Below are positions 1 to 64,000 of a DNA stretch of 64,000 bases, piece after piece. This stretch comes from Sphingobium yanoikuyae. Lineage in GTDB: Bacteria > Pseudomonadota > Alphaproteobacteria > Sphingomonadales > Sphingomonadaceae. Every line of letters begins with the position of its first letter. The first letter of the stretch is position 1. Made by a program: the position numbers and the translations under genes. Location of the stretch: NCBI RefSeq assembly GCF_034424525.1, contig NZ_CP139979.1, positions 3,373,001-3,437,000 of the forward strand, written 5' to 3'. The notes beneath the pieces were generated by a model that was given only the letters and a program-made list of their open reading frames with translations, did no database searches and was not told the origin of the DNA.

Positions 1-338
1 GCGGCGACCGGATCGAAATTGTCGATGTCGTCGAAACAATGGGAGGTCATGCAGAAATCGGCCGCAGGAAAGCCGATCACGGTCAGGCTGTCATGATCAT
101 AGCCCGCATCGGTCAGTTCGCCCGAGCTGGTGCAACCGATCACGGTGGTGCATTCGCTGTGCAGGTTGATCGCCCGCGCCAGGCTGTCCCGGTCATAATG
201 CTGGGAACAGAAGATCACGGCGCCGGCCAGCGGCTCCGTGCCGAGTTGATCCACCAGATCCGCCATCGCCTCGAACGGATCGTCGGCATGGGAGGACGCA
301 AACCCTATCCCTGCCCTTACCCCTGCGCCTGTCGCCAT
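1..338 (-). CDS. FIST N-terminal domain sensor protein (partial)
   Basis: The 5' end of a minus-strand gene that runs off the left edge; 112 codons are visible. The ATG at 338 follows GGGGAGAGACA. The translation begins MATGAGVRAGIGFASSHADD and continues with CSQHYDRDSLARAI and VIGCTSSGELTDAGYDHDS. The last motif, with its conserved Gly-Cys-Thr-Ser-Gly-Glu, is typical of the FIST_N domain, a small-ligand (amino acid-like) sensory domain often linked to signal transduction proteins. The gene lies 42 bases downstream of the DUF3422 gene in the same direction, so it may be the last member of the aldB-DUF779-DUF3422 run. The C-terminal half (FIST_C) is outside the window. The family call is fairly secure; the ligand is unknown. 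Confidence 0.75.
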   Translation of the reverse strand, partial: MATGAGVRAGIGFASSHADDPFEAMADLVDQLGTEPLAGAVIFCSQHYDRDSLARAINLHSECTTVIGCTSSGELTDAGYDHDSLTVIGFPAADFCMTSHCFDDIDNFDPVA

Positions 339-380
339 TGTCTCTCCCCATCGCCCATTTTCTTATGCTTTGGGGCATTA

Positions 381-1682
381 TCATGTAGCGGGTTCCGCCG
401 GCCTGTCACGCGAAACAAGCCGGCTTCTGGCGCCGTGGATCAGGTGGAAGACCAGCAATGCGACGAATGGCATGGCAAGCCCCAGCAGCAGCGTCGCGGA
501 CAGGCGCGGCCAGTGCTTTTCCACGGCCTTGAGCGGATAGGAGAGCAGGCCAAGCGCATAATAGCTGACGGCAACCGTCGACAGCCCCTCAACCAGTTGC
601 TGAAGCTGGAGCTGCATCCGCGCGCTGCGGTCCATCGAGGCGAGCAGGCGGCCATTCTGGTTCTCGATATGGGTTTCGATCCGGGTGCGCAGCAGGGCGG
701 TGAACTGCGCCGCGCGGCCGTTGAGCAGCGCCAGCCGATCGGTCAGCGCCGCGCAGGTGCGCACGGCAGGCCAGAGCCGCCTTTCGGTGAAGTCGGCGAG
801 CGAGCGATGACCGGCGATCGGCACGACATCCAGTTCAGCGAGGCGACTGGCGACGATCCGGCCATAGGCGGCGGTCGCGCTCATCCGATAGGCGCAGCCG
901 CTGTCGATCGACAATATGTCGGCGGACAACTGGATCAGTCGGCCCAGCAGCACATCGTCGCGCACCTCGCCGGCGGCCAGCGCCCGGCCGACCTGCTCCA
1001 GCGCCTGTTCCAGCCAGTCGAGATCGGCCCAGGCCGTGCGCGCGGGCGGCAGGCCAAGCAGCGCCAGATTGCGATAATTGCCCAGTTCCTGCAGCCGCTG
1101 GACGCAGCGGGCAAGATCGCCGGGCAGCAGGCCGTTGGCGGCCACCACCATCCGGCCATAGCCATCATCATGGATGCGGAAATCGGTCCAGATGCGCGCG
1201 CCGCCACCGACATGGCAGGTGACGAGCTGGCCCGCCGGGAAACCGGCACTGGCCACCAGCTCAGCGGCGGCGCCTTCATCCGCGACGATCGCCAGCCGCA
1301 CGGCGCGGATCACCGCACCCGGCAGATATTCGGCCCAGGCGATCGCGGCACGGGCGTCGGCCGCATCGGGAAAATCCCAGCCGACCGGATCGCTGCCGCC
1401 GCGCACCAGGGTGACCGTGCTGGCCTCGCTATGCTGCTCCCAGTGAAGATGGATGTCGGCGCCCAGCCGGGTCTCGCGATGGCGGCTGTCATGCCCTGGA
1501 CGCAGATCGCCCGGCATGGCGGACACGGCCGCCAGTTCGGCCGTGCGCGCGTCCGCATCGAGCAGGCGGACAAGCTGGATCATCCGTGCCGGGACCGTCA
1601 GCGCAGGTTCGCGGCGCAATTGCATCTCGCCCACCACCTGCGGGCGCAGCGCATGTTCGGTGAAGCGCCGCTCAGCCACCAC
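381..1682 (-). CDS. DUF3422 family membrane-anchored protein
   Basis: A protein of about 433 residues of the DUF3422 family, whose biochemical role is unknown. The N-terminal signature ALRPQVVGEMQLRREPAL is followed by a long soluble part and a C-terminal membrane segment (LSATLLLGLAMPFVALLVF), so it probably sits in the inner membrane with its bulk in the cytoplasm. The start is uncertain. An ATG at 1724 lies inside the DUF779 gene without a ribosome-binding site, while the GTG at 1682 has GGAGAG seven bases upstream and still keeps the family N-terminus, so the GTG is used here. Either way it overlaps the upstream DUF779 gene, which suggests translational coupling and a shared role near AldB. 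That role is inference. Confidence 0.75.
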   Translation of the reverse strand: MVAERRFTEHALRPQVVGEMQLRREPALTVPARMIQLVRLLDADARTAELAAVSAMPGDLRPGHDSRHRETRLGADIHLHWEQHSEASTVTLVRGGSDPVGWDFPDAADARAAIAWAEYLPGAVIRAVRLAIVADEGAAAELVASAGFPAGQLVTCHVGGGARIWTDFRIHDDGYGRMVVAANGLLPGDLARCVQRLQELGNYRNLALLGLPPARTAWADLDWLEQALEQVGRALAAGEVRDDVLLGRLIQLSADILSIDSGCAYRMSATAAYGRIVASRLAELDVVPIAGHRSLADFTERRLWPAVRTCAALTDRLALLNGRAAQFTALLRTRIETHIENQNGRLLASMDRSARMQLQLQQLVEGLSTVAVSYYALGLLSYPLKAVEKHWPRLSATLLLGLAMPFVALLVFHLIHGARSRLVSRDRPAEPAT

Positions 1683-2064
1683 GCGCCGGCTCTCCAGCGG
1701 CTTCCAGCAGATCCGCCTCCGCATCGGTGAAGACGCGCGAGCGGACGATGAAGCGCTGCCCCTCCGGGCTTTCGAGCGACATGCCGGCGCCCCGCCCCGG
1801 CACCACGTCGATCGTCACCTGGGTATGGCGCCAATATTCGAACTGGGCCGCGCCGATCCACACCGGCACATCGCCCGCGACATGGCCCAGCAGCACATCC
1901 TGCGGGCCGACCCGGAACTCGCCGCGCGGGAAGCACATCGGCGCGGAACCGTCGCAGCAGCCGCCCGACTGGTGGAACATCAGCGGGCCATGCTGGTCGG
2001 TCAGGCGCGCGATCAGCGCGTCGGCCGCGGGCGTGGCGAGAATGCGGGCAGGACAATCGGCCAT
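1672..2064 (-). CDS. DUF779 domain-containing protein, AldB-associated
   Basis: A 130-residue soluble protein of the DUF779 family, recognisable from HQSGGCCDGSAPMCFP with its Cys-Cys and downstream Cys, and from VPVWIGAAQFEYWRHTQVTIDV. Members are usually encoded directly beside AldB/ExaC-type aldehyde dehydrogenases, as here, where it is 138 bases downstream of aldB on the same strand. The cysteine cluster may bind a metal or take part in thiol chemistry with the aldehyde; that is a guess. The ATG at 2064 has AAGGA eight bases upstream. The gene is preceded by two strong hairpins (2121-2190), so its level relative to aldB may be set after transcription. Confidence 0.8.
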   Translation of the reverse strand: MADCPARILATPAADALIARLTDQHGPLMFHQSGGCCDGSAPMCFPRGEFRVGPQDVLLGHVAGDVPVWIGAAQFEYWRHTQVTIDVVPGRGAGMSLESPEGQRFIVRSRVFTDAEADLLEAAGEPARGG

Positions 2065-2120
2065 CGATCCGATCCTTCAGAACCAAAACCGCCATTGGCA
2101 ACATTGGCAGAACCAAAGCT

Positions 2121-2190
2121 GGCGGGCATCCGGGGGAGGATGCCCGCCAAAGGTGCGGAGCGCCGAGAAAGGAGAGAGAAGGGGCGCTCC
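2121..2190. promoter_or_regulatory. Two tandem intergenic hairpins between aldB and the DUF779 gene
   Basis: Perfect 11-bp arms at 2121-2131 and 2138-2148 (GGCGGGCATCC, loop GGGGGA) and perfect 8-bp arms at 2157-2164 and 2183-2190 (GGAGCGCC). Neither is followed by a clear T-run on the minus strand, so they look more like mRNA-stabilising or partial termination structures inside an operon than a full terminator. The TTTGGTTCTG segment is also repeated between these hairpins and the DUF779 start. Confidence 0.5.
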
Positions 2191-2202
2191 GCTGTGGATC
2201 CG

Positions 2203-3726
2203 TCAGAAGAAGCCCAGCGCCTTGGGGCTGTAGCTGACCAGCAGATTCTTGGTCTGCTGATAATGGTCGAGCATCATCTTGTGATTTTCGCGGCCGATGC
2301 CCGACTGCTTGTAACCACCGAAGGCCGCATGGGCCGGATAGGCGTGGTAGCAGTTGGTCCAGACGCGACCGGCCTGGATGCCCCGACCCATGCGATAGGC
2401 ACGGGCGCCGTCGCGGGTCCACACGCCCGCGCCCAGGCCGTAGAGCGTGTCATTGGCGATGGCGAGCGCCTCCGCCTCGTCCTTGAAGGTGGTGACGGCC
2501 AGCACCGGGCCGAAAATCTCCTCCTGGAAAATGCGCATCTTGTTATGGCCCTTGAGCACGGTGGGCGTCACATAGAAGCCATCGGCCAGTTCGCCGTCAT
2601 GGGTGGCGCGATCGCCGCCGGTCAGCACTTGTGCGCCCTCTTCCTTGCCGATCGCGATGTAGGAGAGGATCTTTTCGAGCTGGTCGTTCGACGCCTGGGC
2701 GCCGATCATCGTCGAGGGATCGAGCGGGCTGCCCTGCTTGATCGCCTTCACCCGCGCGATCGCCCGTTCGATGAACTTCTCGTAGATCGATTCCTGGATC
2801 AGCGCACGGCTGGGGCAGGTGCAGACCTCGCCCTGGTTGAGGGCGAACATGGCGAAGCCTTCGAGGCATTTGTCGAAATAATCATCGTCCGCATCCATCA
2901 CATCCTCGAAGAAGATGTTGGGCGACTTGCCGCCCAGTTCCAGCGTGACGGGGATCAGGTTTTCCGACGCATATTGCATGATCAGCCGGCCGGTCGTGGT
3001 CTCGCCGGTGAAGGCGATCTTGGCTATCCGCTTGTTCGACGCCAGCGGCTTGCCCGCTTCCACGCCGAAACCGTTGACGATGTTGAGCACGCCCGGTGGC
3101 AGCAGGTCGCCGATGATCTCGGCCAGCACCAGCACCGACATCGGCGTCTGCTCGGCAGGCTTGAGCACGATGCAGTTGCCGGCGGCGAGCGCGGGCGCCA
3201 GCTTCCACACCGCCATCAGGATCGGGAAGTTCCAGGGGATGATCTGGCCGACGACACCCAGCGGCTCGTGGAAATGATAGGCGATGGTGTCATGGTCGAT
3301 CTCGCTGATCGATCCTTCCTGGGCGCGGGCGCAGCCGGCGAAATAGCGGAAATGATCGATGGCGAGTGGAATGTCGGCATGGGTGGTCTCGCGGATCGGC
3401 TTGCCATTGTCGATCGTCTCGGCGAGCGCGATGAGGTCGAGATTGGCCTCCATGCGATCGGCCATCTTGAGCAGGATGTTGGACCGCTGCGTCGACGACA
3501 TCTTGCCCCAGGCGTCCTTGGCGGCATGGGCGGCGTCGAGCGCGGCCTCGATATCCTCCGCCGTGCCGCGCGCGACCTGGCACACGACCTGGCCGGTGAC
3601 CGGCGAGATATTGTCGAAATACTGGCCCTTGGCCGGTGCCGTCCACTGGCCGCCGATATAATTGTCGTAGCGGTCGCGGATCAGGGTCTGGCCGGCGAAT
3701 TTATCCAGCGCCTGTTGCAGCATCAT
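2203..3726 (-). CDS. aldB: Aldehyde dehydrogenase, AldB/ExaC type
   Basis: A 507-residue NAD(P)+-dependent aldehyde dehydrogenase, the usual length for the family. It oxidises short-chain aldehydes to acids in the cytoplasm. The sequence closely follows E. coli Ald[11 protein letters not shown] near the N-terminus, the cofactor segment [20 protein letters not shown], catalytic Glu in LELGGKSPN and the catalytic Cys in [13 protein letters not shown] at about residue 300. The C-terminal [20 protein letters not shown] and HHYQQTK-like tail are also AldB-typical. The start ATG at 3726 has AGGAG five bases upstream; a second in-frame ATG follows immediately. It heads a minus-strand run with the DUF779, DUF3422 and FIST genes. 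A likely physiological substrate is acetaldehyde or a related alcohol-derived aldehyde (inference). Confidence 0.93.
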
Positions 3727-3931
3727 CTTGTCTCCTGGGTCGATTTTGTGATCGTCTTTCAGCCTTCAGAAGATGGCAAAGCAGGCCGCCGGTGCAATTG
3801 GACCTTCGGTCGGATCGCTCCGTCTGCGGGACGAGGCGGGCATGAAGCGCGACCTGTGCCGCCCCCTCGACAGCGACCCGACGGGCTGCTCTATCTGGCA
3901 GGCCCCTTCCCTGCCCGGAGAGATTTCCCCC

Positions 3932-5284
3932 ATGTTCCAAGTTTCCCACCTGGTCATCGTCGGTGGCGGGTTCAGCGGCACGCTGCTGGCGATCAACCTG
4001 CTGCGCTACGGGACGATGCGGGTGACATTGGTCGAGCGGCGGCCCGAACGGCTGGGCAAGGGCGTCGCGTTCGGCAGCGCCCTGCCCGACCATATCCTGA
4101 ACGTCCGCGCCGGCAACATGAGCGCTTTTCCCGACCAGCCGGGCCATTTCGCGCAATGGCTGGCGGAGACGAGTGGCGGGTCGGACGCCAGCTTCGCGAC
4201 GCGGGCGACCTATGGCCGCTATCTTTCCGCGCTGCTGGACAAGACCCGCGCCGAGGCGGGCGACCGGCTGGACGTGATCGATGACGCGGCGGTCGACATC
4301 CGCATGACCGGCGATGGCTGTGTCGTCAAACTGGCGTCGGGCAAGATGCTGGCGGCCGACGCGGTGGCGCTGGCGCCGGGCAATCTGCCGCCGCATGACC
4401 TGCCGCCATTCCGGGACAAGGCGCCGCCGCTCTATGTGTCCGAACCCTGGGGCGCGGACATTGCCGAGGGGCTGACGCCGAGCGACAAGATATTGCTGCT
4501 GGGCACGGGCCTGACCGCGGTGGATTGCGCGCAGACGCTGGACAGCGCGGGCTTTCGCGGATCGATCTTGGCGCTGTCGCGGCGCGGGCTGGTGCCGCAC
4601 AGCCATGCGCCGGCCACGCCCTTCCCTGCCCTGCGCGAACGGCCGGCCGCCCATTGCGCCGGGCTGGTCCGCACCATCCGCCAGCGGGCCGAGGCGGTCG
4701 GATGGCGCCGCGCGGTCGACGAACTGCGCCCCTTCACCCAGGATATATGGCGGGCGGCCTCCCCGGTCGAACGGGCGCGCTTCCTGCGCCATGCCCGGCC
4801 CTATTGGGACGTGCATCGCCACCGCATCGCGCCGCAGGTGGCCGAACGGATCGCTGCGATGCAGGCAAGCGGGCGGCTGCGGATCGCGGCGGGCCGGATC
4901 ATCGGCGCGCGGGACGCCGACCAGGGACTGATCGTGCAATGGCGGCCGCGCGGCGGCGAACAGGCGCAGGAAATCCGGGTGGCGCGGGTGGTCAACTGCA
5001 CCGGGCCGCTGGCCGACCTTGGCCGGGCCGACGATGTGCTGCTGCGCCGGCTGGCGGATCGCGGCGCGATCCGGCCCGATGCGCTGGCGATCGGCATCGA
5101 CACCAACCGGCAGGGCCATGCCATCGCACGCGACGGCAGCGCGCAGGAGCGGCTGCTGGTGGTCGGGCCGATGACGCGCGGCGCCCATTGGGAGATCGTC
5201 GCCGTGCCCGATATCCGCCGCCATAGCTGGGACATGGCGCGCGCGCTGACCGGCGCGCAATGGGTGGAGGCGGAAGGGCTTTAG
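3932..5284 (+). CDS. FAD/NAD(P)-binding oxidoreductase (NAD_binding_9 / COG4529 type)
   Basis: About 450 residues. The N-terminal dinucleotide-binding motif VIVGGGFSGTLLAINLL and a second one, ILLLGTGLTAVDCAQTL, identify a two-dinucleotide flavoprotein of the NAD_binding_9 group. VNCTGPLADLGRADD near the C-terminus is typical of these proteins. The open frame extends 53 codons upstream, but the family N-terminus and a GGAGAG just upstream favour the ATG at 3932. No signal peptide is visible, so it is probably cytoplasmic. The substrate is unknown; relatives are annotated as hydroxyacylglutathione-like or siderophore/amine-related flavoproteins without firm proof. It is divergent from aldB and converges on the histidine kinase gene, with a palindromic repeat as the shared 3' boundary. 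Confidence 0.8.
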   Translation: MFQVSHLVIVGGGFSGTLLAINLLRYGTMRVTLVERRPERLGKGVAFGSALPDHILNVRAGNMSAFPDQPGHFAQWLAETSGGSDASFATRATYGRYLSALLDKTRAEAGDRLDVIDDAAVDIRMTGDGCVVKLASGKMLAADAVALAPGNLPPHDLPPFRDKAPPLYVSEPWGADIAEGLTPSDKILLLGTGLTAVDCAQTLDSAGFRGSILALSRRGLVPHSHAPATPFPALRERPAAHCAGLVRTIRQRAEAVGWRRAVDELRPFTQDIWRAASPVERARFLRHARPYWDVHRHRIAPQVAERIAAMQASGRLRIAAGRIIGARDADQGLIVQWRPRGGEQAQEIRVARVVNCTGPLADLGRADDVLLRRLADRGAIRPDALAIGIDTNRQGHAIARDGSAQERLLVVGPMTRGAHWEIVAVPDIRRHSWDMARALTGAQWVEAEGL

Positions 5285-5387
5285 AGCAAATTCCGATCCG
5301 ACTGCGTCAGATCGGTTGCTCTAAGTTTTTGGTTTAACGCGTTTTCCGAGGCATCAGGTAATTCCACCTGATTAGAAAACGCTCTAA
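5283..5387. repeat. Intergenic palindromic element serving as convergent gene boundary
   Basis: The whole gap between two convergent genes is one nested palindromic element. The first half has AGAGCAA (5283-5289) pairing with TTGCTCT (5316-5322) and inner CCGATC/GATCGG. The second half has GCGTTTTC (5339-5346) pairing with GAAAACGC (5375-5382) and inner TCAGGT/ACCTGA (5354-5359, 5366-5371). This bipartite form resembles the dispersed intergenic repeats (RIME-like) seen in alphaproteobacteria. It can fold in RNA read from either strand and probably acts as a bidirectional terminator. Confidence 0.7.
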
Positions 5388-6715
5388 ACCGGCAGCTCGA
5401 CCTGCGCGCGCAGCCCGCCATCGGGGGTGCGCGCCAGCGACACCCGGCCCTGATGCGCCTGCGCCGCCGATTGGACGATCGACAGCCCCAGACCCACGCC
5501 GCCGGTGCTGCGGTTGCGGGAGGGTTCGCCGCGATAGAAGGGCTCGAAGGCGCGGGCGATATCGGCCTGCTCCATGCCCGGCCCGTCATCCTCGATCGTG
5601 ACGATCGCCCGCCCCTCGTCGCGCATCACCCGCACCCGCGCGCGGTCGCCATATTTGATCGCATTGTCGATCAGGTTGGTGAACAGCCGCTTGAGCAGGA
5701 TCATGTCACCCGCGATGATGACAGGCTCCGCGCCCGTCAGGGTCACGTCGCGGCCCATGTCGGCGAAATCGTCGACCAGCCCCTCGACCAGCAGGCCAAG
5801 GTCGAGCGGTTCCTTGAGGCGGGGGCGATTTTCATTGTCGACGAAATCCAGCGTCGTGCCGATCAGCGCCTCCATCTGGCGGATTTCCTCCTCGGCTGCG
5901 ATCCGCACCGGCGCGGGCGCGGCGGTGAGGTGGAAATGGAGGCGCGACAGCGGCGTGCGTAGATCATGGGCGATCGCGCCGACGACCGAGGTGCGTTCGC
6001 GCACATAGCGGGCGATGCGCGCCTGCATTTCGTTGATCGATTGCGCCGCCAGCCGGATCTCGCTCGGCCCGTCGAGCGGGATCGGCTGTTCCTCCTGCCC
6101 TGCCCCCATCCGCTCGGCCGAGGCCGCGAAGGCGCGGATCGGGCGGGTCAGCCGCGCGCTGAACCAGAGGCTGAGCGGCACCACCAGCAGGATGCCGACG
6201 AGGAAGGCATATTGGCCGAGCAGCCGCCAGAGCGACCGCCCGCCCCGCGCTTCCCGCGTGATCATCCGCCACTGACCGTCGGGCTGGCGGATCGCGGCGG
6301 TGAAGGTGCCCAGGATGAAGGGATCAGCAACGCCATCGGGGCCGTAGAGCTGCATCTCCTCGACGAACTGCCCGATCCGCTCGCGATCGCCGGGGTCGAG
6401 GCGGATGCGCACATCGGCGGCTGGCAGGGCAAGGCGCCGGGCCAGCAGCGCGGCGATCAGCCGATCGGCCGGGTCGGTCGATGCCGGCGGCGCGGCCGCC
6501 TGGCGCACCTCATGCACCACCGGCTCGTCGCGCAGCAGGGGCTGGCCATGGACGATGCGGGCAATCTCATAGACCGACAGCGGCACCCGTTCGGGCGGAA
6601 TGAAATAGAGCAGCAAGGTGAGGCTGAAGGCGGTCAGCGTCAGGATCACGACCAGGGCCAGCGCCAGCAGATGGGCGTGGATCGAATTGGCCCAGCGCAG
6701 GAAGCCCGCCTTCAT
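5384..6715 (-). CDS. Two-component sensor histidine kinase (HAMP, EnvZ/OmpR class)
   Basis: A 443-residue inner-membrane sensor kinase. Transmembrane helix 1 lies at about residues 15-40 (LALALVVILTLTAFSLTLLL), a periplasmic sensor region follows to about 165, then helix 2 (YAFLVGILLVVPLSLWFSA), a HAMP linker, the H-box AIAHDLRTPLSRLHF with the phosphorylated His, the N-box LFTNLIDNAIKYGD, G1 EDDGPGM and G2 GVGLGLSIV. Its start overlaps the response-regulator stop by four bases (ATGA), so the pair is co-translated. The pair is divergent from the HiPIP/cytochrome/DUF1592/DUF1552 operon, which is its most likely target. The stimulus is not evident from sequence. Confidence 0.93.
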   Translation of the reverse strand: MKAGFLRWANSIHAHLLALALVVILTLTAFSLTLLLYFIPPERVPLSVYEIARIVHGQPLLRDEPVVHEVRQAAAPPASTDPADRLIAALLARRLALPAADVRIRLDPGDRERIGQFVEEMQLYGPDGVADPFILGTFTAAIRQPDGQWRMITREARGGRSLWRLLGQYAFLVGILLVVPLSLWFSARLTRPIRAFAASAERMGAGQEEQPIPLDGPSEIRLAAQSINEMQARIARYVRERTSVVGAIAHDLRTPLSRLHFHLTAAPAPVRIAAEEEIRQMEALIGTTLDFVDNENRPRLKEPLDLGLLVEGLVDDFADMGRDVTLTGAEPVIIAGDMILLKRLFTNLIDNAIKYGDRARVRVMRDEGRAIVTIEDDGPGMEQADIARAFEPFYRGEPSRNRSTGGVGLGLSIVQSAAQAHQGRVSLARTPDGGLRAQVELPV

Positions 6716-7458
6716 CCGCGCTGCACCGGCGCCTGGAAGATATAGCCTTCGGACCGGACGGTGTGGATCAGCTCACCGCGCGCGCGGGTGCCGAGCTTGC
6801 GGCGCAAGCGGCTGACCTGGGTGTCTATCGCCCGGTCGAACACATCGGCATCCTCGCCGCGCGCCAGTTCGACCAGCGCGTCGCGGTTCAATATCTGCTG
6901 GGGATGCTCGATGAAGGCGAGCAGCAGGGCGAACTCCCCCTCCGACAGGCTGATGATGATGCCGGCCGGATCGCGCAGCACCCGGCGCACCGGATCGAGC
7001 TGCCACCCTTCGAAATGATAATGGGCCAGCACCGGCTGGCGGGTGTCGGCGACCGGGCGACGGCGGCGCTGCAGCGCACGGATGCGGGCGAGCAGTTCGC
7101 GCGGCGACAGCGGCTTGGGCAGATAGTCGTCGGCGCCCATTTCCAGGCCGGTGATCCGGTCCCCTTCCGTCCCCAGCGCCGACACCATGATGATGCCGGC
7201 ATCCTGCTGCCCCGCGAGCGAGCGGGCGATCGACAGCCCGTCCTCGCCCGGCATCATGACGTCAAGGACGATGATATCGACCGGCTGATGGGCAAGGATG
7301 GCGCGCATCGCCGGGCCATCGGCCGCTTCGCTGACGACATAGCCTTCCTGCATCAGGAAGGCGCGGACCAGCGCGCGCAGCGACGGATCGTCATCGACGA
7401 TCAGGATATGCGTGTCGCCCGGCGCGCTGTCGCCTGTCAGCTTCGCTGTCACCCTCAT
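6712..7458 (-). CDS. OmpR-family two-component response regulator
   Basis: About 248 residues. The N-terminal receiver begins HILIVDDDPSLRALVRAFL, with the phospho-acceptor Asp in IIVLDVMMPGEDG and Lys in LPKPLSPRELLARI. The C-terminal winged-helix DNA-binding domain includes SEGEFALLLAFIEHPQQ and DTQVSRLRRKLG. The ATG at 7458 is closely preceded by GAGGAGGG; a GTG six bases further in (7452) has AGGAGG at seven bases and is an equally good start. A longer reading frame upstream is not family-like. It is co-transcribed with the kinase. Its probable binding sites are the TTTGTC-N6-GACAAA repeats in the divergent promoter region. Confidence 0.93.
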   Translation of the reverse strand: MRVTAKLTGDSAPGDTHILIVDDDPSLRALVRAFLMQEGYVVSEAADGPAMRAILAHQPVDIIVLDVMMPGEDGLSIARSLAGQQDAGIIMVSALGTEGDRITGLEMGADDYLPKPLSPRELLARIRALQRRRRPVADTRQPVLAHYHFEGWQLDPVRRVLRDPAGIIISLSEGEFALLLAFIEHPQQILNRDALVELARGEDADVFDRAIDTQVSRLRRKLGTRARGELIHTVRSEGYIFQAPVQRG

Positions 7459-7506
7459 CCCTCCTCTTCCCATTCCGCCCCTTCTAGCCGCCGGCCCGCG
7501 CCGGAT

Positions 7507-7526
7507 TTTGTCAGGCCCGACACAAA
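7507..7526. promoter_or_regulatory. Candidate response-regulator operator, copy 1 (imperfect)
   Basis: TTTGTC at 7507-7512, six-base spacer, then GACACAAA at 7519-7526. It is an imperfect version of the perfect palindrome 52 bases downstream (about five helical turns). It lies between the divergent response-regulator gene and the HiPIP operon. Confidence 0.45.
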
Positions 7527-7558
7527 GGACGGAATAAGCGCCTGCATTCTGCGCCGAT

Positions 7559-7576
7559 TTTGTCGGCGCTGACAAA
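7559..7576. promoter_or_regulatory. Candidate response-regulator operator, copy 2 (perfect 6-6-6 palindrome)
   Basis: TTTGTC (7559-7564), GGCGCT, GACAAA (7571-7576). Perfect inverted repeat about 80 bases upstream of the HiPIP start and about 100 bases upstream of the response-regulator start. The paired copies suggest cooperative binding. The assignment to the adjacent regulator is inference. Confidence 0.5.
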
Positions 7577-7656
7577 TTAATCCGCCGCCCCCCTGCTAGA
7601 AGGATCGCACAAGAGGACCGGAGCAACCGGGCCGGCAGGGAAGAGGAGTGGGCCGC

Positions 7657-7965
7657 ATGGCGGCAAGCCATCATCATGTCCGTCACTGGAGCCGTCGATC
7701 GGCATTGGGCCTGATCGCCTGCGTGCCGCTGGGGCTGGCGAGCATGGCCAATGCCGCCGAGTGCATCGATCCGGCCAGCCTGTCCGCCGCGCAGAAGAGC
7801 ATGCGCAAGTCGCTGGGCTTTCGCACGTCGAGCGATGCGACCAAGCGCTGCGGCCTGTGCGCCTTCTTCACCGCCGCCCAGCCGGGCTGCGGCAAATGCG
7901 CGCTGCTGAGCGGCGGCATCGTGCCGGCCGAAGGCGTGTGCGACAGCTGGGCGAAGAAGAGCTGA
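7657..7965 (+). CDS. High-potential iron-sulfur protein (HiPIP), Tat-exported
   Basis: A 102-residue periplasmic electron carrier. The N-terminus SRRSALGLIACVPLGLASMANAA is a twin-arginine signal, as expected for a protein that folds with its [4Fe-4S] cluster before export. The mature part has the HiPIP cysteine pattern: CGLCAFF, then GCGKCALLSGG, then GVCDSWA at the C-terminus. An additional Cys pair (AEC and QPGC) is present and not all can be cluster ligands. The ATG at 7657 is preceded by AGAGGAG at eight bases. It is the first gene of a tightly packed seven-gene operon and overlaps the cytochrome b gene by one base. It likely shuttles electrons between the membrane cytochrome b and the exported redox proteins downstream. 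Confidence 0.85.
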   Translation: MAASHHHVRHWSRRSALGLIACVPLGLASMANAAECIDPASLSAAQKSMRKSLGFRTSSDATKRCGLCAFFTAAQPGCGKCALLSGGIVPAEGVCDSWAKKS

Positions 7966-8621
7966 TGGAGAACCCCGCGCGCCAATATGTCTGGGATTTG
8001 CCCATCCGCCTGTTTCACTGGGCGCTGGTCGGCCTGATCGGCTTTTCCTGGTGGAGCGCGGAAACCTATCACATGGACTGGCATCGCCTGTCAGGTCAGG
8101 CCGTGCTGTTCCTGATCGTTTTTCGCCTGATCTGGGGCCTGATCGGGTCCGGGCCAGCGCACTTTGCCCAGTTCCTGCGCGGGCCGCGGGCGATCTTCGC
8201 CTATCTGACCGGCCGCGCGCCTGCGACGCCGGGCCATAATCCGCTGGGCGGCTGGAGCGTGGTGGCGATGCTGCTGGCGCTGTCGGTCCAAGTCGGCACC
8301 GGCCTGTTCGCGGTCGATATCGACGGCATCGAATCCGGGCCGCTGTCGCATCTGGTCGATTTCGATCAGGGCCGGCTCGCCTCCGACATCCACGGCATCA
8401 GCTTCACCATCCTGCAGGTGCTGATCGGCCTGCATGTCCTGGCGGTGCTGTTCTACCTGCTGGTGCGGCGGCGCAACCTGATCGGACCGATGGTCAGCGG
8501 CCGGGCGAAAGTGAGCGGCGAGCCGGTGGCGGTGCGGCGCGCGTCGCCTGTCGCCTTCGCTGTCGCCATCCTGCTGGCGGGCACGCTCGCCTGGTGGGTC
8601 TTTGCCGATCCGATGCTGTGA
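7965..8621 (+). CDS. Cytochrome b561-type di-heme membrane protein
   Basis: A 218-residue integral membrane protein. Four helices are visible, for example LFHWALVGLIGFSWWSA, LSGQAVLFLIVFRLIWGLI, VVAMLLALSVQVGTGLFAV and ILQVLIGLHVLAVLFYLLV. Candidate heme-ligand histidines sit in RLFHW, MDWHRLSG, DIHGISF and GLHVLAV. The opening VWDLPIRLFHWAL is typical of the prokaryotic cytochrome b561/Ni-hydrogenase cytochrome b family. It would link the quinone pool or an inner-membrane donor to periplasmic carriers. Its ATG overlaps the HiPIP stop (TGATG). A further C-terminal helix (FAVAILLAGTLAWWVF) is an extra anchor. Confidence 0.88.
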   Translation: MENPARQYVWDLPIRLFHWALVGLIGFSWWSAETYHMDWHRLSGQAVLFLIVFRLIWGLIGSGPAHFAQFLRGPRAIFAYLTGRAPATPGHNPLGGWSVVAMLLALSVQVGTGLFAVDIDGIESGPLSHLVDFDQGRLASDIHGISFTILQVLIGLHVLAVLFYLLVRRRNLIGPMVSGRAKVSGEPVAVRRASPVAFAVAILLAGTLAWWVFADPML

Positions 8622-8641
8622 CAGACATGAAAGGGACGAGG

Positions 8642-9112
8642 ATGAGGATACACGATACAGCCCGGATGAAGCGGCCGGCCGCCATGCTGGCACTGCTCTG
8701 CGCGGCGCCGCTGGCGGCGGCGCCCGGCGATATCGTCGCCACCCGGATCGCGGGTTTCCGCGAGGTCGGCGCGGCGTTCAAGAATATCAATGACGAGCTG
8801 AAATCGGCCACGCCGCAAACCTATGTGATACAGATTTCGGCGCGGCAGATCCGCGATTATGCCCGCCAGCAGCAGGGCTGGTTCCCGGCCGGCAGCGGCC
8901 CGAAACCGGGCGTCAAGACGGCGGCCAAGCCGGAAATCTGGAGCCAGCCGGCCGCATTCAAGGCGGCGCAGGACGGCTTCACCGCGCAGGCCAGCAGCTT
9001 CGCCACCGTGGCGGCGAGCGGCGACGTGGCGAAGATGCGCGCCGCGGCCAAGACGCTGGGGCAAAGCTGTGGCACCTGCCACCGCAGCTTCCGCGTCGAG
9101 GAGAAGCGCTGA
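8642..9112 (+). CDS. Periplasmic cytochrome c' / c556 family protein
   Basis: About 156 residues with a Sec signal (MLALLCAAPLAAA) and a single c-type heme motif close to the C-terminus (SCGTCHRSFRVEE), the arrangement of cytochrome c' four-helix bundles. The ATG at 8642 follows GGGACGAGG; ATGs at 8627 and 8666 are possible alternatives. It lies 20 bases after the cytochrome b gene and overlaps the next gene by one base. In this operon it probably accepts or donates electrons together with the HiPIP. Cytochromes c' can also bind NO or other small gases, so a sensing or protective role is possible. Confidence 0.87.
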   Translation: MRIHDTARMKRPAAMLALLCAAPLAAAPGDIVATRIAGFREVGAAFKNINDELKSATPQTYVIQISARQIRDYARQQQGWFPAGSGPKPGVKTAAKPEIWSQPAAFKAAQDGFTAQASSFATVAASGDVAKMRAAAKTLGQSCGTCHRSFRVEEKR

Positions 9113-9903
9113 TGTGGCGCCGGGCGGCCGCGATCCTGTGGCTGGCGCAGCCCGAAGCGCTCTGGGCGCAGGCCGCCGACCTGCCGCCCGAGGCCGCAAG
9201 CGGCGAGCCGCTGCCGGCCGGTGTCAGCATCCGCAAGGTCGGTGCGCAGAGCGTCTATGTCGATGCCCATGGCCGCACCCTCTATGGCATGGATATGCGC
9301 GCCGTGACCGGGCGGACCGGGCACCAGCCGCTCTGGTGTTCGGGTGATTGCCTGACGCGATGGACGCCGCTGGCCGCGCCGGCCAAGGCGGAGATCATGC
9401 CCGCACCGCCCGAGTTCGGCGGCGATCGCAAGGCGCCCCGGCTGAAGCAGGATGGCCCCGACTGGATCGTGATGCAGGGACCGAGCGGGCCGCAATGGGT
9501 CTATAAGCGGGTCAATCTGGTCTTCACCCGTGCCGGCGAGCGGCCCGGCACGATCGGGCATGAGGGCGAGGACGCTCTGGTCTGGAACAGCCTCAAATAT
9601 GTGCCGGCCGCGCCCAAGATCGACGCGCCGGCCGATGTGACGGCGCGGCTGGTGGACGGGCGCTATCTGCTGGTCGATGGCCAGGGCAATTTGCTGGTAA
9701 CGCATAAAGGCAAGGCCTGTGGCACGGCCTGCGCCGACTGGCGCGTCTTCCCGGCGGGCATGGCGCGACGGGGCATGGGCGCCTGGACCGTGCGGCCCGA
9801 TGGCGACCGCGCCCAATGGGCCTATCGCGACCGGCCGGTCTTCACCATCGCGGGCGACGACCCGGCGGACATTCCCGCCGAGGCCGAACCGCTGATCCCA
9901 TGA
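9112..9903 (+). CDS. Exported COG4315-type repeat protein (Yx[FWY]xxD family)
   Basis: 263 residues with a short Sec signal ending WAQA. It resembles the 'secreted repeat of unknown function / predicted lipoprotein with Yx(FWY)xxD motif' family: VDAHGRTLYGMDMRAVTG followed by WCSGDCLTRWTPLAAPA is one unit, and VDGQGNLLVTHKG with CGTACADWRVFPAG is a second, diverged unit. Each unit has a Cys pair (CSGDC, CGTAC) that could form a disulfide or bind metal or heme. No lipobox is evident here. The start overlaps the cytochrome c' stop by one base and the stop overlaps a possible start of the next gene, so it belongs to the redox operon. Its biochemical role is unknown. Confidence 0.78.
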   Translation: MWRRAAAILWLAQPEALWAQAADLPPEAASGEPLPAGVSIRKVGAQSVYVDAHGRTLYGMDMRAVTGRTGHQPLWCSGDCLTRWTPLAAPAKAEIMPAPPEFGGDRKAPRLKQDGPDWIVMQGPSGPQWVYKRVNLVFTRAGERPGTIGHEGEDALVWNSLKYVPAAPKIDAPADVTARLVDGRYLLVDGQGNLLVTHKGKACGTACADWRVFPAGMARRGMGAWTVRPDGDRAQWAYRDRPVFTIAGDDPADIPAEAEPLIP

Positions 9904-9920
9904 CATTTCGCAAGGAGAAG

Positions 9921-11117
9921 ATGATCGTGCAGAATCATCGCAAACTGATCCTGCTGCTGGGCGCGCTGCCGCTGGCGGCGTCGGTGCCGGCATCGGTGTC
10001 AGCGCAGGGCGATGCCCCCGCGAAACCGGCCGCACCCGCAGCGCTGCCCGCGCCGCCCGCCAATGGCGAGATGGGTTTCGTCGTCAGCCATTTCGCGCCG
10101 GCCATCTATCAGGGGAAGGAGGATTGCCCGCAGGGCCTGGCCGCCACCCTACGCGAAAATTACCTGCAGACCCAGCCGGCGGGCGAGCGGACGCGGCTGC
10201 TGGAAAAGGCGAACGAGAAGGAACTGACCGCGCGCTGGACCGGCTATGCCTTCGGGCCCGACAATCTCAACATCTGCACCCATCCCGACAAGTTCGACCG
10301 GCCGCCCCAGCGCATGGTTCAAGGCAAGGTCGCACAGGGACTGAACCTGGACGATGATGCGGGTGGCGCGGCGGCGGACGACAGCTGCGGCCATGCCAAT
10401 TTTACCGGGCCAGCCGGCGAGCCGGGCGTCGACAACCAGATGTGGCGGGCGATGGGCTGCGTGCGGACCTGGCGCGGGGTCGACGGCATGGGCGGTGATA
10501 TCGTCAAGGGCCTGACCCAGTTTCTGGTCAGCGGCGAACATAGCCAGCTGCTGTTGCTGACCGGCGTCGACAGTCTGGAAAATGATCCCGACGTGACGGT
10601 GATCTACGCCAATACCGAGGATCGGGCGGTGGTGGATTCGCGCCAGAATTTCATCCCCGGCGCCAGCTACAGCGTCACCGCCAATGCCGCCCATCGCAAT
10701 GTGCTGAAAGGGCGGATCGTCAATGGCGTGCTGACCACCGAGCCGGCCCATATCCGCCTGAAGCAGAATTGGGGGCAAGGGTCGGAGCGGGACATTCGCG
10801 GCCGGCGCAACGAATATGATTTCACCAGGGCGCGGCTGCGCTTCACCTTCCAGCAGGACGGATCGATCAAGGGCATCGTCGGCGGCTATCAGCCGATCTG
10901 GAACGTGATGGCCAGCGCCTCGGTCGGTGGCGAGGGCGCGGCGACCACGGCGGGCTATGACTGCGCCGCCATGTATGCCGCGCTCAAAGCCATGGCCGAT
11001 GGCGATCGCGATCCGGCGACCGGCCAGTGCCGCCGCATTTCCAGCGGTATGGAGGCCCGGGCCGTGCCCGCCTTCATCACCGACCGCCTGCCCCAGGCCA
11101 AGGTGGCGCAGCGATGA
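9921..11117 (+). CDS. Exported Cys-rich protein of unknown function, DUF1592/DUF1552-associated
   Basis: I do not recognise a named domain. About 398 residues with a Sec signal (LILLLGALPLAASVPASVSAQ) and a Pro/Ala linker, then scattered cysteines in GKEDCPQGLAA, NLNICTHPD, DDSCGHANF, RAMGCVRTW, AGYDCAAMY and GQCRRIS, consistent with an oxidised exported protein. A Trp-rich stretch QMWRAMGCVRTWRG is notable. The ATG at 9921 closely follows AAGGAG; an ATG at 9900 overlapping the previous stop as ATGA is the alternative. Its stop overlaps the start of the DUF1592 gene by four bases, so the two are made together. Most likely a partner subunit of the DUF1592 and DUF1552 proteins (inference from context). 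Confidence 0.75.
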   Translation: MIVQNHRKLILLLGALPLAASVPASVSAQGDAPAKPAAPAALPAPPANGEMGFVVSHFAPAIYQGKEDCPQGLAATLRENYLQTQPAGERTRLLEKANEKELTARWTGYAFGPDNLNICTHPDKFDRPPQRMVQGKVAQGLNLDDDAGGAAADDSCGHANFTGPAGEPGVDNQMWRAMGCVRTWRGVDGMGGDIVKGLTQFLVSGEHSQLLLLTGVDSLENDPDVTVIYANTEDRAVVDSRQNFIPGASYSVTANAAHRNVLKGRIVNGVLTTEPAHIRLKQNWGQGSERDIRGRRNEYDFTRARLRFTFQQDGSIKGIVGGYQPIWNVMASASVGGEGAATTAGYDCAAMYAALKAMADGDRDPATGQCRRISSGMEARAVPAFITDRLPQAKVAQR

Positions 11118-12832
11118 GCCGGCCGTTTCGCCACAGGGCGCGCTGGGCGTTGTTCGCCGGGCTGATGCTGAGCGCCTGCACGGTCGAAAAGGCGCCGCAG
11201 ACCGCCGCCATGCCCGAGGCCAGCTTCGCACCCTTGAAGACGCCGCTGGGCCAGGTGGCGGGGATGCGCCGCCTGACCGAAGCGCAATATCGCAACAGCA
11301 TCGCCGATATCTTCGGCCCCGACATCAAGGTCGCCGGCCGGTTCGAGCCGATCGTGCGGCCGGTGCATGAGCTGATCGCGACCGGCGCCAGCGCATCGAC
11401 CATCTCGCCCGCCGGGCTGGAGCAGTTCGACGCGATGGCGCGCAACATCGCCGCGCAGGTCTTCGCGCCGGATCGCCGCGCCCAGTTCATGCCCTGCACG
11501 CCGCGCGATGCGGCCGCGCCCGATGCCGATTGCGCCGCGCGGACGCTGATGCCGATCGGTCGCTACCTGTTCCGCCGGCCGATGACGCAGGAGGAGATCG
11601 GCGCCTTCGTCATGATGGCGGGCAAGGGCGCTGGCGATGGTCAGGGCTTCTATGACGGGATGCAGCTGGCGCTCGCCGCCATGCTGGTGTCGCCGCAATT
11701 CCTCTACATCATCGAGAGCGCGGAGCCCGACCCGGAAGCGCCCGGCAGCCTGCGGCTCGACAATCATGCCCGCGCCGCGCGGCTGAGCTATCTGCTGTGG
11801 AATACGACGCCCAATGAGGCGCTGCTGCGCGCGGCCGACGAGGGCAAGCTGACCGATCCGGCTCAGCTCGCGGCGATCGCGCAGAAGATGGTGCGTTCGC
11901 CCCGGCTGGAGGATGGCGTGCGCGCCTTCTTCGCCGACATGCTGTTGTTCGAGAAGTTCGACGAGATGGCCAAGGACCAGATCGTCTATCCCCGCTTCAA
12001 TCCCGATGTCGCGTCCGCCCTGTCCGAACAGATGCTGCGCATGATCGTCGACCAGTTGGTGACGCGGCAGGGCGATTATCGCGACCTGTTCACCACCCGG
12101 CGGACCTTCATCAACCGGGCGCTGGGGCCGCTCTATCAGGCCAAGGTGTCCAGCATGCAGGGCTGGGTGCCCTATGAATTTGCCGATGGCGACGATCGCG
12201 CCGGGCTGCTGGGCCAGGCCGGTTTCCTGGCGCTCTATTCCCATTCGGGGCGCAGTTCGCCCACCCTGCGTGGCCGGGCGATCCGCGAGCTGCTGCTGTG
12301 CCAGCCGGTGCCCAACCCGCCGGGCAACGTCAATTTCACCGCCGTCCAGGATGTCGGCAACAAGGCGATGCCGACCGCGCGCATTCGCCTGAACGCCCAT
12401 AATAGCGATCCGGTCTGTGCCGCCTGCCACAAGATCACCGACCCGCTGGGCCTGCCGCTGGAGCGGTTCGACGGCATCGGCGCCTTCCGCCCGACCGAGA
12501 ATGACGCGCCGATCGATACCGCCGGCGTGTTTGAGGGGACGGCCTTCCAGGGCAATATCGGCCTGGGCCAGGCGCTGGCGGCGAGCAAGTCGACCACCGA
12601 ATGCGTTGCCGGCCGCGCTTTCCAATATGCGACCGGGCGCATGCCGGAGGATGAGGAGGCGACCGCCATCGCGCTGGAACAGGGCTTCGCCGCCGATGGC
12701 TATCGCATCCAGGCGCTGTTCCTGCGGGTCGCGACCATGGCCGATGCCTATCGCGTCAGCACCTTGCCGCTGGCCAAGCCGCAGGTCGCGATGATGACCA
12801 GCCCGCATATCCGAGAAGGAGACCGCCCATGA
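11114..12832 (+). CDS. DUF1592/DUF1588/DUF1585-type exported lipoprotein with CxxCH motif
   Basis: A 572-residue protein with a lipoprotein signal (ALFAGLMLSAC, lipobox LSAC). The order of conserved blocks matches the planctomycete-type cassette: DUF1587-like MRRLTEAQYRNSIADIFG, DUF1595-like LFRRPMTQEEIGAF, DUF1592 region with MLVSPQFLYIIE and RLSYLLWNTTPNE, DUF1588-like RTFINRALGPLY and RGRAIRELLLC, and a C-terminal DUF1585-like block. CAACHKITDPLGLPLERFD contains a CxxCH heme-binding motif, so it is probably a c-type cytochrome. It overlaps both neighbours by four bases (ATGA), making strict stoichiometry with the DUF1552 protein likely. Function is not established for the family; an envelope redox role is inferred from the CxxCH and from the neighbours. 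Confidence 0.88.
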   Translation: MSRPFRHRARWALFAGLMLSACTVEKAPQTAAMPEASFAPLKTPLGQVAGMRRLTEAQYRNSIADIFGPDIKVAGRFEPIVRPVHELIATGASASTISPAGLEQFDAMARNIAAQVFAPDRRAQFMPCTPRDAAAPDADCAARTLMPIGRYLFRRPMTQEEIGAFVMMAGKGAGDGQGFYDGMQLALAAMLVSPQFLYIIESAEPDPEAPGSLRLDNHARAARLSYLLWNTTPNEALLRAADEGKLTDPAQLAAIAQKMVRSPRLEDGVRAFFADMLLFEKFDEMAKDQIVYPRFNPDVASALSEQMLRMIVDQLVTRQGDYRDLFTTRRTFINRALGPLYQAKVSSMQGWVPYEFADGDDRAGLLGQAGFLALYSHSGRSSPTLRGRAIRELLLCQPVPNPPGNVNFTAVQDVGNKAMPTARIRLNAHNSDPVCAACHKITDPLGLPLERFDGIGAFRPTENDAPIDTAGVFEGTAFQGNIGLGQALAASKSTTECVAGRAFQYATGRMPEDEEATAIALEQGFAADGYRIQALFLRVATMADAYRVSTLPLAKPQVAMMTSPHIREGDRP

Positions 12833-14169
12833 GCTTCACCCTCGATCGCCGCACCGCGCTGCGCGGCATGGTCAACGGCATGGCCGTGGCCGTCGGTCTG
12901 CCGCTGCTCGACATCTTCCTCGACGGCAACGGCACCGCCATGGCGGCAACCGGCGCGCCGATGCCGATCCGCTTCGGCACCTGGTTCTGGGGGCTGGGCG
13001 TCAATCCGCCGCGCTGGTTCCCCAGCGCCGCCGGCAAGGATTATGAGCTGAAGGTCGAGCTGGCCTCGATCGAGGCGCTCAAGCACAAGGTCAATATCCT
13101 GGGCGACTTCACCCTGCCGCTCGACGGCAAGCCCAACCTGCCGCACATCACCGGCGGCATCGGTATCCGCACCGGCATGGCGATCGATTCCGACCGGGGC
13201 CTGCCGGGGCCGTCCTTCGACGTGTCGATCGGCGACGTGATCGGCACCCGCACCCGCTTCCGCTCGATCGAACTGTCGGCGACCGGCGATCCGCGCAATT
13301 CGCTGTCCGGGCGCGGCAATGGCAATCTCAACCCGGCGGAAGTGTCGCCCGCAGCCCTTTATACAAGGCTGTTCGGTGCCGGCTTCCATGATCCCAACAG
13401 CGCGACCTTCACCCCCGATCCGGCGGTCATGGCGCGGCGCAGTGTCCTGTCCGGCGTGTCCGACCAGCGCCAGGCGCTGGAGGCGCGGCTGGGCGCGGCC
13501 GACAGGCAGCGGCTCGACCAATATTTCACCTCGCTGCGGCAGCTGGAAAACCAGCTCGACGTGCAGCTGACCAAGCCGGCGCCGATGCAGGCCTGTGTCG
13601 TGCCGCCCAAGGTGCCCGACCTGCCGGTCAATGCCGAGATCGAGAATGTGATGCGCAATCACGAGATCATGACCGACCTGCTGGTAATGGCGATGGCGTG
13701 CGACAATGTCCGCCTGTTCAACATGAACTTCAACAATGGCGCATCGTCGCTGACGCGGGTCGGCAGCACCATCACCCATCATCAGTTGACCCATGAGGAG
13801 GTGCTGGACAACCGGTTGGGCTATCAGCCCGAAGTCACCTTCTATGTCGACAAGTGCATGGAAGCCTGGACCTATTTCATCAAGGCGATGGACGCGGTGA
13901 AGGAAGGCGACCGCACCCTGCTGGATAACAGCCTGGTCTTTGCCCATAGCGAGACCGAGTTCGCCAAATTCCACACCATCGACAATATCCCGATGATGAC
14001 GGCAGGATCGGCCGGCGGGCGCATCCATACCGGCCAATATATCACCGGCGACGGATCGCCGGTCAGCCGGGTCGGCCTGACCCTGCAACAGGCGATGGGC
14101 GTGCCGGTCGACCGTTGGGGCACGGGCAGTCTGGAGACGAACAAGATCATCCCCGGACTGATTGTTTGA
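12829..14169 (+). CDS. DUF1552 family protein, Tat-exported
   Basis: 446 residues. The N-terminus LDRRTALRGMVNGMAVAVGL is a twin-arginine signal, suggesting a folded or cofactor-containing export. Conserved DUF1552 features include RFGTWFWGLGVNPPRWFP, ITGGIGIRTG, GPSFDVSIGDVIG, RRSVLSGV and DNSLVFAHSETEFAKFH. DUF1552 proteins are thought to share the alkaline phosphatase/sulfatase-like fold of DUF1501 proteins and are regularly encoded next to DUF1592 proteins; no activity is proven. It is the last gene of the operon and overlaps DUF1592 by four bases. Its stop is only four bases from the stop of the convergent GH55-like gene, so no terminator fits between them. Confidence 0.88.
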   Translation: MSFTLDRRTALRGMVNGMAVAVGLPLLDIFLDGNGTAMAATGAPMPIRFGTWFWGLGVNPPRWFPSAAGKDYELKVELASIEALKHKVNILGDFTLPLDGKPNLPHITGGIGIRTGMAIDSDRGLPGPSFDVSIGDVIGTRTRFRSIELSATGDPRNSLSGRGNGNLNPAEVSPAALYTRLFGAGFHDPNSATFTPDPAVMARRSVLSGVSDQRQALEARLGAADRQRLDQYFTSLRQLENQLDVQLTKPAPMQACVVPPKVPDLPVNAEIENVMRNHEIMTDLLVMAMACDNVRLFNMNFNNGASSLTRVGSTITHHQLTHEEVLDNRLGYQPEVTFYVDKCMEAWTYFIKAMDAVKEGDRTLLDNSLVFAHSETEFAKFHTIDNIPMMTAGSAGGRIHTGQYITGDGSPVSRVGLTLQQAMGVPVDRWGTGSLETNKIIPGLIV

Positions 14170-14173
14170 TCCC

Positions 14174-17100
14174 CTATTCCACCCGCGCCGCGTAGAGGCC
14201 GTGGTGCGACAGCATGAACAGGGTCTTGCCGTCCGGGGCGCCGAACAGCAGTTGTAGCGGCCGTTCGGGCACGTCGATCCGGCCGATCGGCTTGCCGTCG
14301 GGCGCGTAGACGAAGACCTGACCATTGGCGACATAGACCCGGCCCTGCGCGTCGCTGACCACGCCCTCCCCGCCACGATCGGCGAAGGGCTTGAGGTCGG
14401 TCAGCGTACCGTTGCCCGCGACCAGCGCGCTGTAGGTGCGGTTTTCCGATCCGTTGGTGACATAGATGCGCTGGCCCGGCTTGCCCTGAACGAAGCCATA
14501 GCTGTCGAGCGTGTGGGAGAAGCGCAGGCCGCGATGGTCGACCGGTCCCTGGGCGAAGACGCGCCAGGCCGGCAGGGCGATGCTGCCGTCGGGCGAGACA
14601 TAGGCCTGCGCATTGGACTGGGCGGTATCGCGGGCGAACATGTCGGCAAGCGTGGTGAACTGATAGGTCTTGGGATCGATCTGGTCCCTGAACTCGCCAT
14701 TCACCCACCAGTTGACCGGGAAGATGGTGGCGGCAGCGCCCTGCCCCGCAGCCGTCGCCGGGATGACGCTGACCTGCGTGTCCGGCGCGCCGGGGGTGAC
14801 GCTGTAGACCGTGCCGTTGCGGCCATAGGAGGAGAGGACGAGCAGATTGCCCGACTTGTCGATGGTCAGGTTCACCGGATCGAGCGCGGCGTCGCGGATC
14901 ATCTCCAGCCGGCCCGCGTCGGACCAGCGCCAGATGCGCTGGAAGAAACGGTCGATGAAATAGAGCCGGCCCTGTGCGTCCACCGCGCCGCCGCCCAGAC
15001 CATAGAAACCGTCAGCGAGCTTTTGAACGCTGGCGCCGCCGAAGGTCGAGGGGGCGACCGGATCGGGTTTCGCCGGCACATCCAGTACGGCGAATTCGCG
15101 CTCGCGCACTTCCAGGCCGTGGGTGATGTCCTGAATCGCATTCTCGAACGGATATTTGGTGAGGCGCAGGAAGGTGCCACAGCCATTTTCGTCGCAGGTG
15201 CCGACCCCGCTTTCCGCGTTCACATGGACGTTGCGGAAGCGGATATCGTGCGAATTGTAGAGCGACACGGCGGTCGGCGCAGGCTTGCGCGTGCGGGTGA
15301 CGCGATAACCGTGGAAATTGGCGACCAGGATGTTGCGGGAATCGCGGATTTCGAGCGCGACGGCATCGCCGCTCTCGCCCGCCTCCCCCTCGGTCTGGGG
15401 CGCCAGCAATTCCCAGTTGGCGACGCGGTTGAGGCCGATTTCGGTGCGGACATGATGTTCGACCGAGGCCTGGATCAACCGGCCCGGCGTTTGCGTGTCG
15501 GAGATCAATATGCCCGGATGGCCGAAGGTGCTGGGGCTCCAGATATTGGCGAAGGTGCCCCCGCCGCCCTGCGTCACCCAGAGGCTGGCATATTGGCCAC
15601 CCCAGCGGCGCGATGCGTCGGGATCGGCGGTGGCGTTGTTGTTATAGGGATTGCGCCGGCTGCCATCGAAGGCATCGGTGCCATGGCCGCCCTGGAACTT
15701 GACGTCGTTGACCATGGAACTGGCGCCGGCCTTCCATAGCAAGCCGGTCGCGCGCGGATTGGCGCCATTGGTGTCGAGCGCCAGGCCAGCGACGATCGCG
15801 TCGCCACCCTGCGCGCTTTCAATGAGCGCCTTGGGCGCGCCAACGCCCTGAAAGGCGGGCGTGCCATCGGGCAGGACGATCTGGGTCAGGCTGGGGTGGA
15901 GGCCGATCAGCACCGTATCGGCGCGCAGCCGCAACGTATCGCTGACCTTGTAGAAACCGGCGGGGAGGTAAACGACACGATGGCTGTCGATCGCCTTCTG
16001 CAGTACGGCGGTGTCGTCCGTGACATTGTCGCCCTTCGCCCCCAAGGCGCGGACATTCACCCATTCGGCGACGGGCGGCAGCGGGCGAATGGCAGGCGCG
16101 CCGGGCGCCGGCAGGCTGGCGATCGGCTGCGCCTGCATGTCGGTCTTGTAGTCGCCGATCCGGCCAAGGCCCGGCAGGGTCAGGCCATGGGTGAAGGAGG
16201 AGACCTTGTAGGCATTCCCCTGCCCAGCCACCGTCCGGCCGCTTTCGCGGAAACGGGCGAAGGTCGGGGTGTTGGCGGCCAGCACATTCTGGAAGCCGAC
16301 CTGGGTATAGACATTCTTCTCGTTGGAGATGATGACGCCGGCCTTCGACACATTTTCGAACCGGACATCCTGGCCCCAGAGCCAGTCGCCATAGCCCCGG
16401 TCGATCTCGATCCCGACCGGCACGTTGCGGAAGGCGACATTGAGCAGGGTCAGGCCCGCTTCATGCTCGCGAATGGCGGCGTCGCGCTGTCCCTCGAACG
16501 TCGCGTCGACCAGGGCGAAGGGCCAGGCCGGCGAGGTCTTTTCCGCGAGGATGCCATAGCGGCCGCCCTTGAAGTGCAGATCCTCCGCCTCGTTGGCGAC
16601 ATGGTAAAGGCCGGCGAGGCCCGAACCGATGTCGAAATCGACATGGCTGACGAAACTGTGTTGGGCGGAATGGAAGCGGATCGCGGTCGCCGCCGGATTG
16701 CCGTCCATGATGCTGAAATCGATATTGCCGAGCGCGGAATAGAAGGTGCCCGGATTGGCGTCGGCAATTGCCTTGTCGAATGGCACGCTGCCGGCCGGCG
16801 GGAAGGCGGCGGGCCAGCTTTCCTTGTCGGTCTGGCGCTTGCCGCCGGTGAAGATCAGCATATGGGCGACGCCGCGCTGGAAGCCGGGCGTGTTGGCGCC
16901 GAGCAGGATCACCGGACGCTGGGCGCCAATGCCGAAGATGCGCACGCCCGGCCATAGGAAAAGGGTGCGGCTGATGCGATAGGTGCCCTGGGGCAGGAAG
17001 ACGATGCCGCCGCCGGGCGTCGCGGCGGCGGCGTCGAGCGCCTGCTGGATCGCGGCGCTGTCATCGGCGCGGCCATCGCCCACGCCCTTCACCGTCACGG

Positions 17101-17212
17101 CGCGCGCATCGTCGGGCATGGCGGTATAGACGGACGGGGACGCGAAAGCCGGCTGCGCCGCCGCCAGACATAGCAACACCGACGCACAGGCTCCACTCAA
17201 TCCACGATACAT
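14174..17212 (-). CDS. Exported two-domain beta-helix (GH55-like) protein with C-terminal SMP-30-like domain, paralogue A
   Basis: About 1012 residues with a Sec signal (SVLLCLAAAQPAFA). Two pectate_lyase_3-type right-handed beta-helix starts are visible: VKGVGDGRADDSAAIQQALD at about residue 40 and VRALGAKGDNVTDDTAVLQK at about residue 390. This tandem arrangement is typical of GH55 exo-beta-1,3-glucanases. From about residue 720 the sequence changes to a beta-propeller-like part (GGGAVDAQGRLYFIDRFFQR, DPVNLTIDKSGNLLVLSS, DAQGRVYVANGQVFVY) resembling SMP-30/gluconolactonase proteins. The ATG at 17212 has GGAG at eight bases; an upstream extension is not signal-like. It is 78 bases downstream of a TonB receptor, separated by a hairpin and T-run. 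Polysaccharide hydrolase or lyase function is probable; laminarin as substrate is inference. Confidence 0.8.
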   Translation of the reverse strand: MYRGLSGACASVLLCLAAAQPAFASPSVYTAMPDDARAVTVKGVGDGRADDSAAIQQALDAAAATPGGGIVFLPQGTYRISRTLFLWPGVRIFGIGAQRPVILLGANTPGFQRGVAHMLIFTGGKRQTDKESWPAAFPPAGSVPFDKAIADANPGTFYSALGNIDFSIMDGNPAATAIRFHSAQHSFVSHVDFDIGSGLAGLYHVANEAEDLHFKGGRYGILAEKTSPAWPFALVDATFEGQRDAAIREHEAGLTLLNVAFRNVPVGIEIDRGYGDWLWGQDVRFENVSKAGVIISNEKNVYTQVGFQNVLAANTPTFARFRESGRTVAGQGNAYKVSSFTHGLTLPGLGRIGDYKTDMQAQPIASLPAPGAPAIRPLPPVAEWVNVRALGAKGDNVTDDTAVLQKAIDSHRVVYLPAGFYKVSDTLRLRADTVLIGLHPSLTQIVLPDGTPAFQGVGAPKALIESAQGGDAIVAGLALDTNGANPRATGLLWKAGASSMVNDVKFQGGHGTDAFDGSRRNPYNNNATADPDASRRWGGQYASLWVTQGGGGTFANIWSPSTFGHPGILISDTQTPGRLIQASVEHHVRTEIGLNRVANWELLAPQTEGEAGESGDAVALEIRDSRNILVANFHGYRVTRTRKPAPTAVSLYNSHDIRFRNVHVNAESGVGTCDENGCGTFLRLTKYPFENAIQDITHGLEVREREFAVLDVPAKPDPVAPSTFGGASVQKLADGFYGLGGGAVDAQGRLYFIDRFFQRIWRWSDAGRLEMIRDAALDPVNLTIDKSGNLLVLSSYGRNGTVYSVTPGAPDTQVSVIPATAAGQGAAATIFPVNWWVNGEFRDQIDPKTYQFTTLADMFARDTAQSNAQAYVSPDGSIALPAWRVFAQGPVDHRGLRFSHTLDSYGFVQGKPGQRIYVTNGSENRTYSALVAGNGTLTDLKPFADRGGEGVVSDAQGRVYVANGQVFVYAPDGKPIGRIDVPERPLQLLFGAPDGKTLFMLSHHGLYAARVE

Positions 17213-17225
17213 CAGCCAGGCTCCG

Positions 17226-17261
17226 TAAAAAGAAGATGTCCCGGCCGTGCAGGACCGGGAC
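17226..17261 (-). terminator. Intrinsic terminator or attenuator after the TonB receptor
   Basis: On the minus strand GTCCCGG (17261-17255) pairs with CCGGGAC (17244-17238), followed by ATCTTCTTTTT. The seven-pair GC stem plus T-rich tail fits partial Rho-independent termination between the receptor and the downstream GH55-like gene. Confidence 0.6.
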
Positions 17262-17290
17262 AAGTTTGGGGGGAGAGATGTTATGTTTTA

Positions 17291-20260
17291 TCAGAAATTG
17301 AAGCGGACACCGGCGCGATAGATGCGGCCCAGCGTGTCGTAGAGCGCCGGGTTGATGTCGAGACCGGTGTTGGTCTGGGGCGAGGCGACCGGATCCTTGT
17401 CGAACAGATTGTCGACCTTGCCATAGAGGGACACACGGTCGCTGAACTTGAAGGTGGCGCCGATGTCGACATAGAAGGCCCCCTTCATCTTGTTGTAATC
17501 GATGGTCGGGTGGTTCGCGGTCGAGGCCGGGCAGGACGACTGGCAGACGACATATTGGTTGCCGAACGTGCCGTCGCTGATCCAGCGTTCCTGCACCGTC
17601 AGGCTGAACTTGCCGCTGTCATAGGTCTGCACCGCCAGCCATTTCCAGTCGGGCGTGTTGCCGTTGTTGGCGCCCGCCTGGTCGACCGGATCGACACCGG
17701 CAATGCCGGCGTTGACGATGAACTTGCGGATATGGGTGCCCAGCGCGCGGACGGTGAAGTTGCCCGGCAGGCCCAAGGGCTGCTGCCACTGATAGCTCGC
17801 CTCGATATCGAAGCCGCTGGTCCGCCAGGAGGCAAGGTTGAACGGCTGGACATTGATATAGTTGAGGCTGGGATTGGCATTGTCGAGGCTGAAGCCGCCG
17901 CAGAAGGCCTGATTGCCGTCATAGCAGAACTGGACGATCTGCTGCGCCGACAGGCTGGAGACGACGCCCTTCAGCTTGATGTCATAATAGTCGAACGACA
18001 GGCTGAGGCCCGGTAGCCAGGAGGGACGCGCCAGCACGATGCCGATTTCGGTGTTGCGGGCGATTTCGGGCTTCAGATTGGGGTTGCCGATGGTGTTCTG
18101 GAATGCCTGAACCGCTGCGCCCTGGAAGGGATCGCTGAAGTTCGGCAGGGTCGTGACGGTCGGCGCGGCGAACAGTTCCGACAGATTGGGCGCCCGGACA
18201 TCGCGCGAGGTGACGGCGCGCAGGCGGATGCCGTCGAGCGGCGTATCCCAGGTGCCGCCGACCTTCCACGCCCAGACCGTGCCCGACGTGCTGTAATGGG
18301 TACCACGGCCCGCGGCGTTCAGATTGGCGCGGCCGACCGCTTCGCTGTCGAACAGCGGCATGTCGATTTCCACGAAGCCTTCATAGACTTCATATTTGCC
18401 GCGACCATTCTTGTAGTTGCCGGCTGCCCAGTTGCTGCCCTGCGCACCGTTGAGCAGCGGGTCGGCCGGATAATCGGCGCTGTTGGGGCTGAGGTCGGAC
18501 ACGCCCGCGCCATAGGGGTCGGCGTTCACGCGATAGAATTCGCGGCGATATTCGGCACCGAAGGCGACCGAGAGCGGGCCTGCCCACAATTCCACCGGAT
18601 TGCCCGAGAAGTTGAGGCTGGCGACGTCCTGGGTCAGCTTGGTGTGCTGGAACGGGCCATTGTCATGCGGCGCGACATAGGCGAGCGCGGCCGCCGAGGG
18701 GGTGAAGCCGCCGAAGATGTTGATCGGCTGGCAACCGAGCGCGCGAGCGGCCGGATCGGCGCAGACGATCGCACCGTTGAGGGTGATCGCATTGGCCGCT
18801 GCGGCATAGCGGTTCTGCAGCACGATATCCTTCACCCGGATGTCCGAGATGGTGATGCCATGCTCATAATAGGCGTCATAGTTCCAGTCGGTGCCGGCCG
18901 CGCCGAACTTGCCCTTGGCGCCGGCGACGAAGCGATATTGCTTGCGATCGGTATAGACCTGCGGATCGGGGAAGGCGGCGTTGGACGAGCCGAAGCCGAA
19001 GGAGGTGATGCCGGCCGTGGCGCACTGGTCGCGCACCGACTGGGGCAGATAGGGGTTGGAGCATTGGACGGTCAGGTTGGCGCGGCCATAGCCGGGGCTG
19101 GGCTGGTTGTTGGTCTTCACCTGCGCGACATTGACCGTGACATAGGCTTCGTTGTTGTCGGCGAAATCATAGCCGATCCGGCCATAGCCGTTGATGCGTT
19201 CCAGCGAGGATTTGAGCGAGGCGCCCGAGCCGGGTGCGCCCGACAGGTCGCCGCCCTCGCAGAAGCTGTTGCCGCGATAGCAGTTGGTGACCGCGCCGGT
19301 GCCGGTCGGCGTGCCGTTCGATCCATAGTTGAACTGATAGGGATTGCCATTCTGGTCGAAGGCGATGCCCTGCAGCGGGCCATTGTTGATCAGGCCGTAG
19401 CGGGCATATTGATAGGGCTGGGCGTAATCGCGGTAATTATATTGTGGCAGGCCGTTGTTGGTCTGGCCGGTGTTCATCAGCGTGGTGGCGCGATACCAGT
19501 TGCGGCTGCCGGCCAGATCGGTGCCGAAGTCGCCGGCACCCACGCCGCCTTCATGGTCATATTCGCCGCTGACCACCAAATGCAGACGATCATCCATGAA
19601 GGATTTGCCATAGGCGGCCTGGACCAGCGCGGTTTCGTCATCGCCATATTTGGTGATGCTGCCAAGGATATTGCCCTTGAAGCCTTCGAAATGGGTGTCG
19701 GTGATGAAATTGACCACGCCGCCGACCGCGTCCGAGCCGTAGGAGGCTGAGGCACCGCCGGTGACGACGTCGACGCGCTTCACCAGCAGCTGCGGGAACA
19801 TCGAGATGTCGGGCACGCCGGTGACATTGGCGCCGACGACGCGCTGGCCGTCGAGCAGGGTCAGGGTGCGGATCGCGCCCAGGCCGCGCAGCGAGAAGGA
19901 GCTGAGGCCCTGCTGGCCGCTGGAGGTGGAGAAGGTGCCGGTGGCGGCGCCGGTCGACCCCTGGAGCGAGGGCAGCTGGGCAATGGTGTTGAAGATGTTG
20001 GGCTGCGCGTTATTGGCGATCTGCTCCTCACCGATGACGGTGGTGGGCGTCGGCGCATTGAAGCCGCTGGTGGTGATGCGCGATCCGGTGACGATGATGT
20101 CGGCGCTCTGTGCGGCCGGCGCATCGCTCGTCTGGGCCTGTGGCACGGGTTCGGCCGCCGGTTCGGTCTGGGCCTGGGCGGTGCCGGCCAGCGCCATGAT
20201 GGCGACGGCGGCCAGGCTGACGCCCGCCATATGCCGATGGATTGCGATCTGCACGTTCAT
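17291..20260 (-). CDS. TonB-dependent outer-membrane receptor (GH55 locus)
   Basis: 989 residues. Sec signal (SLAAVAIMALAGTAQAQ), then the TonB box/plug region (ADIIVTGSRITTSGF), plug motifs (SFSLRGLGAIRTLTLLDGQR, VKRVDVVTGGASASYGSDAV, GGVVNFIT) and a long beta-barrel ending in the aromatic LGRIYRAGVRFNF. SRDVRAPNLSELFAAP and DVTLRAVTSRD-like barrel motifs are typical of the carbohydrate-type TonB receptors abundant in sphingomonads. The ATG at 20260 has AAGAGGA upstream; an in-frame extension of 32 codons is not signal-like. It sits between two GH55-like paralogues and shares an upstream operator with one of them, so it probably imports the oligosaccharides they release. Confidence 0.92.
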   Translation of the reverse strand: MNVQIAIHRHMAGVSLAAVAIMALAGTAQAQTEPAAEPVPQAQTSDAPAAQSADIIVTGSRITTSGFNAPTPTTVIGEEQIANNAQPNIFNTIAQLPSLQGSTGAATGTFSTSSGQQGLSSFSLRGLGAIRTLTLLDGQRVVGANVTGVPDISMFPQLLVKRVDVVTGGASASYGSDAVGGVVNFITDTHFEGFKGNILGSITKYGDDETALVQAAYGKSFMDDRLHLVVSGEYDHEGGVGAGDFGTDLAGSRNWYRATTLMNTGQTNNGLPQYNYRDYAQPYQYARYGLINNGPLQGIAFDQNGNPYQFNYGSNGTPTGTGAVTNCYRGNSFCEGGDLSGAPGSGASLKSSLERINGYGRIGYDFADNNEAYVTVNVAQVKTNNQPSPGYGRANLTVQCSNPYLPQSVRDQCATAGITSFGFGSSNAAFPDPQVYTDRKQYRFVAGAKGKFGAAGTDWNYDAYYEHGITISDIRVKDIVLQNRYAAAANAITLNGAIVCADPAARALGCQPINIFGGFTPSAAALAYVAPHDNGPFQHTKLTQDVASLNFSGNPVELWAGPLSVAFGAEYRREFYRVNADPYGAGVSDLSPNSADYPADPLLNGAQGSNWAAGNYKNGRGKYEVYEGFVEIDMPLFDSEAVGRANLNAAGRGTHYSTSGTVWAWKVGGTWDTPLDGIRLRAVTSRDVRAPNLSELFAAPTVTTLPNFSDPFQGAAVQAFQNTIGNPNLKPEIARNTEIGIVLARPSWLPGLSLSFDYYDIKLKGVVSSLSAQQIVQFCYDGNQAFCGGFSLDNANPSLNYINVQPFNLASWRTSGFDIEASYQWQQPLGLPGNFTVRALGTHIRKFIVNAGIAGVDPVDQAGANNGNTPDWKWLAVQTYDSGKFSLTVQERWISDGTFGNQYVVCQSSCPASTANHPTIDYNKMKGAFYVDIGATFKFSDRVSLYGKVDNLFDKDPVASPQTNTGLDINPALYDTLGRIYRAGVRFNF

Positions 20261-20338
20261 TCCTCTTCCCCTCTTGTCACCAGGCGCCCTCCCGGCGTCG
20301 GCGCGCCCATGGCGGGCTATTGTGTGAGTATTAATCCC

Positions 20339-20374
20339 GAGCGGTCGCCACCGCACTTACGACATAGGTCGTAG
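20339..20374 (-). promoter_or_regulatory. Shared promoter/operator element, copy 1 (TonB receptor)
   Basis: Contains GAGCGGTCGC (20339-20348), a four-base gap, then GCACTTACGAC-ATAG-GTCGTAG (20353-20374), which includes the perfect palindrome TACGAC-ATAG-GTCGTA. It lies about 80-115 bases upstream of the receptor start. The same pair of blocks occurs upstream of GH55-like paralogue B. Confidence 0.65.
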
Positions 20375-20396
20375 GCGGCGGCGAACCGTCGCTTTT

Positions 20397-23300
20397 TCAG
20401 GGCTTTGCGGCGTAGAGCGCGTGGTGCGTCAGGATGAAAAGCGTGCGCTTGTCGGGGCCGCCGAACAGGATCTGGAGCGGCCGGTCGGGCACGTCGATGC
20501 GGCCGCTTTCCTTGCCGTCCGCGCCGTAGACGAAGATCTGGCCATTGGCGACGAACACCCGGCCCTGCCCGTCCACCGCGACGCTCTCGCCACCGCGATT
20601 GGCGAAGGGCTTCAGCGCCGTCAGCGTGCCGCCCGGCCCCACTGTGCCGCTATAGGTGATATTCTCCGACCCGTTGGTGACGAACAGGCGATCGCCGATC
20701 TTGCCGGAAACGAAGCCGTTGGCGTTGAGCCCGTCGGACCAGCGCCAGCCGGTATGATCGATCGGCCCCTGCTGCCAGACGCGGAAGGCCGGCAAGGACA
20801 GGCTGCCGTCGGGCGAGACATATTCCTTTGCCTTGGGCGTGCCGACATCGCGGGCGAACATCTGGGCCAGCGTGGTGAACTCGTAGGTCTTGGGGTCGAG
20901 CTGGTCGCGAAACTCGCCATTATTCCACCAGTTGACCGGCAGCAGCGTCTTGCCCGCGCCAGTGCCGCGCACCGGGGTCGGCTGGATCAACGTCAGCGCA
21001 TCCTTGGGACCGGCGGGGTCGAACGAATAGGCGCCGCCCTTCGCGCCGAGCGAGGAGAGGACCAGGACATGGCCCGAGGCGTCGATGGCGAGATTGACCG
21101 GATCGAGCGCATGGTCGCGGACGATCTCCAGCCCCTTGCCCTCGCTCCAGCGGTGGATGCGCTGGAAACGGCGGTCGATGAAATAGAGCGCGCCCTGTGC
21201 ATCGACAGCCGCGCCGGAGATCGACCAGAAGCCATCCTCCAGCTTCTCGACCTTGGTGCCGGACGGTGCGACCGCCGGGACCGCGCTGCCGGCCGGACCA
21301 ATATCCAGCGCAGCGAACTCGCGTTCGCGCACCAGCAGCTTGCGGCTGACATCCTCGATCGCATTGTCGAACGGATATTTGCTGGCGCGCAGGAAGGTGC
21401 CGCAGCCTTCATCGTCGCAGGTGGCATAGCCGCTCTCGCCATTCACATGGACGTTGCGGAAGCGGATATTGCCCGAATTGGTGATCTTCACCGCGCTCTT
21501 TTCCGGCGCATAGGTGCGGGTGACGCGATAGCCATGATAGTTGGCGAACAGCAGGTTGCTGGAGTTGCGGATGTCGAGCGAGATGGCGTCGGGGCCGTCA
21601 TCGACCTCCTGCTCGGTCTGGGGTGCCAGGAACTCCCAGTTGTGGACGTTGTCGAGCACGAATTCGTTGCGGGCATGATGTTCGACCGACATTTCATAGA
21701 CATGGCCGGGCGTGTCGGTGTCGGTGATGTAGAAGCCCGCCTGGGCAAAGCTGTTGGGGCTCCAGACGTCGGCGAAGGTGCCGCCACCGCCATCCGTCAC
21801 CCAGATGCTGGGATATTGGGCATCGAGCCGGCTGTCGGTGACCGGGTCGCCGGTGTTGACGCGCAGCGTGCCGAGCATCTTGCCATCGGCGGTGGGCGTG
21901 CCGCCGCCGCCCATGATCTTGACGTCCTCGACCAGGCTCTGTTCGCCAGACCGCCAGAGCAGGGCGGAAGCGCGCGGGTTCACCCGGCCGGTGAAGAGAC
22001 CGAGGCCCGAGAGGATATTGTCGCCACCCTTGCGGCTTTCGAGGATCGGCAGGACCGGACCGAGGCCGGCATGATTGGGGTTGTTGTCGGGAATGAAGAG
22101 CTGGGTGATGGCCGGGTGCAGGCCGATGAGGATGCTGTCCGGGCGCAGGGTCAGCTTGTCCGTCACCTTGTAGAAGCCGGTCGGGAAATAGAGGATGCGG
22201 TTTGCGTCGATCGCCTTTTGCAGGGCGGCGGTGTCATCCGCCTTGCCGTCACCGACCGCGCCCAGGGTGCGGACATTGACCCACTGGTCCATCGGCGGCA
22301 GGTCGCGGATCGCGGGCGCGCGCGGCGCCGGCATGGCGGAGAGCGGCTGGATGTCGGCGGTGGTGGCGTACTCGCCCGTGTGGCCAAGTGCCGGGACAGC
22401 GAGGCCATAGGAGAAATTGGCGACCTTATAGGCCTTGCCCTTGCCGTCGATCGTCTTGCCGCTGTCGCGGAAGCGGGCGAAGACCGGGCTGTTCACGGCA
22501 AGCGCATTGTCGAAGCCGACCTGGGTGAAGACATTCTTCTCGTTCGAGATGACGACGCCGGCCTTCGACACATTCTCGAACCGGACATCCTTGCCCCAGA
22601 GGCTGTCGCTGTAGCCGCGGTCGATTTCGATCCCGACCGGCGTGTTCTTGATCGCGACATTGACGAGGGTGAGGTCGACCTCATGCTCGCGGATCGCCGC
22701 GTCGCGCTGGCCGTCGAAGGTCGAATCGAGCAGGGTGAACTGCCAGGCGGGCGAGGTCTTTTCGGTGACGATGCCGTATCGGCCGCCCTGGAAATGGACA
22801 TTCTCGATCACATTGCCGGCCTGATAGACGCCGGCAAAGGCGGTGCCGAGGCGGAATTCCATATGGCTGAGGAAGGCATGCTGGGCCATGCGGAAGCGCA
22901 CGCCGGCGGCGGCCGGATTGCCCGCGCCGATCTCGATATCGACATTGCTCATCGACGAATAGAAGGTGCCCGAATTGGCGTCGCGAACGATCTTGTCGCG
23001 GGGCACGACGGTCGGCACCGGGACCGGCACCTTGCCGACCTGATATTGATCGCCGCCGGCGAAGATCACCATGGTCGACACGCCCTGCTGGAAGCCCGGC
23101 GTATTGGCGCCGAGCAGCAGCACCGGCCGGGTCGGGCCGACGCCATAGACGCGCACGCCCGCCGGCACGATCAGCGAGCGGGTGATGCGATAGGTGCCCG
23201 ACGGCAGGAAGACGATGCCATGGCCGGTCGTATCGCGGGCCTGGTCCAACGCCTGCTGGATCGCGGCGCTGTCGTCGGCACGGCCGTCGCCGACCGCCTT

Positions 23301-23420
23301 TACCGTCACCGCATGGGGCTCGGCCGGCGCGACCGGGAAGACCGAGGTCGTCGCGGCGAAGGCCGGTGCCCCAAGCGTTGTTGCCGCCAGCAAAGCCGCG
23401 ATCATGCTGCGTCCGATCAT
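20397..23420 (-). CDS. Exported two-domain beta-helix (GH55-like) protein with C-terminal SMP-30-like domain, paralogue B
   Basis: 1007 residues, Sec signal (MIAALLAATTLGAPAFA). Its sequence and domain order parallel paralogue A throughout: VKAVGDGRADDSAAIQQALD, IVFLPSGTYRITRSL, LLLGANTPGFQQGVSTM, NEKNVFTQVGF, a second helix start VRTLGAVGDGKADDTAALQK, then the SMP-30-like region with GAAVDAQGALYFIDRRFQRI and LVLSSLGAKGGAYSF. The two proteins keep the same NGSENxTYS and IDVPxRPLQxLFG segments, so they arose by duplication around the TonB receptor. The ATG at 23420 has GGGAGG five bases upstream. It has its own copy of the receptor's operator. Probable role: exo-acting beta-1,3-glucanase-like enzyme with a lactonase-like or binding propeller; the fused activity is inference. 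Confidence 0.8.
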   Translation of the reverse strand: MIGRSMIAALLAATTLGAPAFAATTSVFPVAPAEPHAVTVKAVGDGRADDSAAIQQALDQARDTTGHGIVFLPSGTYRITRSLIVPAGVRVYGVGPTRPVLLLGANTPGFQQGVSTMVIFAGGDQYQVGKVPVPVPTVVPRDKIVRDANSGTFYSSMSNVDIEIGAGNPAAAGVRFRMAQHAFLSHMEFRLGTAFAGVYQAGNVIENVHFQGGRYGIVTEKTSPAWQFTLLDSTFDGQRDAAIREHEVDLTLVNVAIKNTPVGIEIDRGYSDSLWGKDVRFENVSKAGVVISNEKNVFTQVGFDNALAVNSPVFARFRDSGKTIDGKGKAYKVANFSYGLAVPALGHTGEYATTADIQPLSAMPAPRAPAIRDLPPMDQWVNVRTLGAVGDGKADDTAALQKAIDANRILYFPTGFYKVTDKLTLRPDSILIGLHPAITQLFIPDNNPNHAGLGPVLPILESRKGGDNILSGLGLFTGRVNPRASALLWRSGEQSLVEDVKIMGGGGTPTADGKMLGTLRVNTGDPVTDSRLDAQYPSIWVTDGGGGTFADVWSPNSFAQAGFYITDTDTPGHVYEMSVEHHARNEFVLDNVHNWEFLAPQTEQEVDDGPDAISLDIRNSSNLLFANYHGYRVTRTYAPEKSAVKITNSGNIRFRNVHVNGESGYATCDDEGCGTFLRASKYPFDNAIEDVSRKLLVREREFAALDIGPAGSAVPAVAPSGTKVEKLEDGFWSISGAAVDAQGALYFIDRRFQRIHRWSEGKGLEIVRDHALDPVNLAIDASGHVLVLSSLGAKGGAYSFDPAGPKDALTLIQPTPVRGTGAGKTLLPVNWWNNGEFRDQLDPKTYEFTTLAQMFARDVGTPKAKEYVSPDGSLSLPAFRVWQQGPIDHTGWRWSDGLNANGFVSGKIGDRLFVTNGSENITYSGTVGPGGTLTALKPFANRGGESVAVDGQGRVFVANGQIFVYGADGKESGRIDVPDRPLQILFGGPDKRTLFILTHHALYAAKP

Positions 23421-23464
23421 GTCCGCCTCCCATCCTCATTTTTATAGATGGTGCATGGCTAGGG

Positions 23465-23502
23465 GAGCGGTCGCGGCTTGGCACTTGCGACAAAGGTCGT
23501 AG
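23465..23502 (-). promoter_or_regulatory. Shared promoter/operator element, copy 2 (GH55-like paralogue B / gluconokinase)
   Basis: Contains GAGCGGTCGC (23465-23474), a six-base gap, then GCACTTGCGAC-AAAG-GTCGTAG (23481-23502), matching copy 1 at 20 of 22 bases in the second block and 10 of 10 in the first. It lies 45-80 bases upstream of paralogue B and 73-110 bases upstream of the divergent gluconokinase. Confidence 0.65.
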
Positions 23503-23574
23503 TTTTCCTGTGGGGTGGCGCGGCCTTATAGCGGGGGAACCAATCCCCCTGCCCCAGCGACCAAGGACGCCCGC

Positions 23575-24117
23575 TTGCCGATTTCCGCCGACCCTGCCCC
23601 CGTTTCGCCCAAAGCCGTGGGACGCGCCATCATCGTCATGGGGGTCAGCGGCTGCGGCAAGTCGACGCTGGGCGCGATGCTGGCGCAGGCGCTGGACTGC
23701 CCCTTCCTGGAGGGGGACAGCTATCATTCGGCGGCGGCGGTGGAAAAGATGCGCGGCGGGGAAGCGCTGACCGACGCGGATCGCTGGCCCTGGCTCGACC
23801 GGCTGGGCGCGGCGATCGCGGGCACGGTGGCGGCGCAGGGCGTGGCGGTTGCCGCCTGCTCGGCATTGAAGCGCACCTACCGCGACCGGCTGCGCGCGGC
23901 GATCGGCGTGCCGGTGCATTTCATCCTGCTCGACAATGACCGCGACGAACTGCTGGCGCGACTGGGCAACCGGCCGGGCCATTATATGCCCGCCAGCCTG
24001 CTCGACAGCCAGCTCGCCACGCTGGAACCGCCGCTGCCCGAGGAAGGGGCGATGATCCTGACCACCAATGTCCCGGCGAGCGAACTGCGCGACCGGGCGC
24101 TGGCCTGGCTGGGATAG
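23575..24117 (+). CDS. gntK: Gluconokinase
   Basis: About 180 residues, the usual size for GntK-type gluconokinases, which phosphorylate D-gluconate to 6-phosphogluconate in the cytoplasm. The P-loop IIVMGVSGCGKSTLGAMLA, the EGDSYH motif, ACSALKRTYRDRLR and GHYMPASLLDSQLATLE are all family hallmarks. No ATG fits: the first Met lies inside the P-loop strand. TTG at 23575 with AAGGA seven bases upstream is chosen; GTG at 23617 is possible. It is divergent from GH55-like paralogue B across a shared operator, which suggests that gluconate is an end product of the locus. Confidence 0.9.
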   Translation: MPISADPAPVSPKAVGRAIIVMGVSGCGKSTLGAMLAQALDCPFLEGDSYHSAAAVEKMRGGEALTDADRWPWLDRLGAAIAGTVAAQGVAVAACSALKRTYRDRLRAAIGVPVHFILLDNDRDELLARLGNRPGHYMPASLLDSQLATLEPPLPEEGAMILTTNVPASELRDRALAWLG

Positions 24118-24190
24118 GGTCACACCGACGCGACAGTTGAAAGTTCATAGTGTCGATAGCCAGCGCTGGCGGGCCGAAAATGAGCGTAAT

Positions 24191-24289
24191 GCGCCTGTCA
24201 CGCGCCGACGAAGCGACAGTGACGCGACACTGGCGCGCTTCCGACGCGACAATCAGGCGACAGTGAAGCGACAGCAAGGCGACAGTCGG
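24191..24289. repeat. 11-bp tandem repeat array, nine units
   Basis: Part of a 473-base stretch without a gene (24118-24590). From 24191 the sequence divides exactly into nine 11-base units all beginning GCG, at 24191, 24202, 24213, 24224, 24235, 24246, 24257, 24268 and 24279. Consensus GCGACAGTGAC; six of nine units carry GCGACA. The phase is never broken. An open frame runs through it but has no family resemblance. Confidence 0.8.
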
Positions 24290-24440
24290 ACTGGCGCCGG
24301 GCGGCGCGCGCGACGCCGAATAGCGAAGCGGCGAAAGGCGTGATGGCGGAAGAGCGGCCTGTTCCATCCGGCAGGATAGATCAGAGAAAGACCGAGTAGG
24401 AAAGCGCCGCCAGACGACCGCAGGCGATCAATGTCGGACA

Positions 24441-24574
24441 TTCCTCCCCGGAACGGGGAGGTGGCAGCGCGAAGCGCTGACGGAGGGGCAGGAGCCTATT
24501 AGTGCTGCGCTATTGGGCTTGTGCCCCTCCACCGCCTGCGGCGGTCCCCCTCCCCAAGCAAGCTTGGGGAGGAA
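24441..24574. repeat. Palindromic intergenic repeat
   Basis: Second half of the gene-free stretch. Left end CCTCCCCGGAACGGGGAGG (24443-24461) and right end CCTCCCC-AAGCAAGCTT-GGGGAGG are hairpins; the interior includes GCGCGAAGCGC and GGAGGGGC pairing with GCCCCTCC. Such GGGGAGG-rich elements are dispersed between genes in sphingomonads. It probably ends both the gluconokinase and GH35 transcripts, which converge here. Confidence 0.65.
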
Positions 24575-24590
24575 TTGGGTCGCGTGCGGT

Positions 24591-26210
24591 TCAGCGATAG
24601 CGGCCCATCGTCACCTTGAGCCAGACTGGCTTGTCGATGATGTTGAGGCCATAATCGGTCTGGTCGCCGTTCCAGATGCGATCGAACACCCAGTTATCGC
24701 CTTCGAAATGGCCTTCCTCGACCTTGACGATCATGCCGTTGGCCGGGGCGCCTTCGCGCGCGCCGAACTGGACGCGGACATGGTCGCCGGTGAAGAGAAA
24801 TTCATTGGCCGACAGCTGCGCCACGACCATGCCGCCGACCATCGCCTTGTCCCAGGCCGGGGTGTCGGCATTGGGGAACCATTCGCGCTGGCCGAACTGC
24901 CACTGGCCAAAGCTGGCCGTGACCGTCCAGTCGCCCATGGTGGTGCTGAGCGGGGTGCCGTCGTCCGGCCGTGCCGCGCCCCAGGTCGGATGGGCGAAGG
25001 CGATCTTGGCCCAGGGACGCATGGCCGCGCCGAGTACGCCGAATTTCGAGGCGAAGGCGTGGATGGTCGCATCGTCGAAGCTCTTGGCGCCGAGCGGATA
25101 GTTGAAATAGTCGGCATCATCCATGCCGAAGGGCGCGAAGCCGATCGCGCCGCGCCCCAGCGCCGACCAGAAATAGCGGGCATATTCGGCGGCATTGCCG
25201 ATTTCCGGCACCATCAGCGCATTGTCGGGCCGGGTGTAGAGATCGAGATGCTTGAAGACGTTGCGGCTGCCCCGGTCATAGATGTCGGGCGCGGCGAGAT
25301 CGAGCGAGGGGGCCGCCGCCTTCCAGATGTCGATCACGTCGCCCTGCGGCCCGCCGCTCGACACGCTCATCGGATCGACCGGCTTGTAGGGATCGGTCAG
25401 CGAGGCGTTCACATACATGGGCAGCGGCTTGATCGCCTTGCCCGCCTTGGCCAGTTCCTCGATATAGCGGGCGGTGTACCAGGTGTTGAAGCTGCGGTCC
25501 GCGGTATCGCCGAACACGCTCTTCCAGTTGCCCGCCGGCTTCCTGAGCGCACGGGTCAGTTCGGCCGGGACCGGGCCGTCGAACAATTTCTGCGCGGTGG
25601 CGCTGAAGTCGCGGGGATTCTGGTAGCTGCCGACCTCATTTTCGGGCTGCACCATGATCACCGTATTCTGCGCATCATGATCGCGCACATAGGTCATGAG
25701 CTTCAAAAAGGCGCGCTTGTCCGCCGCCAGCGTGGCCGCGCCATGGGGCGAGAGCACGCCATGATCCTTGCCATCGGCGGTCTTCATGCGCGGGAAGCGG
25801 CGATTGTCGAGCTTCACCCAGTCGGGGGTATAGGCAAGGCCGGTATTCTTCCAGGCGCCGAACCAGAGGAGGACGATGCGCTTGTCATGGGCGCGGGCCT
25901 CGTCGAGCAGGGTCTGGACGAAGCTGTAGTCGAACTGGCCTTCCTTGGGTTCCAGCTGTTCCCAGGCGACCGGCACTTCGACCGTATTGGCGTGGATGCT
26001 GTCGAGCCGGTCCCAGACCTGCTTCAGCGGGGCGGCATAATTGCTGCTGTTATTGACCTGGCCACCCAGCATCAGGAAGGGCGCGCCATCGACGATCAGG
26101 GCGTGGCGGCCATTCTTGCTCTCGATATGCGGCACTTGCCCGCCATTCTGGGCCAGCGCGGGGGTGGCGAGCAGCATGGCGCCCGTGAGCAGGGGAAGAA
26201 GATTGCGCAT
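24591..26210 (-). CDS. GH35-like (DUF5597) exported beta-galactosidase
   Basis: 539 residues with a Sec signal (LLPLLTGAMLLATPALAQ). The (beta/alpha)8 barrel of GH35 is evident: LIVDGAPFLMLGGQVNNSS, NTVEVPVAWEQLEPKEGQFDY, the acid/base Glu in MVQPENEVGSY, and a candidate nucleophile Glu in ALMVPEIGNAAEYARYF. The C-terminal part matches the DUF5597 extension (FAPFGMDD, WVFDRIWNGDQTDYGLN). It is the last gene of the nine-gene fucose operon, 13 bases after the mutarotase. It probably removes terminal beta-galactose, for example the galactose exposed after defucosylation of a xyloglucan-type side chain. The linkage is inference. Confidence 0.87.
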   Translation of the reverse strand: MRNLLPLLTGAMLLATPALAQNGGQVPHIESKNGRHALIVDGAPFLMLGGQVNNSSNYAAPLKQVWDRLDSIHANTVEVPVAWEQLEPKEGQFDYSFVQTLLDEARAHDKRIVLLWFGAWKNTGLAYTPDWVKLDNRRFPRMKTADGKDHGVLSPHGAATLAADKRAFLKLMTYVRDHDAQNTVIMVQPENEVGSYQNPRDFSATAQKLFDGPVPAELTRALRKPAGNWKSVFGDTADRSFNTWYTARYIEELAKAGKAIKPLPMYVNASLTDPYKPVDPMSVSSGGPQGDVIDIWKAAAPSLDLAAPDIYDRGSRNVFKHLDLYTRPDNALMVPEIGNAAEYARYFWSALGRGAIGFAPFGMDDADYFNYPLGAKSFDDATIHAFASKFGVLGAAMRPWAKIAFAHPTWGAARPDDGTPLSTTMGDWTVTASFGQWQFGQREWFPNADTPAWDKAMVGGMVVAQLSANEFLFTGDHVRVQFGAREGAPANGMIVKVEEGHFEGDNWVFDRIWNGDQTDYGLNIIDKPVWLKVTMGRYR

Positions 26211-26223
26211 CAGATCGGGTCTC

Positions 26224-26568
26224 TCAGGGCTGTTCGTCTAGGGAAAATATGCGGGTGGCGGCGGTCCATTTGGCGCCGGGGACGGACCAGGGCAATGGCC
26301 GCTGGACGCCGTCCATCTGCGCTTCCCAGGCCTGCACCGCCGGATCGGCGGCGTCGGCCGCCGCCTTGGCCGCCGGGTCGAAATCCGGGCCGGTCTCCAT
26401 CAGCATGACCAGCCGGTTGCCGCTGCGATAGATGTCCATCCCCCGGACATCGGCAGCGCGGATGCTGGCGCCGATGGCCGGCGGCAGCGCGCCGGACGCA
26501 TGCCATGCCTCATATTGGGCGATGGCGGCTTCATCGTCGGCGAGGTCGATCAGCAATACATGACGCAT
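26224..26568 (-). CDS. L-rhamnose/L-fucose mutarotase family protein
   Basis: 114 residues, the normal size. It interconverts sugar anomers to supply the anomer used by the dehydrogenase. The pattern fits the RhaM-like ferredoxin-fold family: MRHVLLIDLADDEAAIAQYE near the N-terminus, then AWHASGALPP, DVRGMDIYRSGNRLVMLME and a C-terminal IFSLDEQP. The ATG at 26568 overlaps the SDR stop by one base (TGATG). In a locus dedicated to L-fucose its likely substrate is L-fucopyranose, although the family name usually says rhamnose. Confidence 0.83.
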   Translation of the reverse strand: MRHVLLIDLADDEAAIAQYEAWHASGALPPAIGASIRAADVRGMDIYRSGNRLVMLMETGPDFDPAAKAAADAADPAVQAWEAQMDGVQRPLPWSVPGAKWTAATRIFSLDEQP

Positions 26569-27302
26569 CACATCACCCAGCCGCCGTCGATCACATGGAC
26601 CGCGCCGGTGGTGAACGCCGCGTCGTCGCTGGCGAGATAGAGGACCAGACCGGCAATCTCCTCGGCCTTGCCGAGGCGTCCCATCGGCTGGCGCGCGACG
26701 AAGGCGGTCTGGGCGGCTTCATAATCGCCGGTGTCGTGCAGACGCTGCTGCAGCGAGGGGGTGTCGACGGTGCCGGGACAGATGCAGTTGCAGCGAATGC
26801 CCTGCCCGACGAAATCGGCGGCGACCGCCTTGGTCAGGCCGATCACGCCCGCCTTGGTCGCGCCATAGGCGAAGCGGTTGGGGATGCCCTTCACCGAGCT
26901 GGCGATGGAGGACATGTTGACGATCGCGCCCGCGCCCTTTTCCACCATGCCCGGCAGGAAGGCCGAAATGGTGTGATATTGGGCGGTCATGTTGAGCGCG
27001 ACGGCAAAGTCCCAGTCGGACTGGCTGCATTCGAGGATATTGCCGGCATGGACGACGCCGGCAATGTTGGCGAGGATGTCGATCGGGCCGATGTCTGCGG
27101 CCAAAGCGCGCACGGCGGCGCCGTCGGTGACATCGAGGGCAAGGCGCTCGCAGCCCTCCAGCCCGTCGAGCGCATCGAGATCGCGGTCGGTGGCGAAGAC
27201 GCGGGCGCCTTCCGCCACGAAACGCTCGACCGAGGCGCGGCCGATGCCGCGGGCGGCGGCGGTGATGAGCGCGGTCTTGCCGGCGAGACGGCCGGCGCTC
27301 AT
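26568..27302 (-). CDS. SDR dehydrogenase, probable 2-keto-3-deoxy-L-fuconate dehydrogenase
   Basis: 244 residues, short-chain dehydrogenase. TGxxxGxG-type cofactor motif in LITAAARGIGRASVERF, NIAG, catalytic Ser in INMSSIASSVKG-like VNMSSIASSVKGIPNR, and YGATKAGVIGLTK with the Tyr-Lys pair. The segment CNCICPGTVDTPSLQQRL is characteristic of the group containing bacterial 2-keto-3-deoxy-L-fuconate dehydrogenase and L-fucose dehydrogenase FucX. In this operon an aldo/keto reductase can do the first oxidation, so the later step is favoured; a dual role is possible. The ATG at 27302 overlaps the UxaA-C stop by four bases. Confidence 0.85.
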   Translation of the reverse strand: MSAGRLAGKTALITAAARGIGRASVERFVAEGARVFATDRDLDALDGLEGCERLALDVTDGAAVRALAADIGPIDILANIAGVVHAGNILECSQSDWDFAVALNMTAQYHTISAFLPGMVEKGAGAIVNMSSIASSVKGIPNRFAYGATKAGVIGLTKAVAADFVGQGIRCNCICPGTVDTPSLQQRLHDTGDYEAAQTAFVARQPMGRLGKAEEIAGLVLYLASDDAAFTTGAVHVIDGGWVM

Positions 27303-28501
27303 GCGCGCGCCACCATCGGCAGACATTCGGGACCGATGGGATCGAAAGCCTTGTAGGTCAAAATAAACTCCTGATGGCCCAGTTGTTCGGAAAGGCTGCG
27401 CTCGCCCGCCGCCACGGCGAGGATGGCATCATAGATTTCCTGGCCGACCTGATCGAGGGTCGCTTCCCCCTCCAGGATGCGGCCGGCATTGACGTCCATG
27501 TCGGCGGCCAGGCGGCGGCCGGTTTCGGGATTGGCGCAGATCTTGATGACCGGCGAGATCGCCGATCCGACCACCGATCCGCGCCCGGTGGTGAACAGGG
27601 TGACATGCGCGCCACAGGCGATCAGCTCGACGATCTCGGCATTGTCGGAGATATTGGGGAAGCCGAAGCGCGGCTCGCCATCGGGCACGACGTCGAGCAG
27701 ATAGAGGCCGCCCATTGGCGGGATATCGCCCGGCTTCAATATGCCGTCGATCCGCGAGCTGCCCGACTTGCTGTAGGCGCCCATGGATTTTTCCTCCTGG
27801 GTGGTGAGGCCGCCTTCGGCATTGCCCGGCGCGAAGCTGCCAAAGCCCATGACGGTATAATAGGCCTCCGCCTTCTGCACGCAGGCCTCGATCGCGGCGG
27901 CGAGTTCGGGCGTGGCGGCGCGGTCAGCCATGATCTTCTCGCAGCCGACCAGTTCGCCGGTCTCCTCGAAGATGCAGGCCGCCCCCTCCGCCACCAGCCG
28001 GTCGAAGGCGCGGCCGACCGCCGGATTGGCGGTGATGCCGCTGGTGCCGTCCGACCCGCCGCAGATGGTGGCGACGACCAGTTCCTCGACGCTCATCGGC
28101 ACGCGCTCGACCGACGCGATCTGTGCCCGCACCCGATCGACCGCTTCCAGCCCGGCGGCGATGGTGGCGGCGGTGCCGCCCTTTTCCTGGATCACCAGCA
28201 GTTCGGCCGGACGGCCGCTGGCCTCCACGACGGCGCGCAGCTTTTCTCGGTTGAAGCTTTCGCAGCCGAGCGAAACGATGACGAGGCCGCCGACATTGGG
28301 ATGGGTGGCGATCGCCTCCATCACCTTGGCGGCATAGGCGTTGGGATAGCAGCCGGGGAAGCCGATCAGCTGGACATCGGGATCATCGGCCTTGTCGACG
28401 ATGCGGCGCGCGACATGGTGCGCGCATTCGACCAGATAGGCGACGGCGACGACATTGCGGATGCCCTTGCGCCCGTCGGAACGGAGCCAGCCCTGGATCA
28501 T
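27299..28501 (-). CDS. UxaA-type dehydratase, large (C-terminal) subunit
   Basis: About 400 residues matching the C-terminal catalytic part of altronate/galactarate dehydratases: GWLRSDGRKGIRNVVAVAYL, IGFPGCYPNAYA, IVSLGCESFN, ATICGGSDGTSGITANPAVG, ETGELVGCEK, and IKICANPETGRRLAADMDVN. Conserved Cys residues in these motifs (PGCYPN, LGCES, TICGG) fit metal binding. Split large/small UxaA-type genes also occur in the Campylobacter jejuni fucose locus, where they are proposed to dehydrate L-fuconate. The ATG at 28501 overlaps the stop of the small subunit by four bases. Predicted reaction: L-fuconate to 2-keto-3-deoxy-L-fuconate. Confidence 0.87.
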   Translation of the reverse strand: MIQGWLRSDGRKGIRNVVAVAYLVECAHHVARRIVDKADDPDVQLIGFPGCYPNAYAAKVMEAIATHPNVGGLVIVSLGCESFNREKLRAVVEASGRPAELLVIQEKGGTAATIAAGLEAVDRVRAQIASVERVPMSVEELVVATICGGSDGTSGITANPAVGRAFDRLVAEGAACIFEETGELVGCEKIMADRAATPELAAAIEACVQKAEAYYTVMGFGSFAPGNAEGGLTTQEEKSMGAYSKSGSSRIDGILKPGDIPPMGGLYLLDVVPDGEPRFGFPNISDNAEIVELIACGAHVTLFTTGRGSVVGSAISPVIKICANPETGRRLAADMDVNAGRILEGEATLDQVGQEIYDAILAVAAGERSLSEQLGHQEFILTYKAFDPIGPECLPMVARA

Positions 28502-28806
28502 GCGCCCTGCTCCAGCGCGGTGCGGGTGTGGCTGCTGATATAATCGCTCTTCATATTGTGCATATGGACCCATTGGCCGGCGACGACCGGCGCAGTCATC
28601 GAGCCGATCGGCGCGCCATATTTGATGACCTTGTCGCCCTGCGCCAGCGCCACGCGGGCGATCTTGTGGCCGATCGCGATGCCTTCGCGCGCGGGGATGG
28701 TGCCACCGGCGACGGGAAGGATATCGCCCGCCTCGATCGCGCTGACGCAGATCAGCACATTGTCGTTAGGGTGCAGCAGGATGAGGCGGCTGTCATGTTC
28801 AAGCAT
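28498..28806 (-). CDS. UxaA-type dehydratase, small SAF-domain subunit
   Basis: 102 residues corresponding to the N-terminal SAF domain of altronate dehydratase: RLILLHPNDNVLICVSAIEA, IPAREGIAIGHKIARVAL, KVIKYGAPIGSMTAPVVAGQ and WVHMHNMKSDY. The domain contributes substrate and metal contacts to the large subunit. It overlaps the aldo/keto reductase gene by eight bases at its start and the large subunit by four at its end, so the two halves are translated together. In many bacteria both parts form one chain; here they are separate. Confidence 0.87.
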   Translation of the reverse strand: MLEHDSRLILLHPNDNVLICVSAIEAGDILPVAGGTIPAREGIAIGHKIARVALAQGDKVIKYGAPIGSMTAPVVAGQWVHMHNMKSDYISSHTRTALEQGA

Positions 28807-29782
28807 GGCTGTGGGCCTTGGCAAGAGGATGGGCACGGGCGGCGGCGTCGAGCGCCGGCCAGAGCGTGGCTGGAATGGAGGCGCCCAGGCGGGCGATCGT
28901 GTCATGGACCTGATCCGCGCCGACCAGGCCGGGGATCACGGCCATGACCTGCGGATGGCGCAGCGGAAATTGCAGCGCGGCGGCGGGCAGCGCGACGCCG
29001 GCTTCGCGGCAGAGCGCCGCCATGGCCTGGGCGCGGGCGAGGATCGCCGCGTCCGGGGCGGCATAGTCGAAATGGAGCGGGCCGCTGAGATCGCGGGCGA
29101 GGATACCGCTATTATAGGGGCCGCCGACGATGACCTGCACATCGGCGCTGGCGCAGCGGTCGAGCAGTTCCTCCGCGCCGCGATCGAGCAAGGTGTAGCG
29201 GCCGGCGATCAGGATCGCGTCCAGTTCCACCCGGTCGAGCAGGTCATGGCAGATCGCGACCTCGTTGACGCCGATGCCGATCGCCCCGATCGCGCCCGCA
29301 TCCTTGAGGTCGCGCATCGCCCGATAGCCGCCGTCGAGGAAGGCGGCGAGATGATCATCATGCGCGTCGCCATGGGTCAGGCGGCCGATATCATGAGCGA
29401 GCAGCAGGTCGATGCGGTCGCGGCGCAGGCGCTTCTGGCTGCTCTCGAAGGACCGCAGCACGGCGTCATGGCCATAATCGAAATGCGGCTCGAACGGGTC
29501 GGCATCGACGAAGCCATGGCGTTCGCCCTGCGCATCGGTGGGCCGCAGCAGGCGGCCGACCTTGGTCGAGACCCGCGCCCTGCCCTGCGGGTCATGCTCA
29601 GCGAGTGCCGCGCCGAGCCGCCTTTCGGCAAGGCCAAAGCCATAATGGGGGGCGGTGTCGAAATAGGCGATGCCGGCGGCGAAGGCGGCGTCGAGGGTGG
29701 CGCGCGCCTCCGCATCGCTGACGACGCGATAGAGATTGCCGATGGGCGCGGTGCCCATGCCCAGGGTCGGGAAATCGATCAT
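28799..29782 (-). CDS. Aldo/keto reductase, probable L-fucose 1-dehydrogenase
   Basis: 327 residues. MIDFPTLGMGTAPIGNLYR, the catalytic-site Asp/Tyr in AYFDTAPHYGFGLAERRLG, STKVGRLLRP and LAHDIGRLTHG match the D-threo-aldose/L-fucose dehydrogenase group of aldo/keto reductases, which oxidise L-fucose to L-fucono-lactone with NAD(P)+. A much longer frame extends upstream through the lactonase gene but is not family-like. The ATG at 29782 overlaps the lactonase stop by four bases, and the order reductase-lactonase in one operon supports the assignment. Confidence 0.87.
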   Translation of the reverse strand: MIDFPTLGMGTAPIGNLYRVVSDAEARATLDAAFAAGIAYFDTAPHYGFGLAERRLGAALAEHDPQGRARVSTKVGRLLRPTDAQGERHGFVDADPFEPHFDYGHDAVLRSFESSQKRLRRDRIDLLLAHDIGRLTHGDAHDDHLAAFLDGGYRAMRDLKDAGAIGAIGIGVNEVAICHDLLDRVELDAILIAGRYTLLDRGAEELLDRCASADVQVIVGGPYNSGILARDLSGPLHFDYAAPDAAILARAQAMAALCREAGVALPAAALQFPLRHPQVMAVIPGLVGADQVHDTIARLGASIPATLWPALDAAARAHPLAKAHSHA

Positions 29783-30603
29783 GCGGCGGCTCCCTGCGTG
29801 ACGCGATAGAGGCGTGCAGCATTGTCGGCGAAGATGGCGCGATGCGCCGCGACCGGCACCGAGGCGCAGGCGAGGTCGAGCCAGGCGGCATAGTCGGACG
29901 CGAGCGTCAGCACCGGCCAGTCGCTGCCCCAGAGCAGGCGATCCGGGCCGAACAGGGCGACCAGTTCGGCGATGAAGGGGGCGGCCGCGCCCTCCCCTGC
30001 CCCCGGCGCCAATTCGGTGAGCAGGCCCGACAGCTTGCACGCGACATTGGGGCAGGCGGCGAGATCGGCCATGGCGGCGTGCCAGTCGGCCGGGATAGTA
30101 TCGCCCACCAAAGGCTTGGCGGCATGGTCGATGATGATGCTGAGGTCGGGCTGGCGCCGGGCCAGCCGGGCGAGCGAGACGAGATGCTGCGGCCGCACCA
30201 GTGCGTCGAGCACCAGGCCATGCCGGGCCAGTGCCGCGAAGCCGGGTGCCAGTTCCGGATCGTCGAAACAGTCGGGTGCGCGGCCCTGCATCATCGGACG
30301 GATGCCGACCAGCGGCCCGGCGACCTGCATCGCGGCGACGCGAGCGGCGACGTCTCCTGTAAGATCGACCCAGCCGACGACGCCGGCGATGCGATCGGTT
30401 TCGGCCGCCAGCGAGAGCAGCCAATGGGTGTCGGCGTCCGATTCCTGGCTCTGCACCAGGATCGCGGCGTCGACCTTATTGGCATCGAGCCGCGCGAGCA
30501 GATCAGCCAGCCCATAGTCGCGATGGATCGCCGGCAGGTCGGCGCCGGGCCAGCTGCAGTCGTTGCGGCCGAGCTGCCAGAGATGGACATGGGCGTCGAT
30601 CAT
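29779..30603 (-). CDS. Amidohydrolase-family sugar lactonase (L-fucono-lactonase)
   Basis: 274 residues of the COG3618 amidohydrolase family. The metal-binding start MIDAHVHLWQLGRNDCSWPG, IIIDHAAKP with its His, CKLSGLLTE, and LLWGSDWPV with the catalytic Asp are all present. These enzymes hydrolyse L-fucono- or L-rhamnono-lactones in the cytoplasm. The ATG overlaps the fucP stop by four bases. Its position between the transporter and dehydrogenase makes L-fucono-1,5-lactone the probable substrate. Confidence 0.88.
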   Translation of the reverse strand: MIDAHVHLWQLGRNDCSWPGADLPAIHRDYGLADLLARLDANKVDAAILVQSQESDADTHWLLSLAAETDRIAGVVGWVDLTGDVAARVAAMQVAGPLVGIRPMMQGRAPDCFDDPELAPGFAALARHGLVLDALVRPQHLVSLARLARRQPDLSIIIDHAAKPLVGDTIPADWHAAMADLAACPNVACKLSGLLTELAPGAGEGAAAPFIAELVALFGPDRLLWGSDWPVLTLASDYAAWLDLACASVPVAAHRAIFADNAARLYRVTQGAAA

Positions 30604-31841
30604 GCCACCCCGCCCTTGCCACGCATGCGATGGGCATAGGCCGCGACCACCAGGAAGCAGAGTGCGGGCACCACCATTGCGGCGTTGATCGTGCCGGCCA
30701 TGTCGGAAATCAGGCCCATCAGCGCGGTCAGCACCGCGCCGCCGATGATGGCCATGACGATCATTGACGCGCCCGGCTTGGTCAGCGGACCGAGGCCGTC
30801 GAGCGAGAGGACGAAGATGGTCGGATACATGATCGACATGAAGAAGCTGGCGGCCACCAGCGCGACGACGCCGGGCAGGCCGAGCCAGACCGAGCCGACC
30901 AGCGCGAGGCCGAGATTGACGAGCGCGAACAGCCGCATCAGCCGCGCACCATCGAAGCGGGAGAGCAGCGCCGCGCCGGCAAAACGGCCGGCCATGAACA
31001 GGCCGAGCGACAGGGTCAGCAGCCAGGCGGCATGCTGGGCGGTGATGCCCGGCAGCGCCGCCTGCGCATAGCGGATGAGATAGCTCCAGATGCCGACCTG
31101 GGCGCCGACATAGAAGAATTGGGCGGCAACCCCGGCCAGATAGCGCGGACGACGCAGCAACTGGCGATAGCCGGCCAGCGGCGAGGCGGCGCCGGCATGG
31201 CCCTCCACCGCCGCCTTCGGGAAGGGTGTTCGCGCGAGCAAGGCCGCCCAGGCCAGCACGACCAGCGCGATCAGCAGATAGGGCAGGCGCACGGCCGAGG
31301 CGGCAGCGGCGCCCTGTGCCGGGGCATCGGACAGGATCAGCGTTGCGCCGAGCGCCACGCCGGTGATCGAGCCGAGCGGATTGAATGCCTGGGCGAGATT
31401 GAGGCGGCGGGCGGCGCCGGCGGCATCACCCAGCACCGCAACCATCGGATTGGCGGCGGTTTCGAGGAAAGCCAGGCCACTGGCGATCACGAACAGGGCG
31501 AACAGGAAGAAGGGATAGCTGACCGCGGCGGAGGCCGGCAGGAACAGCAAGGCGCCGAGCGCAAACAGCAGCAGGCCCAGGATCACCGTCGCCTTGTAGC
31601 CGAAGCGCTGCGCCGTCAGCGCGGCAGGAATGGCGAAGCAGAAATAGCCCAGATAAAAGGCCGACTGGACCAGGCCCGAGGCGAAGTCCGAAAGGGCGAA
31701 GGCGTGCCGGAAATGGGCGATCAGCACGTCGTTGAGATTATTGGCAAGGCCCCAGAGGAAGAAGAGGCCGATCGTCAGCATGACCGCCATCTTTGTGGCG
31801 CCGCTATCTTCCTGTCTGTCTACCCTGGCATCTGCCTGCAT
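30600..31841 (-). CDS. fucP: L-fucose:proton symporter, MFS FucP family
   Basis: 413 residues, about 12 transmembrane helices. LFFLWGLANNLNDVLIAHFRHAF-like start (FFLWGLANNLNDVLI, HFRHAFALS), QSAFYLGYFCFAIPAA, FLETAANPMVAVLG and LAQAFNPLGS are signature segments of the FucP/NagP group, and FFYVGAQVGIWSYLIRY is also typical. It brings sugar across the inner membrane with protons. The ATG at 31841 is 92 bases after the TonB receptor, separated by a strong hairpin. The locus makes L-fucose the likely substrate, though FucP relatives can take other sugars. Confidence 0.9.
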   Translation of the reverse strand: MQADARVDRQEDSGATKMAVMLTIGLFFLWGLANNLNDVLIAHFRHAFALSDFASGLVQSAFYLGYFCFAIPAALTAQRFGYKATVILGLLLFALGALLFLPASAAVSYPFFLFALFVIASGLAFLETAANPMVAVLGDAAGAARRLNLAQAFNPLGSITGVALGATLILSDAPAQGAAAASAVRLPYLLIALVVLAWAALLARTPFPKAAVEGHAGAASPLAGYRQLLRRPRYLAGVAAQFFYVGAQVGIWSYLIRYAQAALPGITAQHAAWLLTLSLGLFMAGRFAGAALLSRFDGARLMRLFALVNLGLALVGSVWLGLPGVVALVAASFFMSIMYPTIFVLSLDGLGPLTKPGASMIVMAIIGGAVLTALMGLISDMAGTINAAMVVPALCFLVVAAYAHRMRGKGGVA

Positions 31842-31868
31842 CACCCATCCTCTCTATTGGCGAACATG

Positions 31869-31899
31869 GCAGGCCCGTCCCTGTTGGGATCGGGCCTGC
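31869..31899 (-). promoter_or_regulatory. Strong hairpin between TonB receptor and fucP
   Basis: Nine-base perfect arms GCAGGCCCG (31869-31877) and CGGGCCTGC (31891-31899), extended inside by TCCC/GGGA. No T-run follows on the minus strand, so it is more likely a 3' stabiliser or processing stop that lets receptor mRNA outlast the downstream genes. Confidence 0.55.
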
Positions 31900-31933
31900 G
31901 CAGTCGGGGGAGGTTATACGCCTCCCATGCGGA

Positions 31934-34642
31934 TCAGTAGCTGATCCGGGCCGTCAGGCTGATGCGACGGTCATTGACCACCACGTCACGCGGACGGCTG
32001 TCGATGCCGAAATAGGTCGCACGACGGGTGTTGGTCAGGTTGGTGCCGTCCAGCGCCAGCGCGAACTGCGGCGTCACATTGTAGCTGATCGACGCATCGA
32101 GCTGACCGAAGGGCTTGTTGAACACCGGCAGGCTGCCGGTGCCGTTGCCCGCCGTGGTCACGACATATTTGCTGCGCCAGTTATAGGCGACGCGGGCCGA
32201 CAGGCCGCCCTTCTCGTAGATGCCGACGATGTTGTAATTATATTTCGACAGCAGTTCGAGCGGAACGTTGGTGACCGGGCCGCTGGTGGCGGGCGACGGC
32301 GCCTGCGAGTCCACATAGGTGAAGTTCGCCTGCATGCCGAGACCGTCGAACGGACCGGGCAGGAAGTCGAAGAACTGCTGATAGGCGAGTTCGAAGCCCT
32401 TCACCTTGCCCTTGGCGACATTGTTGTAGGACGTCACTTCATATTCATAGCTGTTGCCATTGTCGAAGGTCACGTCGCGATAGGACACGGCAGTCTGGAT
32501 GTAGTTCTTGATATTCTTGTAGAAGGCCGCTGCGGTCAGCGAGCCGGTCCGCGAGAAATACCATTCCACCGTGGCATCCAGATTGTCCGACTTCATCGGC
32601 TTCAGATACGGATTGCCGCCGCTGGCCGTGTGGATCTGATCCTGCTGCGCGGCGCCCGGTTCGCTGATCGTCAGGCTGGGGTTGAGCTGCGTGAAGGTCG
32701 GACGCGAGATGTTCTTCGCGGCGGCAAAACGCAGCTGCAGATTGTCGGTCAGGTGGACGCGCAGGTTCAGGCTCGGCAGGACCGAGGTATAATCCTGCGA
32801 CACGGCGATCGGGTTGAACACGGTCGGGCCGCTGACTTCATTGCCATTTTCGTCCAGCACGATCGGGGTCTGCTGATAATAGCCCGACACGTCGAGATTG
32901 GTGCGGACCACGCGGACGCCGATATTGCCGTCGATCGGATCGGCCTTGAAGAAGGCGGTGGCATAGCCGGTGAAGGTCTTCTGCCGCTGCTGGTTCGTGC
33001 CGCTCTGGGTATAGGCCGGCGCGCTGGCGATGCCCAGCGTGTCGAGCGTGTTCTGATAATTGCGGATGATGCCGCGGTTGAAGGCGATGATGTTGCCGAA
33101 CAGGTCGGCGTCGCCGCGGAAGAAGTCGCCCAGATCAACCGTTTCCAGTTCGCTGGGGATGCCCGACAGGCCGGTATAGCGATAGCCGGTGTCGATCGTG
33201 CGGTTCTTGCGGTCGGCGTAGCGGAAGCCGGCCTTGATCGACGACAGGATGCCGGCATCGAAGCGATATTCGGCGTCGAGGCGCGCGGTCTTGTCCGACG
33301 CCTTCGATTCATTGAGGTTATCGAGATAGAAGGCGCTGGTGTAGGTCGCCGGGTTGGTGAGGCCGGTTTCCGAACCGATGTTCACGACCGGGACCGAACC
33401 GGAAATATCCTGATAGAGGGTGTCGGCAACGCCGTTCAGGCCGAAGATCGAGCGCAGATTCTTGGTCTTGGCATCGACATACTGGCCGTCGGCGGTGATC
33501 GTCAGATTGTCGACCGGCTTCCACTTCAGGTTCAGCGAATAGTCCGTCGTGGTCGAATGACGGGTCTGGGCGCTGGTGTTGTTGCCGACCGGCACGTCGA
33601 TGAAGGTGCCGCTCTCGAAATCGCCATTGTCGGCATAGGTGAAGGCCGCGCCGGGCTGCGGGATGATCGCGCTGCCCGAGCTGTAGGCGAAGAAGCTATA
33701 GTCGTCGAAACGGAACTTATAGTCCGAACGGAAGACTTCGGCGGTCAGCTCCAGCGTGTCGCTGGGGCGCCACTGGAGCGCGACATCGGTGCCGAGGCGA
33801 CGACGATCGCCATAGACTTCGCCGATACCGGTACCATGCGGCAGGGTCGTGGTCTGGCCGGTGCGGCCCAGGCTCGCCAGCACTTCGGCGTCGGTCGCGT
33901 TGGTCGGATCGAGCGTGTAGAAGGGCTCGGTCGAGATCGTGTCCTGACGGAAGGCGGTCTTCTGGAAGGAGACGCTGGCGAGGATGCCGATTTCACCGAT
34001 GCCGGTGTCCCAGCGGTCGCTGACCATCAGCGAAGCCGAGGGCTTGAACTTGTCGGTCAGGTCGAAATAGCTCTGGGTCGCGGTGGCGGCGACCTTCAGA
34101 CCATCGAAGTCGAACGGCTTGCGGGTGCGGAAGTTGATCGTGCCCGACAGCTGGTCCTCGATCAGGTCGGCCGACGGGTTCTTATAGACATCGATGCCCG
34201 ACAGCAGTTCGGACGGGATGTCTTCCAGGTTCAGCTGGTTGGCGCCCGAGGCGGTGAAGATGTCGCGGCCGTTGAGTTCGGTGCGGACCTGGGTCAGGCC
34301 GCGGATCGCGACCGAGCTGCCTTCGCCATATTGGCGCTGGACCTGGATGCCGGTGATGCGCTGCAGCGCTTCGGCGACGTTCCGGTCGGGCAGCTTGCCA
34401 ATGTCTTCGGCGACGATGGAGTCGACGATCACGTCGCTGTTGCGCTTGATCGACTGGGCGCTGGAAAGGCTGGCGCGGACACCGGTGACAACGATGCCAT
34501 CTTCGGACGCAGGAGCATCGCTCGACTGTTCCGCAGCCACATCCTGGGCGTGTGCCTGCACGCTGCACCCCAGCATGACGCTGGCGAGCGAGATACCGGC
34601 GAGCAATTCCGCACGCGACGGCACGTTAAAATTCTTGAACAT
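31934..34642 (-). CDS. TonB-dependent outer-membrane receptor (fucose locus)
   Basis: 902 residues. Signal with SLASVMLGCSVQAHAQ, TonB-box region DGIVVTGVRASLSSAQS, plug with SIVAEDIGKLPDRNVAEALQ, GIQVQRQYGEGSSVAIRGL and NGRDIFTASG, then a barrel ending in RDVVVNDRRISLTARISY. The GIVVTGxRASL and EDIGKLPD pattern defines the large carbohydrate-type TonB receptor group of Caulobacter and sphingomonads. The ATG at 34642 has GGAAGGGA upstream. It is the first gene of the fucose operon, divergent from the IclR regulator, and probably imports the fucosylated oligosaccharide or free fucose. Confidence 0.92.
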   Translation of the reverse strand: MFKNFNVPSRAELLAGISLASVMLGCSVQAHAQDVAAEQSSDAPASEDGIVVTGVRASLSSAQSIKRNSDVIVDSIVAEDIGKLPDRNVAEALQRITGIQVQRQYGEGSSVAIRGLTQVRTELNGRDIFTASGANQLNLEDIPSELLSGIDVYKNPSADLIEDQLSGTINFRTRKPFDFDGLKVAATATQSYFDLTDKFKPSASLMVSDRWDTGIGEIGILASVSFQKTAFRQDTISTEPFYTLDPTNATDAEVLASLGRTGQTTTLPHGTGIGEVYGDRRRLGTDVALQWRPSDTLELTAEVFRSDYKFRFDDYSFFAYSSGSAIIPQPGAAFTYADNGDFESGTFIDVPVGNNTSAQTRHSTTTDYSLNLKWKPVDNLTITADGQYVDAKTKNLRSIFGLNGVADTLYQDISGSVPVVNIGSETGLTNPATYTSAFYLDNLNESKASDKTARLDAEYRFDAGILSSIKAGFRYADRKNRTIDTGYRYTGLSGIPSELETVDLGDFFRGDADLFGNIIAFNRGIIRNYQNTLDTLGIASAPAYTQSGTNQQRQKTFTGYATAFFKADPIDGNIGVRVVRTNLDVSGYYQQTPIVLDENGNEVSGPTVFNPIAVSQDYTSVLPSLNLRVHLTDNLQLRFAAAKNISRPTFTQLNPSLTISEPGAAQQDQIHTASGGNPYLKPMKSDNLDATVEWYFSRTGSLTAAAFYKNIKNYIQTAVSYRDVTFDNGNSYEYEVTSYNNVAKGKVKGFELAYQQFFDFLPGPFDGLGMQANFTYVDSQAPSPATSGPVTNVPLELLSKYNYNIVGIYEKGGLSARVAYNWRSKYVVTTAGNGTGSLPVFNKPFGQLDASISYNVTPQFALALDGTNLTNTRRATYFGIDSRPRDVVVNDRRISLTARISY

Positions 34643-34747
34643 TTGGTCCCTTCCTCTCCCCTGGCCCCTGGTCGGAGCACTGATCGATTCGGCGCCGCGA
34701 TGCCGCGGCAAAACATATTCCCCTGCCGTGATATTTCCCTATTGGGA

Positions 34748-34757
34748 GCGATACCAA
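34748..34757. promoter_or_regulatory. Candidate operator GCG[AC]TACCAA, copy 1
   Basis: GCGATACCAA in the 253-base divergent region between the TonB receptor and IclR genes; with the upstream TTGG it also forms TTGG-N8-CCAA. Further copies lie at 34851-34860 and 34910-34919, the last inside the IclR coding start. Confidence 0.35.
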
Positions 34758-34779
34758 CGCGGCGCCCTATTACTCTCCG

Positions 34780-34795
34780 TTTCCAATTTGTGAAA
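34780..34795. promoter_or_regulatory. Candidate IclR-type operator TTTC-N8-GAAA
   Basis: TTTCCAATTTGTGAAA, a partial inverted repeat in an AT-rich island (34770-34812) between the divergent genes. IclR-family sites often have TTTCC/GGAAA-type arms, so this is a possible regulator site or part of the promoter. Confidence 0.35.
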
Positions 34796-34850
34796 TATAA
34801 AAATTGATTTCACCTGTAGATGGTGTGTAGGGAAGGACCAACAGATGATG

Positions 34851-34860
34851 GCGCTACCAA
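34851..34860. promoter_or_regulatory. Candidate operator GCG[AC]TACCAA, copy 2
   Basis: GCGCTACCAA, 36 bases upstream of the IclR start; followed after 17 bases by TTGGT, giving ACCAA-N17-TTGGT. Same ten-base word as at 34910-34919. Confidence 0.35.
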
Positions 34861-34895
34861 AGGCGAGATAGCGCCCGATTGGTGAGGGGATCGGG

Positions 34896-35687
34896 ATGGA
34901 AGGCAAGGCGCGCTACCAAGCGCCGGCCCTGAAGAAAGGGCTGGAAATTCTGGAGCTTCTGGCCGGTTCCAGCGAGCCGCTGATCATGTCCGACATCTCT
35001 GCCGCGCTAGGCCGGTCGGTCAGCGAGATTTTCCGCATGCTCCAGGTGCTGGAGGAACATGGCTATATCGCCCGCGCCGAGGATGGCTATCGCCTGACCA
35101 ACCGGCTGTTCACCCTGGGCATGAGCCAGCCGCCGATTCGCGACCTTGCCTCGACCGCCCTGCCGGTGATGCAGGAACTGGCGCGCCAGGCCGGGCAAAG
35201 CTGTCACATGGCGGTGGTGTCGGGCGCGGAAATGGTCGTCATCATCGCGATCGAGGCGCCGGGCCTATCCGGCTTTGCCGTGCGCGTGGGCTATCGCCGG
35301 CCGCTGCACCGTTCCAATTCCGGCCGCATCCTGCTCGCCTTCCAGTCGCCCGAAAATCGCGAGGCGATGCTGAAGGACATCCGGGCCAGCGATCCGCAAT
35401 TGGAGGAAGGCGATCTGGTCGCGCGGCTGGACGCCGCCGTCGCGGCGGGCGGCGCGGTGTCGCCCAGCCCGATGCTGACCGGCATCACCGACCTGTCGGC
35501 GCCGATCCTGGTCGGCGGGATCGCCCGCGCATCGCTGACCATGCCCTTTGTCGACGGCGCCGCCAACCGGGCGAGCATCGAGCAGTGCAATGATCTGGTG
35601 CGCGCCGCCGCGCAGGCGATCGGCGCGGCCATGTCGCCGATCAAGGATGCGCCGTCCCGCGCCACCGCCATGGAGGAAGAGCAATGA
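34896..35687 (+). CDS. IclR-family transcriptional regulator
   Basis: 263 residues. The N-terminal winged helix-turn-helix is visible in GLEILELLAGSSEPLIMSDISAAL-like sequence (ALKKGLEILELLAG, SDISAALGRSVSEIFRML) and the C-terminal ligand-binding IclR domain in RRPLHRSNSGRILLAF and ISAPILVGG-like DLSAPILVGGIARASL. It is the first gene of the plus-strand operon and overlaps the esterase gene by four bases. Being divergent from the receptor-fucP operon, it probably controls both directions in response to a fucose-pathway intermediate; the effector is not known. Confidence 0.9.
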   Translation: MEGKARYQAPALKKGLEILELLAGSSEPLIMSDISAALGRSVSEIFRMLQVLEEHGYIARAEDGYRLTNRLFTLGMSQPPIRDLASTALPVMQELARQAGQSCHMAVVSGAEMVVIIAIEAPGLSGFAVRVGYRRPLHRSNSGRILLAFQSPENREAMLKDIRASDPQLEEGDLVARLDAAVAAGGAVSPSPMLTGITDLSAPILVGGIARASLTMPFVDGAANRASIEQCNDLVRAAAQAIGAAMSPIKDAPSRATAMEEEQ

Positions 35688-36652
35688 CCCTGCTGGATCG
35701 CCGCAGCGCGCTGATCGCCGCCGCCGGCCTTGCCGCCCTGCCCGGCCTTGCCGCCGCGCAGACGACGACGGCCGACGAGGTGATCGAACTATGGCCCGGC
35801 CCGCCGCCCGGCGACACGCGCGCGCGGATCGTCCGCAAGATCGACGACCAGTCGAAAGACCCGGCCAAGCCGGATCGCTGGGTGACGGGGATCGCCCGCC
35901 CCGTGCTGGTGGTGCGCCGCCCTGCCCGCCCCAATGGCGGGGCGATGCTGGTAGTGCCGGGCGGCGGCTATGGCTTCCTGTCCTATGACAATGAGGGCAC
36001 GAGCCAGGCCGCCTGGCTCAACGAACGGGGCATCACCGCCTTCATCCTGCTCTATCGCCTGCCGGGCGAAGGCTGGGCGCAGCGGCAGGATGTGCCGTTG
36101 CAGGATGCCCAGCGCGCGATGCGGCTGATCCGCGCGCGGGCCGTCAACTTCGCTGTCGACAAGGGCCGCATCGGCGTGCTCGGCTTTTCGGCCGGCGGCC
36201 ATCTGGCCGGGTCGCTGGCGACGCGCCATGGCGAGCGCGTCTATGCCCCGGTCGATGCCGCCGATCGGGAAAGCGCGCGTCCCGATGTCGCCGGCCTCAT
36301 CTATCCGGTGGTCAGCCTGGACGCGCCCTTCACCCATGGCGGGTCGCGCGACATGCTGCTGGGTGAAGGCGCCAGCGCCGATATGCGCCGGGCGCGATCG
36401 GTGGAGATGCGGGTGGACGCCGACACGTCGCCCATCTTCCTGGTCCATGCCAGCGACGACGGGCTGGTGCCGCCGGCCAACAGCATCGCCCTGTTCCAGG
36501 CGATGGAAGTCGCCAGGCGCCCGGTCGCGCTCCATATCTTCGAGGATGGCGGCCATGGTTTCGGCACGCGCCTGCCCAGGACGATGCAGGCGTCGGCCTG
36601 GCCCGGCCTGTTCATGACATTCGCCGCCAAGCAGGGATTGCTGGCGCAATGA
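35684..36652 (+). CDS. Exported alpha/beta-hydrolase, probable carbohydrate acetyl esterase
   Basis: 322 residues. Tat-like signal LDRRSALIAAAGLAALPGLAAAQ. The alpha/beta-hydrolase fold shows the oxyanion motif VVPGGGYGFLSYDNEG, the nucleophile elbow GVLGFSAGGHLAGSLA, the acid Asp in HASDDGLVPPANS and the His in GGHGFGTRLP. These features fit the BD-FAE/acetyl-xylan-esterase-like group that removes O-acetyl or feruloyl groups from plant polysaccharides. It overlaps IclR and the next GDSL gene by four bases each. Confidence 0.85.
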   Translation: MTLLDRRSALIAAAGLAALPGLAAAQTTTADEVIELWPGPPPGDTRARIVRKIDDQSKDPAKPDRWVTGIARPVLVVRRPARPNGGAMLVVPGGGYGFLSYDNEGTSQAAWLNERGITAFILLYRLPGEGWAQRQDVPLQDAQRAMRLIRARAVNFAVDKGRIGVLGFSAGGHLAGSLATRHGERVYAPVDAADRESARPDVAGLIYPVVSLDAPFTHGGSRDMLLGEGASADMRRARSVEMRVDADTSPIFLVHASDDGLVPPANSIALFQAMEVARRPVALHIFEDGGHGFGTRLPRTMQASAWPGLFMTFAAKQGLLAQ

Positions 36653-37443
36653 AGACAGCGCTGTCGATAGGCCTGCTCGCGCTTGTCGCCAGCACTGCGT
36701 CCGCGGCACCGGTCTCCTATCAAAGCTCGCCCGAACGGCGCACCGTCGCGGAAAAGGATTGGGGGCCATGGCTCGGCCCGTTCCGCGCCAAGCTGGTGCC
36801 CAGCCTGATGCAGGATTTTGGCGAACGCTATCTCTACGCCCCGGCCAATGCCGCCCTGCCCGCGCCAAAGCCGGGCGAGCAGCGCGTCGTCTTTCTGGGC
36901 GATTCCATTACCGATCGCTGGAACCTGGCCGCCAGCTTCCCCGGCAAGCCCTATGTCAATCGCGGCATCGGCAGCCAGGTGACGGCGCAGATGCTGCTGC
37001 GCTTCCATCAGGATGTCGTGGCGCTGAAACCGAAGGTCGTGGTGATCCTGTCCGGCATCAATGATGTCCAGGGCTTCCTGCAACAGGAAAGCCCCGAGCA
37101 GATCGAGGCCAATTGGGAAGCGATGGCCGACATCGCCACCGCCCATCATATCAAGGTCGTGTTCGGATCGATCCTGCCAGTCAACAACTACACGGATGCA
37201 GCGAAGGATGTCGTGGCGGAGCGCAAGCCGGCCGAACTGGTGGCGCTCAACCAGTGGCTGCGTGCCTATTGCGCGCAGCACGGCCATGTCTTTGCCGATT
37301 ATCATGCCGCGATGGTCGACCAGAATGGCCTGATGGCCGCCGCCTATACCCAAGACGGCGTGCATCCGCTGGACAATGGCTATGCCGTGATGGCGCCGAT
37401 CGCGGCCAGGGCGATCGCGCAGGCACTAGGAACAAGGAAATGA
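36649..37443 (+). CDS. Exported SGNH/GDSL hydrolase (acetyl esterase-like), copy 1
   Basis: 264 residues with a Sec signal (LSIGLLALVASTASAAP). SGNH blocks are complete: block I VVFLGDSITDRWN with the nucleophile Ser, block II Gly in YVNRGIGSQ, block III Asn in ILSGINDVQ, and block V DGVHPLDNGYAVM with Asp and His. It is similar in layout to the next gene, so the pair probably arose by duplication. It probably removes O-acetyl groups from sugars in the periplasm; deacetylation of galactosyl or fucosyl side chains would help GH29 and GH35 act (inference). Confidence 0.85.
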   Translation: MKTALSIGLLALVASTASAAPVSYQSSPERRTVAEKDWGPWLGPFRAKLVPSLMQDFGERYLYAPANAALPAPKPGEQRVVFLGDSITDRWNLAASFPGKPYVNRGIGSQVTAQMLLRFHQDVVALKPKVVVILSGINDVQGFLQQESPEQIEANWEAMADIATAHHIKVVFGSILPVNNYTDAAKDVVAERKPAELVALNQWLRAYCAQHGHVFADYHAAMVDQNGLMAAAYTQDGVHPLDNGYAVMAPIAARAIAQALGTRK

Positions 37444-38258
37444 GGACGACGATGCTGCGTTTCACCGCCCCCCTTCTCGCCGCTGCCTGCGCGATGGCAC
37501 TGGCCGTGCCGGCCCTCGCCGAAACCAAGGTGCCGGGCGATCCGCATGCCGATGATCCGGTCGGCATCGTCGCCGATCCCTGCCCCACCCATGAAAAGCC
37601 GAGCGACGAGGCTGGCTGGAAGCTGTGGAACCTGCACATGCTGACCCGCGATTTCGGGCAACTCTGCCGCTATGCCGCCGCCAACAAGGCGATCGAAGGG
37701 CAAAAGGTCCGCGTCGTCTTCATGGGCGATTCCATCACCGACAACTGGATCAACCTGGACCCGACCATGTTCCAGAACGGGCTGGTCGATCGCGGCATCA
37801 GCGGCCAGACGACGCAGCAGATGCTGGTGCGCTTCCGCAATGACGTGATCGCGCTGAAGCCGCAGGCGGTCCACATCATGGCGATGACCAACGACATCGC
37901 CGGCAATACCGGCGCGGCGACGATGGAGACGGTGCTGGGCAATATCCAGACCATGGCCGACCTGGCCCGCGCGCACGGCATCAAGGTTATCATCGCCTCC
38001 GTGCCGCCCGCCGCCGCTTTCCCCTGGAGCCCCGGCATGACGCCCGCGCCGCAGGTCGCCGCGATCAACACATGGCTGGCCGACTATGCCCGCGCCAATG
38101 GGTTCACCTTCGTCGACTATCACAAGGCGATGGCGCAGCCCGATGGCGCGATGAAGCCGGGCCTGTCGAGCGACGGCGTCCATCCGACCAAGGAAGGCTA
38201 TGCCATCATGCGTCCGCTGGCCGAGGCCGCGATCGCCAAGACATTAGGAGCCAAGTGA
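37440..38258 (+). CDS. Exported SGNH/GDSL hydrolase (acetyl esterase-like), copy 2
   Basis: 272 residues, Sec signal (FTAPLLAAACAMALAVPALA). SGNH motifs: VVFMGDSITDNWI, GLVDRGISGQ, MAMTNDIAGN (Asn of block III) and DGVHPTKEGYAIM. It has three Cys in the N-terminal region (ADPCPTHEK, QLCRYAAA), unlike copy 1, and an inserted Pro-rich loop before block V. ATG at 37440 overlaps the previous stop by four bases; an ATG at 37452 after TGAGGACG is a plausible alternative. Expected to act with copy 1 on differently placed acetyl groups. Confidence 0.85.
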   Translation: MRTTMLRFTAPLLAAACAMALAVPALAETKVPGDPHADDPVGIVADPCPTHEKPSDEAGWKLWNLHMLTRDFGQLCRYAAANKAIEGQKVRVVFMGDSITDNWINLDPTMFQNGLVDRGISGQTTQQMLVRFRNDVIALKPQAVHIMAMTNDIAGNTGAATMETVLGNIQTMADLARAHGIKVIIASVPPAAAFPWSPGMTPAPQVAAINTWLADYARANGFTFVDYHKAMAQPDGAMKPGLSSDGVHPTKEGYAIMRPLAEAAIAKTLGAK

Positions 38259-39883
38259 TGCAGGATTTCGGACGCCGTTCCTTCCTGGCGGGCGCGGCTG
38301 CGCTGGGCCTGGCCAATGCCGCCCGCGCGGCTAGCCCGATGGGCACCGCCAAGGGCCCGGTGCAGGCAAGCTGGCCCTCGCTGGTCGACAATTACCGCTA
38401 TCCCGACTGGTTCCGCGACGCGAAGCTGGGCATGTGGTCGCACTGGGGGCCGCAATCGGTGCCGGCGCAGGGCGACTGGTATGGCCGCTTCATGTATATG
38501 CAGGGCCACCCGATGTACGAACATCACCTCAAAACCTACGGCCATCCGTCGGTCGCGGGGATGAAGGACATCCAGAATCTCTGGACCGCCGACAAGTGGG
38601 ATCCCGATGCGCTGATGGCCAAATATCAGAAGGCCGGCGCCAAATATTTCATGGCGCTGGCCTGCCATCACGACAATCTCGATTGCTATGACAGCCGCTA
38701 TCACGCCTGGAACAGCCTGCGCGTCGGGCCGAAGAAGGACATCGTCGGCATCTGGGAAAAGGCGGCGCGCAAGGCCGGCCTGAAATTCGGCGTGTCGAAC
38801 CATGCCGCCCATGCCTGGCACTGGTATCAGCCCGCCTATGGCTATGATCCGGTCGGCCCGCAAAAGGGCGTGCGCTACGACGCGTTCCGGCTGCGCAAGG
38901 AAGACGGCAAGGGCCAATGGTGGGACGGCCTCGACCCGCGCGAACTCTATACCGGCGGCCATGCCGTGCTGCCCGACGGCATCGACACGATCGAGGCGAT
39001 GGACAAGTGGCACGACGTCCATAACGGCCAGTGGATCGAGACCGGGCCGAAGGACGACCCGGCCTATGTCACCCGCTGGCTGCTGCGCCAGACCGACCTG
39101 GTCGCGAAATACAAGCCCGACATGGTCTATATGGACGATCATGAACTGCCCTTCGGCCCGGTAGGGCTGGAAGCGGCAGCGGACTATTATAACCGCTCGA
39201 TCGAATGGCACGGCAAGATCGACGTGGTCATGACCGGAAAGCAGCTCAAGCCCTACGCCCGGTTCGGCATCGTCCAGGATGTCGAGCGCGGCTATACCGA
39301 CCATATCTGGGACGAGCCCTGGCAGACCGACACCTGCATCGGCGACTGGTTCTACAATATCGCCCGACTGACCGACAAAAGCTACAAGAGCGCCGAACAG
39401 GTGATCCAGCGGCTGGCCGATGTCGTGTCGAAGAACGGCAATCTGATGCTGTCCATTCCGCAGCCCGGCGACGGCTCGATCGACAGCGAGGCGGAGAAGA
39501 TACTGGACGCGATGGCCGGATGGATGGTGCATGGCGGCGAGGCGATCTTCGGTTCGCGGCCGTGGAAGCGCTATGGCGAAGGGCCGACCCAGGCGATCGT
39601 GGGCATGCAGAATGAGGAGAAGGCCAAGCCCTTCACCGCGCAGGACATCCGCTTCACCACCAACAAGGGCGCGCTCTATGCGCTGTTCCTGGGCAAGCCG
39701 GCCGGATCTACGACCATCCGCTCACTGGCGCGCGGCCAAGGGACTGGCACAATCGAGCGGGTAACGCTGCTCGGCGGCGGCCAGCTTGCCTTCCGTCAGG
39801 ATGGCGCGGGCCTCCACTTCACCATGCCGCACGGCATCGATTTCGTCCCCGCCGTCCGCATCGACGGCCGGGGTCTGGTTTAA
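38258..39883 (+). CDS. Alpha-L-fucosidase, GH29, Tat-exported
   Basis: 541 residues. Tat signal FGRRSFLAGAAALGLANAARA. GH29 features include YPDWFRDAKLGMWSHWGPQS, the paired His in ALACHHDNLDCYDS, WNSLRVGPKKDIVG, and the strand with the presumed nucleophile Asp in PDMVYMDDHELPFG, followed by DVVSKNGNLMLSIPQP, a very conserved fucosidase motif. It releases terminal L-fucose, which the divergent operon then imports and oxidises. ATG at 38258 has AGGAG eight bases upstream and overlaps the previous stop by one base. Confidence 0.92.
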   Translation: MQDFGRRSFLAGAAALGLANAARAASPMGTAKGPVQASWPSLVDNYRYPDWFRDAKLGMWSHWGPQSVPAQGDWYGRFMYMQGHPMYEHHLKTYGHPSVAGMKDIQNLWTADKWDPDALMAKYQKAGAKYFMALACHHDNLDCYDSRYHAWNSLRVGPKKDIVGIWEKAARKAGLKFGVSNHAAHAWHWYQPAYGYDPVGPQKGVRYDAFRLRKEDGKGQWWDGLDPRELYTGGHAVLPDGIDTIEAMDKWHDVHNGQWIETGPKDDPAYVTRWLLRQTDLVAKYKPDMVYMDDHELPFGPVGLEAAADYYNRSIEWHGKIDVVMTGKQLKPYARFGIVQDVERGYTDHIWDEPWQTDTCIGDWFYNIARLTDKSYKSAEQVIQRLADVVSKNGNLMLSIPQPGDGSIDSEAEKILDAMAGWMVHGGEAIFGSRPWKRYGEGPTQAIVGMQNEEKAKPFTAQDIRFTTNKGALYALFLGKPAGSTTIRSLARGQGTGTIERVTLLGGGQLAFRQDGAGLHFTMPHGIDFVPAVRIDGRGLV

Positions 39884-42243
39884 TGCAAGTACAGGGAATG
39901 ACTGGGATGATCGCAAAGGGCTTCAAGGCAAGACTGGCGGGGATCGCATTGGGTGCATCCTGCATCGCCATCGCCGCACCGGCACTGGCCGCACCGATGG
40001 CGCTGCTGGATCGCAATGGCAGCCGGGTCGCGATCGAACCCTATGCCCCCAATATCGTGCGCGTCACCATCGCGATGGACCCGGACCTGGCGCAGGCGGC
40101 ACCGGGCGAAGGCCCCAATGCCAAGGCCGATGCCAGCGGCTGGACCCATAGCAGCGACGCGAGCGGCGATATCTTCACCTCCTCGGCGATCTCACTGACG
40201 ATCGATGCCCAGCCCTGGCCCGGCGCGCCGACCCAGATGCAGCGCTATTTCGCCCCGGCCCTGCCGCCGGTCAGCCTGTCGGTGAAGGATGCCAGCGGTA
40301 CCGTCCTCACCAAGATGACCGGCTGGGAAATGGCGCCCGTGACCGTCAATGGCGAAAAGACCTTCAAGGTCGGCGCCAGCTTCGACGCGCCGCTGGACGA
40401 GCATTATTACGGCCTGGGCCAGAACCAGGAAGGCTATATGGATCTGCGCGGCAAGCAGATCGACTGTTCGCATAGCTATGACGCGCCGGCCGGCGAGACC
40501 GTCTGCGTCCCCTTCCTGGTCACCAACAAGGGCTATGGCATCGTCTGGGACAATCCGGCGCGCACGCTGGTGTGGCCGGGCCTGCACAATTCGACCCGCT
40601 TCCAGAGCCAGGTCGGCGAGCGCGTCTCCTTCTTCGTCATCACCGGCAAGACGACCGATGACCTCTATGCCGGCTATGCCAAGCTGACCGGCGCGACGCC
40701 GCTGCCGCCCAAGGCCGGTTTCGGCCTGATCCAGAGCAAGGCGCGCTACGAGAGCCAGAAGGAATTGCTCGACGTCGCCAATGGCTATCGCCAGCGCAAT
40801 CTGCCGCTCGATATCATGGTGCTGGACTGGTTCTACTGGACCCGCATGGGCCAGCTCGACATCGACCGCACCTATTATCCCGACCCCAAGGGGATGAACG
40901 ACCAGCTCAATGCCATGGGCATGCGGTCGATCATCAGCGTGTGGCCGCGGTTCGAGCGCGAAGGCCGCTATTTCGAGTATCTCAAGTCCAAGGGCTGGTT
41001 CCTGAAGGACAAGGACGGCAATCCGGTCGATGGCCTGCCGATGCGGTCCGACCGGGCCGGCGCGCTGATCGACAGCACCAATCCGCAAGCGCGGGAATGG
41101 TTCTGGGGCAAGCTGCGCGACAATATTGCGAGCCAGGGCTTCGACTGGTTCTGGCTGGACGAGACCGAGCCGGATCTGGTGCCCGACGGCTATTTCTACT
41201 CGATCGGTTCGGGCGACCGCTATCATAACCTGTTCCCGCTGGTGCATACGTCGGGCGTGGCCGAAGGCTCGGAGCGCGACCGCCCCAATTTCCGCAACAT
41301 GATCCTGGCGCGCGCCGCCTATCTGGGCTCGCAGCGCAATGGCGGCCTGTTCTGGTCGTCGGACATCAAGTCGACCTGGGAAGCGCTCGACCGGCAGGTG
41401 CCCGCCGGCCTCAACTTCACCGCGTCGGGCCTGGCCTATTGGGGCAGCGATATTGGCGGCTGGCAGTGGCCGAGCGGCCCCAAGGCGCAGCATCCGGTGC
41501 TGCTCGATCCGGCCGGCATGACGGCGGCGGGTGCGGACTATACCGATTATCCCGAACTGTTCGTGCGCTGGTTCCAGTATAGTGTGTTCACGCCGACGCT
41601 GCGCATCCATGGCCAGCGCCCGGACACGGAATTGTGGACCTATGGCAAGGCGGCCGAGCCGATCCTGGCCGACTGGCTGCGCCTGCGCTACACGCTGATC
41701 CCCTATATCTATGCGCTGGGCCGCCACACCTATGACACCGGCGCGCCGTTCATGCGCGGCCTGTTCATGGACTTCCCGAACGATCCCAAGGTGTCGGATA
41801 TCGGCGACCAATATATGTTCGGCCCCGCCTTCCTGGTCGCCCCGGTGACCAAGCAGGGCCAGACCAAGCGGTCGGTCTATCTGCCCGCCGGCACCGCCTG
41901 GTATGATTATTGGACCAACCAGAAATATGAGGGCGGCCAGACGATCGAGGTGGATGCCCCGATCAACCGCATGCCGCTGTTCGTGAAGGCCGGTTCGATC
42001 GTGCCGATGGGCGTGCAGGTGAAGAGCACGGCCGAGAAGCAGGCCCTGGAAAGCATCCGGGTTTATCCGGGTGCCGATGCGCGCTTCACCCTTTATGACG
42101 ATGACGGCACGACCAATGCCTATCGCAAGGGCGGCATGAAGGCCGAACTGGTCTGGGACGACAAGGCAAAGACGCTGACGAGCAAGACGAAGCTGCCCAC
42201 CGGCCAGGCCATCAGCGGTCTGGTGCAGATCGTCGGTCAATAA
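39883..42243 (+). CDS. GH31 family exported glycosidase, probable alpha-xylosidase
   Basis: 786 residues, Sec signal (LAGIALGASCIAIAAPALA). GH31 elements: FYGLGQ-type HYYGLGQNQEGYMDLRG, GFGLIQSKARYESQKELLDV, LPLDIMVLDWFYW, and the nucleophile Asp in FDWFWLDETEPDLVPDGYF. The barrel is followed by beta-sandwich domains (LYDDDGTTNAYRKGG). No PA14 insert is present. The WLDxTEP signature is frequent in alpha-xylosidases, though alpha-glucosidase cannot be excluded. The start may be ATG 39883 (overlapping the GH29 stop) or ATG 39907, which has AGGGA at eight bases. In xyloglucan breakdown it would remove alpha-1,6-xylose. Confidence 0.87.
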   Translation: MQVQGMTGMIAKGFKARLAGIALGASCIAIAAPALAAPMALLDRNGSRVAIEPYAPNIVRVTIAMDPDLAQAAPGEGPNAKADASGWTHSSDASGDIFTSSAISLTIDAQPWPGAPTQMQRYFAPALPPVSLSVKDASGTVLTKMTGWEMAPVTVNGEKTFKVGASFDAPLDEHYYGLGQNQEGYMDLRGKQIDCSHSYDAPAGETVCVPFLVTNKGYGIVWDNPARTLVWPGLHNSTRFQSQVGERVSFFVITGKTTDDLYAGYAKLTGATPLPPKAGFGLIQSKARYESQKELLDVANGYRQRNLPLDIMVLDWFYWTRMGQLDIDRTYYPDPKGMNDQLNAMGMRSIISVWPRFEREGRYFEYLKSKGWFLKDKDGNPVDGLPMRSDRAGALIDSTNPQAREWFWGKLRDNIASQGFDWFWLDETEPDLVPDGYFYSIGSGDRYHNLFPLVHTSGVAEGSERDRPNFRNMILARAAYLGSQRNGGLFWSSDIKSTWEALDRQVPAGLNFTASGLAYWGSDIGGWQWPSGPKAQHPVLLDPAGMTAAGADYTDYPELFVRWFQYSVFTPTLRIHGQRPDTELWTYGKAAEPILADWLRLRYTLIPYIYALGRHTYDTGAPFMRGLFMDFPNDPKVSDIGDQYMFGPAFLVAPVTKQGQTKRSVYLPAGTAWYDYWTNQKYEGGQTIEVDAPINRMPLFVKAGSIVPMGVQVKSTAEKQALESIRVYPGADARFTLYDDDGTTNAYRKGGMKAELVWDDKAKTLTSKTKLPTGQAISGLVQIVGQ

Positions 42244-42256
42244 GGAGACAAAGAAG

Positions 42257-43720
42257 ATGACGGGTATCAATCGCCGCGAACTGGGCCTGGGCCTGGGTGC
42301 CGCCGCGCTGGGCGCGGGCCTGGCCGGCAGCACTGGTGCGAACGCGCAGGCCGCCGCCGCGGCCGCCGGCGCGCCGCAGGGCAGCCTCGCCTTCCCCGCC
42401 GACTTCCTGTGGGGCTGCGCCACCGCATCCTATCAGATCGAGGGCGCCGTGAACGCCGATGGCCGCGGCCAGACCAACTGGGACGTGTTTTCTCACACGC
42501 CCGGCAAGGTCGCCAATGGCGACACCGGCGACATCGCCTGCGACAGCTATAACCGCTATCAGGACGACATCGCCCTGCTCAAGGCGCTGGGGGTCAAGGC
42601 CTATCGCTTCTCGATCGCCTGGTCGCGCATCTTCCCCAATGGCCGGGGCAAGCCCAATGCCAAGGGGCTGGACTATTATAACCGTCTGGTCGACGGGCTG
42701 CTGGCGGCGGGCATCACCCCGCATGTCACCATGTTCCACTGGGATCTGCCCCATGCCCTGCCGGGCGGCTGGCAGAATCGCGACACCAGCTACGCCTTTG
42801 CCGACTATGCCGGCTACACCGCCGGCAAGCTGGGCGACCGCGTCAATCACTTCATGACGGTCAACGAACTGCGCTGCTTCACCGATTTGAGCTACATGAC
42901 CGGTGGCAAGGCGCCGGGCCTGAAGCTGCCGATGAAGGAAGTGAACCAGGTGCGCCACCATGGCGTGCTGGCCCATGGTCTGGGCGTGCAGGCGATCCGC
43001 GCCGCGACCAAGTCGGGCACGCAGGTCGGCATTGCCGACAATCCCAACATCTATGTCCCCGCGATCGAGACGCCCGAACATATCGAGGCGGTGAAGAAGG
43101 CCGTGCGCGAGGAGAACGCCATGTTCCTGACCGCGATCATGGAAGGTCGCTATATCGACAGCTACCTGACCGCGCAGGGCAAGGACGCCCCGGTGGTCAA
43201 GGAAGGCGACATGAAGCTGATCGGCGCGCCGCTCGATTTCCTGTCGGTCAATGTCTATACCGGCAACACCGTTCGCGCCGACGAAACTGCGCCGTCGGGC
43301 TACAAGATCCTGCCCCATCCGGGCCAGGCACCGCGCATGCCCTCCCCCTGGCTCTATGTCACGCCGGAGGTCATCTATTGGGGGATGCGTGCCATAGCCG
43401 AGAACTGGAAGCCCAAGGGCCTCTACATCTCGGAAAATGGCTGCTCGGCGGACGACAAGCTGGCCGAAGACGGCAAGGTCTATGACACCGACCGCGTCAT
43501 GTATCTGCGCAATTACCTCACCCACCTGCAGCGCGCGACCCGCGAGGGGCTGCCGGTGAAGGGCTATTTCGTCTGGAGCCTGATGGACAATTTCGAGTGG
43601 GAGGATGGCTATACCAAGCTGTTCGGCATCCACCATGTCGACTTCAAGACCCAGAAGCGCACGCCCAAGCTCAGCGCCGACTGGTATCGCGAACTGGTGC
43701 GCACCAACAAGCTTGTGTGA
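42257..43720 (+). CDS. GH1 family beta-glucosidase/beta-galactosidase, exported
   Basis: 487 residues. N-terminus INRRELGLGLGAAALGAGLA is Tat-like. GH1 hallmarks: FLWGCATASYQIEGA, YRFSIAWSRIFP, HWDLPHALP, VYTGNTVRA region, nucleophile Glu in LYISENGCSADD and VWSLMDNFEWEDGYTKLFG. The acid/base motif reads TVNELRCF where most GH1 proteins have NEP: the Glu is kept but Pro is Leu. Thirteen bases separate it from GH31. Probably completes cleavage of the glucan backbone or beta-linked side sugars. Confidence 0.88.
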   Translation: MTGINRRELGLGLGAAALGAGLAGSTGANAQAAAAAAGAPQGSLAFPADFLWGCATASYQIEGAVNADGRGQTNWDVFSHTPGKVANGDTGDIACDSYNRYQDDIALLKALGVKAYRFSIAWSRIFPNGRGKPNAKGLDYYNRLVDGLLAAGITPHVTMFHWDLPHALPGGWQNRDTSYAFADYAGYTAGKLGDRVNHFMTVNELRCFTDLSYMTGGKAPGLKLPMKEVNQVRHHGVLAHGLGVQAIRAATKSGTQVGIADNPNIYVPAIETPEHIEAVKKAVREENAMFLTAIMEGRYIDSYLTAQGKDAPVVKEGDMKLIGAPLDFLSVNVYTGNTVRADETAPSGYKILPHPGQAPRMPSPWLYVTPEVIYWGMRAIAENWKPKGLYISENGCSADDKLAEDGKVYDTDRVMYLRNYLTHLQRATREGLPVKGYFVWSLMDNFEWEDGYTKLFGIHHVDFKTQKRTPKLSADWYRELVRTNKLV

Positions 43721-43727
43721 CCCGAGC

Positions 43728-43760
43728 GCCGCCGCCGTCCCCTTGCGGATGGCGGCGGCG
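43728..43760 (+). terminator. GC-rich hairpin after the GH1 gene (possible terminator)
   Basis: CGCCGCCGCC (43728-43737) pairs with GGCGGCGGCG (43751-43760) ten by ten across a 13-base loop; only ACCTAAAATT follows, so termination would be weak or Rho-assisted. Confidence 0.45.
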
Positions 43761-43772
43761 ACCTAAAATTCC

Positions 43773-43794
43773 ACGCCATATCGACATATGGCGT
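43773..43794. promoter_or_regulatory. Perfect palindrome upstream of the M28 peptidase gene
   Basis: ACGCCATAT-CGAC-ATATGGCGT: nine-base arms without mismatch, 77 bases upstream of the peptidase start. Size and symmetry fit a dimeric regulator site; no T-run follows, so it is not a terminator. Confidence 0.55.
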
Positions 43795-43871
43795 CGCATG
43801 GGCATTATCCCCTCGCATTGCCGGCCGCTGACTCGCGCCGCGCAATATCCAAGAGAGATAAGGAGTTACCC

Positions 43872-45548
<1,677 letters not shown>

Positions 45549-45560
45549 GATGTGAGGTGT

Positions 45561-45584
45561 GGCGGCCGGTGCCTACCGGCCGCC
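45561..45584. terminator. Bidirectional hairpin between convergent M28 and Lrp genes
   Basis: GGCGGCCGGT (45561-45570), loop GCCT, ACCGGCCGCC (45575-45584): ten perfect pairs filling the gap between two convergent genes. No long T-run on either side. Confidence 0.6.
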
Positions 45585-45587
45585 ATG

Positions 45588-46049
45588 TCATATCGGCAGT
45601 TCGTGGGTCGACTTGATTTCGGACAGGGCGACGGTCGAGTTGATTTCCTGGACGCCGGGCAGCTTGCTCAGCCGTTCGAAGAAGAAGCGTTCATAGGCCT
45701 CGATATCCTTGGCCACGATGCGCAGCATGAAGTCCATCGTGCCGAGCAGCACGAACGCCTCCAGCACTTCGGGAAAGCCGCCGATCGCGGCGCTGAATTC
45801 GTCCAGATTGGCGCGGCCATGGGCGTTGAGCTTTACCTGAGCGAAGACCTGGGCATTGAGGCCGACCTTGCGCCGGTCGAGCAAGGCCACCCGCTTGCGG
45901 ATCAGCCCTTCCTTTTCCAGCCGGTCGATGCGGCGCCAGCAGGGCGACGGGGTCAGCCCGACCTTGTCCGCGATCTCCGCCGTGGTCTGGCTGGCATCGC
46001 GCTGCAATTCGCGGAGAATCTTCCGCTCGAAATGGTCGAGTTCGATCAT
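45588..46049 (-). CDS. Lrp/AsnC-family transcriptional regulator
   Basis: 153 residues, the standard Lrp/AsnC length. The helix-turn-helix part reads LDHFERKILRELQRDASQTT and LTPSPCWRRIDRLEKEGLI, the second being a classic Lrp recognition segment. The C-terminal RAM domain contains FPEVLEAFVLLGTMDFMLRIV. It is divergent from the leucine-type dehydrogenase gene, so it most likely activates or represses that gene in response to branched-chain or aromatic amino acids, as known BkdR/Lrp proteins do. The effector is inference. Confidence 0.92.
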   Translation of the reverse strand: MIELDHFERKILRELQRDASQTTAEIADKVGLTPSPCWRRIDRLEKEGLIRKRVALLDRRKVGLNAQVFAQVKLNAHGRANLDEFSAAIGGFPEVLEAFVLLGTMDFMLRIVAKDIEAYERFFFERLSKLPGVQEINSTVALSEIKSTHELPI

Positions 46050-46068
46050 ATTTTCCTACATATCGTCG

Positions 46069-46091
46069 ATGAGGGGATAATTCATCCTCAT
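46069..46091. promoter_or_regulatory. Candidate Lrp operator between Lrp and dehydrogenase genes
   Basis: ATGAGG (46069-46074) and CCTCAT (46086-46091) with an 11-base AT-rich spacer; the flanks TATCGTCG and TTGGCGATA weakly continue the symmetry. It lies 20-42 bases upstream of the Lrp start and about 82 upstream of the dehydrogenase. Confidence 0.45.
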
Positions 46092-46173
46092 ATTGGCGAT
46101 AACGGGCTTCAAATCAGGCAAGATTCTTCTCTGGCGACCGGCGATAAGGCGGCATCATCCCGAGGAGAAGAAT

Positions 46174-47226
46174 ATGGTTTCCCGTCCTGCCCGCCTGAAC
46201 CCGCCGATGCAGTCGGTGCGGCTGCTTGATCCCGCCAGCGGGCTGGACGGCGTGATTGCCATCCACAGCACCGCGATCGGGCCGGGCGCCGGCGGCTGCC
46301 GCTTCTGGCATTATGCCGACATCGGCGCGGCGCTGGACGATGCCTGCCGCCTGGCCGAGGGCATGAGCTACAAGAATGCAATGGCCGGCCTGCCCTTTGG
46401 CGGCGCCAAGGCGGTGCTGCGCCGGCCCGAAGGCGAGTTCGACCGGGTCGCGCTGTTCCAGGCGTTCGGCCGCGCGGTCGAGGAACTGGGTGGCACCTAT
46501 GTCACGGCCGAGGATGTCGGCACCAGCGTCGCCGACATGCAGGCGGTGGCCAGCCAGACCCGTCATGTCGCGGGCCTGGATGTCGCCGAGGGCGCGGCCG
46601 GCGGCGATCCGTCTCCCTGGACCGCGCTGGGCGTGTTCGAGGCGATGCAGGCGGCCGCCCGCCAGTCGCTGGGCGCCGAACTGTCCGACCTGACGGTCGC
46701 GGTGCAGGGCACCGGCAATGTCGGCGCGGCGCTGTGCCGTCGCCTGGCCGATGCCGGCGCCCGTCTGGTGATTGCCGACATCGATCCGCGCCGCCGCAAC
46801 ACGCTGGCCGCCGTGCTGAACGCGAATGTGGTGGACGTGGCCGACATCGCCGCGGTCGAGGCGGACATCTTTGCCCCCTGCGCCCTGGGCGGCGCGCTCG
46901 ATCCGCAGAGCGTGGCGGCGATGCAGGCGCGCCTGGTCTGCGGCGCGGCCAACAACCAGCTGGCGACGCCCGATGTGGCGGAGTTGCTGCGGGCGCGCGG
47001 CATCGTCTATGTGCCCGACTATGTCGCCAATGCCGGTGGTATCATCAGCGTGTCGGCCGAATATCTGGGCGAGGACCGCGCCAGCGTCGCCGCCCGCGTC
47101 GACCAGATCGGTGGCCGGGTCGCCCAGATACTGGACCAGGCCAAGCGCGAGGAGCGCTCCCCCGCGCTGGTCGCCGACGAAATGGCCGAGGCCATCATCG
47201 GCGAGGCCGAACGCCAGGCGGCGTGA
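46174..47226 (+). CDS. Leucine-type amino-acid dehydrogenase (Glu/Leu/Phe/Val family)
   Basis: 350 residues. The catalytic segment EGMSYKNAMAGLPFGGAKAVL contains both key lysines, and the NAD-binding motif is VQGTGNVGAALCRRL. The length of about 350 matches leucine/valine/phenylalanine dehydrogenases rather than glutamate dehydrogenase. It oxidatively deaminates an amino acid to the 2-oxo acid plus ammonium. ATG at 46174 has CGAGGAGAAG upstream. Divergent Lrp regulator and nearby M28 peptidase point to catabolism of peptide-derived amino acids. It could be phenylalanine-specific; the sequence alone does not settle this. Confidence 0.87.
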   Translation: MVSRPARLNPPMQSVRLLDPASGLDGVIAIHSTAIGPGAGGCRFWHYADIGAALDDACRLAEGMSYKNAMAGLPFGGAKAVLRRPEGEFDRVALFQAFGRAVEELGGTYVTAEDVGTSVADMQAVASQTRHVAGLDVAEGAAGGDPSPWTALGVFEAMQAAARQSLGAELSDLTVAVQGTGNVGAALCRRLADAGARLVIADIDPRRRNTLAAVLNANVVDVADIAAVEADIFAPCALGGALDPQSVAAMQARLVCGAANNQLATPDVAELLRARGIVYVPDYVANAGGIISVSAEYLGEDRASVAARVDQIGGRVAQILDQAKREERSPALVADEMAEAIIGEAERQAA

Positions 47227-47288
47227 TTGCAAGCCGCAATGATGCTGCGCATCAGCGGCTTGAAACGCTCAGACGCCGCGCGGGCTTG

Positions 47289-47325
47289 ATCAAGGCGTGA
47301 TGTGGAAAACCCATCACGCCTTGAT
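47289..47325. terminator. Bidirectional terminator hairpin (dehydrogenase / MFS)
   Basis: ATCAAGGCGTGATG (47289-47302) pairs perfectly over 14 bases with 47312-47325, loop TGGAAAACC. It lies between two convergent genes; a second perfect 12-base hairpin follows at 47341-47370, overlapping the MFS stop. Confidence 0.65.
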
Positions 47326-47340
47326 AGTCCCCCTTCCCCT

Positions 47341-47370
47341 CTGCGCTGCCGGTCAGTCCCGGCAGCGCAG
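47341..47370 (-). terminator. Hairpin over the MFS gene 3' end
   Basis: CTGCGCTGCCGG (47341-47352), loop TCAGTC, CCGGCAGCGCAG (47359-47370). On the minus strand it covers the last codons and stop of the transporter gene. Confidence 0.5.
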
Positions 47371-48867
47371 GGTAGCGAGCGCGGCCAGCAGCATGACGGC
47401 GCCGGCAAAGGCCATGGTCCAGATCGGTTCGGTCGGGAAGAAATGGCGCATGATCGTGCCCATCACCGTCGCCACCAGCAATTGCGGGATGACGACGAAG
47501 GCGTTGAACAGCCCCATATAGATGCCGAGCTTGGTCTGCGGCACGCTGGAGGCGAGCATCGCATAGGGCATGGCGAGGGTCGAGGCCCAGGCGATGCCGA
47601 TCGCCACTTCCGACAAGAGCAGCGCCTGTGCATCGCGCAGGACCAGGAAGGACAGGAAGCCGAACGCGCCCAGCGTCAGCGCCAGCGCATGGGTTTGGGC
47701 CTGGCCGATGCGGCGGGCCAGCGGCTGGAGCAGGAAGGGCGCGGCGAAGGCGGCGACGCCATTATAGGTGGCGAACAGGATGCCGACCCAATTGCCCCCT
47801 TCATTATAGGCGGCGCTGGTCGGATCGGCCGATCCGAAGACATATTGGGCGACCACTGGCGTGGTGTAGATCCACATGATGAACAGCGCCGACCAGGTGA
47901 AGAACTGGACCAGCGCCAGCTTCTTCATCATCGCCGGCATGGTCGCGAAATTGCCGACCACATGGCTGAGCAGATTGTCGGTCCGGCCCTGCGCATGAAG
48001 GCCGCGCGCGACGATGCGAGCGATGCCATAGGCCGCGAGCAGCCCACCCAGCAGATACAGCTCCTTTTCCAGTGCCCAGCCCCAGACGGCGGCGATGATG
48101 GCGAGGCCAGCGACGATCCAGAGCGGACCGCCGGCGGGGACCGACGGCGCTTCCGCTTGCCTTGCCGCTTCGCTGGCCTGGGCAAAGCGGGCCATCTGAT
48201 CGGGCGAATATTCGCGGGTGGTGAGCACGGTCCAGAGCACGGCGAGGAACAGCGCGGCGCCGCCGATATAGAAGCTGATGCGCACCGTGTCGGGGATCAT
48301 GCCGGCGGGCGCGACATTGGAGACGCCCATCTGGTCGAGCAGCCAGGGGGTGGAGGAGCCGATCACCGCGCCGGTGCCGATGAAGGCGGTCTGGATCGCA
48401 TAGCCGGCCATATGCTGTTCCTTTGCCAGCATGTCGCCGACAAAGGCGCGGAACGGCTCCATCGAGACGTTGAGCGAGGCGTCGAGGATCCAGAGCATCA
48501 GCGCGGCGGCCATCAGGCCGGGCGCATTGGGCATGCCGAACAAGGCGAGCGCGGCGAACAGCGCACCGGCGAAGAAATAGGGCCGGCGGCGGCCGAGGCG
48601 GCACCAGGTGCGATCGCTATAATGGCCAATCACCGGCTGCACCAGCAGGCCGGTCAGCGGCGCGGCGATCCACAGCAAGGCGAGATTGTCGAGATTTTCC
48701 CCCAGCGACTGGAAGATGCGCGACATGTTGGCGTTTTGCAGCGCGAAGCCGATCTGGATGCCGAAGAAGCCGAAGCTGATATTCCACAGCCCCCAAAAGC
48801 CCTGGCGCGGCCGACCGTCGGACGTCGTCGCGCCCGTTTCCAGCCCCATCTCATTCATTCCGGCCAT
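47353..48867 (-). CDS. MFS sugar transporter, SLC45/GPH-like (maltooligosaccharide or sucrose type)
   Basis: About 504 residues, 12 predicted helices. ISFGFFGIQIGFALQNANMSRI and the loop VIGHYSDRTWCRLGRRRPYF are hallmarks of the proton-linked sucrose/maltose transporter group (SLC45-like) found beside alpha-glucosidase genes. The ATG at 48867 has AAGGA five bases upstream. It lies 242 bases after the GH97 gene, separated by a repeat element, on the same strand as the alpha-glucan operon. Its likely job is carrying maltose or short maltooligosaccharides over the inner membrane. Confidence 0.87.
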   Translation of the reverse strand: MAGMNEMGLETGATTSDGRPRQGFWGLWNISFGFFGIQIGFALQNANMSRIFQSLGENLDNLALLWIAAPLTGLLVQPVIGHYSDRTWCRLGRRRPYFFAGALFAALALFGMPNAPGLMAAALMLWILDASLNVSMEPFRAFVGDMLAKEQHMAGYAIQTAFIGTGAVIGSSTPWLLDQMGVSNVAPAGMIPDTVRISFYIGGAALFLAVLWTVLTTREYSPDQMARFAQASEAARQAEAPSVPAGGPLWIVAGLAIIAAVWGWALEKELYLLGGLLAAYGIARIVARGLHAQGRTDNLLSHVVGNFATMPAMMKKLALVQFFTWSALFIMWIYTTPVVAQYVFGSADPTSAAYNEGGNWVGILFATYNGVAAFAAPFLLQPLARRIGQAQTHALALTLGAFGFLSFLVLRDAQALLLSEVAIGIAWASTLAMPYAMLASSVPQTKLGIYMGLFNAFVVIPQLLVATVMGTIMRHFFPTEPIWTMAFAGAVMLLAALATLRCRD

Positions 48868-49018
48868 CCCCATCCTTCGCCTTAACTTCGCACATTTCCC
48901 GCACATTTTGACATTAAGTTGCGAGCGCCTGATCCTATCGGAAAGTCTGCCTTCTGCGGGGCCCTTGCAATCCGCAGCATAGAGGAGCGCCTTCCTGTAG
49001 GACAGGCCATAGCCGCTT

Positions 49019-49094
49019 CGTCATTGCGAACCCGACGATAGCCGGGTGAAGCAATCCACTGGATTGCCGCGGGCCTGCGGCCCTCGCAATGACG
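49019..49094. repeat. GTCATTGCGA-type intergenic palindromic repeat, copy 1
   Basis: Starts CGTCATTGCGA and ends TCGCAATGACG, with GAAGCAATCC and GGATTGC inside. Same element as 51188-51258; the two copies flank the GH97 gene. This copy is more diverged in the middle. Confidence 0.75.
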
Positions 49095-49109
49095 AGGTTC
49101 ACTGGACTG

Positions 49110-51164
49110 TCACCGCTTGCGCTTGCCGCCGCTGGCGACGAAGCGGATTGCCTGGCCGCCGCCGGGCGCAAGATCGAGGCTGAGGACATCGCCCTTCTTC
49201 ACCTGCTTCTTTTCGATCACGATCGCGTGGCGTCCCTCGGTGCGATAGTCGGCGCCGGGGCCGTCGCGGTAGATTTCGGCGGTGTAGCTGCGCCCGGCAT
49301 CGAGGAAGTCGAGCGTCACCTTGCTGGAGCGCGCCTGTTCATCGCCGACCGCGCCCAGATACCAGTCGTCGCTGCCCTTCGCCTTGCGCGCGATGGTGAC
49401 ATAGTCGCCAACCTCGCCATTCAGGGCGCGGGTGTCGGACCAGTCGGTCGGCACATCCTTGATGAACTGGAAGGGGCCGGGATATTTGGCGTAATTTTCC
49501 GGCGTGTCGGCCGCCATCACGACCGGGGAATAGAGAACGACATAGAGGGCGAGCTGCTTGGCGATGGTCGAGTGGATCGTGCTGCCTTCCGAACCCGACA
49601 GGCTGAGCACGCCGGGGGTAAAGTCCATCGGGCCACCCAGCAGCTGGGTGAAGACCAGGTTCGCCTCATGCTCGGGCGGGTTCTTTCCGCCGACCCAGGC
49701 ATTATATTCCATGCCCCGGCCGCCTTCGCGCGCGACCCAGTTGGGATAGGTGCGGCGGAGGCCCGTGTCCTTTACCGGTTCATGGCTGTCGATGCTGACA
49801 TGATATTTGGCGGCGGTCTGCACGACGCGCAGATAATGATTCACCATCCACTGGCCCTCATGCCATTCGCGATGCTTCGCGCCATCGGCATCGACCCGCT
49901 CGATCTGGCCGGCATCGGTGACATAGCCGGTCTTCACCACCTGCTCGCCATGGTCAGCCGCCCATTTGAAGGCGGTGTCGAGCTGGCCGTCATAATGGCT
50001 GGCCGAGCCGCCGGTTTCATGATGGCCGATCAGGGTGACGCCCTTGGACCTGGCATAGACGGCCAGGCCGTCGGCGTCGAAATCTTCGGTCGGCTGCGAG
50101 AAGTTCATATCCTTGCCATTGCCGAACCAGTTGCCGTCCCAGCCGACATTCCAGCCCTCGACCAGCACGGCGGGGATGCCGCTGGCAGCAGCGAAATCGA
50201 TATAGCGGCGGACATTGGCGGTGGTGGCGCCATGTTTGGGGCCGCGCGCCCAGCTCCATTCGCCCTTGATCATGTTCCACCAGACGCCGACGAACTTGCC
50301 CGGCTTGATCCACGAAACATCGCCGAGCTTGTTGGGCTCGTTCAAGTTCAGGATCATGTGGTTCATGTAGAGGCCGGCGGCATCGTCGGCGACGGCGATG
50401 GTGCGCCAGGGGGTGGAGAAGCCGGCGTCGCGCGACACCTTGGGCGCGCCTGCCCCCGGCGTCAGATCGGCGCGGAACGTGTTGCCTTCGGCGCGGGCGA
50501 GATTCATGCCCGCATAATCGACCAGCGCGGCTTCATGCAGGGCGACATGGGTGCCGTCGGCCAGCTTCACCGTCATCACCGTCTGGGCGGTCCCGACCGC
50601 GTCGAGCGGGGTGCGGTTGTAGAGATATTCCTCGCGGTTCCACCCATAGGCGGGCTTCCACCATGCTGTGCCGCCCTGCGCGAAGGCGAACTGGGTCAGT
50701 TCTTCGGCAATATTGGCGTGATGGAGGTTGGCCTGATCGGGCAGGCTGTAGCGGAAGGCGACGCCATCATCGAACAGGCGGAAGGTCACATCCATCTCGC
50801 GCTGGAGATCGCCCTTTTCGCGGAAGACCAGCGTCAGCTCATTATGATGGTCGCGGATCCTGCTCCATTCGCCCCAGGGCTGGGTCCAGCTCGTGTCGCT
50901 GCTCGCCTGCTTGCTATCGGCCAGCGTCAGGTTGCGCTCGATCTTGGGCGCGTCGGTGAACATGAAGCCCAAACGGGAATCGGCGATCAGCGGCTTGCCA
51001 TTGCGCTGCACGGCGTAGCTGGGACGCCCCTCGCCATCGAGGCTGATGGTGAGGGTGATATGGCCGTCGGGCGAGGCGGCCCTGGCCACCACATCGGCGC
51101 GCGCGGCGGTGGGCGCGAGCGCCAGGGCAATGAGCGGGAGGGCGAGCGCGGTCAGTCGCGTCAT
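49110..51164 (-). CDS. GH97 family alpha-glucosidase (SusB-like)
   Basis: 684 residues, Sec signal (LALPLIALALAPTAARA). GH97 features: N-terminal beta-sandwich (SPDGHITLTISLDGEGRPSY), barrel with VLVEGWNVGWDGNW, IGHHETGGSASHY (metal-site residues), VSIDSHEPVKDTGLRRTYPN with the conserved Glu, and REGGRGMEYNAWVGG. The HEPVKxTG Glu is kept as in the inverting alpha-glucosidase subgroup. Ca2+-dependent hydrolysis of maltooligosaccharides in the periplasm is expected. ATG at 51164 has AAGGA at seven bases; the frame continues upstream only through a repeat element and should not be included. Confidence 0.92.
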   Translation of the reverse strand: MTRLTALALPLIALALAPTAARADVVARAASPDGHITLTISLDGEGRPSYAVQRNGKPLIADSRLGFMFTDAPKIERNLTLADSKQASSDTSWTQPWGEWSRIRDHHNELTLVFREKGDLQREMDVTFRLFDDGVAFRYSLPDQANLHHANIAEELTQFAFAQGGTAWWKPAYGWNREEYLYNRTPLDAVGTAQTVMTVKLADGTHVALHEAALVDYAGMNLARAEGNTFRADLTPGAGAPKVSRDAGFSTPWRTIAVADDAAGLYMNHMILNLNEPNKLGDVSWIKPGKFVGVWWNMIKGEWSWARGPKHGATTANVRRYIDFAAASGIPAVLVEGWNVGWDGNWFGNGKDMNFSQPTEDFDADGLAVYARSKGVTLIGHHETGGSASHYDGQLDTAFKWAADHGEQVVKTGYVTDAGQIERVDADGAKHREWHEGQWMVNHYLRVVQTAAKYHVSIDSHEPVKDTGLRRTYPNWVAREGGRGMEYNAWVGGKNPPEHEANLVFTQLLGGPMDFTPGVLSLSGSEGSTIHSTIAKQLALYVVLYSPVVMAADTPENYAKYPGPFQFIKDVPTDWSDTRALNGEVGDYVTIARKAKGSDDWYLGAVGDEQARSSKVTLDFLDAGRSYTAEIYRDGPGADYRTEGRHAIVIEKKQVKKGDVLSLDLAPGGGQAIRFVASGGKRKR

Positions 51165-51187
51165 GGAAGAATCCTTGTCTTTCGGCG

Positions 51188-51258
51188 CGTCATTGCGAGC
51201 GCAGCGAAGCAATCCATGGGCAGTCCATTTGGATTGCTTCGCTACGCTCGCAATGACG
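51188..51258. repeat. GTCATTGCGA-type intergenic palindromic repeat, copy 2
   Basis: CGTCATTGCGAGCGCAGCGA at the left end mirrors the right end TCGCTACGCTCGCAATGACG; GAAGCAATCCA and TGGATTGCTTC are the inner arms. It fills the gap between the GH13 and GH97 genes. Confidence 0.8.
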
Positions 51259-51268
51259 AGGGAGAATG

Positions 51269-52876
51269 TCATTCTGAATGGTCAAAGGCGGCGACGAGGC
51301 CGGATGCGGGGGCGAAATTCCAGTCGGCGATGCGGCCGGTCGACAGCTGGCCCTGCCAGCGGTCCGCATCGGCCGGGCGCCAGGCGACGGGGCCGGTGCC
51401 GAGGTTGAAGACGCAGAGGCGCTGTTGCCCGTCCTGCGTCCGTTCAAAGGCGAGCAGATCGTCCGGCGTATCGAGAAAGGTGATCGTGCCGCTGCGCAGT
51501 GCCGGGGTAGCGTTGCGCAGGGCCAGCACCTGCCGCGTCCAGTGGAGCAGCGAGGCAGGGTCGGCTTCCTGCGCGTCGACGGCGAGCGGGCGGTGCGCTT
51601 CCCCCACCGGCAGCCAGGGCCTGGCATCGGAGAAGCCGAGCCAGGGCGCCGCGCCGGTCCAGGGCATGGGCGTGCGGGCGCCGTCGCGCGACAGGGTCAG
51701 CGGCCAGTTGGCGATCGCTTCGGGATCCTGCAGATCCTCGAACGCGATATCGACCTGCGGCAGGCCCAGTTCCTCGCCATAATAGAGGAAGATGTTGCCG
51801 CGCAGGCAGGCGAGCAGCAGCATCTTCATCCGGCAATAGGCATGGGCGTCGATGTCACCGGCCCAGCGCGAGACGGCGCGCGGCGCGTCATGATTTTCGA
51901 ACGCCCAGCTTGGCCAGCCAATCCCCTGCTCCGCCGGCCAGCGCGACAGCGCGTCTTTCAGGAACGGCGCGGTCAATTTGGGGGCGTAGAGGAAGTCGAA
52001 GCCATAGGCGGTGTTGAGGCGATGATCGCCCTGGGTGAAGGCCTTCATCTCCGCATCGCTGTCATCCCCGCCGACTTCGGCGACGGTGAAGCGATCGGGA
52101 TATTCGTCGAACACCGAACGCACCTTTTCCAGGAACAGCGGAATGTCCGGGTGGCTCTGGCTGTAGCGCTTGATCTGGAAATCATAGGGGCGCGTGCGGA
52201 TGCGGCCGTCTTCGGGCGCGGGCGGATTGTCGCGCAGTTGCGGGTCAGGCATCGAATGGTTGATCGCGTCGATGCGGAAGCCGTCGACACCGCGGTCCAG
52301 CCAGAAGCGCACGATATCCAGCACCGCCGCCTGCACCTTTCCATTGTGCAGGTTGATCTGCGGCTGCTCCTTCAGGAAATTGTGCATGTAGTATTGGCCG
52401 CGCCGCGCGTCCCAGGTCCAGGCCGGGCCGCCGAACACCGACTGCCAGTTGTTGGGCGGCGTGCCGTCGGGCTTCGCATCGGCCCAGACATACCAGTCGG
52501 CATGGTCATTCTGGCGGCTGGAGCGGCTTTCGATGAACCAGGGATGTTCATCGGAGGTATGGGCCCAGACCTGATCGACGATGATGCGCAGGCCCAGATC
52601 ATGGGCGCGGGCGATCAGCGCGTCGAAATCGGCGAGCGTGCCGAAGATCGGATCGACATCGCAATAATCCGACACGTCATAGCCGAAGTCGCGCATCGGG
52701 CTCTTGAAGAAAGGCGAGAGCCAGATGGCATCGACGCCGAGCGAGGCGACATAGGGAAGATGGGTGGTGATGCCGGCCAGATCGCCGATGCCGTCGCCAT
52801 TGGAGTCGGCGAAGCTGCGCGGATAGATCTGGTAGATGGTGGCGCCGCGCCACCAGGGAGTCAGTGCGTCGGTCAT
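51269..52876 (-). CDS. GH13 alpha-glucosidase (oligo-alpha-glucosidase type), cytoplasmic
   Basis: 535 residues, no signal peptide. WWRGATIYQIYPRSFADSNG is the typical GH13 alpha-glucosidase opening. Catalytic residues: Asp nucleophile in GVDGFRIDAINH, Glu acid/base in TVAEVGGDDSD, and Asp in WAFENHDAPRAVSRW. It probably splits imported maltose and short alpha-glucans to glucose. The ATG overlaps the alpha-amylase stop by four bases, so the two enzymes, one exported and one intracellular, are made from one message. Confidence 0.93.
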   Translation of the reverse strand: MTDALTPWWRGATIYQIYPRSFADSNGDGIGDLAGITTHLPYVASLGVDAIWLSPFFKSPMRDFGYDVSDYCDVDPIFGTLADFDALIARAHDLGLRIIVDQVWAHTSDEHPWFIESRSSRQNDHADWYVWADAKPDGTPPNNWQSVFGGPAWTWDARRGQYYMHNFLKEQPQINLHNGKVQAAVLDIVRFWLDRGVDGFRIDAINHSMPDPQLRDNPPAPEDGRIRTRPYDFQIKRYSQSHPDIPLFLEKVRSVFDEYPDRFTVAEVGGDDSDAEMKAFTQGDHRLNTAYGFDFLYAPKLTAPFLKDALSRWPAEQGIGWPSWAFENHDAPRAVSRWAGDIDAHAYCRMKMLLLACLRGNIFLYYGEELGLPQVDIAFEDLQDPEAIANWPLTLSRDGARTPMPWTGAAPWLGFSDARPWLPVGEAHRPLAVDAQEADPASLLHWTRQVLALRNATPALRSGTITFLDTPDDLLAFERTQDGQQRLCVFNLGTGPVAWRPADADRWQGQLSTGRIADWNFAPASGLVAAFDHSE

Positions 52877-54705
52877 TGCGGATTAGCGCTCCGTACAGCG
52901 CAGACGCTGTAGCCAAGGGGAGGAAGGTCGAGGGCGAGGCTGCCGGGCGCGGACGCGCGCGGGGAACAGGCCGCGCCGGCAAGGGTGTCGAAGGCGGTGG
53001 AGGCGGTATCCACCTGAACCTGCGCCCTGATCGGCGCGGTCGATGTGTTGAAGGCGATCAGATATTCCGCGCCCGTGTCGGGATCGAAGCGGGAGACGGC
53101 GAACAGGCCCGGTTCGTCGCCGCGCGCGCGGATCGTCTCGCTGCCCCGGCGCAGCGCGGCATGGCCGGTGCGCAGGCGGGCGAGCGCCGCAATCTCGCGA
53201 TAGAGCGGATGGGCAGGATCGAAGCGCGCGGTGGCGGTAGTGGCAGTGCTGCCGAGCAGGCGATTGTCGTTATAGCTCGCCACCTGGCTGCCGAACATAT
53301 CCTCGCGCGCGTCCTGATCGCCGCCGTCGCCGACGAAACCCTGTTCATCGCCATAATAGATGGTCGGCACGCCGCGCAGCGTCAGCAGCATGGCGTTGGC
53401 GAGCATCACCCGGCGCAGCACTTCATCCTCGCCCGCCTGCGGGAAGGCGCGGCGGACGAAGGTGGCGAAACGGCCCGCGTCATGATTGCTGACGAAGGTC
53501 GGCAACTGGCGCGCAGTGGCGGCGCCGCCCTGATAGAGGGCATCACCGGTCAGCATGCGTTCCCAGGTGGCGGTCGCCGCCTTGCCCGCGACGGTTTCCA
53601 GCGAGGCCTGGCGGAAGGCGAAGTCGAGCACGGCGGGGAAGCCGCCTTCGCGGGTGTGCCAGGCGAGCGGGCCGGCATCGACCGTCTCGACATAGACTTC
53701 GCCGAAGACATGGAAATTGGGGATGCCGCGCGCCCTGGCCCGCGCCTGCATGGCGGGGACGAACTGCTGCCAGAAATGCGGGTCGACATGGCGGGCGGTG
53801 TCGATGCGGAAACCGTCAATGCCGAAGCGGTCGATCCAGCCGCCGAAAATGTCGATCATGCCGGCGATCACGCGCGGATGTTCGGTCATCAGATCGTCGA
53901 GCCCGGCAAAGTCGCCCATGGTCGCGCTCTCGCCCGAATAGGTCGTCTCGCCGCGATTATGATAATAGCGCACATCGTTGAGCCAGGCCGGGTTCTTCGC
54001 CGCCTGCTCGCCCTTCGGCACGAACGGGGTATAGGCATAGGCCGGGTCGGTGAGCTTGTCGAAATTGGCGGCGCTATGATCGGCGTCGCCGGCAAAGCCC
54101 GGATTGATCGCCGGGCCGGCCACGCCGCCGCGGCGCTGATAGGGATAGTCGGCGCGCGAACGATAGGGACAGGGCCGGTCGGCGCATTCGCGATAGCGGA
54201 TCACGTCGGCCGTATGGTTGGCGATGATGTCCATATAGACTTTCATCCCCCGGCCATGGGCGGCCTTCACCAGCGCGGCGAAATCCGCGTCGGTGCCGAA
54301 ATGCGGATCGACATGCTCGAAATCGGTGATCCAATAGCCGTGATAGCCGGCGCTTTCCTGCCCCTTGGGGCCCTGTACCGGCTTGTTGCGGAAGATCGGC
54401 CCGACCCAGATGGCGGTGGCGCCCAGCCCCTGAATATAGTCGAGCTGGCGGATCAACCCCTGGAGGTCGCCGCCATGGTAGAAGCCCTTGGACGCGGGAT
54501 CATAGCCGGTCTGAAGCCGGTCGCCCTTGAGGCCGCCCTTGTCATTGGCGGGGTCGGCATTGTCGAACCGGTCGGGCAGGACGAAATAGATGACTTCATC
54601 TTCGGGCAGGCGGGCGCGGAAACCGTCATCCTGCGCCATCGCCGGAGCGGGAAGCGCGCAGAGCGCAGCCAGCAGCATTGCCGTTCGTCCGCGCATGGCC
54701 TTCAT
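52873..54705 (-). CDS. Exported GH13 alpha-amylase
   Basis: About 610 residues, Sec signal (TAMLLAALCALPAPAMAQ). GH13 motifs: VIYFVLPDRFDNADP, DIIANHTADV (region I), IDGFRIDTARHVD (nucleophile Asp), FHVFGEVYVE (Glu), LPTFVSNHDAGRFA (Asp), and PTIYYGDEQGFVGDGGDQDA. Four Cys may form disulfides (ECADRPCP). It breaks starch or maltodextrins outside the cytoplasm. ATG at 54705 has AAGGGGAGGG directly upstream; ATG 54696 is an alternative. It is the first gene of the operon and its promoter carries the GCATACGTATTCAG site shared with the TonB receptor. Confidence 0.92.
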   Translation of the reverse strand: MKAMRGRTAMLLAALCALPAPAMAQDDGFRARLPEDEVIYFVLPDRFDNADPANDKGGLKGDRLQTGYDPASKGFYHGGDLQGLIRQLDYIQGLGATAIWVGPIFRNKPVQGPKGQESAGYHGYWITDFEHVDPHFGTDADFAALVKAAHGRGMKVYMDIIANHTADVIRYRECADRPCPYRSRADYPYQRRGGVAGPAINPGFAGDADHSAANFDKLTDPAYAYTPFVPKGEQAAKNPAWLNDVRYYHNRGETTYSGESATMGDFAGLDDLMTEHPRVIAGMIDIFGGWIDRFGIDGFRIDTARHVDPHFWQQFVPAMQARARARGIPNFHVFGEVYVETVDAGPLAWHTREGGFPAVLDFAFRQASLETVAGKAATATWERMLTGDALYQGGAATARQLPTFVSNHDAGRFATFVRRAFPQAGEDEVLRRVMLANAMLLTLRGVPTIYYGDEQGFVGDGGDQDAREDMFGSQVASYNDNRLLGSTATTATARFDPAHPLYREIAALARLRTGHAALRRGSETIRARGDEPGLFAVSRFDPDTGAEYLIAFNTSTAPIRAQVQVDTASTAFDTLAGAACSPRASAPGSLALDLPPLGYSVCAVRSANPQ

Positions 54706-54785
54706 CCCTCCCCTTGCCGCTTGTGCCCGATTGCCGCGGCTTGGCCCCTTCTTAGTCGGCGGGGACAGGGCGGGCCAAGGGAGCG

Positions 54786-54799
54786 GCATACGTATTCAG
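54786..54799. promoter_or_regulatory. LacI-type operator, copy 1 (amylase / LacI divergent promoter)
   Basis: GCATACGTATTCAG with the perfect core ATACGTAT. It lies 81-94 bases upstream of the amylase ATG and 56-69 bases upstream of the lacI-type gene. Identical 14 bases occur at 59401-59414. Confidence 0.75.
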
Positions 54800-54854
54800 A
54801 CCGGTTTCAAACCCTTCTATTCCCAATGGAGACTCGCTGGCGTAGGGTCGCGCC

Positions 54855-55877
54855 ATGGCCGCCAACGACAAAGTGACATCCTTCGACATCGCCACGCTGG
54901 CCGGCGTGTCCCAGCCGACCGTGTCGCGCGCGCTGCGCGGCGACAAGACGGTGAGCGAGGCGACGCGGCTGCGGGTCGAGGCGATCGCCCGGCAGCTCAA
55001 CTATACGGTGGACAAGAATGCATCCTCGCTGCGGCGGGGCAAGAGCAATACGCTGGCCCTTTTGTTCTTCGAGGATCTGCTGCCCGACGAAAGCTGGATC
55101 AACCCCTTCTTCCTGTCGATGCTGGGGCCAATCCTGCAGACCTGCGCCAAGCGCGGCTATGACCTGCTGACCAGTTTCCAGCAGCTGTCGACCGACTGGC
55201 ATGTCGATTATGAGGATAGCCGCAAGGCCGACGGCATCATCCTGCTGGGCTATGGCGACTATGAAATCTATCGCACCCGGCTGGAGCAGCTGGTGGCGCA
55301 GGGCACGCATTTCGTGCGCTGGGGATCGGTCGACCAGCATGCGCTGGGGATGACGATCGGCTGCGACAACCGGCGTGGCGGGCGCGACGCGGGCGCGCAT
55401 CTGATCGCGCGCGGATGCAGCCGGATCGCCTTTCTGGGCGACGCATCGAGCCATTATCCCGAATTTCGCGATCGTTATGCCGGCCTGTCCGACGTGCTGC
55501 GCGAAGCTGGCCATGCAGTCGACCCCGGCCTGCATGTCGATGCGCTGTCGACCGAGCAGTCGGGTTATGAGGCAGCGAGCCGCCTGATCGCGCGCGGCGT
55601 GACGTTCGACGCGATCTTTGCCGGGTCGGACCTGATCGCGATCGGTGCGATGCGGGCGCTGGACGAACATGGGCTGTCGGTGCCGGGCGACGTCGCCCTG
55701 ATCGGCTTCGACGATATCCCGGCCGCCAGCCTGACGCGACAGCCGCTGACCACCGTGGCGCAGGATTATCTGCACGCGGGCGAGGTGCTGGTCGACGCGC
55801 TGATCGGCCAGATCGACCGCAAGCCGGTGACGCCGACGCTGCTGGCGCCTCGGCTGGTCACGCGGATGACGGCTTAA
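54855..55877 (+). CDS. LacI-family transcriptional regulator of the alpha-glucan locus
   Basis: 340 residues. The N-terminal helix-turn-helix TSFDIATLAGVSQPTVSRAL and hinge region ending in VDKNASSLRRGKSNTLAL are standard LacI. The periplasmic-binding-protein-like effector domain follows, with DGIILLGYG, GCDNRRGGRDAGAHLIARG and IGFDDIPAASLTRQPLTTV. It is divergent from the amylase-GH13 operon over a shared 150-base region with its likely operator, and a second identical operator precedes the TonB receptor gene. Probable ligand: maltose or another maltooligosaccharide (inference). Confidence 0.93.
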   Translation: MAANDKVTSFDIATLAGVSQPTVSRALRGDKTVSEATRLRVEAIARQLNYTVDKNASSLRRGKSNTLALLFFEDLLPDESWINPFFLSMLGPILQTCAKRGYDLLTSFQQLSTDWHVDYEDSRKADGIILLGYGDYEIYRTRLEQLVAQGTHFVRWGSVDQHALGMTIGCDNRRGGRDAGAHLIARGCSRIAFLGDASSHYPEFRDRYAGLSDVLREAGHAVDPGLHVDALSTEQSGYEAASRLIARGVTFDAIFAGSDLIAIGAMRALDEHGLSVPGDVALIGFDDIPAASLTRQPLTTVAQDYLHAGEVLVDALIGQIDRKPVTPTLLAPRLVTRMTA

Positions 55878-55886
55878 AACTTCCCT

Positions 55887-55919
55887 CCCCTCCCTCTCAG
55901 GGAGGGGTTGGGGGTGGGT
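55887..55919. repeat. Left inverted-repeat flank of the DUF559 gene
   Basis: Hairpin CCCCTCCCT-CTC-AGGGAGGGG (55887-55907) running on into GGGAGGGGTTGGGGGTGGGT (55900-55919). The last 20 bases recur exactly, inverted, at the right flank. Confidence 0.75.
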
Positions 55920-55953
55920 AGGCGAGCGGAGCGAGCCTTGCTAACCTGGCCTC

Positions 55954-56349
55954 ATGCGCCGCGTTCCTGAACATATGACGGCCAATGCCCGCGCGCTGCG
56001 CAACGGCCAGACCGATGCGGAGCGGATGATCTGGTTGCGCATATCCTGCTATCGCCCGCGCTTCACGAGGCAGTTGGTCATCGGCCCCTATATTGTCGAT
56101 CTGGCATGCCGTTCGGCGAAACTGGCGATCGAGTTCGACGGGAGCCAGCATCTGGATGCGCAGGCCTATGACGAACGTCGCTCCCTGTTTCTAAGGGAAC
56201 AGGGCTGGACGATGTTGCGCTTCTGGAATGGCGACGTGATCGAGAATCCGGATGGTGTGGTGGAAGCTATCTTGAACAGGGCCGCCGAGTGCCTCGGCGG
56301 CACCCACCCCCAACCCCTCCCTGGAAGGGAGGGGAGACGAAAGACCTGA
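55954..56349 (+). CDS. DUF559 (endonuclease-like fold) domain protein
   Basis: 131 residues of the DUF559 family, related in fold to Vsr-type/restriction-like endonucleases. Seen: ARALRNGQTDAERMIWLRI, RFTRQLVIGPYIVDLACRS, and LAIEFDGSQHLDAQAYDERR, where the Asp/Glu and downstream residues form the putative PD-(D/E)xK-like site. The C-terminal THPQPLPGREG is encoded by the right-flank repeat itself, a common sign that the gene travels with the repeat. ATG 55954 or 55975 could start. It is out of keeping with its sugar-use neighbours and is bounded by inverted repeats. Activity and role are unknown. Confidence 0.83.
   Translation: MRRVPEHMTANARALRNGQTDAERMIWLRISCYRPRFTRQLVIGPYIVDLACRSAKLAIEFDGSQHLDAQAYDERRSLFLREQGWTMLRFWNGDVIENPDGVVEAILNRAAECLGGTHPQPLPGREGRRKT
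56301..56334. repeat. Right inverted-repeat flank of the DUF559 gene
   Basis: CACCCACCCCCAACCCCTCC leads into hairpin CCCCTCCCT-GGA-AGGGAGGGG (56314-56334). It is the inverted copy of the left flank over at least 20 bases and overlaps the 3' end of the gene. Confidence 0.75.
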
Positions 56350-56362
56350 TCCCCCTCCCCCC

Positions 56363-56405
56363 AAAGAAAAACGGACCGCCCTCCCCTCTAAGGGGTGGCG
56401 GTCCG
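56363..56405 (-). terminator. Rho-independent terminator of the alpha-glucan TonB receptor gene
   Basis: On the minus strand CGGACCGCC (56405-56397) pairs with GGCGGTCCG (56380-56372) without mismatch, followed directly by TTTTTCTTT (56371-56363). Classical intrinsic terminator about 110 bases after the receptor stop. Confidence 0.88.
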
Positions 56406-56456
56406 GGGAGGGGGATTGCCCGCGTGCAGTCGGGCAATCCGGGGAGGAATTTCAGG

Positions 56457-56517
56457 ACTTGCCCGACCGGCCCGGAGGCCGATCAGAACTTGCCCGGTCG
56501 GCCGCAGGCCGATCAGA
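56457..56517. repeat. Tandem duplication of the TonB receptor gene 3' end
   Basis: Two adjacent units of 31 and 30 bases (56457-56487, 56488-56517), each starting ACTTGCCCG and ending GGCCGATCAGA. The second runs into the same AACTTG that encodes the receptor's last codons, so each unit reproduces the Lys-Phe-stop junction. Confidence 0.7.
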
Positions 56518-59302
56518 ACTTGTAGGTCAGGCCCAGATAATAATCGCGGCCGTAGCGCTGATAGTCGATGACCTGGCGCTTATCGCCATTCTGATAGGTG
56601 ACGAAGGGCTGGTCGGTGAGGTTCTTGCCCTGCAGCAGGATCGACAGGCCGGTGAGCGGCCCCGACTGGAATTCATAGCCGATCTGCGCGTCGAGAATGC
56701 CCTCTGCCTTGGCGGTGCGGAAGGTCGGCGCGGCCGAAAGGCCGGCGACTTCGCCCAGGAAGGAAGAGCGATAGCGATAGGAGACGCGCGCCTGGAAACC
56801 GCTCTTTTCATAATAAGCGGTGCCGCTGGCGACCCATTTGGACAGGCCCGGCAGGGTGACGACATCGGTCGGGTTGCTGCCATATTTGACTTCGCTGTGG
56901 GTGTAGGACCCGCTGGCGAAGATGCCGAAGCCGTCGAGCGTTTCGCTGAATGCCTTGAACGGCAGCGAGACGGTGCCTTCCGCCCCCATGATCGTGCCCT
57001 TGCCGGTGTTGGCCGGGGCCTTCAGCAGGCCGATATAGCTGCCGTCAGCGATGATCTGGTTGCGGATGTCGGCAGGCAGCGAGGCCAGCACGTCCGAGAA
57101 ATCATAGGCGATATTGTTGTTGGGATCGACGAAGTCGGTCAGATTCTTGAAATAGCCCGCGAGCGAGACATAGCCGCCGCCCGGAAAATATTTCTCGATC
57201 GACAGGTCGATATTGGTCGACTGATAGGGACGCAGCGCGATGTTGCCGCCGTTCGAGCTGAACGGGCTGTACTGCGGGTCGGAGCCGAGGCCGACATTGG
57301 CCAGGTTGAAATTATATTCCTGGTTGATCCGTTCCTGGTCCATGCGCGGACGGACCATGGTCTGGGCCGCACCCATCTTCACGAAGAAGCCGGGCTCCAG
57401 CTCGACCGAGAATTGCGCGCTGGGCAGGAAATTGGTGAAGCTCTCCTTGCCCGAGGCCGGGACGACGGTGACGACGCCGTTGGAGAAGTTCGAGATGGTA
57501 CCGGTCGACGCCTGGCGGGTGTGGATCACCTGCACGCCGATCGCGCCCTTGAGCGGCTTGCCGCCCAGATCGCCGTCCAGCGTCATCTTGGCATAGCCGG
57601 TGAAGACATCTTCCTTCACGACATTGTCGCGCACCAGCGAGGACGGCCGGTTATCATACACGGCATCCAGAACATTGTTGTAGAGATAGAGCGGGTCGAG
57701 CGTCAGCATCGCCGGCACGCCCAGATAGTCGAGCGAGACATTCTTGCCGAGCAGTGCCTCCTGCGGCACCGGCGCCGAGCCGGGCGTGCCATTGGCGATG
57801 GTGCAATCCGTGCCGCCGGTGGGGCAGAGGAAATAGCTGGTATAGGCGCTGGTCTTCTTGCGCCGGCTGTAATTGCCGCCGACTTCCCAGTTGCTGAAGA
57901 TGCTGCCCGAAATGTCGCCGACCAGGTTGGCGCGGAACGACTTCATGTCGTCGATGAACTTGGGCCGGTTGAGGAAGCCCGCCTGCACGACGGCGGTGGT
58001 GCCATTATAGCCCCAGCCATTGGGGTCGGTCAGGCTGATGACGTTGGTGTCGGTATAGTCGAGCGTCGGCACGATGCTGAACAGGCCGTTCGACTGGCGC
58101 TCGACACGCACCGTGTCGGACACGCCCGACCGCAGATAGCCGGTGCCCGAATAGGTTTCGAGCAGGAAGTCGGTGCGCTTGGCGCGCGACCAGCTGGCAT
58201 CGACATTGAGCTTGAGCCGATCGTTCAGGCGGATGTCGTTGTTCCAGCCGAGCGAGATGGTGTCGGCCTTGCGCTTGTTATAGTCGTTGCGCTGGACGCC
58301 ATAGACGTTGGAGAAGGTGGCGCCGGTGACGAAGCCATTTTCGACCGTCACGTCGCTGACGCCGACGTCGGTGCCCCAGACGAGCGGGAATTCGATGCCG
58401 CGCAGGCGCTGTTCTTCCTCGAAATGCGAGGCGAGGACGTCGAAGGTCGAGTGGAAATTGTCGCTCGGCTGCCATTCCAGCGTGCCGACCATGCCGTAGC
58501 GCTTCAGCAGGTTCGACTGCACATAGGGCTTGGCGCCGCCGATGATCAGATTGCCGTCGGCATCGGTGGGATAGCCCCAGGCGTTGAAGCGCTCATTCTG
58601 CGACGGGGTCTGCGAGGCGGCGAAGCCCAGCGACAGGCCCAGCGTGTCGTCGGCGAACTGATCGACATAGGTGGCCGAGGCGCGATAGCCATAGCGTTCG
58701 CCATCGGGATTGAGCTTGTCCATGCCGTTCATCTGGCCGCGCAGCGACACGGCGAGGATGCGGTCATTCTTGTCGAGCGGACGCAGCATGCGCAGGTCGA
58801 CCGTGCCGGAGATGCCGGCGGCGATCAGCGCGGCGTCGGCGCTCTTGTAGACATTGACGTTCTGGAAGAATTCCGACGGATACTGGTCATATTCGACGCC
58901 GCGATTGTCGCCGACGGTGACCTGTTCGCGGCCATTGAGCAGGGTGGTCGAGAAGTCCGGGCCAAGGCCGCGGATCGACAGGCGCTGGTCGCGCCCTTCG
59001 AGGCGCTGGGCGGTGACGCCGGGCAGGCGGGCGAGCGAGTCCGCGATCGACACGTCGGGCAGCTTGCCGACATCTTCGGCCGAGATGGAATCGACGATCA
59101 GCACGGAATCGCGCTTCACCTTGGCGGCGGAGGCGAGCGAGGCGCGGATGCCGGTGACGACGATGCCTTCGGATTCGCCGGCGGCGGGTGCGGCGGGCGT
59201 CGCGGTTTCGGCGTCGGTCTGCGCATGGGCGACCGCGGCGAGCGAGAAGGAAGCCCCTGCCAGCAGCGCAGCGCGCAGGACGGTATGACGGAATTGATGC
59301 AT
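56513..59302 (-). CDS. TonB-dependent outer-membrane receptor (alpha-glucan locus, maltodextrin type)
   Basis: 929 residues. Signal LLAGASFSLAAVAHAQ, TonB-box region EGIVVTGIRASLASAAKVKR, plug with SISAEDVGKLPDVSIADSL, LPGVTAQRLEGRDQRLSIRG and LLNGREQVTVGDNRGVEYDQ, and a barrel ending YQRYGRDYYLGLTYKF with a C-terminal Phe. The plug motifs are typical of maltooligosaccharide receptors of the Caulobacter MalA kind. Its promoter region has the same GCATACGTATTCAG site as the amylase operon, 99-112 bases upstream of the ATG. It likely feeds maltodextrins to GH97 and the MFS transporter. Confidence 0.92.
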   Translation of the reverse strand: MHQFRHTVLRAALLAGASFSLAAVAHAQTDAETATPAAPAAGESEGIVVTGIRASLASAAKVKRDSVLIVDSISAEDVGKLPDVSIADSLARLPGVTAQRLEGRDQRLSIRGLGPDFSTTLLNGREQVTVGDNRGVEYDQYPSEFFQNVNVYKSADAALIAAGISGTVDLRMLRPLDKNDRILAVSLRGQMNGMDKLNPDGERYGYRASATYVDQFADDTLGLSLGFAASQTPSQNERFNAWGYPTDADGNLIIGGAKPYVQSNLLKRYGMVGTLEWQPSDNFHSTFDVLASHFEEEQRLRGIEFPLVWGTDVGVSDVTVENGFVTGATFSNVYGVQRNDYNKRKADTISLGWNNDIRLNDRLKLNVDASWSRAKRTDFLLETYSGTGYLRSGVSDTVRVERQSNGLFSIVPTLDYTDTNVISLTDPNGWGYNGTTAVVQAGFLNRPKFIDDMKSFRANLVGDISGSIFSNWEVGGNYSRRKKTSAYTSYFLCPTGGTDCTIANGTPGSAPVPQEALLGKNVSLDYLGVPAMLTLDPLYLYNNVLDAVYDNRPSSLVRDNVVKEDVFTGYAKMTLDGDLGGKPLKGAIGVQVIHTRQASTGTISNFSNGVVTVVPASGKESFTNFLPSAQFSVELEPGFFVKMGAAQTMVRPRMDQERINQEYNFNLANVGLGSDPQYSPFSSNGGNIALRPYQSTNIDLSIEKYFPGGGYVSLAGYFKNLTDFVDPNNNIAYDFSDVLASLPADIRNQIIADGSYIGLLKAPANTGKGTIMGAEGTVSLPFKAFSETLDGFGIFASGSYTHSEVKYGSNPTDVVTLPGLSKWVASGTAYYEKSGFQARVSYRYRSSFLGEVAGLSAAPTFRTAKAEGILDAQIGYEFQSGPLTGLSILLQGKNLTDQPFVTYQNGDKRQVIDYQRYGRDYYLGLTYKF

Positions 59303-59400
59303 GACAGTGATCCTCCCCAGGACGCATCTTGAGCGTTTCTTGCCGACATGTGTCGGTCTGGTTCAAATAGCGCCGCCCCCGACCCTCTGCACAGATTCCA

Positions 59401-59414
59401 GCATACGTATTCAG
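59401..59414. promoter_or_regulatory. LacI-type operator, copy 2 (TonB receptor promoter)
   Basis: GCATACGTATTCAG, identical to 54786-54799, in the 368-base gene-free stretch between the receptor and the LytTR gene. Confidence 0.75.
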
Positions 59415-59529
59415 CCATATTCACGACATGGCCGGTTACCGTAGCGGAAATGGCCGAAATAGCGGGTTCAGCCGTGCGATAGGACCGATGGCATGGGCGC
59501 AGCCGCCGACAAAAATATGCGGCTAATGC

Positions 59530-59557
59530 TTGAAAGCCACGCGCGCTTTCCTAGATT
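59530..59557 (+). promoter_or_regulatory. Candidate sigma-70 promoter for a small RNA
   Basis: TTGAAA (59530-59535), 16-base spacer, TAGATT (59552-59557). Directed toward the hairpin-terminator segment that follows. No plus-strand gene lies between 56350 and 60657, so it has no coding target nearby. Confidence 0.5.
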
Positions 59558-59563
59558 GGTCCT

Positions 59564-59643
59564 GTCACTCTTCCCCCCCTTTGGAGTGACACCTCCCTGA
59601 ACCTGGCCCCGTCGTCGAGCTTGCTCCGGCGGGGTTTTCTTTT
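59564..59643 (+). ncRNA. Candidate trans-acting small RNA with C-rich loop
   Basis: About 80 bases. Stem 1: TGTCACTC (59563-59570) with GAGTGACA (59584-59591), eight perfect pairs closing the 13-base loop TTCCCCCCCTTTG, an anti-Shine-Dalgarno-like C/U-rich loop. A single-stranded linker ACCTCCCTGAACCTGG contains another CCUCC. Stem 2: CCCCGTCG (59607-59614) with CGGCGGGG (59627-59634), one wobble pair, followed by TTTTCTTTT, a textbook intrinsic terminator. A promoter-like pair of hexamers lies just upstream. No open reading frame of note is present. The layout matches the CU-rich-loop sRNAs of alphaproteobacteria, but no specific family was recognised. Confidence 0.6.
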
Positions 59644-59670
59644 GCCCGCCAGATCGGGGCGGGATGCGGG

Positions 59671-60438
59671 TCAGGATGCGGGCAGGAAGCCGGCGCGTTG
59701 CAGCCGGGCAACCGAATCGCGCGCGACGGGGACGCTGAGCCCGCCATCCAGGGTGATGAGCCAGCTGCGCCCGGCGGGATCACAGCGCAGGATGGCCCGA
59801 TGGGCGATCCACCAGCTGCGATGCACCTGCGCGCCGGCCACCCCCTCCATCTCCGCAATCGCGTCGCGCAACCGCATCAGCAGCAATTCGCTGCCGCCCG
59901 CGCCATGGACGCGGACATAATGATCCTCGCTCTGCAGCGCCAGGATCGGCCCGGCAAAGCCGGCCGACAGGCGATGGCGCAGGGCGGGGTCTCCGGACGA
60001 TGTGGCGGCGGCGTCTTCGGCAGGCGGGGCATCGATGGGCGGCGGCAGGATGCCCCGCTGGGCCAGCCGCCGGTCGGTCTGTTCGGCCCAGTGGGTGACG
60101 ACCAGCACGGTGAGCGCGCAGAGGAAGGAAAAGGGCAGCAGGCCGGTAAAGCCGTCCAGATCGCGAAAGGCGGTGCGGCCGACATTGCGCCAGAGGAAGG
60201 CCAGCGGCACGACGCAGAGCGACACGCCGGAAAAGACGGTGATCGACACCGACAGGTCGATCCGCCGCGCCAGCCGGCGCAGCAGCCAGATCGCCGGCCG
60301 GACGAGAATATAGGCGCCCATCAGCAGCAGCCACCAATGGCCGATCCGCCCCGGCAGACCGTCGCGCATATAGGTGCCGAACGGCCCCATGAAGCCGATG
60401 ATGCCGGCCAGCAGCAGCATCGCCCACAGCTCCAGCAA
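59671..60438 (-). CDS. Membrane-anchored LytTR-family DNA-binding regulator
   Basis: 255 residues. Four N-terminal transmembrane helices (LLLAGIIGFMGPFGTYM, WWLLLMGAYILV, ITVFSGVSLCVVPLAFLW, LPFSFLCALTVLVVTHW) and a C-terminal LytTR domain with ILALQSEDHYVRVHGAGGSE, VHRSWWIAHRAI and VPVARDSVARLQRAG. This membrane-LytTR layout is frequent in sphingomonads. The start is unclear: no ATG fits well at the N-terminus. TTG 60438 is used; ATG 60420 has GGAG nine bases upstream but trims the first helix, and ATT 60456 has GAGAGGGG at a good distance. Targets are unknown; the divergent exported-protein gene is a candidate. Confidence 0.83.
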   Translation of the reverse strand: MLELWAMLLLAGIIGFMGPFGTYMRDGLPGRIGHWWLLLMGAYILVRPAIWLLRRLARRIDLSVSITVFSGVSLCVVPLAFLWRNVGRTAFRDLDGFTGLLPFSFLCALTVLVVTHWAEQTDRRLAQRGILPPPIDAPPAEDAAATSSGDPALRHRLSAGFAGPILALQSEDHYVRVHGAGGSELLLMRLRDAIAEMEGVAGAQVHRSWWIAHRAILRCDPAGRSWLITLDGGLSVPVARDSVARLQRAGFLPAS

Positions 60439-60657
60439 GATGCGTCGGTTGAAAATCGGCTATTCCCCTCTCCGCCTCGCTTGTCGCCCTGCCCATTCGC
60501 GAAGCGCCGGCTGGAAAATGCCCGGTTTTGCGGGACATTGGCAAGCCCTCTTTCCGCGTAACGGATTGGCGCTTGCCGGCCGGCGGGCAGGTGCCATCAG
60601 CAGAGCGGACGGCCGCGCCGCGCCCCTGGGCGACGGCCGAGACGAGGAGAGAATCTG

Positions 60658-62310
60658 GTGACCAAGCCCCCTTCCCGCCGGCTGCCTATCTTGGCCATGC
60701 TGCCCGTCCTGATCGGCGGACTGGCGCTGGATGGCGCGCCGACCCTGGCGCGGCCCAGGGCGGATGGCGCGCTGTTCGGCCAGCCGGTGATCCGCACCCT
60801 GACATTGCCGGCCGACATGCGGCCGCAAAGCGCCACCTACACGCCGTCGGGCCGGATATTGCTGACCTATGCCCGGCCCGGCGAGAGCGATCCGCGGCAG
60901 ATCAACCTCGCCATCATGGACGATGATGGCAGCCATATCCGCCCGATCTTCAGCGGGACGATCCCCGCCCGGCCGAAGGATAATGGCATCCGCTACATGG
61001 TGTTTGCCGACAATAAGCGCATCTTCCTGGGCGATTTCGTGATCGAATGCCCGACCAGCCTGGACGATTGCACGCAGGCGCAACTGGTGCCCGTCACCTA
61101 TCCGCCGCAGGTGGCCGATGGCGCGCATATCTGGCATCGCTGGTCGGAAATGGTGGTGGCGCCGGACAATCGCCATATCGCCTGGACGACCCTGCTCGCC
61201 AATTATTCCGCCGCGGTGCTGACCGGCGAACTGACGCGCGGCCCGGATGGCTATGTCGTCACCCGGCCGCAGATCATCAGCAGCAGCGATCCCTTCCGCC
61301 CCGATCCGGCCCATGCCGATGGCGTCATCCCGGCGCCGATCCGCGGCGGCGAGGTGAAGCAGTTCGTCCATGGCGGCAGCGCCCTGTCGCTGGTCGGCGC
61401 GGTGAAGCGCGACCTGCCCGATTCGGTGGTGATGGACCTGGCAAGCGGCAAGGTGACGCCGATCACCGACACGCCGGGCTATACCGAGACGACGATCTTC
61501 TCGCCCGACGAGCGGCTGGGCATGGTGATGACCACCCGCTTTTCGCAGACCGACCCGGCGATATTGGGGCTGATGCCCCGCCCCTATCCCGACAGCCTGA
61601 ACATGGGACTGAGCATGTTCGCCTATACCTATGCCGTCACCGGCGTGCGCACGGCACGGCCGGGCAATGTCGGGCCGGCGCTGATCGACATCGCTCGGTC
61701 GCAGCGCGAGGACGGCTATCTGGGCGCGAACCTCAGCAGCCAGGCCGACTGGGTGTTTCATTCGCCCATGTCCTGGCATCCCGACAGCCGCCGGGCGACC
61801 TGGATCGAGGGGCTGCGCGGCAGCGAGACCAAGCGGGTCCAGATCGTCACCCTGCCCGGATACAAGGCCGGACCGGCGGTCGCCCCGCGCGCCGTGCCCG
61901 ACAGCCTGCCCTATGGCGATACCGACCTGTCCACCCTGCCGGCGCTGGCGGGCAAGAGCCAGAATATCGACGTGAAGGTCTATGGCCGGCGGTCGGGCCA
62001 TATCCAATATCGGCGCACGAGCGGCGCCATCGAGAAAATCTATGTCGATTTCAGCGACGACGGGAAGCAGGTCTATAGCGGGCGCGAGACGACGCAGATC
62101 AACATGCGCGGCCAGTCCAGCTACGAAGCCGACATCCGCCTGACCGGCCCCAAGCCCGGCATCATGAAGCTGCAGATGACCTTCGGACCGCTGGGCGGCC
62201 CCAAGCCCGCCGCGATCGACTTCACGCCCCAAGCCGATGGCCAGCCGCGCAGCCGGGGCTTTGCCGAATATGGCGGCCAGCGCCTGAGCGTGGACCGGCT
62301 GGCGCCATGA
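60658..62310 (+). CDS. Exported beta-propeller-like (PD40/TolB-type) protein of unknown function
   Basis: 550 residues with a Sec signal (ILAMLPVLIGGLALDGAPTLA). Repeated units with ATYTPSGRILLTYARPGE, INLAIMDDDGSHIRPI, VVAPDNRHIAWTT and TTIFSPDERLGMVMTTRF resemble the WD40-like/PD40 propeller of TolB and related proteins. The C-terminal part (about residue 440 on) is a separate beta-rich domain with KIYVDFSDDGKQVYSGRE. GTG start at 60658 with GAGGAG eight bases upstream. I do not recognise a named family. It is divergent from the LytTR gene and converges on the ABC transporter genes, stop to stop 15 bases apart. Confidence 0.7.
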   Translation: MTKPPSRRLPILAMLPVLIGGLALDGAPTLARPRADGALFGQPVIRTLTLPADMRPQSATYTPSGRILLTYARPGESDPRQINLAIMDDDGSHIRPIFSGTIPARPKDNGIRYMVFADNKRIFLGDFVIECPTSLDDCTQAQLVPVTYPPQVADGAHIWHRWSEMVVAPDNRHIAWTTLLANYSAAVLTGELTRGPDGYVVTRPQIISSSDPFRPDPAHADGVIPAPIRGGEVKQFVHGGSALSLVGAVKRDLPDSVVMDLASGKVTPITDTPGYTETTIFSPDERLGMVMTTRFSQTDPAILGLMPRPYPDSLNMGLSMFAYTYAVTGVRTARPGNVGPALIDIARSQREDGYLGANLSSQADWVFHSPMSWHPDSRRATWIEGLRGSETKRVQIVTLPGYKAGPAVAPRAVPDSLPYGDTDLSTLPALAGKSQNIDVKVYGRRSGHIQYRRTSGAIEKIYVDFSDDGKQVYSGRETTQINMRGQSSYEADIRLTGPKPGIMKLQMTFGPLGGPKPAAIDFTPQADGQPRSRGFAEYGGQRLSVDRLAP

Positions 62311-62325
62311 AGAGCCGCCGGACGA

Positions 62326-63453
62326 TCAGGCCATGGCGCTGATCGTCCGGCGGAAGCGGGCGAGCGCGATCAGGAAGAAGGCGATGCCGATCGCGGCGGT
62401 GGCGGCGAATTGTGGCCAGACGACGCCTATGCCGGCGCCCCGGAACAGGATCGCCTGACCCAGTTCGACGAAATGGGTGGTCGGCGCGAACAGCATCACA
62501 TCCTGCACCAGCTTTGGCATGGATTCGCGCGGGGTGGTGCCGCCCGAGAGCATCTGCAGCGGCAGCAGCACGAGGATCATCAGCATGCCGAATTGCGGCA
62601 TGTTGCGCGCTAGCGTCGCGAGGAAAATGCCCATCGAGGTTGTGGAAAACAGCACCAGCGCGGCGCCTGCGAAGAAGAGCGCCAGCGATCCGGCGACGGG
62701 CACGTGCATCAGCCCCTGCACCACCAGGTTGATCGACAGAGACGAGGCGAGCAGCACGACCAGCCCCATCGACCAGACCTTTGACAGCATGATCTCGAAC
62801 GGGGTGACCGGCATCACCAGCAGATGCTCTATCGTGCCATGTTCCCGCTCGCGGATCAGCGCCGCGCCGGTGAGGATGATCGACAGCATCGCGATCTGGT
62901 TGATGATCTGTGCCAGCGCGCCGAACCAGGTATGGTTGAGCGTCGGGTTGAAGCGCGCCCGCACCGCCAGGTCGACCTTGGGCACGCTGTTGGCGCGATA
63001 GCGGTTGACGAATTCATTCACCTCGGCGGTCGCGATCTGCTGCACATAGCTGCTGCCCGAGAAAGCCTGGCTCATGCGCGTGGCGTCGGTGTTGAGCTGG
63101 ATTTCCGCCGTCCGGCCGGCCAGCACGTCGCGCTGGAAGCCGTAGGGAATATGCAGGACGAAGGTGAAGTCGCCCGCGTCCATGCCCGGATCGATCTGCG
63201 CCGGCGCAATCATCCGGGGCAGCGTGAATTGCGGCGGATAGAAAGCGGCGACGATCCGCTGCGACAGCGGCGATTCATCCTCGTCGACGATTGCGATGGC
63301 TGCATTGTGCAGCGTTTCCGGCTTGGAATTGGCCGAGGTATAGATGGAGACGGTGAAGACGAACAGGATCAGCACCAGCATGATCGGGTCGCGCCACAGG
63401 CTCCACAGCTCCTTCACGCCCAGCCGGTAGATGTTGGAAATCGTCGCGAGCAT
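62326..63453 (-). CDS. ABC-2 type exporter permease (YhhJ-like)
   Basis: 375 residues. N-terminal helix (PIMLVLILFVFTVSIYTSAN), a large periplasmic domain with IAIVDEDESPLSQRIVAAFYP and FVLHIPYGFQRDVLAGR, then five C-terminal helices with LIREREHGTIEHLLVMPVTP, which is the signature of the ABC-2/YhhJ family. It forms an export channel with the upstream permease. The ATG at 63453 is five bases after the RbbA-like stop. In enteric bacteria the yhiI-rbbA-yhhJ set exports drugs or hydrophobic compounds; substrate here is unknown. Confidence 0.9.
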   Translation of the reverse strand: MLATISNIYRLGVKELWSLWRDPIMLVLILFVFTVSIYTSANSKPETLHNAAIAIVDEDESPLSQRIVAAFYPPQFTLPRMIAPAQIDPGMDAGDFTFVLHIPYGFQRDVLAGRTAEIQLNTDATRMSQAFSGSSYVQQIATAEVNEFVNRYRANSVPKVDLAVRARFNPTLNHTWFGALAQIINQIAMLSIILTGAALIREREHGTIEHLLVMPVTPFEIMLSKVWSMGLVVLLASSLSINLVVQGLMHVPVAGSLALFFAGAALVLFSTTSMGIFLATLARNMPQFGMLMILVLLPLQMLSGGTTPRESMPKLVQDVMLFAPTTHFVELGQAILFRGAGIGVVWPQFAATAAIGIAFFLIALARFRRTISAMA

Positions 63454-63458
63454 CGGCG

Positions 63459-64000
63459 TCAGGCCTCCTGCTTCTTGAGCAGCATGATCGCGATCCCGAC
63501 GATCAGCGGCGCGGAAATGGCGAGCGGCAGGAAGGAGCCGGCCAGATCCGAAAAGCCCAGCGCCTTGGCAAAGACGCCGCGGCTGATGGTGAACATGTGG
63601 CTGGCGGGATAGATGTCGCCGATGATCCGCGCGCTGCCCTCCATCGAGGAGACGGGGTCGGTCATGCCGCCATAGGTGGTGGCCGGGATCATCGTGCCGA
63701 TCATCGCCAGGAACATCGCGGCGATCTGGCTGCGCGTCACGGCCGAGGCGAGCAGGCCCATGCCGGTCGCAGTGACGCAATAGATGGATGCGGCGAGCAG
63801 CAAGGTCGGGAAGCTGCCCTTCACCGGCACACCGAAGATGAAGATCGCCATCAGCACCATCAGCAGGAAGTTGACAAGCGCCAGCACGACATAGGGAAGC
63901 TGCTTGCCGAGCAGGAATTCGCTGCGGCTGACCGGCGTCACATAGAGGTTGATGATCGATCCGATCTCCTTTTCGCGCACCACCGCCAGCGCGGTCAGCA
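63459..64000 (-). CDS. ABC-2 transporter permease, C-terminal part of an RbbA-like protein (partial)
   Basis: About 180 C-terminal residues are visible; the start is beyond the right edge. [28 protein letters not shown] and [41 protein letters not shown] and [14 protein letters not shown] closely follow the C-terminus of RbbA (ATPase-permease fusion). The family's two N-terminal ATPase domains would lie outside the window, so it cannot be told whether they are fused here. It precedes the YhhJ-like gene by five bases. Confidence 0.85.

Follow-up and report, generated by a model that had tools for sequence, protein, structure and literature searches.

We report a regulated gene cluster of Sphingobium yanoikuyae that, on balance, probably constitutes an LPMO-independent sphingomonad version of Cbp2D-type envelope redox machinery, with a DUF1552 protein performing the chemistry. 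The window analyzed here is a 64,000-nt stretch of assembly GCF_034424525.1 (contig NZ_CP139979.1, positions 3,373,001-3,437,000 of the forward strand). Open-reading frames (ORFs) and Pfam searches confirm the gene set that a sequence-only reading had described at this locus, which comprises the following features:

5384..6715, minus strand: sensor histidine kinase (HK), with HAMP and HATPase_c domains (Pfam)
6712..7458, minus strand: response regulator (RR), with a Trans_reg_C domain (Pfam)
7657..7965, plus strand: high-potential iron-sulfur protein (HiPIP; PF01355, E 1.2e-6), with a twin-arginine N-terminus
7965..8621, plus strand: prokaryotic cytochrome b561, a membrane protein and candidate quinone link (PF01292, E 1.5e-20)
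8627..9112, plus strand: exported cytochrome c' (PF01322, E 3.6e-25), with CGTCH
9112..9903, plus strand: exported COG4315/Lipoprotein_15 (LP15)-like protein (PF03640 at E 0.067, below cut-off)
9921..11117, plus strand: UNK, an exported, family-less protein and constant partner of the window's DUF1552 class
11114..12832, plus strand: DUF1592-type monoheme protein with a lipobox (PSD3-PSD5-PSD4/DUF1592-PSCyt3/DUF1588-PSD2), its CxxCH being CAACH
12829..14169, plus strand: DUF1552 protein (PF07586, E 9.3e-49), with a twin-arginine N-terminus and conserved H106, H318, H322 and H382

The kinase lies outside the range 6712..14169 in which it had been placed, and the tight packing described for the plus-strand genes, with a single 20-base gap, holds with corrected spacing: 5 bases separate the b561 and c' genes (c' start at 8627), the COG4315-like and UNK genes are either 17 bases apart (UNK start at 9921) or overlap by 4 bases (start at 9900), and the DUF1592 and DUF1552 genes overlap by 4 bases. 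By inspection, N-termini are Tat-like in HiPIP and DUF1552 and Sec-like in c', the COG4315-like protein and UNK, and the DUF1592 protein carries the lipobox LSAC. The HiPIP match scores 29.1 bits against a PF01355 cut-off of 22, inspection showing at least four cysteines in the aligned segment, and cytochrome c' scores 89.7 bits to PF01322, its CGTCH being C-terminal. The PF03640 cut-off that the window's COG4315-like protein misses is passed by LP15-type proteins of two other loci (L034 and L035), and a third (L029) encodes a protein 44.6% identical to the window's.

The proposal that these genes form one system is upheld by their renewed co-occurrence in close relatives, where 12 of 22 loci contain the complete seven-gene set. 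The suggested two-component control also recurs in the closest relatives, with the divergent position kept in 8 of 22 close loci (HK 63-98% and RR 68-99.6% identical). The seven genes do not, however, form a fixed unit: the constant core consists of UNK, DUF1592 and DUF1552, the others being recurrent but optional. In an evenly drawn Sphingomonadales sample, the window alone among 10 loci of its class has all seven genes within reach. Considering the 47 loci with full 6.5-kb flanks, the three core genes stand by themselves in 12, and c', b561 and HiPIP are all absent nearby in 19, so that in many cases no genes for the electron input accompany the core. COG4315/LP15-type relatives are found near 43 of 79 loci. 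The sporadic occurrence of HiPIP, b561, c' and LP15/COG4315 in distant loci with full flanks (3, 7, 10 and 10 of 29, respectively) would suit an explanation in which the neighboring redox genes are unrelated and their adjacency coincidental. This explanation is nonetheless already disfavored, and we regard it as highly improbable. In the whole genome, Pfam matches c', HiPIP and DUF1552 only once apiece, and all three matches fall within 6.5 kb at the locus, which argues against chance clustering: by rough arithmetic, a random single gene lands less than 6.5 kb from DUF1552 in 5.53 Mb with a probability of ~0.24%, and c' and HiPIP both do so with ~5e-6 if positions are taken as independent. The complete sets in close relatives also speak against coincidence, as does a second DUF1552 class that is likewise accompanied by c' and b561.

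Of 133 DUF1552 ORFs, 129 have a DUF1592 gene immediately before them (123 as first counted, plus 6 once ORF starts set too far upstream and one short ORF are allowed for); one gene intervenes in L022 and L023, and the order is reversed in L026, where two ORFs derive from one broken gene. The heme-binding CxxCH, whose conservation the single-system proposal depended on, occurs in all 24 DUF1592 proteins of a first count and in 131 of 132 of a later one, the L130 protein lacking it. The window protein contains PSD/PSCyt3 domains only, with neither a carbohydrate-binding module (CBM) nor a YceI domain. Placement on the outer surface through the lipobox is not general, a crude motif being detected in 39 of 95 class members. 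Since several long branches occur among the CBM-fused rows of the DUF1552 tree, we used only the branch setting off the window's class. Sequence searches of the PDB with DUF1552, DUF1592 and UNK returned nothing better than E 0.15.

A phosphatase/sulfatase-like fold had been suggested for DUF1552, and a Foldseek search with the predicted structure bears this out. The model has an alkaline-phosphatase-superfamily fold, its best matches being phosphatases, NPPs and sulfatases, with poor superpositions (TM 0.37 and rmsd 18.8 for the top match); by its predicted fold, DUF1552 belongs to this superfamily. Alkaline phosphatase superfamily enzymes have a Ser, Thr or formylglycine nucleophile and an Asp/His two-metal site. 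The columns conserved at 90% across 130 DUF1552 sequences include four near-invariant histidines (H106, H318, H322 and H382, the last replaced by Glu in L115 and L137) and no Asp at the end of strand 1. Among them, only column 294 carries a Ser/Thr/Cys residue, namely Thr in 119 of 130 sequences; it is replaced by Val in the window protein, whose conserved columns offer four His instead of a conserved Ser/Thr/Cys nucleophile. The fold and its top matches would agree with DUF1552 being a plain hydrolase, whether of the phosphatase, sulfatase or phosphonate/lipid type, whose role is to release a substrate or trim it, leaving the heme proteins to oxidize the product. We consider this improbable, given the Val at column 294, the strand 1 that ends without Asp, the four conserved His and the nearly constant upstream DUF1592 gene, which would be odd for a free-standing hydrolase.

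UNK has no Pfam match at E 1 and no NCBIfam match at E 0.01. Its model shows a beta-barrel domain with helices, and we predict it to be a class-specific exported beta-barrel protein that constantly partners the window's DUF1552 class. Gene order made UNK an attractive YceI analogue, since in L123, L125 and L137 the place ahead of the DUF1592 protein is taken by a YceI protein; comparing folds lent this no support, with no match at E <=0.001 and YceI not among the matches listed.

Neighboring genes provide no conserved hint of a substrate across the 79 loci. TonB receptors, SDRs, VOC/glyoxalase-like proteins, GH106, P450 and PQQ-type dehydrogenases lie near some of them, but TonB receptors and SDRs are very common in sphingomonads and were therefore not counted as evidence. 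A role in pectin use, through the pectate-lyase-fold and TonB genes at 14174-23420, was rejected because the set recurs in L036 alone among the 79 loci. A steroid or bile-acid role was considered in view of the two copies, L090 and L094, in Novosphingobium sp. Chol11; the part of PMC12882949 covered contains no 'DUF' term.

In the mechanism we propose, the core would unite the DUF1592 heme protein (the presumed X132), the Tat-exported, alkaline-phosphatase-fold DUF1552 and the class-specific beta-barrel UNK. Cytochrome b561 would connect this core with the quinone pool, and c' and HiPIP would act as periplasmic shuttles that deliver electrons to, or collect them from, the DUF1592 heme, which in turn would exchange electrons with a putative histidine metal site in DUF1552. 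The latter may act on an organic compound located in the periplasm or outside the cell, with a carbohydrate or some other bulky molecule as the likeliest candidate. It is also conceivable, if unlikely, that the pair is an electron relay only, in which DUF1552 structurally docks the DUF1592 heme protein or assists its maturation, while the actual enzyme, a dehydrogenase or, in Cellvibrio, an LPMO, is encoded at another site. The CjX183 domain of Cbp2D does reduce LPMOs, albeit slowly, according to the covered part of PMC8981238, and GSDH-type domains occur as fusions in 4 of the 13 members scanned. A relay accords less well with the four near-invariant His of DUF1552, with the absence of AA10 LPMOs, the one family searched, from 8 of 8 UNK-bearing genomes (the window's included), or with the report, in the sections of PMC12542752 covered, that deleting cbp2D or cbp2E is worse than deleting lpmo10B.

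As excerpted, PMC12542752 describes Cbp2D/E as indispensable to Cellvibrio japonicus growing on insoluble cellulose and proposes for them an activity beyond LPMO reduction, of unidentified nature. More tentatively than for the cluster itself, DUF1552 could serve as the catalytic subunit in a widespread and as yet undescribed group of heme-fed oxidative enzymes, in which a phosphatase site has become a four-His redox-metal site reduced or oxidized via the DUF1592 heme, and this could represent the 'novel mechanism' that is being sought in Cbp2D/E. If so, electrons would enter by interchangeable routes, be it YceI-quinone, a PQQ-type dehydrogenase or b561-c'-HiPIP, and the operon of Sphingobium would represent a self-contained form of the system that has no LPMO and is governed by a two-component pair of its own. 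DUF1552, the second member of the pair, is a candidate for the missing partner of Cbp2D-type proteins, with residues to mutate, and possibly a new kind of oxidative enzyme; the operon, without an AA10 LPMO, offers a setting for testing the pair. Within the open-access literature, with subscription papers such as the 2014 cbp2D report outside this scope, and in the portions of the Cbp2D papers covered, nothing links DUF1552 to Cbp2D/X132. The sequence-only reading, sound as to a single system, its control and the DUF1552 fold but not as to a fixed seven-gene unit, had overlooked the kinship with Cbp2D and the Teredinibacter turnerae (TERTU) proteins, redox proteins from cellulose-degrading bacteria.

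In this kinship, the DUF1592 module is probably the counterpart of X132 in Cbp2D, judging from the architectures of L123-L125 and the Pfam DUF1587 noted for X132 in the consulted part of PMC8981238; X132 is described in the covered text of PMC10916295 as having no structurally or functionally characterized homologue. Cbp2D/Cbp2E and the window share this module with CxxCH, an additional cytochrome and export, and in the Cbp2D-like loci L123-L125 the DUF1552 gene follows directly, as in the window. Cbp2D differs in its fused CBM2, YceI, FN3 and cytochrome X183 domains, all absent from the window protein, and in its host, which has LPMOs, whereas the window's genome lacks AA10. The same part of PMC10916295 assigns X183/X132 heme modules to TERTU_2913 and TERTU_3803. 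Two loci of one genome resemble them, Cellvibrio- and Teredinibacter-like families being assigned from domain architecture and protein lengths only: L126 (two cytochromes, Cip1-like, DUF1592) resembles TERTU_2913 and L127 (CBM10, SGL/PF08450, GSDH, CBM2, cytochrome, DUF1592, with X122 not detected) TERTU_3803, each followed by DUF1552. Unlike the window protein, the TERTU proteins are large, multidomain and extracellular. The second sphingomonad DUF1552 class (L012-L018, L020 and L021; also L122 and L140) combines the DUF1592-DUF1552 pair with c' and b561, but differs from the window in two CxxCH in DUF1592, an HHxLSHH-type motif, an ankyrin protein in place of UNK and no HiPIP match. The PSCyt3/PSD proteins, frequent in Verrucomicrobia and of unknown function as presented in the available part of PMC5615132, have the Pfam domains of the window protein and a fixed unknown neighbor gene, with no tie there to HiPIP, b561, c' or UNK; for them, our reading would provide a first hypothesis.

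The cluster occupies 7657-14169 on the plus strand, in the order HiPIP, cytochrome b561, cytochrome c', COG4315-like protein, UNK, DUF1592 protein and DUF1552 protein, with a divergent two-component pair. The window itself covers positions 3373001-3437000 of its contig.

5384..7458, minus strand: sensor kinase and response regulator
9112..9903, plus strand: COG4315-like (LP15) protein
9921..11117, plus strand: exported protein without known family (UNK)
11114..12832, plus strand: DUF1592 protein with a monoheme CxxCH
12829..14169, plus strand: DUF1552 protein (PF07586)
14174-23420, minus strand: TonB-dependent receptor between two pectate-lyase-fold proteins whose C-terminal regions are SGL-like

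Predicted ORFs and Pfam matches bear out the sequence-only reading's description of seven tightly packed plus-strand genes diverging from a two-component pair. Neighbouring genes overlap or are separated by at most 17 bases. The 5.53 Mb genome holds a single match each to PF01322 (cytochrome c'), PF01355 (HiPIP) and PF07586, all within the cluster, so their clustering is not background. The nearest named locus among the matches listed (the best 80 of at least 518 relatives) is that of Sphingobium scionense DSM 19371 (L036), with an identical (100%) DUF1552 protein and a sensor kinase and response regulator 98% and 99.6% identical to those of the window. Among the 79 loci drawn from those best 80, L036 alone also carries the pectate-lyase-fold/TonB set beside the cluster.

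Relatives were collected by a contig scan (at least 596 stretches, at least 518 relatives), and gene presence was scored from stop-to-stop ORFs within 6.5 kb. All counts in this paragraph refer to the 79 loci obtained from the best 80 of these relatives, that is, to the closest relatives only, which span Sphingomonadales, Caulobacteraceae, Rhodospirillales, gammaproteobacteria (Parahaliea, Halioglobus, Zhongshania), Myxococcota and others and include many metagenome bins. Near DUF1552, DUF1592 is present in 79/79 loci and UNK in 77/79, the two exceptions (L054, L077) lying on contigs that end early, and LP15/COG4315, cytochrome c', HiPIP and b561 are found in 43, 34, 27 and 24 loci, respectively. 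Of the 47 loci with full flanks, 28 carry c', b561 or HiPIP, singly or in combination, and in 12 the three core genes stand alone. These counts identify UNK-DUF1592-DUF1552 as the core, accompanied by a recurrent redox input set. The sequence-only interpretation is borne out in part: all seven genes recur together in 14 loci overall and in 12 of the 22 at 69% identity or more, but the constant core comprises three genes, and the full set appears in only 1 of the 29 remoter loci whose flanks are complete. Eight of the 22 close loci carry the two-component pair again, in divergent orientation; L042 has a different pair (31-34% identity) on the opposite side. Many relatives (L048 11287-11829 and 16 other loci; 17 BLAST hits including the query) encode a VOC/glyoxalase-like protein whose N-terminus resembles a signal sequence, often immediately 3' of DUF1552; no such gene was observed in the cluster of the window.

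Within Sphingomonadales, DUF1552 is rare (23/396 genomes). Comparison of 24 of the 26 listed stretches, leaving out the window's own and one weak 21.5-bit stretch, separated two classes by BLAST identity to the window protein, 44-74% (9 loci plus the window) versus 23-28% (15 loci). A UNK profile search of the same draw matched 8/396 genomes, exactly those of the first class (the match in G298 being partial), and in a tree built from 130 DUF1552 proteins a branch with 100% support separates the UNK-associated class from the rest. A second UNK copy in one genome (G001:C111:15645-16532) lies on another contig, where DUF1552 has no match, indicating that the UNK gene can stand apart from the pair. 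By BLAST, among the ten first-class loci, HiPIP is nearby in five (window, L029, L032, L034, L035), c' and b561 in three (window, L031, L035) and a COG4315-type gene in two (window, L029); only the window has all seven genes, L027 and L032 being short contigs. Cytochromes c' and b561 also lie beside the second DUF1552 class, after an ankyrin protein, in 9/10 of L012-L021 and in L122 and L140, which makes them a common partner of the DUF1592-DUF1552 pair rather than a local coincidence. Acetyl-CoA-carboxylase-like genes occupy one flank of the ankyrin-type cluster in L012 and L014-L018, and purine permease, amidohydrolase, nucleoside permease and TonB genes the other in most of them. In L022 a PSCyt1 protein (6962-7828; weak DUF2231 match, below cut-off), with a family member in L023, adjoins the ankyrin/DUF1552 genes and is perhaps another membrane heme link.

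Across the phylum DUF1592 is likewise rare (6/349 genomes, window included); DUF1552 adjoins it in all six, and in three the module is C-terminal in proteins of 1590-2157 aa. Family-level searches around G491 and around G576, the latter one of these three, found DUF1592 in 4/101 genomes of family f53 and 76/144 of family f62, respectively; a single f62 genome can hold as many as 29 matches (24 to 29 in G870, G874, G875 and G877). In 19 usable f62 loci, chosen from the many places listed, DUF1552 lies 3' of DUF1592 in 18, and L134 reaches a contig edge. Over all loci examined, DUF1592 is directly upstream of 129/133 DUF1552 ORFs; the exceptions are L022 and L023, where a glyoxalase-type gene intervenes, and L026, where one broken gene gives two ORFs and the order is reversed. 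Passages of PMC5615132 state that PSCyt3 genes usually adjoin an unknown family, so adjacency itself is not new.

Domain architectures (Pfam) of one DUF1592 protein from each of 10/19 f62 loci and three others (second protein of L123 left out).
L123, L124, L125: CBM2, YceI, cytochrome, DUF1592
L137: YceI, cytochrome, DUF1592
L117, L121: CBM26, GSDH, cytochrome, DUF1592
L128: CBM2, GSDH, cytochrome, DUF1592
L127: CBM10, SGL, GSDH, CBM2, cytochrome, DUF1592
L126: cytochromes, Cip1-like, DUF1592
L136: cytochrome, DUF1592
L130 (8337-9998): DUF1592 alone, without CxxCH, all PSD/PSCyt3 domains, DUF1552 directly after
L115, L116: Ig- or PKD-type repeats, DUF1592

A search for the AA10 LPMO family (PF03067) alone found it in 3/3 Cbp2D-type genomes and in none of the eight genomes with UNK from the Sphingomonadales draw. 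The pair must therefore serve something besides feeding AA10, in agreement with the proposal in parts of PMC12542752 that Cbp2D/E act directly on cellulose, and this points to DUF1552 as candidate catalyst. In such a scheme, electrons would pass between b561 and the quinone pool, between c' and HiPIP on one side and the DUF1592 heme on the other, and between this heme and DUF1552; flow would be inward if DUF1552 were a dehydrogenase oxidising substrate, and outward if it activated oxygen or peroxide. The neighbouring domains of Cbp2D-like and GSDH-fused proteins are plausible electron sources: GSDH, and YceI, for which a passage of PMC8981238 states ubiquinone-8 binding in a relative. This mildly favours electron flow in the direction of DUF1552.

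According to sections of PMC8981238, Cbp2D of Cellvibrio japonicus comprises CBM2, X158/YceI, FN3, an X183 cytochrome and X132 with CxxCH, Pfam DUF1587 being noted; X183 and X132 also occur in TERTU_3803 and TERTU_2913 of Teredinibacter turnerae (PMC10916295, in part), where X132 is described as having no characterised homologue and the results are called apparently inconsistent with LPMO donation. A table in PMC6004670 on a lignocellulose community includes a 'DUF1592 domain-containing protein' from Cellvibrio that carries CBM2. In L125, a CBM2+YceI protein (357 aa), a Cbp2D-like protein (1125 aa) and DUF1552 (400 aa) stand in succession, 23 and 49 bases apart, against 350 aa for Cbp2E and 1,122 aa for Cbp2D in the corresponding passage of PMC12542752. 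From these architectures and the 129/133 pairing we conclude that X132 is the DUF1592 module and DUF1552 its usual neighbour. DUF1552 is not mentioned in the passages on Cbp2D of its papers, 'DUF' is absent from the main text of PMC12542752, and the link of DUF1592-DUF1552 adjacency to Cbp2D appears new within the open-access literature searched. The window cluster is most likely an LPMO-free variant of Cbp2D-type redox machinery.
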